Source of the DNA: Rickettsiales bacterium
GTDB lineage: Bacteria > Pseudomonadota > Alphaproteobacteria > Rickettsiales > UBA3002
Direction of reading: 5' to 3'
Assembly (NCBI GenBank): GCA_028281385.1
Contig: JANQJY010000054.1
Span: forward strand, 1 to 39,256
Length of the DNA stretch: 39,256 bases
Positions within the stretch are counted from its first letter, which is position 1; every line of letters starts with the position of its first letter. Positions 1-39,256 of this stretch are shown here, in pieces. The notes beneath the pieces are model-generated. The model was not told the DNA's origin and did no database searches. It was given only the letters and a program-made list of their open reading frames with translations. Position numbers and translations under genes: made by a program.

Positions 1-1415
1 TTGTTTTTGCCATCCAGTTTAACCATGCGCGCGGGAATATTGCGTACCAGCACACTGTCATGATCGGTATGGTTGAAAATCGGCTGGTCATTTTCCAAAT
101 TACCGAAATAAGGAAAGCCAACCTGCACGACCTCGTCAGACGATTTAACTAAACTTATTTCCGGCCAGATTTCCGAGTCATCGGTAACGTTTTTCGCTTC
201 CAGATTCCATTTTCCACTGCCATCCCAGCGCGAACCGATGGTCCCGTTTGGCACGACCACCTCGTTGCTGTTGGCATCGATAATCACCGGCTTCCATTCC
301 GTGTTCTTTTCCTCGCCGAGATTGTCTTTGAAATCAGATGCACGCAGGGTACGGCCCGGTACATAACCGCCATCGCGTTCTTCCAGTATTACCAGAAACG
401 GCATGTCGGTATACATGCGGCAGTAATCGTCGAAATATTCGCTTTTACCTTCCAGGTGATATTCACGCATCACCGTATGGCACATCGCCATCAATAGTGC
501 GGCATCGGTTCCCTGACGTGCGGGCACCCACTCATCGGTCAGTTTGGCGACTTCACTATAGTCTGGTGTGACCGCCACGGTTTTAGCACCTTTATAACGC
601 ACTTCGGTGAAGAAATGTGCATCCGGCGTGCGCGTTTGCGGTACGTTGGAGCCCCAGGCGATAATATAGTTGGAGTTATACCAGTCGGCACTTTCCGGCA
701 CGTCGGTCTGCTCGCCCCAGGTTTGCGGAGAGCTTGGCGGCAGATCGCAATACCAGTCATAAAAACTCATACAGGTACCGCCAATCAGCGACAGGTAGCG
801 ACTGCCCGCAGCATAGGACACCATCGACATCGCCGGAATTGGTGAGAAGCCGATAACACGGTCCGGCCCGAAGGTTTTGGCGGTGTAGATATTGGCCGCA
901 GCGATGATCTCATTGACTTCATCCCAACTCGCGCGCACCATGCCGCCCCGGCCACGCATTTGTTTATAGTCCCTGGCCTTTTCCGGATCACTAATGATGG
1001 AACCCCACGCATCGACCGGATCGTTACAGATCGTTTTGGCTGCTCGCCACTGCTTAAGCAGACGCGAGCGGATCATCGGATATTTCAGACGTGCCGCACT
1101 GTACAGATACCAGCTATAGCTGGCACCACGTGCACAACCGCGTGGTTCGTGATTGGGCAGGTCAGGACGGGTGCGCGGGTAATCGGTTTGCTGTGTTTCC
1201 CAGGTGACCAGTCCGTTTTTGACGTAAATTTTCCAGCTGCATGAACCGGTACAGTTCACCCCGTGGGTTGAGCGCACCACCTTGTCATGCGCCCAGCGCC
1301 CGCGATAGGCGCGCTCCCATTCACGATTTTCCCCGGTGGTAATACCGTGCCCGTCAGAGAATTTCTCCGGTGCCTTGTCGGTAAAGAAGGTTAGTTTGTC
1401 GATCAGGTGACTCAT
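1..1415 (-). CDS. narG: Respiratory nitrate reductase alpha subunit NarG, N-terminal ~471 residues (3' end outside window)
   Basis: NarG is the catalytic, Mo-bisMGD-carrying subunit of the membrane-bound NarGHI complex, reducing nitrate to nitrite on the cytoplasmic side with electrons from quinol. I translated the open frame from the left edge: it begins MSHLIDKLTFFTDK and contains STHGVNCTGSCSWKIYVK (the His/Cys FS0 cluster region), HEPRGCARGASYSWYLYSA, GFSPIPAMSMVSYAAGSRY, GGTCMSFYDWYCDLPP, SNVPQTRTPDAHFFTEVRYKG and ARQGTDAALLMAM, all closely like E. coli NarG. The YDWYCD segment carries the aspartate that ligates molybdenum in NarG, separating it from periplasmic NapA. The start has an AAGGAG ribosome site and lies 21 bp after the upstream narK2-type gene, so it is in the same transcript. 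About 470 of roughly 1,240 residues are present; narHJI presumably follow outside the window. Confidence 0.97.
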   Translation of the reverse strand, partial: MSHLIDKLTFFTDKAPEKFSDGHGITTGENREWERAYRGRWAHDKVVRSTHGVNCTGSCSWKIYVKNGLVTWETQQTDYPRTRPDLPNHEPRGCARGASYSWYLYSAARLKYPMIRSRLLKQWRAAKTICNDPVDAWGSIISDPEKARDYKQMRGRGGMVRASWDEVNEIIAAANIYTAKTFGPDRVIGFSPIPAMSMVSYAAGSRYLSLIGGTCMSFYDWYCDLPPSSPQTWGEQTDVPESADWYNSNYIIAWGSNVPQTRTPDAHFFTEVRYKGAKTVAVTPDYSEVAKLTDEWVPARQGTDAALLMAMCHTVMREYHLEGKSEYFDDYCRMYTDMPFLVILEERDGGYVPGRTLRASDFKDNLGEEKNTEWKPVIIDANSNEVVVPNGTIGSRWDGSGKWNLEAKNVTDDSEIWPEISLVKSSDEVVQVGFPYFGNLENDQPIFNHTDHDSVLVRNIPARMVKLDGKN

Positions 1416-1436
1416 GGGATACTCCTTTTCCGTTTT

Positions 1437-3050
1437 TTACGGATTTTTCACATAGGCGTTCTTACGCAGGTAGAACCACCAGTTAATGACAATGCACACC
1501 GTGTAGAAGATGGCGAAACCATACAGTGCGATTTCCGGAGTGGCGGCCTTAATCTGCTCACCAAATACTTTGGGAATGATGAAGGCACCGTAAGCGGCGA
1601 CCGCAGAAGTCCAACCCAGCACCGGTCCCGCCTGTTCCTTATCGAATACCGCTGCAATGGTGCGGAAAGTGGAACCGTTACCAATACCAGTAGCAGCAAA
1701 CAAGATTAAGAACAGTCCCAGGAATGGCCAGAAATACTCTTCCGGTGTGGCTGAAGCGTAGGCCTGCTTCATGAAGTACGCCACACCCAGCGCACAGGCA
1801 ACCATCACCACGGAGATGATTTGCGTCACCTTTGCACCACCGATCTTGTCGGAAATGATGCCACCAATCGGGCGAATCAATGCGCCGATGAATGGACCGG
1901 TCCAGGCGAACATCAGGGCAGATGGACCATTCGGGTTGGGTGTATCATGCGTCAGCACGCCATCGACCATGATGTGCTGAAAGCCGAACACCACCTTGAT
2001 CGCCAGGCCGAAAGCGGCTGCATAGCCGATGAAAGAACCAAAGGTCATAGTATAGATCACGGTCATTGCCCAGGTATGTTTGTTGTTGAAGATGCGGTAC
2101 TGACGCTTGAGCGTATCACGATAGCTCGCCCCCAACGGTACCAGTTTGAGTAGGAATACCGTCAGTGCGATCACGATTGGCAGCACGATCCACTTGCTGA
2201 TCATCAGGCCCGAGCCACCGGCTTTTTCCGGTAACATCAGCCACAAACCGCAGGCGGCAGCAACAAATCCGGCAAATAACATCATGCTGATGATGGCAAA
2301 TGCGCTGATAGGGCTACCGATATTGGGGGAGACATGCTCATCACGGATATTGTTCATGCCGAACCACCCGGCGAAAGCCAGCGGGATCAAGAACATCAGC
2401 CACAGATAACCGGCATTATGGATATAGGTTTCCGTTCCGGCAGGAATTTTACCGATCAGCGTACCGCTGGTATTTTGCAGAATCATCGGTTCGCCGCCGA
2501 AAATACCGAAGGTCATGAATAGCGGCACCAGAATCTGCATGGTTGTCACACCGAAATTACCCAGCCCCGCATTCATGCCCAGCGAATAGCCCTGTACTTT
2601 CTTGGGAAAGAAGAAGCTGATATTGGACATGGAAGAGGCAAAGTTACCGCCGCCGATGCCGGATAGAAAGGCCAGAATCTGGAACTGCCACAATGGAGTA
2701 TTAATATCCTGCAGTGCAAAACCCGCACCGGCTGCCGGGATCATCAGCAGGGCGGTGGTGAAGAAAATCGTATTACGCCCCCCGGCCAGCCGAATGAAAA
2801 AAGTGCTGGGAATTCGCAGTGTGGCACCGGTCAGTCCGGCAATGGCCATCAGGGTGAACAGCTCCGATTTCTCAAAAGGAAAGCCGAGATTAAGCATCTG
2901 TACGGTGATGATGCCCCAATAGAGCCACACGGCAAAGCCGCACAGAAGGCTTGGGATCGAAATCCATAAATTACGGGTGGCAATTTTTTTACCCGTTGAT
3001 GCCCATTGCTGCTCATCTTCGGGATTCCATCCGGTTAAATCTTGGGCCAT
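1437..3050 (-). CDS. narK: Nitrate/nitrite transporter, NarK2-type MFS protein
   Basis: A 537-residue polytopic MFS protein of the nitrate/nitrite porter (NNP) family. Family signatures visible include GNFASSMSNISFFFPKKVQG with the following GLGNFGV, and a second glycine-rich segment near the C-terminal half (GPFIGALIRPIGGIISDKIGG). NNP proteins of this branch are usually assigned nitrate/nitrite exchange. It sits between the NarK1-type gene (15 bp upstream) and narG (21 bp downstream), with a good AAGGAG site before its ATG, giving the order narK1-narK2-narG. In Paracoccus-like denitrifiers the two NarK types are fused in one polypeptide; here they are two genes. The N-terminal tail (AQDLTGWNPEDEQQW) is cytoplasmic and typical of the type. 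Transport mode (antiport versus symport) is inferred from family position, not visible in the sequence. Confidence 0.93.
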   Translation of the reverse strand: MAQDLTGWNPEDEQQWASTGKKIATRNLWISIPSLLCGFAVWLYWGIITVQMLNLGFPFEKSELFTLMAIAGLTGATLRIPSTFFIRLAGGRNTIFFTTALLMIPAAGAGFALQDINTPLWQFQILAFLSGIGGGNFASSMSNISFFFPKKVQGYSLGMNAGLGNFGVTTMQILVPLFMTFGIFGGEPMILQNTSGTLIGKIPAGTETYIHNAGYLWLMFLIPLAFAGWFGMNNIRDEHVSPNIGSPISAFAIISMMLFAGFVAAACGLWLMLPEKAGGSGLMISKWIVLPIVIALTVFLLKLVPLGASYRDTLKRQYRIFNNKHTWAMTVIYTMTFGSFIGYAAAFGLAIKVVFGFQHIMVDGVLTHDTPNPNGPSALMFAWTGPFIGALIRPIGGIISDKIGGAKVTQIISVVMVACALGVAYFMKQAYASATPEEYFWPFLGLFLILFAATGIGNGSTFRTIAAVFDKEQAGPVLGWTSAVAAYGAFIIPKVFGEQIKAATPEIALYGFAIFYTVCIVINWWFYLRKNAYVKNP

Positions 3051-3065
3051 GATAAATCTCCTTTA

Positions 3066-4751
3066 TTATGCCTGTGTCAGCTTTTGACTTTTCGCCAGCA
3101 CCTCGTCACTTTGTGCTTTCAGCATTTTCGCACGTTGTTCCATATGGGCGCTTTCCTGTGCCAGCAGTTCACTGCGCTGGCGCAATGCTTCGCCTTCCAG
3201 AAACGCCATGATACTCTCTTCATCTGTAGCCAGTTCCGGCAGATATTTCGGCCCACGCAATTCGGGATGCTGCTGACGTTCCATACGTTGAATAGCGAAA
3301 TGCATCCAAATCAGTGCCACCGCAATCAATACGGTTAGCAGCATGAAGCAACTCGTCCACACGCCGATCACATCATTCATGATGCCGAAGGTGATTGGCA
3401 GAAAGAAACCACCCAGCCCGCCGACCAGCCCGACAATACCGCCGACGGAGCCGACATGACCTGGATAATAAACGGGGATGTGCTTGTACACGGCGGCCTT
3501 ACCCAGCGACATGAAGAAACCAAGCACAACGGTCAGGCTAACAAACAACCATAACGGGATACCGAAATTAAAATTCAGCGTTTTCTCGGAGATGATCTGA
3601 ACCAAGTTTTTCTTCTTGTTATAAACAGATAATAGGCCATCAACGGATTTCAGAGATGAAGAAAGCTCGTCAACTGCGATCATATCCACAGGTGGCAGAA
3701 CATCCTGCGCTTCGTCATGACCAAGTGTGGAAAACGCTTCGGCAACTTTAGCCGTATCGACCATCTTCATACCGTCAACCACCTCTACATTCTTAATAAC
3801 CGCAGAATCGCCGATGGCATTCACGGTATATTCAGTTTCGGGGTACGACATGATAAAGGTGCACACGACACAGGCAATAAAAGTCCAGTACATCACGGCA
3901 CGGGCGCCCCATTTATCAGACATCCACCCACCCAATGCGCGGAAGATACTGCCCGGCATAGCGTAGCAGGCGGCAAGCAGACCCGCCGTGCCAAGCTCCA
4001 ACCCGTAAGCACCGACATAATAACGCGGCAACCACAGCGCCAGTGCAACAAAGGCGCCGAACACAAAGAAATAATAAAGTGAAAAGCGCCACACCTGCAG
4101 GTTCTTCAGCGGTTCCAACTGCTTTAAGAATGGAACATGCTCTACCCCCTGTTCTTTGCGTTCCTGCAAGGCCGGATCATTTTTAGTGAACAGAAAAAAC
4201 AGGATAGCTGTGGCAGCCACAACGCCAGCATAAATCTGTGCTACGCCCTGCCACTCATTGCCCATGGCAACCAGCAAAATGGGAGCCCCGAAGTTCGTGA
4301 CCGCTGCACCGACGTTCCCTGCGCCAAAAATTCCCAATGCTGTTCCGGTTTTTGCTTTGGGATACCAGGTGGAAACGTATTGTACACCAACGGCAAAACT
4401 ACCACCCGCAAGCCCTACACCAAGCGCAGCCAACAGAAACATCGGGTAGGTCGTCACCATGGTTAGCAAAAAGGTTGCACAGGCGGTTGCCAGCATTTGC
4501 AAGGTGAAGATGAGTCGACCGCCATATTGATCAGCCCAGACGCCCAGGAAAATACGGCTTAAGGAACCAGTTAATATCGGTGTAGCCACCAATATCCCAA
4601 ATTGCGTGTCATTCAAGCCCAGTTCGGCTTTGATTTTGATACCAATAATGGAGAAAATGGTCCATACGGCGAAACAGACGGTGAAAGCCAGCGTGCTGGC
4701 GGTTAGTGCCTGTGTTTGTTCTCCGGAAGTTGTTGCATATTCAGTGGTCAT
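3066..4751 (-). CDS. Nitrate transporter, NarK1-type MFS protein with a long hydrophilic insertion
   Basis: A 561-residue MFS/NNP protein (571 if the ATG at 4781 is used). Signatures include QFGILVATPILTGSLSRI, GVWADQYGGR, GGSFAVGVQYVSTWYP and GFFMSLGKAAVYKHIPVYYP, which match NarK1, usually considered a nitrate/proton symporter. I prefer the ATG at 4751 (MTTEYATTSGEQ) because the FNR-type site at 4824-4837 and a TATCAT -10 predict transcription starting near 4789, leaving only about 8 nt before 4781; neither start has a strong ribosome site. Unusual features: a hydrophilic insertion of about 90 residues between YPETEYTVNAIGDSAVIK and KTLNFNFGIPLW (roughly residues 302-390), and a charged, probably coiled-coil C-terminal tail of about 60 residues rich in Glu/Gln/Ala. 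It is the first gene of the narK1-narK2-narG transcript. Confidence 0.9.
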   Translation of the reverse strand: MTTEYATTSGEQTQALTASTLAFTVCFAVWTIFSIIGIKIKAELGLNDTQFGILVATPILTGSLSRIFLGVWADQYGGRLIFTLQMLATACATFLLTMVTTYPMFLLAALGVGLAGGSFAVGVQYVSTWYPKAKTGTALGIFGAGNVGAAVTNFGAPILLVAMGNEWQGVAQIYAGVVAATAILFFLFTKNDPALQERKEQGVEHVPFLKQLEPLKNLQVWRFSLYYFFVFGAFVALALWLPRYYVGAYGLELGTAGLLAACYAMPGSIFRALGGWMSDKWGARAVMYWTFIACVVCTFIMSYPETEYTVNAIGDSAVIKNVEVVDGMKMVDTAKVAEAFSTLGHDEAQDVLPPVDMIAVDELSSSLKSVDGLLSVYNKKKNLVQIISEKTLNFNFGIPLWLFVSLTVVLGFFMSLGKAAVYKHIPVYYPGHVGSVGGIVGLVGGLGGFFLPITFGIMNDVIGVWTSCFMLLTVLIAVALIWMHFAIQRMERQQHPELRGPKYLPELATDEESIMAFLEGEALRQRSELLAQESAHMEQRAKMLKAQSDEVLAKSQKLTQA

Positions 4752-4823
4752 AACGTGCCTGTCACAAAAAGGGTTAGTCATTTGTCACGGTGGCATGATA
4801 TGGCACAGCCGTCCGATAAAAAT

Positions 4824-4837
4824 GTGATACAGGTCAA
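4824..4837 (-). promoter_or_regulatory. FNR/NNR-type operator upstream of narK1-narK2-narG
   Basis: GTGATACAGGTCAA fits TTGAY-N4-RTCAA except for the first base. Its centre is at 4830.5. On the minus strand a TATCAT -10 (4800-4795) lies where a class II FNR activator centred at -41.5 would need it, with transcription starting near 4789. This supports anaerobic or nitrate/NO-dependent activation of the transporter-reductase operon and favours the downstream narK1 start. Confidence 0.6.
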
Positions 4838-4859
4838 AAACTGGTTTTTTTTTTGATAC

Positions 4860-4873
4860 TTGACCTGAGTCAA
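4860..4873 (+). promoter_or_regulatory. Perfect FNR/NNR-type operator upstream of hemN
   Basis: TTGACCTGAGTCAA is a perfect dyad (TTGAC-N4-GTCAA), the form bound by FNR/DNR/NNR-like proteins whose recognition helix carries E-x2-S-R. Centred at 4866.5, it predicts a start near 4908 with a weak TAGAAA -10, 15 nt before the hemN ATG. It could also serve as an upstream site for the divergent narK1 promoter. Confidence 0.7.
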
Positions 4874-4922
4874 ATACTCAGACCGTGCCAAACGGTAGAA
4901 AAGTCAGTGTTATTAGGATGAT

Positions 4923-6218
4923 ATGACCGAGCGTGTTCCCAGATATACCAGTTACCCGACCGCGCCGCATTTTCATGCGGGAGTGGGAGCGGATTACTAT
5001 GAAGTATGGCTTGGAGCGCTGAAAGCACAGCATACACTTTCGCTCTATTTTCATATTCCCTATTGTCGGCAGCTATGCTGGTTTTGTGGGTGCCATACCA
5101 AGGTCGTCAATCAGTATGAACCGATTGCAAACTATATGGCGTTGCTGACTCAGGAGGTAGCGCTGGTTTCTAGAAAGGTGTCATCTTCTCCTGTCACCCA
5201 TATTCACTTTGGCGGTGGGTCGCCTACGGTGATAAAAGCAGAAGACTTTGCCTATTTTATGTCGCTGGTACGTGATGCATTTTTGGTGGAGGCCGATGCA
5301 GAAATTGCTGTGGAACTGGACCCACGCACTGTTGATGCGGATAAGATAGCTGCCTATGCTGCCAGTGGTGTCTCGCGTGCTAGCCTTGGCGTGCAGGATT
5401 TTATGCCACAGGTGCAGGAAGCTATCAACCGAGTGCAGCCCTATGCGGTAGTCTCTGATGTTGTCCGGGAATTGCGACGCCACGATATTAATGCATTGAA
5501 TGTCGATTTAATCTATGGACTGCCATATCAGACCGAAAAGACCATCCGACAAACCATAGAGCAGACTCTGTCATTGGAACCCGATCGTATCTCTCTTTTC
5601 GGTTATGCCCATGTGCCCTGGATGAAAAAACACCAGCAATTGGTGCCTCAGGAGGCGTTGCCGGGTGAAACCGCGCGTCTCGCGATGTTTGAAGCAGCCT
5701 CTGTCATGTTGCAAGAGGCAGGGTATATTGCCATTGGTTTGGACCATTTTGCCAAGCCAGGCGACGCGCTGACAAACGCGCTAGAACACAAAACACTTCA
5801 GCGTAATTTTCAGGGCTATACCACCGATAAGGCGAATGCTCTGCTAGGCTTGGGCGTGTCATCCATTTCATCCCTGCCACAAGGGTATGTGCAAAATACC
5901 GCCGCTAACATCGATTATGCGCAGAACATTAAAGCAGGAGCTTTGCCTGTCGTACGTGGAATTGCGCTGAGCGAGGAAGATATCGAGCGCCGCACATTGA
6001 TTATGTCACTGATGTGTCATAGGCGAGTGATGGTGGATGAAAAAACCTATGCAGCAGAACTTGAGTGGTTGGAACCATATTTTAAAGCAGGGGATATTAC
6101 CTATGTAAATGAAGAACTTCTGGTGAATCCGAGGGCGCGCAACCGCTTACGGCTTATCGCCTCCGCCTTCGATGCCTATCTGTCCGATACCAATCATCGT
6201 TATTCTCAGGCGGTGTAA
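4923..6218 (+). CDS. hemN: Oxygen-independent coproporphyrinogen III dehydrogenase HemN
   Basis: A radical-SAM enzyme that decarboxylates coproporphyrinogen III to protoporphyrinogen IX without oxygen, needed for haem synthesis under anoxia. The 431-residue protein opens with VPRYTSYPTAPHF, a HemN hallmark, and carries the cluster motif C48-x3-C52-x2-C55 followed by C57 (PYCRQLCWFCGCHTK), then HFGGGSPT (the SAM-binding glycine-rich segment), ELDPRTVD, SLGVQDF and NVDLIYGLP. Length is slightly under the usual ~450-460. The ATG has an AGGATG ribosome site. It is transcribed divergently from narK1 from a shared region with two FNR-type dyads, fitting anaerobic induction; NarI contains haem, so the supply role is direct. 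Confidence 0.95.
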   Translation: MTERVPRYTSYPTAPHFHAGVGADYYEVWLGALKAQHTLSLYFHIPYCRQLCWFCGCHTKVVNQYEPIANYMALLTQEVALVSRKVSSSPVTHIHFGGGSPTVIKAEDFAYFMSLVRDAFLVEADAEIAVELDPRTVDADKIAAYAASGVSRASLGVQDFMPQVQEAINRVQPYAVVSDVVRELRRHDINALNVDLIYGLPYQTEKTIRQTIEQTLSLEPDRISLFGYAHVPWMKKHQQLVPQEALPGETARLAMFEAASVMLQEAGYIAIGLDHFAKPGDALTNALEHKTLQRNFQGYTTDKANALLGLGVSSISSLPQGYVQNTAANIDYAQNIKAGALPVVRGIALSEEDIERRTLIMSLMCHRRVMVDEKTYAAELEWLEPYFKAGDITYVNEELLVNPRARNRLRLIASAFDAYLSDTNHRYSQAV

Positions 6219-6303
6219 TACACCATTCTTTAAGGCTTTTGTTGTCTTTTACAGGAACTTCTTTATAAGAGCGTGCTGGTTAATCAATACGGTCTGAAGT
6301 CGG

Positions 6304-7890
6304 GTGAAAGAGGCGCTGTATATTTTAGGTGATGTCGTGCATGTCCTGCAGCGGGAGCGGGGGTGTTGCGCCATTTTTCTCTATAGTGAAGGAAAATTAT
6401 TCACCGAACGCATGCAGGCGCAATTCACGCAGACCGATCAGGCGCTCAAAGCGTTTGAAGAAGGGTTTGCGCGCTGGCAGTCTGCCAGAACATTAAAGCC
6501 ATCTCATCTCGATAAGCTGAATGCATTGCTGAAAGCCTGTCTTACCTTGTCTGAATGGCGGGCAGAAACCGTTACAGGAGAACGACCGGTAGCCGATGCC
6601 ATCGGCCATTATTCCCATCACCTCATTGGGCCGTTATTGCAGGCAATGGTTGAGATTGCCCTGGCGACAGAAGGCAATAACCCGACTTGTGTCAGTGCCT
6701 ATAACGCGTTCTCACAATGGAAAGAGCGTATCGGGCTGGAGCGAGCTATCGGAGCAAAAGGATTTGTCGGCTACAGTTTTCATAATCAGGAATTTATTGA
6801 GCGTGTTTCCTTTTTGCTATCTGAGCAGATCAATTATCAGAACACCTATCTGGCGCTAGCCAACCAACATCAAAAACAGCTGGTGCAAACGGCATTGGAA
6901 GAATGCTCTGCTTGTATGCGGTTAGAAGAACTGCATGATGCGCTGCGCGAGAATCCTGACAGTGGCGTACTTTATGACCTGACGCCGGAAGCCTGGTTTG
7001 ATCTGGTGTCCATGAAAATCGATGCGCTGTATGCGGTGGAGAAAAAACTGGTTGATACGCTCAGCGGACAAGAAAACACGCACGATATAACAACAACAAG
7101 CTCCAGCTCTGAAAAAGAGACAAACAACCGCTTCGGTGAATATGATAAGCTGATCGGTTCGTTACAGCTATTTTCGGGCCTGCCTGAGCAGAACCTGCAG
7201 GCATTATTATATCATGGACAAATTCGGGAGTTTAATAAGGGGAATTTGTTGTTTCTCGAAGGGGAGCCTGCCAACCGCCTGTATATTATTCTCAAAGGTT
7301 GGATTAAATTGTTCAAGGGAACCGCCAGCGGTGAGGAAACGATTTTGCAGATGCTTTCTTCCGGTGATGCAATCATGGAGTCCGCCGTATTTTTGAACAG
7401 CATGCTGCCGGTTAGCGCTCAAGTCGTCGAAGATGCGATGCTACTATCTATCCCAGCCCCAGTATTGCGCGAACAGATCAAAAAGAATAACGAGCTGGCA
7501 ATGAATCTGCTGGCCACCATGTCGCACCGCTCACAAGGGTTGATTCGCCAAATTGAGAATGCACGGTTGAAGTCGGTGGATGAGCGTATTGGCTGGTTCC
7601 TGCTCAAACTGCTGCTCGAACAGGGACGTATCTCCCGTTATGTTGAGCTGCCTTATGATAAAGCACTGATTGCGTCGTATCTGGATATGAAGCGCGAAAC
7701 CTTTTCACGCGCGTTGGGCCGGCTGAAAGAAAAAGGGTTCAAGGTCGAAAATGACACCGTAGTGGCCCCCAGCCTGGATGCGTTGTGCGGCTTTTGCGAT
7801 ACGGATACAGCCGGACAATGCGCACTGCACAAAACGTCCGACTGTCCTAACCCGCAATGCGACGATTCGCAGATAGCTTACACTGGATAA
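6304..7890 (+). CDS. Crp/Fnr-family regulator with N-terminal NIT (nitrate/nitrite-sensing) domain and Cys-rich tail
   Basis: A 528-residue protein read from GTG 6304 (an in-frame stop lies at 6295; no strong ribosome site). Residues 1-245 look like a NIT domain: an N-terminal helix with LQRERG (R17/R19) and a second signature IGLERAIGAKGF (E146-R147), followed by a long helix FLLSEQINYQNTYLAL. A Ser/Thr/Asn-rich linker (~252-276) leads to a cyclic-nucleotide-fold domain from residue 280 and a Crp-type winged helix whose recognition helix has E465-x2-S468-R469 (ETFSRALGRL), as in FNR, predicting binding to TTGAn4TCAA-like sites such as those before narK1, hemN and moaA. The FNR N-terminal iron-sulfur cysteines are absent. 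A C-terminal extension carries five cysteines (C495, C498, C506, C514, C519) and H509, suggesting metal or Fe-S binding. Nitrate sensing and the target set are inferences. Confidence 0.85.
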   Translation: MKEALYILGDVVHVLQRERGCCAIFLYSEGKLFTERMQAQFTQTDQALKAFEEGFARWQSARTLKPSHLDKLNALLKACLTLSEWRAETVTGERPVADAIGHYSHHLIGPLLQAMVEIALATEGNNPTCVSAYNAFSQWKERIGLERAIGAKGFVGYSFHNQEFIERVSFLLSEQINYQNTYLALANQHQKQLVQTALEECSACMRLEELHDALRENPDSGVLYDLTPEAWFDLVSMKIDALYAVEKKLVDTLSGQENTHDITTTSSSSEKETNNRFGEYDKLIGSLQLFSGLPEQNLQALLYHGQIREFNKGNLLFLEGEPANRLYIILKGWIKLFKGTASGEETILQMLSSGDAIMESAVFLNSMLPVSAQVVEDAMLLSIPAPVLREQIKKNNELAMNLLATMSHRSQGLIRQIENARLKSVDERIGWFLLKLLLEQGRISRYVELPYDKALIASYLDMKRETFSRALGRLKEKGFKVENDTVVAPSLDALCGFCDTDTAGQCALHKTSDCPNPQCDDSQIAYTG

Positions 7891-7901
7891 AATCTGCAAA
7901 A

Positions 7902-7915
7902 TTGATCTGAGTCAC
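7902..7915 (+). promoter_or_regulatory. FNR-type operator and promoter of the Moco operon
   Basis: TTGATCTGAGTCAC matches TTGAY-N4-RTCAA at all but the last base. Centre 7908.5. A TGTAAT hexamer at 7938-7943 sits at -10 for transcription starting near 7950, placing the site at about -41.5, the class II activator position. The core CTGAGTCA is shared with the hemN site at 4860-4873. Confidence 0.6.
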
Positions 7916-7949
7916 AGTTTTTCTCATTACCCTATTATGTAATGGGCCC

Positions 7950-8048
7950 ACTCTGAAGCGCTCTGGCCTAAGTTGCCCGCGATATGGCTTTTGCGCCGGG
8001 GTTAGAGGAGAAATTCTTTAGCCTGCCGTGTTTGCAAAGGAGTGGAAT
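7950..8048 (+). other. moaA 5' leader with pairing segments
   Basis: About 100 nt of predicted untranslated leader, unusually long compared with the short spacers elsewhere in this region. It is GC-richer than its surroundings and contains complementary pieces (CCCG with CGGG, GGC with GCC, CTAA with TTAG, CTCT with AGAG) that could fold. I do not recognise the Moco riboswitch consensus here, so I call it only a leader that may be structured. Confidence 0.3.
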
Positions 8049-9053
8049 GTGATACAGAATAACACCGCATCGGCAGATGGGTTAAAGGATAGTTTTGGGC
8101 GCAATTTTCCCTACCTGCGCCTGTCTATCACTGACGTATGTAATTTTCGCTGCAGCTATTGTTTGCCCGATGGATATCGGTGCCATGGCAAACCGGCCTT
8201 TCTGGATAAAGATGAAATTCGTCGGTTGGTGGACGCCTTTGCTGAACTGGGCGTGCATAAAATCCGCCTGACCGGGGGCGAACCGACGGTACGTAAGGAT
8301 TTTACCGAGATAGCCCATCGGATATCCAACCACCCTGCCATCGCTCAGACAGCCTTTACCACTAATGGTTATCGTTTACGTGAATATGCAAAAGAATGGC
8401 GTGATGCCGGGCTGACGCATATTAATATTAGTGTTGATAGTTTGGATGCAAAACGATTCCATACCATTACTGGTCATGATCGTTTGACTGAGATATTGGA
8501 AGGAGTTGATGCAGCGATTGATGCCGGTTTTAAGAAGGTCAAAATCAATGTAGTGCTGTTGAAAGGCGTGAATGATGGTGAGCTTGCTGATTATTTAGCA
8601 TGGGCAAAAGAATCTCCCATCAGCATCCGCTTTATTGAGCTGATGCAGACCGGTGATAATCTCGACTATTTTAAAAAATATCATCTGTCGGTGGATGTGA
8701 TTACGCAGCAGTTAATGCAGGCGGGGTGGGTGACAAAGCCACGCGCACTGGAAGCCGGACCGGCAGTGGAATATGTTCATGCGGATTATGATGGCTCCAT
8801 TGGTCTGATTGCGCCCTATTCTAAAGATTTCTGTAAAGGTTGCAATCGGCTACGCGTCACGGCGACGGGGGATTTGCGCCTGTGCCTGTTTGGTGCGCAG
8901 GGTACCTCTTTGCGTCATTTGTTGCAAGAGGATGAGCAGAAACCTCTGCTCAGGCAACTCATTTCCAACCAGCTGGTATACAAATGCTCATCACATTTTC
9001 TGGCTTACGGCGATACGGGCATCACCCCGCATCTGGCATCGGTAGGAGGATAA
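8049..9053 (+). CDS. moaA: GTP 3',8-cyclase MoaA
   Basis: A radical-SAM enzyme that, with MoaC, converts GTP to cyclic pyranopterin monophosphate, the first step of Moco synthesis. It has the N-terminal cluster motif C31-x3-C35-x2-C38 (CNFRCSYC), RLTGGEPTVR, NISVDSLD, and the C-terminal substrate-side cluster CKGCNRLRVTATGDLRLCLFG in two C-x2-C...C pieces, and ends in Gly-Gly as MoaA requires. An in-frame GTG at 8028 would add seven residues, but AAGGAG (8035-8040) is correctly spaced for the GTG at 8049, which I take as the start (334 residues). It is the first gene of the operon; moaCB follows 2 bp after its stop. Confidence 0.95.
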   Translation: MIQNNTASADGLKDSFGRNFPYLRLSITDVCNFRCSYCLPDGYRCHGKPAFLDKDEIRRLVDAFAELGVHKIRLTGGEPTVRKDFTEIAHRISNHPAIAQTAFTTNGYRLREYAKEWRDAGLTHINISVDSLDAKRFHTITGHDRLTEILEGVDAAIDAGFKKVKINVVLLKGVNDGELADYLAWAKESPISIRFIELMQTGDNLDYFKKYHLSVDVITQQLMQAGWVTKPRALEAGPAVEYVHADYDGSIGLIAPYSKDFCKGCNRLRVTATGDLRLCLFGAQGTSLRHLLQEDEQKPLLRQLISNQLVYKCSSHFLAYGDTGITPHLASVGG

Positions 9054-9055
9054 TT

Positions 9056-10078
9056 ATGAAAGAGATCACCACTTTCTTTGAACAAAGCCAATACCATATG
9101 GCAGACATTACGCGCAAAACAGCCAGTTTTCGTCGGGCAGTGGCGATGGGGCGTATCCATGTCGGGGAAACGGGCTTTACCCATATTAAGAACCAAACCC
9201 TTCCTAAAGGTGACGTGTTAAAACTAGCTGAAATTGCCGGTGTACAGGGCGCTAAAATGGCATGGCAGCAGATCCCGATGTGCCATCCGCTACTGCTTGA
9301 CCACGTGGCGGTCTATCCGGAGTTGGAAGAAGAAACGCACTCTATTGCTGTCTATGCGATTGTATCGACCACGGCCAAAACTGGCGTGGAGATGGAAGCA
9401 CTGGCAGCGGTCAATGTAGCATTGCTGACGCTATATGACCTCACCAAGCCGGTTGAACCAGCCCTCACCATTTCTGACACCAGATTACTTCTTAAAGAAG
9501 GTGGCAAGAAAGGGTTATGGGTGCATCCGGATGGTGTTCCCGAAAACCTGCAGGCGTTATTACCTGTCATCCCCTCTCGCCCATTGAAAGGCAGAACCGC
9601 TGCGGTGATTACACTAAGCGACCGGGCGTATAAGGGAGAATATGAGGATCGTTCCGGTAAAACATTAAAAGAATCATTAGAAAAGCTGGGCTGCCGGATA
9701 GCAGATTATACCCTGTTGCCCGATGAACCGGATCAACTTGAGCAAAAAATCATCGAACTGGCCGGAAAGGTGGAGCTGATTGTCACCACCGGCGGTACGG
9801 GCCTTGCTCCGCGTGATATCACACCCGATACACTCAGCAAACTGGCCAATGTCGACGTGCCGGGAATTGGTGAATTGCTGCGCAGCAGTGCGGCTGCACA
9901 TGTGCCGACTTCCTGGCTCAGTCGTTCATCCGCTGTAATTATCGATGACACATTGGTAATTGCACTGCCGGGTAGCACCGGTGGCGTAAAAGATAGCATT
10001 GAGGTGCTTAAGCCGATTTTGTCGCATGCGCTTGATCATGTGCAGGATAAGAAAAACATTCATGGAAAAGCCGCATGA
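9056..10078 (+). CDS. moaCB: Fused MoaC-MoaB: cyclic pyranopterin monophosphate synthase plus molybdopterin adenylyltransferase-type domain
   Basis: A 340-residue fusion. Residues 1-158 are MoaC: K51 (LPKGDV), K67, MCHP with H77, KTGVEMEAL with E112/E114, and D128/K131 in LYDLTKP all fall at the same numbers as the E. coli catalytic residues. Residues 180-335 are a MoaB/MogA (MoCF) domain: VITLSDRAYKGEYEDRSG, TTGGTGLAPRD (244-254) and LPGSTGGVKDSIEVL. MoaC finishes cPMP synthesis; MogA/MoaB adenylylates molybdopterin before molybdate insertion, so the fusion joins an early and a late step. The start is ATG 9056, with GGAGG at 9045-9049 inside the end of moaA; a longer frame extending into moaA is not the real start. 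It overlaps moeA by 4 bp. MoaC/MoaB fusions are known in other bacteria. Confidence 0.94.
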   Translation: MKEITTFFEQSQYHMADITRKTASFRRAVAMGRIHVGETGFTHIKNQTLPKGDVLKLAEIAGVQGAKMAWQQIPMCHPLLLDHVAVYPELEEETHSIAVYAIVSTTAKTGVEMEALAAVNVALLTLYDLTKPVEPALTISDTRLLLKEGGKKGLWVHPDGVPENLQALLPVIPSRPLKGRTAAVITLSDRAYKGEYEDRSGKTLKESLEKLGCRIADYTLLPDEPDQLEQKIIELAGKVELIVTTGGTGLAPRDITPDTLSKLANVDVPGIGELLRSSAAAHVPTSWLSRSSAVIIDDTLVIALPGSTGGVKDSIEVLKPILSHALDHVQDKKNIHGKAA

Positions 10079-11307
10079 TTTCCTACGAAGAAGCGCTGGA
10101 TATTTTACATGCACAGGAGAGACCTTCCCCTGTCACCCAAAGTGCTAATGAATCCTGCGGCTATGTTGCTGCACAGGATGCGGCAAGTGATGTGTTGGTT
10201 CCGCCTTTTGCCAACTCGGCTATGGATGGCTTTGCGGTGCGTAGTGCCGATCTGGTCGATGCATCAGAAGACAATCCGGTCACTTTGCTAAAGACAGGTA
10301 GCACCGTTGCGGGCGACACTCCTTCCGCCGGGCAAGGTGGTGCATGGGAAATTATGACCGGTGCGCCGGTACCACAAGGCTATGATGCGGTGGTGAAAGT
10401 GGAAGATGTGAAAGTGAATGGTGATCAGGTTACATTTATCAAACCTGTAGAGTTGCATAATAATATCCGCGATGCGGGTGAAGATATAATGCCAGGCGAT
10501 GTAATGATTGAAGTGGGCACAACTGTTAGCCCCATGCATGTGATGGCACTGGCAACGGTTGGACAAAAAGACATTGCAGTGATGCCAAAGCCAAAAGTGA
10601 CGGTGTTTACAACCGGTAAAGAGATCATTGATGATGCGGATGCAGCGTTATTGCCGGGTCAGATTCGTAATTCAAACAGCCCTTATCTAATGGCGGCATT
10701 GGATGAGTTATCGGTTGATACCAGTTATGGCGGGATCATTGCCGATGAACCGGAGCAGTTTGAACAGCGGGTGAAGCAGGCGTTGTTTGATACAGATATT
10801 TTTATTTCTACCGGTGCGGTATCGATGGGAACGCATGATTTTATCCCCGATAGTTTGCGTAAACTAGGAGCTGAGATTCTGTTTCATAAAGTGATGATTC
10901 GTCCTGGAAAGCCCATTCTTTATGCTCGTTTTCCCGATGGCACCCATTATTTTGGTTTGCCGGGAAACCCGGTGTCTGCCGCAGTGGGATTGCGCTTTTT
11001 TGTGGTGCCGCTATTGTGCCATTTGCAGGGTATGGAGATAGAGTCTCCCATTACGGCGCGTTTGCTTGCTCCGTCATCAAAAAAACAAGGCTTTCGTTTT
11101 TTCCGTAAAGCGCATGTGTCGGTGGCGCAGGACGGCACATTACAGCTCGACATTCTGAAGGGCCAGGAATCATTCAAAATTCATCCGCTATTGCAGGCCA
11201 ATTGCTGGGCGAGTTTTACGGAAGATCAGACCGGTCTTGAAATTGGTGAAACGATTGATGTCTATCCCCTTAATCCGGGTGCATGGACATTGGATAATGT
11301 AGCATGA
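10075..11307 (+). CDS. moeA: Molybdopterin molybdenumtransferase MoeA
   Basis: Inserts molybdate into adenylylated molybdopterin. The 410-residue protein has the expected order: PPFANSAMDGFAVRSADL (domain III start), EIMTGAPVPQGYDAVVKVED, NIRDAGEDIMPGDV, the MoCF domain with FTTGKEI, GQIRNSNSPYL, STGAVSMGTHDFIPD and MIRPGKPILYARFPDG-GLPGNPVSA, and a C-terminal beta domain. The usual TTGDEL is TTGKEI here and SGGVSVG is STGAVSMG; the second variant is common in MoeA proteins and does not suggest inactivity. The ATG overlaps the moaCB stop (ATGA), implying translational coupling, and a 40-codon ORF overlaps its own stop in the same way. Confidence 0.95.
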   Translation: MISYEEALDILHAQERPSPVTQSANESCGYVAAQDAASDVLVPPFANSAMDGFAVRSADLVDASEDNPVTLLKTGSTVAGDTPSAGQGGAWEIMTGAPVPQGYDAVVKVEDVKVNGDQVTFIKPVELHNNIRDAGEDIMPGDVMIEVGTTVSPMHVMALATVGQKDIAVMPKPKVTVFTTGKEIIDDADAALLPGQIRNSNSPYLMAALDELSVDTSYGGIIADEPEQFEQRVKQALFDTDIFISTGAVSMGTHDFIPDSLRKLGAEILFHKVMIRPGKPILYARFPDGTHYFGLPGNPVSAAVGLRFFVVPLLCHLQGMEIESPITARLLAPSSKKQGFRFFRKAHVSVAQDGTLQLDILKGQESFKIHPLLQANCWASFTEDQTGLEIGETIDVYPLNPGAWTLDNVA

Positions 11308-11426
11308 GCGATTCTATCCAGATTTCTGAGTCGCGTAAGAAAGCGGAGCCATTTTCACTTTTTTCCTATGGGTCTATATTCCCATTCTTACCAGCCCATA
11401 TATTGACGGAAAGCCCAGTTAAATAG
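11304..11426 (+). CDS. 40-codon ORF coupled to moeA, unknown or remnant
   Basis: The ATG overlaps the moeA stop (ATGA at 11304-11307), exactly as moeA overlaps moaCB, and the frame ends 11 bp before moaD, with the moaD ribosome site directly after its stop. The peptide starts MSDSIQISESRKKAEPF and has a moderately hydrophobic middle (FSLFSYGSIFPFLPAHIL). I recognise no family. It fills the only gap of any size in the operon, which favours either a translated coupling peptide or the decayed start of a lost gene. Being short, it could be chance. Confidence 0.35.
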   Translation: MSDSIQISESRKKAEPFSLFSYGSIFPFLPAHILTESPVK

Positions 11427-11437
11427 AGGAGAAAGGG

Positions 11438-11695
11438 ATGGAAATTACACTACAGCTATTTGGCGCTTTCAGGCCGCTTGGCGAAAGCATCAAACTGACT
11501 TTGCCTGAAGGGGCAGTAGTCTCAGATATACGCAACGTGCTGCCAGACGCTGTCAACCGGCTCGATCATAGCGTGAATAAAAGTGAGTTGGTAAACAGCT
11601 CGCGGTTTGCGACCGAGACAGCCATTCTGCCTGAGTCAGCATCATTGCATGATGGTATGATGGTTGCCATTATTCCACCGGTGGCTGGGGGGTGA
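11438..11695 (+). CDS. moaD: Molybdopterin synthase small (sulfur-carrier) subunit MoaD
   Basis: An 85-residue beta-grasp protein ending in the obligatory Gly-Gly (IIPPVAGG). MoeB adenylates this terminus, it becomes a thiocarboxylate, and MoaE uses it to build the dithiolene of molybdopterin. The N-terminal strand pattern (MEITLQLFGAFRPLGESIKL) and the mid-region NKSELVNSS are MoaD-like. AGAGGAGAAAGGG provides a strong ribosome site. It is followed immediately by moaE, its partner subunit. Confidence 0.93.
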   Translation: MEITLQLFGAFRPLGESIKLTLPEGAVVSDIRNVLPDAVNRLDHSVNKSELVNSSRFATETAILPESASLHDGMMVAIIPPVAGG

Positions 11696-11697
11696 CG

Positions 11698-12183
11698 ATG
11701 TCTGCAGAGCTGTTTGTTGATATTTGGGATGTGGGTACGCAGCCGCTGGATGTGCAGGCCGGGCTTGCCCATGTGACCCGGCAGGGCAATGGTGCGGAAA
11801 CGCTGTTCATCGGAACGGTCCGTAATTTAAATCAGGGCAAGCAAGTGTTGGGCGTTAGCTATGATGTATTTGAACCGTTGGCCAGACAATCTTTTATGGA
11901 TATTTGCCAGGAAGCACAGGACAAGTGGGGAAGAGAATTATCGCTCTATGTGGTGCATGGCAAAGGACGGCTTCCAGTTGGTGGCATCAGCATCGTGATT
12001 GCGGTTGGCTCGCCCCATCGTGATGAGGCGTTCAAAGCCTGCCGTTATGTGATTGAGCAGATCAAACATCGTTCTCCGATCTGGAAGCTGGAACATTACG
12101 CCGACGGTGACAGCGAATGGACGCAAGGCTGCGAGTTATGCACGCATGCACATGAAGTAGAGGAGCACCGGCACCATGGGTAA
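11698..12183 (+). CDS. moaE: Molybdopterin synthase catalytic subunit MoaE
   Basis: The large subunit, forming a heterotetramer with MoaD and converting cPMP to molybdopterin. Motifs: FIGTVRNLNQGKQVLGVSYD, FEPLARQSFMDI, HGKGRLPVGGISIVIAVGSP, HRDEAFKACRYVIEQIK and SPIWKLEHYADG, where the lysines around IK and WK correspond to the family's active-site lysines. I chose ATG 11698 (161 residues), preceded at five bases by the G-run that ends moaD; a GTG at 11692 overlapping the moaD stop is possible and would add two residues. The His-rich C-terminus (CELCTHAHEVEEHRHHG) is an extension beyond the usual MoaE end. The last 8 bp overlap mobA. Confidence 0.93.
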   Translation: MSAELFVDIWDVGTQPLDVQAGLAHVTRQGNGAETLFIGTVRNLNQGKQVLGVSYDVFEPLARQSFMDICQEAQDKWGRELSLYVVHGKGRLPVGGISIVIAVGSPHRDEAFKACRYVIEQIKHRSPIWKLEHYADGDSEWTQGCELCTHAHEVEEHRHHG

Positions 12184-12730
12184 CTGTGCCGGTGCCATAC
12201 TGGCGGGAGGGAAATCATCCCGTATGGGAGAGGATAAGGTGGGGTTACGTCTGAATGGACACACTTTGTTGCGGCATATGGAAGATCTATTGAAAGAAGC
12301 CGATATAGAAAATATTTATATCAGCCACCCGGACCATATTCCTGATGATATTGTGGGCCTGGGTCCGTTAAGTGGTATTCACGCTATTTTAAAAGTGGCT
12401 GCAGAACATCACAAACATGTCTTGTTTGTTCCCATTGATATGCCTTGCCTAACAGCTGTGCAGATCGGCCGGTTAATGAGCGCACCCGATAGCGCATCGC
12501 TTGTGCATTTTGATTCACATAAAATGCCCTTTCGCCTGAGCGCGGATAATAAATGGCGGGAGCTGGCAGAAGGATTATTGCAGACGAAGAAAAATGTATC
12601 ACTTGGCCATTTTCAGAAACAAATTGCAGCCCGTCTTTTGGTGACATTAAAGGCAGGTGAGGAAGCCTGTTTTCAAAATATGAATACACCGCAAGAGTGG
12701 AATACTTTTATGGCAGGAGGTCCTACATGA
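12176..12730 (+). CDS. mobA: Molybdenum cofactor guanylyltransferase MobA
   Basis: Attaches GMP to Mo-molybdopterin to give MGD, the form required by NarG. The 184-residue protein opens with the nucleotide-binding signature LAGGKSSRMGEDK (9-21), followed by GLGPLSGIHAIL, VPIDMPCL (the metal-binding Asp region) and NMNTPQEW, all standard for MobA. It overlaps moaE by 8 bp and ends with ATGA shared with the next gene. Placing mobA in the same operon as the core pathway fits supply of bis-MGD to the nearby nitrate reductase. Confidence 0.93.
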   Translation: MGNCAGAILAGGKSSRMGEDKVGLRLNGHTLLRHMEDLLKEADIENIYISHPDHIPDDIVGLGPLSGIHAILKVAAEHHKHVLFVPIDMPCLTAVQIGRLMSAPDSASLVHFDSHKMPFRLSADNKWRELAEGLLQTKKNVSLGHFQKQIAARLLVTLKAGEEACFQNMNTPQEWNTFMAGGPT

Positions 12731-13077
12731 ATTTGCGGATAGAACATCAACAGCTGCGTTTTCGTATTAGTAAGGAAGAGTTGGAAACTCTTTGCTCTGG
12801 TGAGAGAATCATACAACAGACCGTTTTTCCCGATGGACGCATTCTGGAAATAGACATGGTGGTACAACCTATCCAAGACACCTTAGAGATACGTTTTGAG
12901 GGAGACAGCCTGATACTGCTCATTCAAAAGCAGGCAGCAGAAGAGCTATATCATTCCCTTCCAAGTCGCGAGGGAATAAGCAGTGCACAGAAAATTGACG
13001 ACACTCGGTCGTTGAAACTGACGCTGGAAGTCGACATTCGAACACAAAAACGCAAGCGGAATGACCATGCATCATGA
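12727..13077 (+). CDS. Small uncharacterised protein in the Moco operon, DUF7009-like
   Basis: A 116-residue soluble protein starting at ATG 12727, which overlaps the mobA stop (ATGA) and has AGGAGG just upstream. It begins MNLRIEHQQLRFRISKEEL and has alternating hydrophobic residues suggesting a small beta-rich fold, with a basic C-terminus. The opening pattern (MxLRIxxxxLRFRxxxxEL) resembles the DUF7009-type proteins I recall from other Moco gene clusters, but the usual cysteine near the C-terminus (as in DFxCL) is replaced by DIRTQ here. Its last 17 bases overlap moeB. It could be a chaperone or insertion factor; no function is shown. Confidence 0.6.
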   Translation: MNLRIEHQQLRFRISKEELETLCSGERIIQQTVFPDGRILEIDMVVQPIQDTLEIRFEGDSLILLIQKQAAEELYHSLPSREGISSAQKIDDTRSLKLTLEVDIRTQKRKRNDHAS

Positions 13078-13822
13078 TCAGGAGGTCCGCTACGCTCGTA
13101 ATGTATCACTCCCTGAAATAGGAAGTGATGGGCAGGAACGACTTTTATCATCGAAAGTATTGGTAGTGGGGGCAGGTGGTTTGGGTTCTCCCTTACTGTT
13201 TTATCTGGCAGCCGCTGGCGTTGGAACAATCGGTGTGGCGGATGATGACCGGGTTGCCTTATCGAATCTTCAGCGTCAGATTTTACACGAAACCGGTGAT
13301 ATCGGACACAGCAAAGTCGAAAGTGCGGCTGATACGATTGGTGATCTGAATCCTGATGTTCAAGTGGTTCCTCATATTTGTCGGTTGGATGAAAGCAATG
13401 TAGACGAGATTATTTCCTGCTATGATTTGGTGGCGGATGGATGCGATAATTTTGAAACGCGCTTTTTGGTGAACCAAGCGTGTTTGCGACATAATAAAAC
13501 GCTGGTATCTTCTGCAGTTATCGGGTTTTCCGGTCAGCTTTATACGTTTAAGCCATATCTGGGTGTACCACATCCCTGTTACCAATGCATTTACCCTGAA
13601 TTACCTCCCCCGGACGTCACCCCGAACTGCTCTGAATCCGGCGTGCTGGGCAGTGTGGTTGGTCAGATGGGAAGCTGCCAAGCTACAGAAGTAATCAAAG
13701 AGTTGTTAGGCATTGGCGAAAGCCTCTCCGGGCAGATGATAATGGTCGATGCACTCACTAACACGATACGAAAGGTGAAGGTGGCGCGTGATCCGAGCTG
13801 TGCCTGCTGTGGAGACACATAA
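13061..13822 (+). CDS. moeB: Molybdopterin-synthase adenylyltransferase MoeB (ThiF/HesA family)
   Basis: Activates the MoaD C-terminus by adenylation so that sulfur can be loaded. The 253-residue protein has RYARNVSLPEIGSDGQERL, the ATP loop VVGAGGLGSPLLFYLAAAGV (35-54), DDDRVALSNLQRQILH (Arg/Gln contacts), VADGCDNFETRFLVNQ (catalytic Asp) and two zinc-binding pairs, CYQC and CACC. There is no rhodanese domain, so the sulfur donor is separate. It overlaps the preceding small gene by 17 bp and shares TAATG with the next gene. ThiF is a related alternative, but the context decides for MoeB. Confidence 0.93.
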   Translation: MTMHHDQEVRYARNVSLPEIGSDGQERLLSSKVLVVGAGGLGSPLLFYLAAAGVGTIGVADDDRVALSNLQRQILHETGDIGHSKVESAADTIGDLNPDVQVVPHICRLDESNVDEIISCYDLVADGCDNFETRFLVNQACLRHNKTLVSSAVIGFSGQLYTFKPYLGVPHPCYQCIYPELPPPDVTPNCSESGVLGSVVGQMGSCQATEVIKELLGIGESLSGQMIMVDALTNTIRKVKVARDPSCACCGDT

Positions 13823-14571
13823 TGGCACTGGGCATTCTGTTTGCGTTTGTCGCCCTGTTTTATGCCAGCGTTGGCTTTGGCGGTGGATCATCCTATCTGG
13901 CGTTACTGGTGTTGTGGGAGGTCCCTTATGCTATCATCCCCGCCATTGCACTGATCTGTAACATCACCGTTGTATCGGGCAATAGCATTCACTATGTACG
14001 TGCCGGATATCTGAATTGGCGTTTGCTGTTACCCTCAACATTAGCATCGGTTCCTTTCGCCTATCTCGGCGGCAGGCTGGACATTGAGAAAGAGCACTTT
14101 ATCCTGCTATTATGTGCCACGCTGCTTATTGCCGGCGTGCGCCTGCTTTTAAACTATCGTCTTTATGATGACAGCACGATGTCGTATCATCCTATCTCAT
14201 TAGGGCTAGGCGGTGTTATTGGTGCTGTGTTAGGCTTTCTGGCCGGAGCGATTGGTATCGGCGGCGGCATCTTTCTGGCGCCCATCTTATATAATTTACG
14301 TGCCGGTTCCCCTAAACAGATTGCTACGACCGCATCGCTGTTTATTTTGGTCAATTCAATTGCCGGACTCATTGGCCAGCTACAGAAAAATGGTGTCACC
14401 GAGGCGGTGCTGGATTACTGGTATTTGCCATTACTGGTACTGGCTGGTGGGCAAATCGGTAATCTTCTTACTATCAGGTTTATCCCGACGCGTATTGTAG
14501 CACTGCTCACAGCATTGCTGGTGCTGTTTGTAGCGGGGCGATTGGGGGTGCTGGTCTTTTCAAGCTATTAG
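13822..14571 (+). CDS. TauE/SafE-family membrane permease
   Basis: A 249-residue, 7-8 helix membrane protein with the two family repeats: SVGFGGGSSYLALLVLW near the N-terminus and AGAIGIGGGIFLAPIL in the middle. The family exports sulfite, sulfoacetate or other small anions. The start codon overlaps the moeB stop (TAATG), so it is the last gene of the Moco operon. A role in moving a sulfur or oxyanion species tied to dithiolene synthesis is an inference from position; homologues beside moeB-like genes are common. No clear terminator follows; the next gene is convergent. Confidence 0.85.
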   Translation: MALGILFAFVALFYASVGFGGGSSYLALLVLWEVPYAIIPAIALICNITVVSGNSIHYVRAGYLNWRLLLPSTLASVPFAYLGGRLDIEKEHFILLLCATLLIAGVRLLLNYRLYDDSTMSYHPISLGLGGVIGAVLGFLAGAIGIGGGIFLAPILYNLRAGSPKQIATTASLFILVNSIAGLIGQLQKNGVTEAVLDYWYLPLLVLAGGQIGNLLTIRFIPTRIVALLTALLVLFVAGRLGVLVFSSY

Positions 14572-14641
14572 CTCAAGGCCAGGAAATATAGAGTAGAGGG
14601 AGAGGAGGCGTCTTGAACAACGATACGCATAATAGAAATCC

Positions 14642-15517
14642 TTATTGAGGAAGTGAATAGGTTGGGGCTTTTTCGATATAGCTAAAGAGTTTGTCTTTGG
14701 TGAATGGTTTGGCGACAAAGCCTTTGGCACCATGTGATACGGCATTGAGGACGTTATCCTTATCGCCATTGGCACTCAGCATGATCACATAGGCAGAAGG
14801 ATCAACTTCCAACACTTTCTGTAATACCTCGTGGCCCGTAATGTCTGGCAGATCAATATCGAGAAACATGACATCTGGCGCTTTATGCACATAGGCAGCA
14901 ATCGCATCGCGTCCGTCTACGGCGACCGATGTAGGGTAATGATCTTGCAGTGAGTTACTGACCAGTTTACGCGAGAAGGGGTCGTCTTCCACAATGACGA
15001 TTTCCAAGCGATCACGTTCAGAACGCCGTTTGGCAACATTATCCAACAGCTCTTCTGGTAATCTTTGATTAAGCGCTGCATTTCTGGCCTTTTCTTTTTT
15101 AGCGATCTTTGCTGCGTCTTTTTGATCTTGTTTTTGTTTGAAAAGCGCATTGAGCTTTTCGCCGCAAAGACTAGTAAATGGATACCAGTTCACATTGCGT
15201 TCATAAAAGATACTGGCACCTTCTGCTAATCCGAAATGGGTCGCCAGATACATATCAATATGTTTGTAATGTTGCGTCGTGATGCCTTTACCGGTGATCA
15301 CCAGATCACCATCATGGCATTGGAAAATATTTACCTCGGCATCTTTCAATGCGTCGAATAGGTAATGCGAAATATGATCCGCGACCTCTGTATCATTACC
15401 TCCATATAATGCATCAAAGCGCTTGATATGAATGGCGCGCGGGGTGGTCGTATAGCTGTTGCTTTCCTCTAGCCACTTTGCTAGCCGCTGCTCAGATTGC
15501 TCCGTAATGATGATCAT
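14642..15517 (-). CDS. Response regulator with unrecognised N-terminal domain and C-terminal receiver
   Basis: A 291-residue protein. Residues ~1-125 form a domain I do not recognise (RLAKWLEESNSY, HISHYLFDALKDAEVNIFQC, GDLVITGKG, YLATHFGLAEG). A Lys/Ala/Gln-rich, probably helical linker (~130-165) leads to a receiver domain (~172-285) with EDDPFSRKLV, phospho-acceptor D220 in MFLDIDLPDITG, and KPFTKDKL with the conserved lysine. There is no DNA-binding output domain, and the receiver is C-terminal, so the N-terminal part may itself be the output. The ribosome site AAGGAGGTGA is a perfect anti-16S match. It is transcribed away from the globin-kinase genes and may be the kinase's partner. Confidence 0.85.
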   Translation of the reverse strand: MIIITEQSEQRLAKWLEESNSYTTTPRAIHIKRFDALYGGNDTEVADHISHYLFDALKDAEVNIFQCHDGDLVITGKGITTQHYKHIDMYLATHFGLAEGASIFYERNVNWYPFTSLCGEKLNALFKQKQDQKDAAKIAKKEKARNAALNQRLPEELLDNVAKRRSERDRLEIVIVEDDPFSRKLVSNSLQDHYPTSVAVDGRDAIAAYVHKAPDVMFLDIDLPDITGHEVLQKVLEVDPSAYVIMLSANGDKDNVLNAVSHGAKGFVAKPFTKDKLFSYIEKAPTYSLPQ

Positions 15518-15732
15518 TTCACCTCCTTGAACATGACTTTCTTGTCAAAGCAGTTGCAGGTGATGTGCCAACATGTTCTATTTATTTATATCAGAGACTT
15601 ATGGTTCTACTAGGTCTCAAGACCGTTATAAATTGATATAATAATAAATATAGATTCTCATATTTGAACGGAAATGGCGCGATATATATAGCAAAAAACC
15701 ATAACCATCTGATATATAATGATTGCTAAATT

Positions 15733-15748
15733 TGGCACAAGAACTGCT
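15733..15748 (+). promoter_or_regulatory. Candidate sigma-54 (RpoN) promoter
   Basis: TTGGCACAAGAACTGCT has the invariant GG (15734-15735) and GC (15746-15747) separated by exactly 10 bases, and matches TGGCAC-N5-TTGCW at nearly every other position. It predicts transcription from about 15759, just before the AGGAGG ribosome site of the small membrane peptide, and hence of the globin and kinase. The surrounding 15540-15760 is otherwise AT-rich and holds no gene. Confidence 0.5.
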
Positions 15749-15787
15749 CCTAGTAGTAACAAATTAATGACCAGGAGGATGGATAGT

Positions 15788-15892
15788 ATGTGTATTTATT
15801 TTATTGCGACGATGGCCATAGGAGTATGGGTAGCAACATGTTTCTTAGCGAAGACTGAAACCAAGAGCGTGACGTTGCGTAACGGTTCTTAA
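15788..15892 (+). CDS. 34-residue single-pass membrane peptide
   Basis: A short frame MCIYFIATMAIGVWVATCF... with one predicted membrane helix (about residues 3-21) followed by a polar, basic tail (KTETKSVTLRNGS). AGGAGG at 15773-15778 is well spaced for ATG 15788; an in-frame ATG at 15767 would add seven residues. It lies between the putative sigma-54 promoter and the globin gene, whose ribosome site starts 2 nt after this stop. I do not recognise it. The good ribosome site, the amphipathic layout and operon position support translation. Confidence 0.5.
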   Translation: MCIYFIATMAIGVWVATCFLAKTETKSVTLRNGS

Positions 15893-15909
15893 ACAAGGAG
15901 ATATGCAGA

Positions 15910-16281
15910 GTGACAGAATCATTATTTGAACGTATTGGTGGTGCCCCAGCAGTGAAGGCGACAGTTGCAAAACTATACAGCAAAATTTTATCTGATCCCA
16001 TACTGATTCCTTTTTTTGAGGATATTGACGTGGAGCGTTTGCGCAAAAGCCAAACCGCCTTTGTCTCAATGGCTGCAGGCGCCAAAACGCCATACACGGG
16101 ACAGTCGCTGAGAACAGCGCATCAACATTTAGTAGATAAAATGGGGCTCAATGATGTGCATTTTGATGCAGTCGCTACGCATTTGCACGACTCATTGGAT
16201 GAACTTGGAGTACCCAAAGGCTTAATCGAAGAGGTGTTGGCTATTGTCGAAACCACACGAGATGATGTGCTCAATCGATAA
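15910..16281 (+). CDS. Group I truncated haemoglobin (trHbN-like)
   Basis: A 123-residue 2/2 globin: SLFERIGGAPAVKATVAKLY, Tyr23 at the B10 position (KLYSKILSDP), PFFEDIDVERLRKSQ, PYTGQSLRTAHQHL with proximal His71, and a C-terminal helix. These are group I truncated-globin features; such proteins bind O2 and NO and several detoxify NO. The start is GTG 15910 with AAGGAG at 15895-15900. It is followed after 15 bp by a hybrid histidine kinase, so it may supply or buffer the gas signal for that kinase, or protect against NO made during nitrate respiration. Both roles are inferred. Confidence 0.9.
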   Translation: MTESLFERIGGAPAVKATVAKLYSKILSDPILIPFFEDIDVERLRKSQTAFVSMAAGAKTPYTGQSLRTAHQHLVDKMGLNDVHFDAVATHLHDSLDELGVPKGLIEEVLAIVETTRDDVLNR

Positions 16282-16296
16282 GGAAAGGAAGACTAT

Positions 16297-18909
16297 ATGC
16301 TGGAAACAACCAACTCTGAATTACAACAAAATTTAGAATATTTAAGAGCGGAAGCGCTGAATCGAGATTTAGAAGAGGCGCTTCAGGAAACGATGGCAAA
16401 AAATCGTTTCATTAAGCTATTAACCAGCGTAGCAACGGCGGCTAACAAATCGAAAGACATCGATGAGGCGATTCATATCGCCATCAGAGAAATATGCACC
16501 TATGCCGAGTGGCCGGTTGGGCATTGTTATATCTACGATACAAGAAGAAAATTTCTAAGAACCACCCAGCAGTGGCACATGGATGATGAAACCTTATTCC
16601 ACTCCTTTCGCGAACAGACAGAGTCTATGTGCTTATCGGTTAACAATAATTGGATCGGTCGTGTCTATCAAACGGGTAAACCGGTTTGGATTATGGATAC
16701 CACAAAAGACCCAGATTTTCTTCGTAAAGAAAGTGCGTTTCAATGTGGTATCAAAGCAGCATTTGCCTTTCCCATCTATGTGGAAGATGAGGTCTATGGC
16801 GTGATGGAGTTTTTCTCCCAGAATGCTGAAGAACCCGATGAATCACTACTCGATATTATGGCTGACATAGGTACCCAGCTGGGCCATGTGGTTCAGCGTA
16901 AACAGTTTGAGAACAAAGCGCATTTGTTAGAAGAAGTGGTGGTGAATGCCAATGATGGCATTATGATTACCCATGCCAGAGATTTGAACGGACCCGGGCC
17001 CGAAATCACTTTCGTCAATAAGGCCCTATGCGACGTGACCGGATATGCAGAGGAAGAAATATTGGGTAAAACACCTCGTATACTCCAAGGTAAGAAAACG
17101 GATCGCGCAACCCTCGATCGCTTAAAAGAAGCGATATCGCAAGGAAAACCATTCAAAGGGGAACTGATCAATTATACGAAGTCGGGAGAGGAATATTGGC
17201 TGGATGTGAGTATTGTTCCGATCAAGAATCGCGCGGGGGAAGTGACCCACTTCGCAGCGATCGAGCGCGATGTTACAGAGCGTAAACGATTCGTTGCTGA
17301 CATAATGGAGGCAAAGGAGCAGGCTGAGTCTGCTAATCGCTCAAAGAGTGATTTCTTGGCCAATATGAGCCATGAATTGCGTACCCCTATGAACGGTATT
17401 TTAGGTATGGCTGGTTTGTTGCAAGATACCGACTTGACGGAAGAACAGCAGGAACTTCTCAACACCATTAAAAGCTCGAGCGATAATTTGCTATCTATTT
17501 TGAATGATATTCTTGACCTCTCCAAAATTGAAGCTGGTATGGTTGAGATCGACGAAGTGCCTTATGATATTCGCAACGCATTGCATGATGTGACCAAACT
17601 CTATTCCGCCATAGTTATAGAAAAAGACCTCAAACCAATTCAGGTGGATATTGATAAAGCGATCCCATTATGCCTTGCAGGTGATCTGACAAAAATCCAG
17701 CAAGTGCTAAGAAACCTTCTCAGCAATGCACTCAAATTTACGCAGGCCGGAGGGATCAGTGTGTCGGCTTCATTGCAAGAAGATGCGCTTCGTTTTGCTG
17801 TGACTGACACAGGTGTTGGCATTCCCAAAGAGAGGCAGAAAAAGATATTCGATAAATTTACGCAAGCGGATGAATCGACGACGCGTAATTTTGGCGGAAC
17901 AGGACTTGGCTTGGCAATATGTAGAGAGTTTGTAGAGCTAATGGGTGGTGAGATCGGCGTGGATAGTGAAGTTGGCGCCGGTTCCACTTTTTGGTTTTCT
18001 CTGCCATATACGCCACTCCCAGATACCTTAGAGCCTGTGAATCAAAAATTTTCGCAGCAATCTGATGCCTTGATAAATGCGAGCCAGTGTAAAATATTGG
18101 TGGTGGATGACCATCCAATCAATCGTTTATTTGCTAAAAAGCTGCTAACTAAACTGGGTTATACTGATTTGCAATTTGCCGAAGATGGAACAGAAGCATT
18201 AACGATAGCAGCTTGTCATGATTTTGATGCCATTTTAATGGATTGCCAAATGCCAAAACTAGATGGTTACGACGCTTCAAGTGAAATTCGTCAGCAAGAA
18301 ATGCACGCTGATCTTAGTAAACGCACCCCTATAATTGCGATGACAGCAAATGCGATGACAGGTGATCGTGAGAAATGTTTGGATGCGGGTATGGATGATT
18401 ATATTAGCAAGCCGGTTAAGCCAGAAGTGTTACAGGAAAAATTAACACGTTGGATTGTACAACCATCGCCGCCATCCAATCTCGAATTTTTTGATGAGTT
18501 GCATCATGTAGAAGCAGATGTATGTGAAAACACGCCTTCAGAACACGCAGCTCCACCGATTGATTTGGAACATTTGCAGATGTTTACCGATGGGGACCCA
18601 GATCAAGAAAGGGAGTTGATTGATTTATTTATGGATCAAGCTGATGAGAATATTCTCATGCTACAACAATCGCTAGATGGCAGTGATAATGAAGCATGGA
18701 AAAGCGCTGCGCACCGGTTGAAGGGCGCGTCTGCCAACTTTGGTGCTAACAGACTTTGTGATATTGCATCCGAAGGAGAGCAATCACATAACTATTCATC
18801 AGATGAAAAAGAGAATATTCTTCATTCAATTAATTTAGAACTATTAGGGATTAAAGTATTTTTAGATGAATATCAGACGAGTCCTGAAAGAAGAGTGGCC
18901 AGCACTTAA
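16297..18909 (+). CDS. Hybrid sensor histidine kinase: GAF-PAS-HisKA-HATPase-REC-HPt
   Basis: An 870-residue soluble multi-domain kinase with no membrane segment. A short N-terminal coiled coil leads to a GAF domain (~45-200, with GHCYIYD, WIGRVYQTGKPVW, AFPIYVEDEVYGVMEFFS), then PAS/PAC (~209-330). The PAS segment GKTPRILQGKKTDRATL is LOV-like, but the photoactive cysteine position is not Cys, so it is probably not a blue-light sensor. HisKA follows with phospho-acceptor H359 (SHELRTPMNG), HATPase_c with NLLSNALKF, DTGVGIP and GGTGLGLAI, a receiver (~599-720) with D649 (LMDCQMPKLDG), and an HPt domain with H806 (AAHRLKGAS). The layout is ArcB/BarA-like, passing phosphate to an external receiver, perhaps the divergent regulator at 14642-15517. 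Confidence 0.93.
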   Translation: MLETTNSELQQNLEYLRAEALNRDLEEALQETMAKNRFIKLLTSVATAANKSKDIDEAIHIAIREICTYAEWPVGHCYIYDTRRKFLRTTQQWHMDDETLFHSFREQTESMCLSVNNNWIGRVYQTGKPVWIMDTTKDPDFLRKESAFQCGIKAAFAFPIYVEDEVYGVMEFFSQNAEEPDESLLDIMADIGTQLGHVVQRKQFENKAHLLEEVVVNANDGIMITHARDLNGPGPEITFVNKALCDVTGYAEEEILGKTPRILQGKKTDRATLDRLKEAISQGKPFKGELINYTKSGEEYWLDVSIVPIKNRAGEVTHFAAIERDVTERKRFVADIMEAKEQAESANRSKSDFLANMSHELRTPMNGILGMAGLLQDTDLTEEQQELLNTIKSSSDNLLSILNDILDLSKIEAGMVEIDEVPYDIRNALHDVTKLYSAIVIEKDLKPIQVDIDKAIPLCLAGDLTKIQQVLRNLLSNALKFTQAGGISVSASLQEDALRFAVTDTGVGIPKERQKKIFDKFTQADESTTRNFGGTGLGLAICREFVELMGGEIGVDSEVGAGSTFWFSLPYTPLPDTLEPVNQKFSQQSDALINASQCKILVVDDHPINRLFAKKLLTKLGYTDLQFAEDGTEALTIAACHDFDAILMDCQMPKLDGYDASSEIRQQEMHADLSKRTPIIAMTANAMTGDREKCLDAGMDDYISKPVKPEVLQEKLTRWIVQPSPPSNLEFFDELHHVEADVCENTPSEHAAPPIDLEHLQMFTDGDPDQERELIDLFMDQADENILMLQQSLDGSDNEAWKSAAHRLKGASANFGANRLCDIASEGEQSHNYSSDEKENILHSINLELLGIKVFLDEYQTSPERRVAST

Positions 18910-18987
18910 ATGACTGGTGTTTATTATTCCTGGCATGGGAGGCATGCCAAGACACTACAAATTTCCTGCTTAGAGTTTGGGGTTCTC

Positions 18988-19248
18988 TTATACTGTCCAT
19001 TTCATAATCTGCTGATGCGCAAAGAACCCAGCAACAAGTAGTACCATTCCCACAACATAACTCATCCAGAAACTATCATCATACTTTTCTGCAAAGAAGA
19101 AAGGCAAGAAGAACAGCCACGAGACAGGTACACCAATCATGATGCTCTTAGCAAAGGTGATACTGGCGATAGCGCCAGCTCCGTGCCAGAATGTAGGAAT
19201 TTGTATTTTGCTAATTGGCTGCCCGGTCAGTACACAAATGAGGGCATT
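18988..19248 (-). pseudogene. 3' remnant of a membrane-protein gene
   Basis: On the minus strand an open frame of 86 codons ends in TAA at 18988 and reads ALICVLTGQPISK...FWHGAGAIASITF...IGVPVSWLFFLPFFF...SYVVGMVLLVAGFFAHQ...KWTV. It contains three hydrophobic segments typical of an integral membrane protein, but a stop two codons upstream (19249-19251) cuts it off, and no in-frame start precedes the first segment (the first ATG is about 37 codons in). This looks like the C-terminal part of a truncated gene. I cannot name the family. The rest of 18910-19370 shows no gene. Confidence 0.45.
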
Positions 19249-19307
19249 TCATTGCTCTGTATTCCCCCTAAAGTCTTATTTTCAATAAATTGGCTAAATA
19301 AGGATTG

Positions 19308-19325
19308 TAATTACATATGTAATTA
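19308..19325. promoter_or_regulatory. Perfect 18-bp palindrome, likely antitoxin operator
   Basis: TAATTACATATGTAATTA reads identically on both strands, 46 bp before the antitoxin start. AbrB/MazE-type antitoxins bind palindromes overlapping their own promoters and repress them with the toxin, so this is the likely autoregulatory operator. The AT-rich stretch continuing to about 19345 could supply the -10. Confidence 0.55.
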
Positions 19326-19370
19326 TGCTAATGTGTAACTAGAAATAAAACGTTAGTAGGAAGACTTCGT

Positions 19371-19592
19371 ATGGAAACGAAATTAACCGCTATTGGAAAT
19401 TCGACAGGGCTACGTGTGCCAAGTGAGCTGCTTGCGCAGATGGGACTTAAAAAAGGAGATCCGGTCTATATTGTTCCCACGAAAGACGGATTCACAGTGA
19501 CGCCTTATGATCCAGAGTTTGCCGAAGACATTGAACTCACCAAACGCTTTATGAGGAATTACAAAAACGCTCTTCACGAGTTGGCGAAGTGA
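19371..19592 (+). CDS. AbrB/MazE-family antitoxin
   Basis: A 73-residue protein with a swapped-hairpin AbrB/MazE DNA-binding fold: TKLTAIGNSTGLRVPSELL, LKKGDPVYIVPTKDGFTVTP. The C-terminal helix (FAEDIELTKRFMRNYKNAL) would wrap the toxin. AGGA lies 9 bp before the ATG. Its stop overlaps the toxin start (GTGA), the usual arrangement of toxin-antitoxin pairs. It should neutralise the Doc protein encoded next and repress the operon through the palindrome at 19308-19325. Confidence 0.88.
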   Translation: METKLTAIGNSTGLRVPSELLAQMGLKKGDPVYIVPTKDGFTVTPYDPEFAEDIELTKRFMRNYKNALHELAK

Positions 19593-19981
19593 GATTTATC
19601 CGACCGGATGTTGTTCTGGCCATTCATGAGATGTTGCTGATAGAGCATGGTGGTCCTTCAGGGATTCGTGATGAAAGGTTGCTGGAATCTGCTCTGACCA
19701 GGCCTCAAAACAAAAAGCATTATGGACCGGGCACGTCTGTCTATGAACTGGCGGCCGCCTACTGTTATGGCATAGTCAAAAATCATCCATTCGTTGATGG
19801 GAATAAACGAACCGGCGCAACGGTGATGGGGGTGTTCCTAATGAAGAATGGAAAAGCATTAGTAACGAGTGAGAAGGATCTGGTGCTGCAGATTCTGGGA
19901 GTAGCAGATGGAAGTATTAGCGAGGAAGAGTTGGCCGTTTGGATCAAGAAACATTCGAAAAAATATTCGCCGGAAGAGTAG
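19589..19981 (+). CDS. doc: Doc-family (death-on-curing, Fic fold) toxin
   Basis: A 130-residue Doc protein. The catalytic loop HPFVDGNKRTG runs from H66 through D70, N72 and R74, matching the Doc/Fic pattern H-x-F-x-(D/E)-(A/G)-N-x-R. Phage P1 Doc phosphorylates EF-Tu with this loop and arrests translation. The N-terminal region (IHEMLLIEHGG, GIRDERLLESALTRP) is standard Doc. GTG start, overlapping the antitoxin stop. Pairing Doc with an AbrB/MazE-type rather than a Phd-type antitoxin is a recognised chromosomal combination. It ends 2 bp from the convergent AlkB-like gene. Confidence 0.9.
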   Translation: MRFIRPDVVLAIHEMLLIEHGGPSGIRDERLLESALTRPQNKKHYGPGTSVYELAAAYCYGIVKNHPFVDGNKRTGATVMGVFLMKNGKALVTSEKDLVLQILGVADGSISEEELAVWIKKHSKKYSPEE

Positions 19982-19983
19982 CA

Positions 19984-20601
19984 TCAACTAAATAGCATAT
20001 TTCTGAACGTCAGCGACACACGTCTGTTTCGGGAGAATTTCATTCCATGATAGTTATCGGTTTTTCTAGCTGGTATGCCATGCTGCCATGTGTATCTGGC
20101 GTCGCCAGACAAAATGATCAAGCTGCAGGGCTCCAATAGTAGCGGTATTTTTTCATGTGTCTGTGTGTTTGTAAATTTCATGATGCAAGCAGATCCCAGA
20201 CTAAGCGATGCAATTTTTTCGCCGAAACAGGGAACGCAGTCGATATGGGGAGAAATACCCTGACCGGGCAGATATTCATTAATGATCACCTGATCGGGTG
20301 GTGCGTCAAACAGGCTGTTGTCAGATAGTGCTTCAGTGTATGATTTAAGCCATTCGGGAAGTTCCCCGATCTTCAGGTCCTCTGTGGCTCGCCTTGCCTT
20401 ATAATCATAGCGATAGCCATAATGTTGTACGCGCCGTTTCAGGTCTGTCATCCAAGGCTGGTTATCGATGATGCGCAGTAGGTTTGTTTCTTCGAACGGT
20501 GTAATGTAATGAGGAATACAGGTAAGATCGGGAATTGAAGAATTAGGTGTCTGGTCGTGTTCCTTTCCCCAAAGATCCATTTGTAGTGAAGTGCCTTGCA
20601 T
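19984..20601 (-). CDS. AlkB-family 2-oxoglutarate/Fe(II) dioxygenase
   Basis: A 205-residue protein with the iron ligands H119-x-D121 (GISPHIDCVPCFG) and H174 (TWQHGIP), the 2-oxoglutarate-binding arginine pair R194-x5-R200 (RRVSLTFR), and the nucleotide-recognition lid NEYLPGQGISPH. This places it in the AlkB family, closest in style to the ALKBH8-like/short bacterial branch rather than E. coli AlkB. Members remove alkyl lesions from DNA or RNA or hydroxylate tRNA; the substrate cannot be told here. It is convergent with the doc gene, with no operon partners. An internal ATG at codon 8 is an alternative start. Confidence 0.88.
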   Translation of the reverse strand: MQGTSLQMDLWGKEHDQTPNSSIPDLTCIPHYITPFEETNLLRIIDNQPWMTDLKRRVQHYGYRYDYKARRATEDLKIGELPEWLKSYTEALSDNSLFDAPPDQVIINEYLPGQGISPHIDCVPCFGEKIASLSLGSACIMKFTNTQTHEKIPLLLEPCSLIILSGDARYTWQHGIPARKTDNYHGMKFSRNRRVSLTFRNMLFS

Positions 20602-20803
20602 AAATGAACCTTATGCTTCTATACAAAGAATGAAAAGCAGGAAGTCCCTCTTGAATATTGCCCGGCCAGTCGCCCGTTTTGTATTTTCTGCTCTGTATGC
20701 GAAACCCTATCGTGACCCTGGAAAATAGCGATGAGAGAAAACGGGTTTAAAAGCCTCTTATTTAGCGGCAAATTCTGCTCTTTCTGTCGCTCCCGGTCAC
20801 GTT

Positions 20804-20817
20804 AGGTTACGTAACCT
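20804..20817. promoter_or_regulatory. Perfect 14-bp palindrome in a 406-bp gene-free region
   Basis: AGGTTACGTAACCT is a perfect palindrome, followed directly by an imperfect one, CCTTCGGA-ATG-TCCGGAAGG (20815-20833). The gene-free stretch 20602-21007 separates two genes reading away from each other, so operator or protein-binding sites are expected. I find no gene there in any frame. No factor can be assigned. Confidence 0.35.
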
Positions 20818-20888
20818 TCGGAATGTCCGGAAGGAAATAAGAGTCAATTAACATATTGGAAAAAAGAAGAATCATTGGATGTGCGGCC

Positions 20889-20936
20889 GCCAACCACCTC
20901 GTTTCCAATTGAGCATTCCCCGGTAAGGTGGCTGGC
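20889..20936 (+). repeat. 11-bp inverted repeat upstream of the spermidine-synthase-like gene
   Basis: GCCAACCACCT and AGGTGGCTGGC pair with one mismatch around a 26-nt loop. It lies 72 bp before the gene at 21008, so it may be a leader hairpin or a binding site. There is no T-tract, so it is not an intrinsic terminator. Confidence 0.35.
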
Positions 20937-21007
20937 CAGCAATCAAAAAATGAACCTAGCCTCATTTACTACTTGATTTCATCATGTAGTGCTGTCATTG
21001 ACTCGCC

Positions 21008-23161
21008 ATGCAATATTCCGTTCGTTTTATCGCGTGTATTTGTTTTGTGTTATCCGGTGCGGCATCGGTCAGCTATCAGATGATCTGGATGCGCGAGGCG
21101 ATGACTTATTTCGGCGTCATCACGCCGGTATTGTCATCCGTTTTGTCGGTCTTCATGCTGGGTCTGGCTATCGGGACACTGCTATTTGGGCGCATTGCGC
21201 GCGGCTTAAGCCCAAAACAGGCCATTATCGGCTATATCGTGATCGAAATAGCCATCGCGGTAGCGGCCAATTTAGTGCCGTTTGCGTTTAACGGCGGTTA
21301 CGAGGCACTGCTTGGTGTTGAATCGCAAACCTCCAACGCCTATTTATTTTCGTCCTGGTTAATCATCACGCTCACATTGCTGCCGGTCTGTACCTTTATC
21401 GGCGCGACGCTACCGCTGATTATGCGCTATCTTGAATCGGCGGGTACCGATGGTCGCAATTTCGGTTTTCTCTATTTTGCCAATCTGGTCGGCGCGGTAT
21501 TGGGGTGTTTGCTGCCGCTGATCCTGATCGAGCTGCTGGGTTTTCGTGGCGCGCTTTATGCAACGGCTAGCACTAACCTAGTCGTAGCAGCACTTGCCTA
21601 TTATCTACTCACGCGCCTGCCTGCTGTGCGGGCGGAAACGCAAACAGGTGAGGCCATATCATTATCGCTGCCGTCCGTTCCGGATATCCCACTCAAATTT
21701 CGCTTTATTCTGTTTTTAACTGGTTTTGTAGCGCTAGGTAGTGAAGTGGTGTGGATCCGCGCCTATACACCCGCGGTCACTACCACCGTCTATGCGTTTG
21801 CCTCGATTCTGGCAGTTTATCTCATCAGCAATTTTGCTGGCACCTGGCTGTATTTGCGCTCAAAAGAAGATGCACTGCTTACGAGAAGACTGAATCTTGT
21901 CGTGTTGCTAATGCCGCTTTTGGCCTTGCTATCGGTCGTGTTTGTGAGTGACCCGCTGATGGATACCATCAAATGGGCCACGCTGATTGGCATTATCGCG
22001 ATCTGCATGTGTTTTGGCTTTATTACTCCTTACATCATTGATCATAGCTGTAAAAATAACCCCAATAAAACGGCGATTGCGTATGCTTATAACTTTGCCG
22101 GGTGTATTATTGGCCCGCTCTTTACGACCTATCTGCTTTTTCCTGTGGCAGGTATCAAGGGTTCGCTGGTGCTTTATGCATTGATGCTGGTGCCAGTATG
22201 TTTGTTGATGCTACCTGCGCGCGCGTTGTGCTTTAAGGCGGTGGCCGCCACGGCTGTGATGCTCGTTCCGGCATGGATGATTCCGAGTCTGGAAGATGCG
22301 ATTCGCCATAACGGCAAGCTGTATCGCGACCATGTCGGTTATGTCGGCGCGGTGGGCGAAGGGATGAAGCGCTTGCTGACGGTAAATGGTATCGGCATGA
22401 CATATCTGACGACCATCACCAAGAACATGACGCATTTGCCGCTGGCGCATCACCACGACCCGAAATCGGCGCTGGTGATTTGTTTTGGCATGGGTACGAC
22501 CGTCCGCTCGCTGACGACCTGGCCAGAACTTGAAACGATCAAAGCCGTTGAGCTAAGCGAAGGTGTGACCAAAGCCATGCCGTATTTTCATGACAATGCC
22601 GATGCGGTGCTTGGCGATCCGCGCGTGGATGTGCTGGTTGATGATGGCCGCCGTTATCTGATGCGTACAACCGAACGCTATGACGTGATTACGATTGACC
22701 CGCCACCGCCGATTCGTGCATCTGGCAGTGGCCTGCTTTACAGCAATGAATTTATCGACATCGCCAAAGCACGACTCAATACAGGCGGGATTCTGGCGCA
22801 CTGGCTGCCGGCTGGTGATCCGCTGCTAACCCATGCGGTCATCAACACGATTGAGCAGCATTTTAAACATACTGTGGTGATGGACTCAATCGAAGGCTGG
22901 GGCTTGCATATTTTAGCATCCGATACGCCTATTTCCCGCTTAAGCGCGCCGGGTTATCTGTCGGTGCTGCCCGCTTCCGCCCAGCAGGATATTATTGAGT
23001 GGCACCCCGATCGGACCATTGCCGAGATCACGGCAGATTCGCTACGCTATCTGGATATATCATCGAAGAAAATAGCTGGAAAAGACGCAGTGATCATGTC
23101 CGATGACCGGCTGTATAATGAATTTTTCCGCCTGCGCCGCTTAGGGATTTATAACCCGTAA
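21008..23161 (+). CDS. Polytopic spermidine-synthase-like protein (membrane domain plus SAM-binding domain)
   Basis: A 717-residue fusion. Residues ~1-440 are a polytopic membrane region with about 12 hydrophobic segments and the family opening CFVLSGAASVSYQMIWMREA, repeated as FLTGFVALGSEVVWIRAYTP at the start of the second half. Residues ~480-700 are a spermidine-synthase-like Rossmann domain: VICFGMGTTVRSL (SAM loop), AVELSEGVTKAM, LVDDGRRYLM, and D564 in ITIDPPPP. The loop is GMGTT rather than GGGDG and the polyamine-site residues are poorly kept, so polyamine synthesis is doubtful. Such fused proteins are widespread and uncharacterised. The start lacks a clear ribosome site, but the frame begins with the family's N-terminal motif. 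Confidence 0.85.
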   Translation: MQYSVRFIACICFVLSGAASVSYQMIWMREAMTYFGVITPVLSSVLSVFMLGLAIGTLLFGRIARGLSPKQAIIGYIVIEIAIAVAANLVPFAFNGGYEALLGVESQTSNAYLFSSWLIITLTLLPVCTFIGATLPLIMRYLESAGTDGRNFGFLYFANLVGAVLGCLLPLILIELLGFRGALYATASTNLVVAALAYYLLTRLPAVRAETQTGEAISLSLPSVPDIPLKFRFILFLTGFVALGSEVVWIRAYTPAVTTTVYAFASILAVYLISNFAGTWLYLRSKEDALLTRRLNLVVLLMPLLALLSVVFVSDPLMDTIKWATLIGIIAICMCFGFITPYIIDHSCKNNPNKTAIAYAYNFAGCIIGPLFTTYLLFPVAGIKGSLVLYALMLVPVCLLMLPARALCFKAVAATAVMLVPAWMIPSLEDAIRHNGKLYRDHVGYVGAVGEGMKRLLTVNGIGMTYLTTITKNMTHLPLAHHHDPKSALVICFGMGTTVRSLTTWPELETIKAVELSEGVTKAMPYFHDNADAVLGDPRVDVLVDDGRRYLMRTTERYDVITIDPPPPIRASGSGLLYSNEFIDIAKARLNTGGILAHWLPAGDPLLTHAVINTIEQHFKHTVVMDSIEGWGLHILASDTPISRLSAPGYLSVLPASAQQDIIEWHPDRTIAEITADSLRYLDISSKKIAGKDAVIMSDDRLYNEFFRLRRLGIYNP

Positions 23162-23203
23162 ACGCTTTTTTACACGGTAGTGCTCTTATTCAAGTATTTA
23201 TAG

Positions 23204-23401
23204 ATGACCAGGCGGCAGACTTGTGCGCCAGATAAGATTGCTAGTGAGAATGAGCTATCGAAAGGTTATGTCTGCGGCATTCTGCGTCTGAATCTTCTTT
23301 CTCCGAGAATCAAAGAAGATATTCTTTGCAGGTACCAGCTTGAGCATCTCACGTTTCTGGACCATTTCACCAAAATATTTTCTCCGCAAATACTTCTGCA
23401 G
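23204..23401 (+). pseudogene. Fragment resembling the C-terminal HTH region of a large serine recombinase
   Basis: The frame reads IASENELSKGYVCGILRL followed by NLLSPRIKEDILCRYQLEHL and TFLDHFTKIF. This fits the pattern seen near the C-terminus of serine recombinases/resolvases, where a small HTH (xAxxxxxSRxYVxRLLRL) is followed by AxLxPxIxxAILxGxQPxxLTL. No catalytic or zinc domain precedes it: the upstream DNA is the 3' end of the previous gene. I read it as a remnant of a mobile element or prophage recombinase. A fortuitous match is possible. The frame continues into the metE 3' end, which I do not consider meaningful. Confidence 0.4.
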
Positions 23402-23415
23402 GATTGCATGATGAC

Positions 23416-25737
23416 TTATCCATTGACCGCTTCCGCTTGGTTGTGCCTGCGATGCTCGATGTCTAAGCGAACGTTTTGAGCCGCTTCGACCATATTAGCC
23501 AACGCAGGTTTGACCTCGTCCCAGTTGCGCGTTTTGAGCCCGCAATCCGGATTTACCCATACCTGCTTCTCATCCAATACTTTCAATGCTTTATGCAGCA
23601 GTCTTTCCATTTCTTCTGTTTTTGGAATACGTGGGCTGTGAATGTCATACACACCAGGTCCAATTTCATTGGGATATTTGAACTCTACGAACGCATCGAG
23701 CAGTTCCATCGCTGAACGAGACGTTTCGATTGATATGACATCCGCATCCAGATCGGCGATCGAATCGATAATATCGTTGAATTCGGAGTAACACATATGG
23801 GTGTGAATCTGGGTCGTATCTTCGATACCAGATGAAGAAATGCGGAACGCTTCCACGGCCCATTGTAAATAATCTGGTCGTTCGGATAACCGAAGCGGCA
23901 AACCTTCACGGAAGGCGGGCTCATCAATTTGGATGACATGAATGCCTGCGCTTTCAAGATCTTTGACCTCATCGCGGATTGCCAACGCGATCTGTTTGCA
24001 GGTTTGCGAACGCGGTTGATCATCACGCACGAACGCCCATTGCAGCATGGTCACCGGGCCAGTCAGCATGCCTTTGACCGGTTTTTTCGTCAGGCTTTGT
24101 GCATAGGCCGACCAGCGCACGGTCATTGGCTCCGGCCTAGAGACATCACCAAAAATGATGGGCGGCTTCACACAGCGCGAACCATAGCTTTGCACCCAGC
24201 CATTCTGGGTAAATGCATAACCTTCCAGCTGCTCACCAAAATATTCCACCATGTCATTACGCTCATATTCGCCATGTACCGGCACATCAATGCCGATCTC
24301 ATCTTGCCATGCAATCAACTCTTCGGTCATTTTCGACAAAAACGCATCATACTCCTCTTGTGAAATATCACCTTTTTTATGTTTAGCACGCATTTGGCGT
24401 ATTTCCTGTGTTTGCGGAAAAGAGCCGATGGTTGTAGTTGGTAATAAAGGCAGGGCAAGAGCCTCTTCCTGCGCCTTGATACGCTGGTCAAATATAGATT
24501 GCCTTTTTGCATCATCAGTCGTGAGAGATGCCATGCGGTCTTTGACTGCATTATTATGAATACGTGTTGATGCGTTACGAGACGCAATTGCTTCTGCATT
24601 GGCCGCAAATTCTTTAGCATAATCTTCTGGCCCTTCATTCTCAGCATGGGCAAGAAGACTGACTTCATGCAGCTTCTGCTTGGCAAATGCCAACCATCCT
24701 TTGAATTCATCATCCATTGCAGATTCATTGTCAAGATCGATTGGGCTGTGTAGTAAAGAGCATGAAGGAGCTACCATCACACGGTTCGGACCTAACGTGT
24801 CAGCTACCTTTTCAAGCACTTTGGCACTATCTGAAAGATTGTTTTTCCAAATATTGCGTCCATCTACCAGTCCAAGAGACAACCATTTGTCTTCATCCAA
24901 CATTTCCAAAACTGCATCGAGCTGCTCTGGCGCTCTCACCAAGTCGATATGTAAACCATCCGTAGGCAATGAGACGGTGAGTTCTATATTATCCTCCAGT
25001 GCACCAAAGTAGGTGGTAAGCAACAGCTTTGACTGACGGTTCTCGGTGAGTTTCGCGTAGGCTTGTTTGTAGGCAATTTTGGCGTCCTCTTCCAAGTCTA
25101 ATACCAAGCAAGGTTCATCGACCTGTATCCATTTAGCTCCTTCTGCCTCCAGCTGAGACATCACCTCTTCATAGACCGGCAACAGGCTATCAAGTAATGC
25201 AAGTGGAGATGTTTCGTCATACGATTTGCCGAGTAAAAGGAATGATACCGGCCCAAGCAACACAGGGCGCGTTTCAATAGCAAGTGCCTTCGCTTCTTTA
25301 TATTGATCAACCGCTTTGCCAGTGCTGAGTTTGAATTGTGTGGATTTTTTGAACTCCGGCACAATGTAATGGTAATTGGTATCAAACCACTTCGTCATTT
25401 CCATGGCGACAACATCCACGTTATCATTCTGTTTTCCGCGCGCCATGGCAAAATAAAGGTCTGTATCAACCGATTCTTTATCAAAACCATAACGCTCAGG
25501 CACAGCGCCAACCATGGCAATGGTATCGAGCACGTGATCATAGAGCGAAAAGTCATTAGATGGAATATGCTCAACACCTGCTTCCTGCTGGAGTTTCCAG
25601 TGCCTAGCGCGCATCTCTTTTGCGACTTGGAGAAGTTCTTCCTCTGATGACTTGCCTTTCCAATAAGCTTCTTGGGCCTTTTTCAACTCTCGCTTTAACC
25701 CGACACGGGGAAACCCTAAATTTGCTGCGATGACCAT
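23416..25737 (-). CDS. metE: Cobalamin-independent methionine synthase MetE
   Basis: Transfers a methyl group from 5-methyltetrahydropteroyltriglutamate to homocysteine using a catalytic zinc. The 773-residue protein is full length: N-terminal domain ANLGFPRVGLKRELKKAQE, GPVSFLLLGK, then the C-terminal catalytic barrel with TTTIGSFPQTQEIRQ, RNDMVEYFGEQLEGYAFT, GPVTMLQWAFVRDD, QIDEPAFREGLP, and the zinc ligands in HTHMCYSEF and NPDCGLKTR. AAGGAGAG precedes the ATG. It lies 24 bp downstream of a COG0523 GTPase and would share its promoter and Zur-like operator. Needing no B12 but abundant zinc, MetE is a plausible client of that GTPase. Confidence 0.97.
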   Translation of the reverse strand: MVIAANLGFPRVGLKRELKKAQEAYWKGKSSEEELLQVAKEMRARHWKLQQEAGVEHIPSNDFSLYDHVLDTIAMVGAVPERYGFDKESVDTDLYFAMARGKQNDNVDVVAMEMTKWFDTNYHYIVPEFKKSTQFKLSTGKAVDQYKEAKALAIETRPVLLGPVSFLLLGKSYDETSPLALLDSLLPVYEEVMSQLEAEGAKWIQVDEPCLVLDLEEDAKIAYKQAYAKLTENRQSKLLLTTYFGALEDNIELTVSLPTDGLHIDLVRAPEQLDAVLEMLDEDKWLSLGLVDGRNIWKNNLSDSAKVLEKVADTLGPNRVMVAPSCSLLHSPIDLDNESAMDDEFKGWLAFAKQKLHEVSLLAHAENEGPEDYAKEFAANAEAIASRNASTRIHNNAVKDRMASLTTDDAKRQSIFDQRIKAQEEALALPLLPTTTIGSFPQTQEIRQMRAKHKKGDISQEEYDAFLSKMTEELIAWQDEIGIDVPVHGEYERNDMVEYFGEQLEGYAFTQNGWVQSYGSRCVKPPIIFGDVSRPEPMTVRWSAYAQSLTKKPVKGMLTGPVTMLQWAFVRDDQPRSQTCKQIALAIRDEVKDLESAGIHVIQIDEPAFREGLPLRLSERPDYLQWAVEAFRISSSGIEDTTQIHTHMCYSEFNDIIDSIADLDADVISIETSRSAMELLDAFVEFKYPNEIGPGVYDIHSPRIPKTEEMERLLHKALKVLDEKQVWVNPDCGLKTRNWDEVKPALANMVEAAQNVRLDIEHRRHNQAEAVNG

Positions 25738-25761
25738 AATCTCTCCTTACTGTTTTGTTTG

Positions 25762-26865
25762 TTAGTTACGCATATCATTTATTGGCTGAACATTTCTTTT
25801 CATCGGTTCTTTAGGTATAGAATTTTCAACCACTTCCATAAATTTACGGAAGAGCTGTTCCACCTGCTCTTTTTTCATATTTCGGGTAATGAACACAAGC
25901 TTTGTGCGGCGGTCGTCATCAGGCCATTTATTGAGCCATTGCACCGGGTAAAATACTCCTTGAACCCCATGTATCATCGCTGCTCTGTCAGTGTCTTCAA
26001 TATTGACAATACCCTTCACCCGAATAAGGTCAGCATTCGTGGTCTCACTGAGATATTGCAACACTGTTACAAGAGCAGGAAAGCGAACGGGCTTATCATA
26101 CACAAATGAGAAGGCTTCAATCTCTTCACTATGTCGGTTAACATTGTGATGGTGGTGATTATGGTCATGATGACGGTAGTCATCATGATATGTCTCATGT
26201 TTGAGCCATTCTTTCACATCTTCAGATTTCTTGTATGGATCATAGGCATCAAGATTACATAGGCTGGAAAGGTCTGCATCACCGTATTGTGCCTGAATGA
26301 TCTCAGCAGAGGGATTAAGAGACTGCAGTCGCTTTAGCAACATGTGTGTCTCATCATCTTCTGCAAGATCAGTTTTACTCAGAATAATGCGTTCAGCAAT
26401 CACGATCTGTTTTACAGACTCCTTGTATTCATTCAATGTTTGGTTTCCGTTTACAGCATCTACAACCGTGACCACCCCACCAAGTTTATACACTCGAAGC
26501 AGATCTTTCGTAGTCATCAGCAAATGAATAATGGGCACTGGGTCGGCCAGCCCGGTCGTTTCAATCACCACACGGTCAAATTTTGGAATGCTGTCCTTGG
26601 ACATTTTATCGATAAGACCGAGCAATGTTTTGTTCAGATCATCGCGGATTGTACAACAGATACAACCGTTCCGCAGTTCTACAATATTTTCATCGCTGCT
26701 CTCGATTAGCGCATGATCCAGACCAATTTTACCAAATTCGTTGATGATAACGGCTGTATTTGCCATCTCTTTTTGCTTCAGTAGGACAGATAGTAATGTG
26801 GTTTTTCCACTTCCGAGAAATCCTGTAATGACCGTGATGGGAATAGGGCTTTGTAATTTGGCCAT
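25762..26865 (-). CDS. COG0523 (CobW-like) P-loop GTPase, putative zinc metallochaperone
   Basis: A 367-residue G3E GTPase. Walker A GFLGSGKT (15-22), the metal-binding C68-x-C70-C71 (NGCICC), ETTGLADP (switch region), SKTD in place of NKxD, then a histidine-rich stretch (YHDDYRHHDHNHHHH) before the CobW C-terminal domain (RVKGIVNI, VQGVFYPVQW). The family delivers metals to target enzymes; zinc-linked members are typically Zur-regulated and His-rich. Nothing around it relates to cobalamin or nitrile hydratase. The promoter (TTGACT at 26930-26925 on this strand) overlaps a Zur-box match, and metE follows, so I infer a zinc role, possibly loading MetE. Confidence 0.9.
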   Translation of the reverse strand: MAKLQSPIPITVITGFLGSGKTTLLSVLLKQKEMANTAVIINEFGKIGLDHALIESSDENIVELRNGCICCTIRDDLNKTLLGLIDKMSKDSIPKFDRVVIETTGLADPVPIIHLLMTTKDLLRVYKLGGVVTVVDAVNGNQTLNEYKESVKQIVIAERIILSKTDLAEDDETHMLLKRLQSLNPSAEIIQAQYGDADLSSLCNLDAYDPYKKSEDVKEWLKHETYHDDYRHHDHNHHHHNVNRHSEEIEAFSFVYDKPVRFPALVTVLQYLSETTNADLIRVKGIVNIEDTDRAAMIHGVQGVFYPVQWLNKWPDDDRRTKLVFITRNMKKEQVEQLFRKFMEVVENSIPKEPMKRNVQPINDMRN

Positions 26866-26898
26866 TTTTTCTCGCCGACGTTGGATTGATTTGGAGGT

Positions 26899-26921
26899 GT
26901 TATGTTATAATATAACACTTC
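26899..26921 (-). promoter_or_regulatory. Zur-box-like operator over the cobW-metE promoter
   Basis: The core TGTTATAATATAACA (26903-26917) is a perfect 7-1-7 dyad and equals the proteobacterial Zur core TGTTATAnTATAACA as I remember it; over the wider 23-bp consensus I count 19 of 22 defined positions matching. A -35 TTGACT (26930-26925 on the minus strand) puts the -10 inside the dyad, so bound repressor would block RNA polymerase. The gene starts 34 bp downstream. Confidence 0.65.
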
Positions 26922-27069
26922 TAAAGTCAACGATACGAGGAAATATGCAGCAAGGATTTTCTGTCCGGGATTGGCGGGGAAGATGTCTCATTAAATGCGC
27001 AAAGATTGGCTATGGCGGCGGCGTTGCCGTTTCTCTGTACGTAGCTCAGGGAATGTGTACTTTTTTGAT

Positions 27070-27144
27070 TGGCTGGGGCGGCAGGATTCGAACCTGCGAA
27101 TGACGATACCAAAAACCGTTGCCTTACCACTTGGCCACGCCCCA
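27070..27144 (-). tRNA. tRNA-Gln (anticodon TTG)
   Basis: On the minus strand a 75-nt cloverleaf with encoded CCA: acceptor TGGGGCG/CGCCCCA, D-arm GCCAAGTGGTAAGGC, anticodon stem ACGGT/ATCGT with loop TTTTGGT giving anticodon TTG, and T-arm with GGTTCGAATCC. It closely resembles E. coli tRNA-Gln. Apparent protein frames crossing it are translations of the tRNA and are not genes. Confidence 0.95.
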
Positions 27145-27186
27145 GCACGGGTGGAACCAGCTTTCTACCCCAGCAGGCAGCAAGAT

Positions 27187-27519
27187 TCAACCGGAATGTG
27201 AATGGGTTTGCGTGTGGATCCAGTCAAGGAATGCCGGATTTCCATTGCCTACCGGTAAGCTGAGAATACAGGGGCAGTCATAGGAATGCTGGGCCAAGAT
27301 GGCCTCTTTGACAGGCTCGAATCGATCGGCAGTGGTCTTGAGCCATAAAATGACTTCCTGCGATTCTTCCAGCCGACCTTCCCACTCATATAGTGAGGTG
27401 ATGGAGGGAATGATATTGGCACAGGCGACATAGGCCTGTTCAACCAGTGTACGACCGATCGCCTTTGCCTCTTCGTCATCGGCACAGGTAGTATAGATAA
27501 TGATCGCGTCTTCGGTCAT
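27187..27519 (-). CDS. cutA: CutA-family protein (divalent cation tolerance)
   Basis: A 110-residue CutA1 trimer-forming protein: IIYTTCADDEEAKAIGRTLV, ACANIIPSITSLYEWEGRL, EVILWLKTTADRFEPV and HSYDCPCILSLPVGNGNPAFLDWI. CutA was linked to copper tolerance in E. coli, but its biochemical role is unsettled. The open frame extends much further upstream, but that part is the reverse reading of the preceding pilin gene and its terminator. I choose ATG 27519; an ATG at 27534 (five residues longer) falls at the terminator's T-tract. No ribosome site is strong. Confidence 0.9.
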   Translation of the reverse strand: MTEDAIIIYTTCADDEEAKAIGRTLVEQAYVACANIIPSITSLYEWEGRLEESQEVILWLKTTADRFEPVKEAILAQHSYDCPCILSLPVGNGNPAFLDWIHTQTHSHSG

Positions 27520-27534
27520 GCCTGCACATAACAT

Positions 27535-27566
27535 AAAAAAAGCCGCCTCGTAAAGAGACGGCTTTT
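27535..27566 (-). terminator. Rho-independent terminator of the pilin gene
   Basis: On the minus strand AAGCCGTCTC-TTTAC-GAGGCGGCTT forms a 10-bp stem with one G-T pair and a five-base loop, followed by a T-tract. It lies about 20 bp after the pilin stop and directly before cutA. Confidence 0.85.
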
Positions 27567-27586
27567 CCGATAAAGGATATAAACGC

Positions 27587-28441
27587 TTAGTTGAAGCGCA
27601 TACGCAACTGACAAGCAGGTGTGCTTGCATTATCCTGCGTTGAGGTGTTGTAAGCGTCATCCGCCGTATTGTCCGTCGTGTCTGCTCCCTGGTCAACACA
27701 ATCACCGGCGGCAATAGTAGCTGAAGCAACTGGCGTTGCAGCAATATTCACACTGGTGGTGCTGTCCATTGCACGAACAATACCGGTATACGGCACGCCG
27801 TCATCCACCTTGCTATCCAGTTGATCGGCTTCCGCAGGGGTTAGTGATGAAGTCAATGTCCACTCACCACCGCCACCGGCAGAGGTGACGCCCGAAATTT
27901 GAAAGTAATTAAATCCGGCATTGGAATAAACCAGGAAATAGTTACCGCGACCAAGTTTGGTCTCAAGTACATATTCATTTTGTGCACCGCTGGCGATGGG
28001 TACGGCTATGTTACCGTTGGGGACAGAATTAAACGTACCTTCTACCAATTCGGCAAAGCTGAGGTCTTGCCAGAACAGGGCGGTTTCACCACCAAATTCG
28101 GTCAGTGTCGTGCCTGCAGTCGTGGCTTCATCCCATGACTCTAACAGCCGGTTACCATCACCACGGCCAATCGTACCATCACGTACCGTTCCTGCCACAT
28201 CCGGAAAACCGTATTGCGTAGCAGTGGTCGAACGCAAATCGCCTGGAATACCGTTAAAACGCGTACGGAAAGTATTAACCGCTGCGTTCAGTTTTTCATA
28301 TTGACCGATCGTCGAACGCATCTCTGCTGCCTTAATCAAGTCTTGTCCAACGAGGACACCGCCGACGATCAGTCCGATAATCACCAGAACGATCGCAAGC
28401 TCTACTAGCGTAAATCCCGCTTTTGAATGTTGTTTTGTCAT
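27587..28441 (-). CDS. Type IV prepilin-like / pseudopilin protein
   Basis: A 284-residue secreted protein with a class III signal: basic leader MTKQHSKAG, cleavage before F10, and E at mature position 5 (GFTLVELAIVLVIIGLIVGG), continuing into the pilin alpha-1 helix (QDLIKAAEMRSTIGQYEKLNAAVNTF). The globular part is Gly/Thr/Asn-rich, with a cysteine pair near the C-terminus (GDCVDQ and TPACQL) that could form the D-region disulfide. A GGGAG ribosome site lies upstream and a strong terminator downstream, so it is monocistronic. It shares the FNGIPGDL-type segment with the pilin genes at 33383 and 34311 (YFALPGDM). No pilus assembly genes are in the window. Confidence 0.85.
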   Translation of the reverse strand: MTKQHSKAGFTLVELAIVLVIIGLIVGGVLVGQDLIKAAEMRSTIGQYEKLNAAVNTFRTRFNGIPGDLRSTTATQYGFPDVAGTVRDGTIGRGDGNRLLESWDEATTAGTTLTEFGGETALFWQDLSFAELVEGTFNSVPNGNIAVPIASGAQNEYVLETKLGRGNYFLVYSNAGFNYFQISGVTSAGGGGEWTLTSSLTPAEADQLDSKVDDGVPYTGIVRAMDSTTSVNIAATPVASATIAAGDCVDQGADTTDNTADDAYNTSTQDNASTPACQLRMRFN

Positions 28442-28718
28442 TGCAAGCTCCCTTAATAAGTTATTGTTGCATAATAAACCACAAAATCGGCAGAAAGGTA
28501 AACCTTTAACACCGCTTCATGAGCTATGGGCTTAATTTACCTGAAGGCTGTTGCCGTTTCTCTTAAAAATGCGCAGTATTCGATTTTGAGGAGTCATTCT
28601 TAAAATCCATTAAGGAATTGATATATATGAATACATCAAGATTTCGCTGCTCAATTTGTAAACTGTAGCGAATTAAGCACTCTTTTTATCTATTTCATGC
28701 GTTATATCGGTACAGTAT

Positions 28719-30194
28719 TTACGCGCTGATTTTGGAAATAATCTGGCTGGTGCTTTTCCCCTCGACCAGTTCGATCAATTTCACTTCGCCGCCATAGGAC
28801 TGAACAATGTCGGCGCCGACTACCCCATCGAGGGTGTAATCCGCACCTTTCATGAGGATATTGGGCCTGAAGGCTTCGATCAGTTCCACTGGCGTATCTT
28901 CGCGGAAAATCACCACCATATCGACCGGAGACAGGGAGGCGAGCAGCAAGGCGCGGTCAATCTCGCTATTGACGGGGCGGGAGTCGCCTTTCAGGCGCTT
29001 CACCGAGTCATCGCTGTTTAGCCCGACAATCAGCCGGTCACACTGTGATCTGGCGTCTTCAAGCAGCCGGACATGGCCGGTATGAAGGATATCAAAACAG
29101 CCATTGGTAAAGCCGATGGTGAGCTTGTCACGCCGCCAACTGGCAATCTGATCTTCCGCCAGCGCACGCGGGAAAATTTTGTGCTGGTTGCCAACGGATT
29201 CCTGCACATGCAAGGCGGTTTTAAGATCGGTGCGGTAAATGGTGGCGGTGCCCAGCCGCCCAACGACGATGCCAGCGGCGAGATTGGCAAGACGTGCAGC
29301 TTCCGGCAGACTGCAGCCGCAGGCATAGGCGGTTGCCAGTGTGGCAATCACCGAATCGCCGGCGCCGGAAACATCGAACACTTCGCGCGCCTGTGCGGAA
29401 ATATGGGTCGCTTCCTTAGGGCTGCACAGGCTCATTCCTTCGCGGCCGCGGGTGACCAGCAGATGATTGATATGATGTTTTTTTATCAGCGTTTGAGCAG
29501 CTTCGGCAATGGCTTCTTCTGATGAAAGTGCATCATGATGACTGGCGGTACAAAGTTCCTTGAGATTCGGGCTGATAAGAAACGCGCCTTTATAGATGCT
29601 AAAATCGCGATGTTTGGGATCGACCATGACCGGAATATCAGTCTTATTGGCGATCTTGATCAACGCCTTGATCAATTCCGGAGTCAACACACCTTTGGCA
29701 TAATCGGACAGAATCACCACATCATGTCTGGGAATTTCATCGCGGGCGATCTGCAGGAGTGTGTCGCGGCTTTCTTCATGAATTGCGGTGACAGCCTCCC
29801 TGTCCGAGCGCAGCAATTGCTGATTTCCGGCGATATAGCGGGTTTTGTGGGTGCTGATACGGCCTTTTTCGGTGACGAGATAGGGCTCGATACGTGCTTC
29901 CTCACCAACCAGCCTGACCAGTTGATGCCCGGTATCATCATCGCCAACAACCGACAGAAAACAGCAGGATGCGCCGAGCGACACAATATTGCACACGACA
30001 TTGCCTGCGCCGCCCAGCATGCTGTCTTCTTTTTCCTGTTTGAATACCGGGATTGGCGCTTCCGGTGAAATACGTTCCACCGAGCCGTAAATAAAGCGGT
30101 CCAGCATGAGATCACCGATACACAGAATCGAGACGTCAGAGAAACGCTCTATCGCAGCGGCGAGGGGAGACGGGCTGCGCTCAATGTCGGTCAT
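28719..30194 (-). CDS. hldE: Bifunctional heptose 7-phosphate kinase / heptose 1-phosphate adenylyltransferase HldE
   Basis: Makes ADP-heptose precursor for the lipopolysaccharide inner core. Residues ~1-330 are a PfkB/RfaE1 kinase: SILCIGDLMLDRFIYGSVERIS, MLGGAGNVVCNI, DPKHRDFSIY, VTRGREGMSL and the catalytic FDVSGAGDSVIA. Residues ~350-491 are the RfaE2 cytidylyltransferase-like domain: GFTNGCFDILHTGHVRLL, VGLNSDDSVKRLKG, LMKGADYTLDGVVGAD and GKSTSQII. The length (491) is typical of the fused enzyme. It implies a heptose-containing outer membrane LPS. It follows the TrcR gene by 18 bp on the same strand. Confidence 0.96.
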   Translation of the reverse strand: MTDIERSPSPLAAAIERFSDVSILCIGDLMLDRFIYGSVERISPEAPIPVFKQEKEDSMLGGAGNVVCNIVSLGASCCFLSVVGDDDTGHQLVRLVGEEARIEPYLVTEKGRISTHKTRYIAGNQQLLRSDREAVTAIHEESRDTLLQIARDEIPRHDVVILSDYAKGVLTPELIKALIKIANKTDIPVMVDPKHRDFSIYKGAFLISPNLKELCTASHHDALSSEEAIAEAAQTLIKKHHINHLLVTRGREGMSLCSPKEATHISAQAREVFDVSGAGDSVIATLATAYACGCSLPEAARLANLAAGIVVGRLGTATIYRTDLKTALHVQESVGNQHKIFPRALAEDQIASWRRDKLTIGFTNGCFDILHTGHVRLLEDARSQCDRLIVGLNSDDSVKRLKGDSRPVNSEIDRALLLASLSPVDMVVIFREDTPVELIEAFRPNILMKGADYTLDGVVGADIVQSYGGEVKLIELVEGKSTSQIISKISA

Positions 30195-30212
30195 GAGATG
30201 TAAGAGAGCGGC

Positions 30213-30812
30213 TTAAGACGCCTGCGATGATGCGATATCGCCGTTGTCGGATTCGGAAGTGGCAGCGGGAGCGGCGTCTCCTTCTTCCTCTACCTTGGGA
30301 GCGTATTTGGCGACCAGTGCGTCGAGGTTGGTCTGGCTGCACAGGCCGAGCATGACCGGGTCTTTGGCTTTGATATTGCTGATATTCCAGTGGCTACGGT
30401 CGCGGATCGAGTCGATGGTTTTCTTGGTCGTGCCAATCAGCTTGCTGATTTTGGAATCAGGCAGATAAGGATGGTGCTTGACCAGCCAGGCGATGGCTTC
30501 GGGTTTATCCTGACGGCGGGCAACTGGCGTATAACGCGCGCCTTTGATTTTCTGGTCCATATGCTCGCGGGCTTTTTCTTTCAGCTGCAGCTTGTAGGTT
30601 GGGTCTTTTTCGCCTTTTTCGATTTCTTCGCGGTCCAGCTGGTTAGCGGCGATGGGATCCTGGCCGATAATGCCCTGCGCGACTTCGTCATCGGCAATGC
30701 CCTGAATTTCAAGCGCATGCATGCCGCAGAACTCGGCAATCTGTTCGAATGACAATCCGGTATTTTCAACCAGCCACACGGCGGTGGCTTTAGGCATAAT
30801 CGGTAACGGCAT
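30213..30812 (-). CDS. trcR: Cell-cycle transcriptional regulator TrcR (DUF1013)
   Basis: A 199-residue protein opening MPLPIMPKATAVWLVENTGL and carrying FEQIAEFCGMHALEIQGIAD, DPIAANQLDREEI and SKLIGTTKKTIDSIRDRSHW, with two HTH-like helical segments. The family (TrcR/DUF1013) is essentially restricted to Alphaproteobacteria and is part of cell-cycle transcription control, so it is a strong class marker. AAGGA lies before the ATG. The C-terminal ~30 residues are a low-complexity Glu/Ala/Ser tail. hldE follows 18 bp downstream. Confidence 0.92.
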   Translation of the reverse strand: MPLPIMPKATAVWLVENTGLSFEQIAEFCGMHALEIQGIADDEVAQGIIGQDPIAANQLDREEIEKGEKDPTYKLQLKEKAREHMDQKIKGARYTPVARRQDKPEAIAWLVKHHPYLPDSKISKLIGTTKKTIDSIRDRSHWNISNIKAKDPVMLGLCSQTNLDALVAKYAPKVEEEGDAAPAATSESDNGDIASSQAS

Positions 30813-30870
30813 GGGTGTATCCTTATGCTTGCGTTTCTATTTATCTCGACATTGTTCAGCAAAGATATTT

Positions 30871-30980
30871 CGTCATCCTGAGGAGTCGCGCCGTCGCTGA
30901 CAAGCGAAGGCGGACGACGTAAGGATCTAGATTCCTCCGTCCGCCTTCACTATTGTTTCGGCGAGACGTTCGGAATGACG
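30871..30980. repeat. Palindromic repeat element, copy 1 (intergenic)
   Basis: A 110-bp element bounded by CGTCATCCTGA and TCGGAATGACG (imperfect terminal inverts) with an internal perfect 11-bp inverted repeat GAAGGCGGACG/CGTCCGCCTTC. Its reverse complement shares blocks CGTCATTCCGAACG, GGAGGAATCT, GTCCGCCT and the ATGACG end with the copy at 33452-33554. It lies between the quinone oxidoreductase and trcR. Confidence 0.7.
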
Positions 30981-31006
30981 ATAAACCATATTCACTGAAC
31001 ACAGTC

Positions 31007-31969
31007 TCAGTCCCGCAGTTGTAATAAAATTTTTCCAAGATGCAAGCATTCTTCCATGCGTTTCAGCGCTTTTTCTACCTCTTTAAAGGAAAAGACACTG
31101 TCGATGACGGGCGATAACGTGCCATCCGTAATCCACGGCCAGACAGTGTATTCGATATCTTGCAGATAGGCGGCTTTTTGTTCGGCGCTGCGCCCGCGCA
31201 GGGTCACACCGCTCCAGCGCAGGTTTTTCAGCAGAAGGCCACCCATGCTCAATTCGGCTTTGGGGCCGTTCAGAAAGGCGATGGAGACCAGACGCCCACC
31301 CGGTCTCAGGCATGTCAGATTGCGCTGCATATATTTGCCGCCGACCATGTCGAGAATAACGTCCACGCCACCCATATTTTTGACTTCTGCGACAAAGTCC
31401 TGCTCCTTATAATGAATGGCTTTTGCACTGAGTGACTCACATAAGGCGCATTTTTCCTTGCTTCCGGCGGTGACGATAATCTCACAGCCATAGGCTTTGA
31501 CCATCTGGATGGCGGTGGTGCCGATACCGCTGGCACCACCATGCACCAGCACCGTCTGGCTCGGTGCGAGCTTTGCTTCGTCAAACAATGCCATCCATAC
31601 GGTGGTGACGCATTCGGGCAATCCTGCGACCTGTTTGAGGCTCAATGGTTTCGGAACAGGTAAAGCATGAGGCGCCTTGCAGGTGACATATTCGGCATAA
31701 CCGCCACCGGATAGCAGGGCACAGACCTCATCGCCCTTTTGATAGCGGGTGACGTTATCACCGGCTTCTGCCACTATGCCGGAGACTTCCAGCCCGGGAA
31801 TATCCTGCGGTGCATCGGGTGGCGGTGCATAGCTGCCTTGCATCTGAAACAGATCAGCACGGTTGAGGCCGGCATAATGGACCTCGATCAGCAACTCATT
31901 TTCCTGTGGAACAGGCACAGGCCGTTCCTCCATGATCAACTGGTGGTTCTGAATAATGACTGCGCGCAT
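31007..31969 (-). CDS. NAD(P)H-quinone oxidoreductase, zinc-independent MDR family (PIG3-like)
   Basis: A 320-residue medium-chain dehydrogenase/reductase: NRADLFQMQGSYAPPP, DIPGLEVSGIVAEAGDNVTR, the nucleotide loop VLVHGGASGIGTTAIQMVKA (AxxGxxG-like), DVILDMVGGKY and RPGGRLVSIAFL. The catalytic-zinc ligands of alcohol dehydrogenases are missing, placing it with quinone oxidoreductases such as PIG3/QOR. ATG 31969 (MRAVII) is the family start; an upstream GTG at 31981 would add four residues. It is divergent from the DUF1192 gene and separated from trcR by a repeat element, so it is likely transcribed alone. Confidence 0.88.
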   Translation of the reverse strand: MRAVIIQNHQLIMEERPVPVPQENELLIEVHYAGLNRADLFQMQGSYAPPPDAPQDIPGLEVSGIVAEAGDNVTRYQKGDEVCALLSGGGYAEYVTCKAPHALPVPKPLSLKQVAGLPECVTTVWMALFDEAKLAPSQTVLVHGGASGIGTTAIQMVKAYGCEIIVTAGSKEKCALCESLSAKAIHYKEQDFVAEVKNMGGVDVILDMVGGKYMQRNLTCLRPGGRLVSIAFLNGPKAELSMGGLLLKNLRWSGVTLRGRSAEQKAAYLQDIEYTVWPWITDGTLSPVIDSVFSFKEVEKALKRMEECLHLGKILLQLRD

Positions 31970-32035
31970 AGAAGACTTCACAAATTGGGATTATGTGCTA
32001 CATCATTAGCAAAAATAACTAAATGGAGGCAAGCC

Positions 32036-32227
32036 ATGTCCGGTATCTATGATGAAGAAGGCCGCAAGATTGATCTGGATACACCCAGAGAGCGCCAGCT
32101 CGAACATCTGTCCGTCGAAGGCATGCAGGACTATATAGGCTGGCTTGAAGCGGAAATTGCACGGGTGAAAGTCGAAATCGACAGTCGCGGCAGCGTGAAG
32201 GATGCTGCCGAAGCGTTATTCTCATAA
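32036..32227 (+). CDS. DUF1192 family small protein
   Basis: A 63-residue protein MSGIYDEEGRKIDL... containing DYIGWLEAEIARVKVEID, a short helical/coiled-coil segment, matching DUF1192, a small acidic family of Alphaproteobacteria with no known function. GGAGG at 32025-32029 fixes the ATG at 32036; the frame is open far upstream, but that part is the reverse reading of the oxidoreductase gene. The patatin gene starts 21 bp after its stop, probably in one transcript. Confidence 0.85.
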   Translation: MSGIYDEEGRKIDLDTPRERQLEHLSVEGMQDYIGWLEAEIARVKVEIDSRGSVKDAAEALFS

Positions 32228-32248
32228 AACTATCCAAAAGGACCTTCC

Positions 32249-33280
32249 ATGGCGCGCAAAAAGACATCTTCTGAATTGAAGCTCAGCCTTGCCCTGCAGG
32301 GTGGCGGTGCACATGGTGCCTTCGGCTGGGGTGTGCTTGACCGTCTGCTTGAAGAAGAGGATATCCGGCTTGAAGCGATCACCGCAACCAGCGCCGGAGC
32401 GATGAACGGGGCGGTATTGCTCTATGGTTTGATAAGCGGCGGCCGCGAAACAGCGAAGGAACTGCTGCAGACCTTCTGGCAGAAAATCAGTACGGCGGCG
32501 AGCATGCTGCCGTTGCAGCCGACCATGATCGACCGTTTCATGGGGACGACCAATGTCAGCTATTCGCCCACCTTCATGTGGATGGACATGATGACGCGGA
32601 TGTTTTCTCCCAATCAGTATAATTTGCTGGATCTCAATCCACTGCGTGACATTGTCGAGGAAATCGTCGATTTCGAGGTAATCCGCAGCAATAAGGATTA
32701 TCAGCTGTTCGTCAACGCCACCAATGTCAGGACCGGTAAGATCAAGCTGTTTGAGACGCAGGAAATCACCATCGATATGGTGATGGCCTCAGCCTGCCTG
32801 CCGTTTTTGTTCAAGACGGTGCATATTGACGGTGAACCTTACTGGGATGGCGGCTATTCCGGCAATCCGGCGATCTATCCGCTGTTTTATCACTGTGCCG
32901 GCAATGATGTGCTGATCGTGCAGATCAACCCGCTGACGGTAGAAGAAGTGCCGATGACGGCGGTAGAGATTCTCGACCGTGTTAATGAGATCAGCTTCAA
33001 CACGACACTGATGCGCGAAATGCGTGCCATTCATTTTGTCAAAAAACTGCTGGCGGAGCACAGCATATCCGACAAGCGCTATAAGGATATGCGCGTGCAT
33101 CTGGTCGAAGCGGAGCAATTAATGAATGATATGGGCACCGCCAGCAAGCTCAATGCTGATTGGGGCTTTCTGCAGCATCTGCATGATATCGGCTATCAGG
33201 CGATGGAAGACTGGCTCGCCGAGCATAAGGATAGTCTTGGTAAACACTCCACCATTCCGATTGAAGAGGTCTATTTGTAG
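32249..33280 (+). CDS. Patatin-like phospholipase
   Basis: A 343-residue cytoplasmic hydrolase with the patatin dyad: oxyanion hole GGGAHG (18-23), nucleophile S48 in TSAGA (the preceding Gly is Ala-Thr here), and catalytic D200 in DGGYSGN. No signal peptide or membrane segment is seen. The family releases fatty acids from phospholipids; alphaproteobacterial homologues of this size occur next to DUF1192-like genes and in some cases near polyhydroxyalkanoate metabolism. Substrate unknown. The ribosome site AAGGA lies before ATG 32249. Confidence 0.88.
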   Translation: MARKKTSSELKLSLALQGGGAHGAFGWGVLDRLLEEEDIRLEAITATSAGAMNGAVLLYGLISGGRETAKELLQTFWQKISTAASMLPLQPTMIDRFMGTTNVSYSPTFMWMDMMTRMFSPNQYNLLDLNPLRDIVEEIVDFEVIRSNKDYQLFVNATNVRTGKIKLFETQEITIDMVMASACLPFLFKTVHIDGEPYWDGGYSGNPAIYPLFYHCAGNDVLIVQINPLTVEEVPMTAVEILDRVNEISFNTTLMREMRAIHFVKKLLAEHSISDKRYKDMRVHLVEAEQLMNDMGTASKLNADWGFLQHLHDIGYQAMEDWLAEHKDSLGKHSTIPIEEVYL

Positions 33281-33382
33281 GAATGGCTCAAATGCGGGCT
33301 AAAATTAACGATATCTTTACCGGCATGCGCTTATGTTATATAAGGAAATTGTAACTGCGCATTATCATGAGGAGCTATCTGC

Positions 33383-34294
33383 ATGACCTCGTCCCTCCCC
33401 ACATTTCTCATGCCAGTGAGGTATAAATCCATGGCTAACATCATTCAATATCGTCATTCCGAACGAGCCGACCGGTTCGGAGGAATCTCAGAAGAGATGT
33501 CTCGTTGTCCGCCTATGCCCTTACGGGCTACGGCGAGACTCACTCGACATGACGGATTTTCACTGGTGGAGTTGTCCATTGTGTTGGTGATTCTTGGCCT
33601 ATTAACAGGCGGGATTCTGACAGGGCAGAATTTGATTCGCGCAGCGGAGTTGCGTAAATTGGTAACTGATTTCAATGTATACCGGACTGCTGTTCACACG
33701 TTCCGCGATAAATATTTTGCTTTGCCTGGTGACATGGCCAATGCCACTGATTTTTGGGGTATTGCAGCTGGTAGCACGGGTAATGATTTTACCTGCTATA
33801 ATTCAGAAAGTACCACCGCTACATGTAATGGTAATAATGATGGCATGCTTCCTTGCCAAAGCGATGCTGATCAATGCAATGAAACGGGTCGTGCAGCCCA
33901 GCATCTGGGACTATCTGGATTATTACCTGGAAGCTATAATGGAAAGATCTATGGTACTGCACTTCCTAAACAATATTACATTTCCTCTTTTGATGCGCTT
34001 ATGAATTTCAGAACAATTACCCCCACCTATACGGTTCCTAATTTACAGCGCTTGGGAATATTGTACCGCACAACGGATGGAACAGGTATTCTTATACCAG
34101 AAGAAGCCTGGAACATTGATACAAAAATAGATGATGGCGATGCAGATCGCGGTGAGTTTCTAGCAAAAAATCAGGTAGCAGGTACTGCAGTTAGTGGGTG
34201 CGTAAGCGGAGCTGTTACAGTTACTGATGACAGTGCCAATTATGAATTAACTTCGACTAATAGTGATTGCACGCCAGTGTTTCTAATGAGATAA
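33383..34294 (+). CDS. Type IV prepilin-like protein with palindromic repeat in its leader
   Basis: A 303-residue frame with the prepilin signal GFSLVELSIVLVILGLL starting at G58; cleavage would fall between G58 and F59 and E63 is the mature E5. The region before it, residues 24-57 (RHSERADRFGG..., RLTRHD), is the translation of a palindromic repeat (33452-33554), so the leader is 58 residues instead of the usual 5-30. GGAG at 33370 supports ATG 33383; starts inside the repeat (ATG 33497 or 33515) would give shorter leaders. The mature part has the LPGDMANATDFWG segment and an IDTKIDDGDADRGEF segment shared with the broken paralogue next door. Cys-rich spots (TATCNGNNDGMLPC) suggest disulfides. 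Confidence 0.8.
   Translation: MTSSLPTFLMPVRYKSMANIIQYRHSERADRFGGISEEMSRCPPMPLRATARLTRHDGFSLVELSIVLVILGLLTGGILTGQNLIRAAELRKLVTDFNVYRTAVHTFRDKYFALPGDMANATDFWGIAAGSTGNDFTCYNSESTTATCNGNNDGMLPCQSDADQCNETGRAAQHLGLSGLLPGSYNGKIYGTALPKQYYISSFDALMNFRTITPTYTVPNLQRLGILYRTTDGTGILIPEEAWNIDTKIDDGDADRGEFLAKNQVAGTAVSGCVSGAVTVTDDSANYELTSTNSDCTPVFLMR
33452..33554. repeat. Palindromic repeat element, copy 2, in frame inside a prepilin gene
   Basis: A 103-bp element with ends CGTCATTCCGA and CGACATGACG, an inverted repeat CCGAAC/GTTCGG near the left end, and a hairpin built on GCCCTTACGGGC, flanked by CGCC/GGCG. It is the same family as 30871-30980 in the opposite orientation. It contains no stop in the pilin frame. 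Confidence 0.72.
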
Positions 34295-34310
34295 AATATG
34301 AGAAGAAAGA

Positions 34311-35114
34311 ATGAAGCATATTCGTAACCGCTCCAGTTTGAATAATTTAGGATTCTCCCTTGTCGAACTCTCCATCGTCCTGGTCATCCTTGGCCTACTA
34401 ACCGGCGGGATTTGACAGGGCAGAATTTGATTCGCGCGGCAGAGTTGCGGAGCGTTGTGACAGAGTTTCAAGGATTTCAGTCTGCCGTGAATACGTTTCG
34501 TGATAAATACTTTGTGCTGCCCGGTGATATGGCTAATGCAACAGATTTTTGGGATTATCCTGCAAGCACACCAGCTAATTGTCCTGTCACAGCCGGTACA
34601 GGAACTGAAACCTGTAATGGTAATGGTGTTATTGATATACCCGCTGCAGCAAGTGAATATGGTGAGGTATTTACCTTTTGGCAACATTTAACAAATGCGG
34701 GACTGCTTGAAGGAAATTATACAGGTATTTCTGGAACAGGAAGCTCAGAAGATGGGGAGTTGAGAGAGAACATACCTGCAAGTAAACTCTCCAATGCTGG
34801 GTGGTATGGTAGAGGAGGTTTCACTTTAGGTCCTGATTAGTTATAATGTTGATTATAGAAATGTCTTTATCCTTGGTAGTGATTACCCAACCGGCGCTAC
34901 AATGGATGTTGTGCTAACACCAGAAGAGGCACGGAATATTGATACCAAGATTGATGATGGTAAGCCGGCTTATGGCAAGCTAATCGCCCGATTCTGGAAT
35001 GATGCCTGTGCAGCAGCAGATGACGGTACTCACGCCAACAACGATTTGGAGGCTAGCTATAAGCTGAGCGACGATTCTATACAATGCGCGCTCTATTTTA
35101 GACAGTTATTCTAA
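34311..35114 (+). pseudogene. Type IV prepilin paralogue broken by two frameshifts
   Basis: The first piece, MKHIRNRSSLNNLGFSLVEL followed by SIVLVILGLLTGGI, hits TGA at 34413. The neighbouring gene reads GGGATTCTGACAGGG at the same place where this one has GGGATTTGACAGGG, so a single C is missing. The second frame then continues TGQNLIRAAELRSVVTEFQG, YFVLPGDMANATDFWDYP, until TAG at 34838-34840. A third frame resumes with SYNVDYRNVFILGSDYPTG and EEARNIDTKIDDGKPAYG to a stop at 35112-35114. Together these make a colinear paralogue of the preceding pilin, with a normal 14-residue leader. Either the gene is dead or the sequence has two errors; the first is not in a homopolymer. Confidence 0.8.
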
Positions 35115-35225
35115 TTCGCATTTTGTTAAGCTATTACAACATTGGCTCAACTGGTACTAACTCGTTATAATACTGAGTTTCCATGACATCCAAGATATGC
35201 TGCCACTTACATATGTGGCTGGAGA

Positions 35226-35477
35226 TTACTCGCCGTCTTTTTTAGACTCGTCTGACGCCTTGCCGAAATTGAGATCACCGAAGCGGTTGGAGAATTTCTC
35301 CATACGACCGGTTTTACGCAGGTTTACGCCGCCGACCCAGGCTGGGTGGGTTTTGGGGTCAACATCCAACTGCAGCGTATCGCCTTCTTTGCCGTAGGTC
35401 GAACGTGTCTTATAGCTTGTCCCGTCGGTCATCACGACGGTGATTTCATGATAATCCGGATGAATATCTGCTTTCAT
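35226..35477 (-). CDS. rpmE: 50S ribosomal protein L31
   Basis: An 83-residue L31: [59 protein letters not shown]. It lacks the CxxC zinc pair, as is usual for alphaproteobacterial L31 of this type, and binds at the central protuberance of the large subunit. The gene stands alone between the pilin remnant and a GC-rich repeat. AAGGAACAAGGCC lies upstream of the ATG on this strand. Confidence 0.95.
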
Positions 35478-35561
35478 GGCCTTGTTCCTTATGCGTTGGA
35501 GGGGTGTAAATAGAGAAAAAACCGCCCCTTGGCAAGCGGAAAATGCATCCTAGTATCTTAA

Positions 35562-35651
35562 CTCCCCCCTTGTGGGGTAGTCAAAAAACACCCCCACGCT
35601 TCGACTTCGGCTATTCAGCCTTGTCTCAGCCGCTCCCCCCTCAAGGGGGAG
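35562..35651. repeat. GC-rich palindromic repeat-like element between thiD and rpmE
   Basis: A 90-bp block starting CTCCCCCCTTGTGGGG and ending in the palindrome CTCCCCCCTCAAGGGGGAG (35633-35651), so its two ends are inverted copies (CTCCCCCCTT against AAGGGGGAG). An internal CTTCGACTTCGG may form a small hairpin. It differs from the 30871/33452 family. It begins directly after the thiD stop on the minus strand; without a T-tract I do not call it a terminator. Confidence 0.5.
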
Positions 35652-35655
35652 CAAA

Positions 35656-36450
35656 TTATAACAAATGCATATGATTCAATGGTCCATGCCCTTGTCCGAA
35701 ACCCGGGGCAGTACGGATCGCCTCAAGCACGTAAGCGCGGGCCTTTTCCGTGGCGACCTCCAGCGAATCACCTTTTGCCAGACAGATAGCGAGCGCAGAG
35801 GCCAGCGTACAGCCTGTTCCGTGCGTATGCGGTGTATCGATGCGTCTATGGCCGAACCAGTACATTTCCCCGCCGTCATACAGCAGGTCGTACACCTCAT
35901 GGCCTTCACTGTGCCCGCCTTTGAGTACTATGGTTGCGGCTCCCATATCTGACAATGCCTTTACCGCCTGTTCCATATCCTCCTGTGTGGTTACGCTCAG
36001 CCCTGTCAGTGCTTCGGCTTCGGGGATATTCGGAGTGATCACGCGGCTGAGCGGGAACAGCGAGACAAGCAGTTGTGTGGCCGTCTCATCGAGTAACTGG
36101 CTGCCACTGGTGGCGACCATGACCGGATCAAGGATAACGGGGACATCAGCGGCATAAGTTTCCAGCGCTTCCTTTACGGTAGCGATGGTTTGCGCATCAT
36201 GCAGCATACCGATTTTGACAGCATCGATGCCGATATCGCTGCAGACGGCGTCAATCTGTTTGCGAAGATGTTCTGGCGGGATCGGATGGATATCGCTGAC
36301 GCCAAGTGTATTCTGTGCGGTGGTAGCGGTGATCGCTGTCATGGCATAGCCGCCAAGCATGGTGATGGTTTTGATATCGACCTGAATGCCGGCACCGCCG
36401 CCGGAGTCGGATCCGGCGATAATCAGAATGCGGGGAGGTGCAGGCGACAT
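35656..36450 (-). CDS. thiD: Hydroxymethylpyrimidine/phosphomethylpyrimidine kinase ThiD
   Basis: Phosphorylates HMP and HMP-P for thiamine synthesis. The 264-residue ribokinase-fold enzyme has ILIIAGSDSGGGAGIQVDIK, MLGGYAMTAITATTAQNT, DPVMVATSG, TPNIPEAEALTG, VLKGGH and HGTGCTLASALA, where the last holds the anion hole and catalytic base region. It is preceded by glmM 11 bp upstream on the same strand, giving ftsH-glmM-thiD as one likely transcript. Confidence 0.95.
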   Translation of the reverse strand: MSPAPPRILIIAGSDSGGGAGIQVDIKTITMLGGYAMTAITATTAQNTLGVSDIHPIPPEHLRKQIDAVCSDIGIDAVKIGMLHDAQTIATVKEALETYAADVPVILDPVMVATSGSQLLDETATQLLVSLFPLSRVITPNIPEAEALTGLSVTTQEDMEQAVKALSDMGAATIVLKGGHSEGHEVYDLLYDGGEMYWFGHRRIDTPHTHGTGCTLASALAICLAKGDSLEVATEKARAYVLEAIRTAPGFGQGHGPLNHMHLL

Positions 36451-36461
36451 TTGTAATGTGC

Positions 36462-37822
36462 TCAGGCGCTGACGGCTGCAGGTGAACTGACCTCGGTAAT
36501 GGCGGATTTGATCCGCTCAGCTGCAGCGTTGATGGCGGCATCGTCTTCGCCTTCGACCATGATGCGAATCAGCGGTTCAGTACCGGATTTGCGAATGAAA
36601 AGGCGTCCGCTGCTTCCCAGCGCGGCGGTTTCTTCTTCGATGATTTGTTGTACTTTTGCATCGGCAAGCGGGTCCGCTCCATTAAATGCAACGTTCCGCA
36701 GCAATTGCGGCACCGGCTGATAGAGCCGGCTTGCTTCGCTCATAGGCTGGCCATCCTCTAACAGCACTGCCAGTACCTGTAACGCGGCAATCAACCCGTC
36801 ACCGGTCGAGGCATAGTCGCTCAGGATAATATGGCCTGACGGCTCGCCGCCGACATTCAACCCGCCTTCGCGCATTTTTTCCATGACATAACGGTCGCCG
36901 ACCTGCGTGCGATGCATGTCCAGGCCAAGTGATAAGACATACTGTTCAAAGCCGAGATTCGACATCTGCGTAGTGACCACGCCGCCGCCGGATAGCTGGC
37001 CGGTGGCATGCCAGTGTTTGGTGACCATCGCCATGAGCATATCACCATCGATTAACTGGCCTTTTTCGTCGCACATCACCAGACGGTCAGCATCGCCGTC
37101 GAGCGCAATGCCGAGATCGGCCTTTGCTTCGATGACCTTGTTGCACAGCTGTTCAGGATAGGTCGAGCCGCAATGGTCATTGATGTTGAATCCGTTCGGC
37201 TCCACGCCGATTTTGATCACCTCGGCCCCGAGCTCCCATAAGATCGTTGGGCCGACTTCATAACCCGCACCGTTGGCACAATCAATAACGATTCTCAGTC
37301 CCTCAAGTCGGCGTTCTTTCGGGAAGGTGGCTTTGACAAATTCGATGTAACGGCCCTGGGCATCGTCAATCCGTCTGGCTCGTCCGATACGATCAGCCGG
37401 TGCCAGATCGGCACTCAGATCCTCGCGCATATAGGCTTCGATCTGCGCTTCAATCTCATCAGACAGTTTATAGCCGTCCGGCGCGAAGAGTTTGATGCCG
37501 TTATCGCGAAAGGCATTATGCGATGCCGAGATCATTACTCCCAGATCGGCACGCATCGAGCGCGTCAGCATGGCGACGCCGGGTGTTGGCAGCGGGCCGA
37601 CCAGATAGACATGCATGCCCATCGACAGAAAGCCGGAGGTCAATGCATTCTCGATCATATAGCCGGACAGGCGCGTGTCCTTGGCAATCACCACGCGGTG
37701 ACGATGCTCACCGCGATTGAATGCCTTACCGGCAGCCATGCCGACTTTCAGCGCAATCTCAGCACTCATGGTGTCGCTATTGGCAAGTCCCCTGATACCG
37801 TCGGTTCCGAAATACTGCCGTC

Positions 37823-37826
<4 letters not shown>
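36462..37826 (-). CDS. glmM: Phosphoglucosamine mutase GlmM
   Basis: Converts glucosamine-6-phosphate to glucosamine-1-phosphate for UDP-GlcNAc, peptidoglycan and LPS synthesis. The 454-residue protein has [25 protein letters not shown], the phosphoserine loop [17 protein letters not shown], metal-binding [24 protein letters not shown] and sugar-phosphate loop [17 protein letters not shown]. It overlaps ftsH by 4 bp (ATGA at 37826-37823), as is common in Alphaproteobacteria and many other bacteria. Confidence 0.96.

Positions 37827-39256
<1,430 letters not shown>

Follow-up and report, generated by a model that had tools for sequence, protein, structure and literature searches.

In Escherichia coli, oxygen and nitrate are both read at the nar promoter, by FNR and NarXL (PMC8139620); these are separate proteins and the nitrate sensor is membrane-bound. 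Alphaproteobacteria lack NarXL, and the Crp/Fnr-family protein NarR, a nar activator responsive to nitrate and nitrite, stands in (PMC8139620, PMC3541799). NarR has no [4Fe-4S] cluster (PMC8139620) and, in Paracoccus, the nar genes are under the control of both FnrP and NarR (PMC8139620, PMC3541799). A different arrangement is found in NasR of Klebsiella oxytoca, a soluble one-component nitrate regulator in which a NIT domain is joined to an RNA-binding ANTAR output that works by antitermination (PMC7496416), and for which the arginine R176 (PMC7496416) and the Q-x-x-R / G-x-x-R motif (PMC8199190) have been described. In a further system, the Fnr of Bacillus subtilis and B. cereus, oxygen is sensed by a Crp/Fnr regulator through C-terminal cysteines (PMC3520743, PMC8139620); the ligands of its [4Fe-4S] cluster are the cysteines of a C-x2-C-x4-C motif plus an aspartate (PMC3520743), and in B. 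subtilis the protein controls narGHJI (PMC3520743, PMC8139620).

Here we describe a regulator, termed NIT-Crp, that is encoded in a window of 39,256 nucleotides from a Rickettsiales bacterium, the window being the whole stretch of DNA that was analysed (Table 1). The protein is a new combination of known parts, most likely with a NasR-like input, an output like that of NarR and FNR, and a possible second input at a tail of cysteines. With NasR it shares the character of a soluble one-component regulator, the NIT fold and the Q-x-x-R / G-x-x-R site, but in place of the ANTAR domain it has a Crp/Fnr DNA-binding module followed by the cysteine tail. With NarR it shares membership of the Crp/Fnr family and a putative role as a nitrate- or nitrite-responsive activator of nar, although NarR to our knowledge has no NIT domain, whereas NIT-Crp has both a fused sensor domain and a four-cysteine tail. 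The Bacillus Fnr proteins also have C-terminal cysteines, but they lack a NIT domain, and the C-x2-C-x7-C-x7-C spacing of the NIT-Crp tail, in which a cluster is putative, places it outside the Bacillus type. Among solved structures and NCBIfam models, the Crp half comes closest to Crps of the DNR and FtrB types, but these are without a NIT domain, and what FNR and NarXL do as separate proteins may here be the work of one soluble protein. We found no description of this architecture in the open-licence literature searched, although automatic domain-order annotations of it may exist.

We consider it likely that NIT-Crp is a soluble, one-component, nitrate-responsive activator of nitrate respiration. 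In the mechanism that we propose; 1) the NasR-like N-terminal NIT domain would bind nitrate and/or nitrite in the cytoplasm; 2) the ligand-bound NIT domain would cause the Crp/Fnr dimer fused to it to engage FNR-type boxes of the form TTGAY-N4-RTCAA; 3) these boxes would be centred about 41.5 bp before the starts of narK-narGHJI, hemN and moaA; 4) the moaA transcript would pass through a molybdenum-cofactor riboswitch and so be subject to feedback by cofactor supply, which would place the riboswitch in series with the nitrate and anaerobic control that NIT-Crp exerts on moaA; and, 5) the four C-terminal cysteines would most likely hold a metal or an iron-sulfur cluster, with full activation also needing low oxygen. 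That the response to nitrate would be activation is suggested by the class II promoter geometry described below and by known biology.

Table 1. Features of the window around the NIT-Crp gene, with positions numbered from the first letter of the window.
Feature	Positions	Strand	Details
narG, N-terminal part	3..1415	-	the gene continues on another contig, C46, of this genome
NarK-type nitrate/nitrite transporter	1437..3050	-	
narK2, second NarK-type transporter	3066..4781	-	
FNR-type box for narK2	4824..4837	-	TTGACCTGTATCAC on the - strand; -10-like TATCAT 33 bp from box centre
FNR-type box for hemN	4860..4873	+	perfect palindrome, half-sites TTGACCTGAGTCAA; -10-like TAGAAA at 4896-4901, 32 bp from box centre
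hemN, oxygen-independent coproporphyrinogen III oxidase	4923..6218	+	TIGR00538
NIT-Crp regulator gene	6304..7890	+	528 aa, GTG start; 13 other full-length relatives
NIT domain, residues 10-253	6331..7062	+	Q16-x2-R19 and G144-x2-R147; from Pfam, NasR alignment and fold
cNMP-binding (Crp sensory) domain, residues 308-395	7225..7488	+	PF00027, 1.1e-17
HTH_Crp DNA-binding domain (HTH_Crp_2), residues 427-494	7582..7785	+	PF13545, 5.6e-9; E465/S468/R469
Four-cysteine tail, C495-x2-C498-x7-C506-x7-C514	7786..7845	+	14/14 homologues, also NIT-less members of the same clade
FNR-type box for moaA operon	7902..7915	+	TTGATCTGAGTCAC; -10-like TGTAAT at 7938-7943, 32 bp from box centre
Molybdenum-cofactor riboswitch ahead of moaA	7939..8058	+	RF01055, 58.8 bits
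moaA	8028..9053	+	GTG 8049 is the likelier start, preceded by the AAGGAG at the end of the riboswitch
moaC/moaB fusion and moeA	8984..11307	+	
moaE, mobA, DUF7009 gene, moeB-like gene, TauE/SafE gene (rest of the molybdenum-cofactor island)	11692..14571	+	

The GTG start of the gene is backed by homologues that open with M/V-KEAL at the same residue. Pfam gives three domains for the protein, NIT, cNMP_binding and HTH_Crp_2, all above their curated cut-offs; the NIT match (PF08376) has an E-value of 3.6e-35 and a score of 122.9 bits against a cut-off of 24.9, and takes in positions 1-238 of the 239 in the profile. An ANTAR output domain was not found among the Pfam matches, nor was a transmembrane segment found in NIT-Crp. 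The Crp/Fnr superfamily is defined by a cNMP-binding fold followed by a Crp winged helix-turn-helix, and NIT-Crp has the two in that order. Since there are 14 full-length homologues with an identical domain order, the fusion is real and not a chance event or an artefact of assembly. A preliminary description of this DNA, made from the sequence alone, had proposed a NIT domain fused to a complete Crp/Fnr module, and this is borne out by Pfam and by a NasR-like fold; the NIT-like signatures that it had picked out, LQRERG and IGLERAIGAKGF, correspond to residues 15-20 and 143-154. The one-component design of NIT plus Crp/Fnr is therefore supported in silico. An AlphaFold model of the whole protein, built from a two-row alignment, reached a pLDDT of only 50 and was set aside as poor.

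For the NIT domain we used an AlphaFold model of residues 1-259, from a two-row alignment and with a pLDDT of 71.6. The sole significant Foldseek match of this model was NasR (4akk, 2.3e-6), with which it superimposes over 248 residues at a Z of 23.4. In fourth place comes McpN (6gcv), a nitrate receptor, with a Z of 11.9, although middling Z values are common among helical bundles. The profile search and the comparison with NasR, both suggested in the preliminary description, agree in finding a NIT fold and, because NasR matches the model, that observation stands. In the NasR alignment R19 and R147 pair with the arginines of the Q-x-x-R and G-x-x-R of NasR, and Q16, R19, G144 and R147 are invariant among the NIT-Crp homologues that reach this region. 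We compared 35 other NIT domains and found the equivalents of these residues to be just as fixed there, and the NIT domain of PA4520 has been reported to bind neither nitrate nor nitrite (PMC6381276). For both reasons the site residues show a canonical NIT domain and do not prove nitrate binding, and we rejected them as proof because they do not discriminate. We infer that the NIT domain of NIT-Crp would bind nitrate or nitrite.

The recognition helix of the Crp half, RETFSR, contains E465, S468 and R469, the FNR-type E-x2-S-R already seen in the preliminary description, and all three are invariant across the NIT-Crp homologues. This helix, together with TTGAT-N4-ATCAA-like sites at the presumed targets, gives FNR-type recognition in silico. 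With the canonical FNR profile (PRK11161) the protein scores 49 bits, short of the 228 required, and the FtrB model of NCBIfam matches the Crp half at 2e-34, far under its equivalog cut-off; the closest solved relatives of this half are 3fx3 and 3dkw (DNR). An N-terminal cysteine cluster of the E. coli FNR type was not found, as the stretch between residues 205 and 494 is free of cysteine, with therefore none preceding the Crp module. The premise that FNR proteins sense oxygen through N-terminal cysteines, absent here, is correct as to the absence but is incomplete, because in Bacillus Fnr the cysteines are C-terminal (PMC3520743, PMC8139620). Since the Bacillus protein senses through them, the tail of NIT-Crp appears less odd and a possible role for it is suggested.

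In the tail, C495, C498, C506, H509, C514 and C519 are located exactly as first described, and a tail of five cysteines is correct for this protein but not as a conserved feature, which is instead C-x2-C-x7-C-x7-C. All 14 homologues have C495, C498, C506 and C514, while H509 is kept in 9 of the 14 and C519 likewise in 9; as these two vary, we rejected the idea that conservation extends to a fifth cysteine or to a Cys-His site. The four-cysteine tail is also present in eight NIT-less Crps (L083, L085-L089, G701 L139 and G658 L147), which form one clade with the NIT-Crps (SH-aLRT 99), and so an origin of the tail together with the NIT fusion is unsupported. A tail of the form C-x2-C-x(3-6)-C is widespread among the remaining Crps of the order. 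By analogy with Bacillus Fnr, a site for iron-sulfur or another metal is the likely role of the NIT-Crp tail, and an iron-sulfur cluster within it is plausible.

Upstream of the gene are narG and two narK genes on the opposite strand and hemN on the same strand, and it is followed by moaA and the further molybdenum-cofactor genes. Contig C46 of the same genome holds the C-terminal part of narG and then genes at the expected place of narHJI. Across the family, nar and/or moa genes adjoin NIT-Crp, or are within a few kilobases, at 13 of 14 loci, and the order of the molybdenum-cofactor genes is largely retained in homologous islands; in genome G1000 the NIT-Crp gene sits beside carotenoid genes, at a contig end. 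Other features of the window may be recorded here. NarK2 is 571 amino acids long, whereas its counterpart in the closest island (G055) has 454, and it contains an insertion at the position equivalent to 317/318 of the G055 protein; the insertion is in-frame, and a frameshift was rejected on this ground. A DUF7009 gene (12697-13077, + strand) follows mobA, a position that is conserved in several nar-moa islands, and a role in molybdenum-cofactor metabolism is likely for it, although we know of no description of such a role. Further along the + strand are a bacterial-type globin gene adjoining one for a GAF-PAS hybrid histidine kinase that also carries receiver and Hpt domains (15910-18909), and a gene for a small Fic/DOC-family protein (19589-19981).

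Three dyads had been noted beside these genes, and all three are present (Table 1). Counting as a box any site with 9 or 10 of 10 matches to TTGAY-N4-RTCAA, a consensus whose Y/R form was picked after viewing the sites of the window's group, we found 20 boxes in the 4.6 kb of flanking regulatory regions that had been chosen and 29 in the other 169 kb, a 25-fold enrichment (P 3e-19), with shuffled controls giving a mean of 0.6 and a maximum of 3. In the other group, boxes perfect for the strict FNR consensus are found right after the NIT-Crp stop codon. Counted from the box centre toward the gene, TATAAT-like hexamers peak at 32 bp, where 12 of 31 boxes have one with at least 4 of 6 matches, against about 2 at other distances. 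A spacing of 32 bp between box and hexamer is that expected for a class II activator centred at -41.5. This enrichment and promoter geometry lend in silico support to the proposal that the protein acts on FNR-type boxes beside its own gene. The predicted transcription start of moaA, at about 7950, coincides with the beginning of the structured part of the riboswitch. There is an AAGGAG at the end of the riboswitch, and the true translation start is then probably GTG 8049. The same riboswitch was found in 7 of 8 homologous loci scanned, as in the window directly behind an FNR-type box.

The 14 full-length NIT-Crps come from the genome of the window, a public metagenome-assembled genome (MAG) entitled Methyloligella sp. 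(L002, 58%), nine more genomes of the same order and three elsewhere in the class. The order has small genomes and is probably an alphaproteobacterial one that is rich in MAGs. Of these last three, one (G1000) was found in a draw of 385 genomes of the class outside the order, and two (G430 and G381) in a draw of 398 genomes from the phylum, in which no full-length NIT-Crp beyond the class was found. None was found on plasmids at 80% coverage. Within the order, narG is present in 12 of 344 genomes, a count that leaves out two further weak hits, and NIT-Crp in 10, all of them among those 12 (P 1e-17); the genomes span six family codes but are related, and hence represent fewer independent events of co-occurrence than their number. 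A role in nitrate respiration is supported in silico by this co-occurrence and by the linkage to nar and moa. The NIT-Crp gene groups cut across families, f1 and f23 each holding both main groups, and since they do not track family lines this suggests horizontal movement of the nar-moa island, with differential loss also possible. Two genomes are natural variants. G701 (L139, L173) has narG, a narK2 preceded by an FNR-type box and one Crp, which is NIT-less, has the four-cysteine tail and is closest to the NIT-Crps of its own genus; in this genome the nitrate sensor has been lost in nature, or was never there. In G451 (L135), a 1.0 Mb genome with a narK-narG and moa island, no Crp-family protein was found, and there is no FNR-type box between its moaA and narK. 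Our proposal is favoured by G451, as the box is missing where no Crp was found, and weakened by G1000, as its NIT-Crp lies by carotenoid genes.

The main rival concerns a second Crp. A search with HTH_Crp_2 gave just two Crp-family proteins in the genome of the window (G000), and the other one (L108:3302-4051, contig C69) is NIT-less, lies beside ccoNOPG and has a C-x2-C-x5-C tail, so that a proteobacterium may here have an oxygen sensor resembling Bacillus Fnr. The boxes could mainly serve this protein as an FNR-like oxygen regulator, with NIT-Crp only modulating or competing there, and this would be consistent with its E-x2-S-R helix, as in NIT-Crp, with a TTGAY-N4-RTCAA box in its own promoter and with another upstream of a Rieske-like respiratory gene. 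However, from family to family the clusters of boxes accompany NIT-Crp and the nar/moa island, and NIT-Crp is found together with narG, so that we regard this explanation as unlikely. The two proteins need not exclude each other, as sharing of boxes is possible, in the manner of FnrP and NarR on Paracoccus nar (PMC8139620), and the second Crp may also use the nar boxes.

It could also be that the NIT domain senses another ligand, or is a dimerisation or regulatory scaffold, and that this nar regulator answers only to oxygen or redox through its tail. The failure of the PA4520 domain to bind nitrate (PMC6381276) and the example of G701, in which the tail module exists without NIT in a nar genome, are in keeping with this, but the near-perfect co-occurrence of NIT-Crp with narG and the NasR-like site in the NIT domain argue against it, and we think it less probable still than the rival based on the second Crp. 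As to the tail, we entertain with some reserve the possibility that a single polypeptide is a two-input gate, reading nitrate through NIT and oxygen through an iron-sulfur cluster at the four C-terminal cysteines. We give equal and similarly guarded credence to a structural zinc site without sensing, which is compatible with nitrate-responsive activation through NIT. Patterns of four cysteines are also typical of zinc sites, and this one is fixed throughout the clade whether NIT is present or not. Against a zinc site, the C-x2-C-x(3-6)-C tails of other Crps of the order, including the C-x2-C-x5-C of the same genome, come near to the C-x2-C-x4-C spacing of the [4Fe-4S] ligands in Bacillus Fnr (PMC3520743).

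The NIT-Crp family offers a direct answer to how a NarR-like regulator could perceive nitrate, namely by joining an explicit NIT sensor directly to an activator of the FNR type. If the two-input gate is true, one protein does what FNR and NarXL do jointly in E. coli. The family provides soluble, expressible proteins with predicted target boxes, and its natural variants, the NIT-less four-cysteine Crp of G701 and the absence of both Crp and box in G451, let the sensing of nitrate be separated from that of oxygen.
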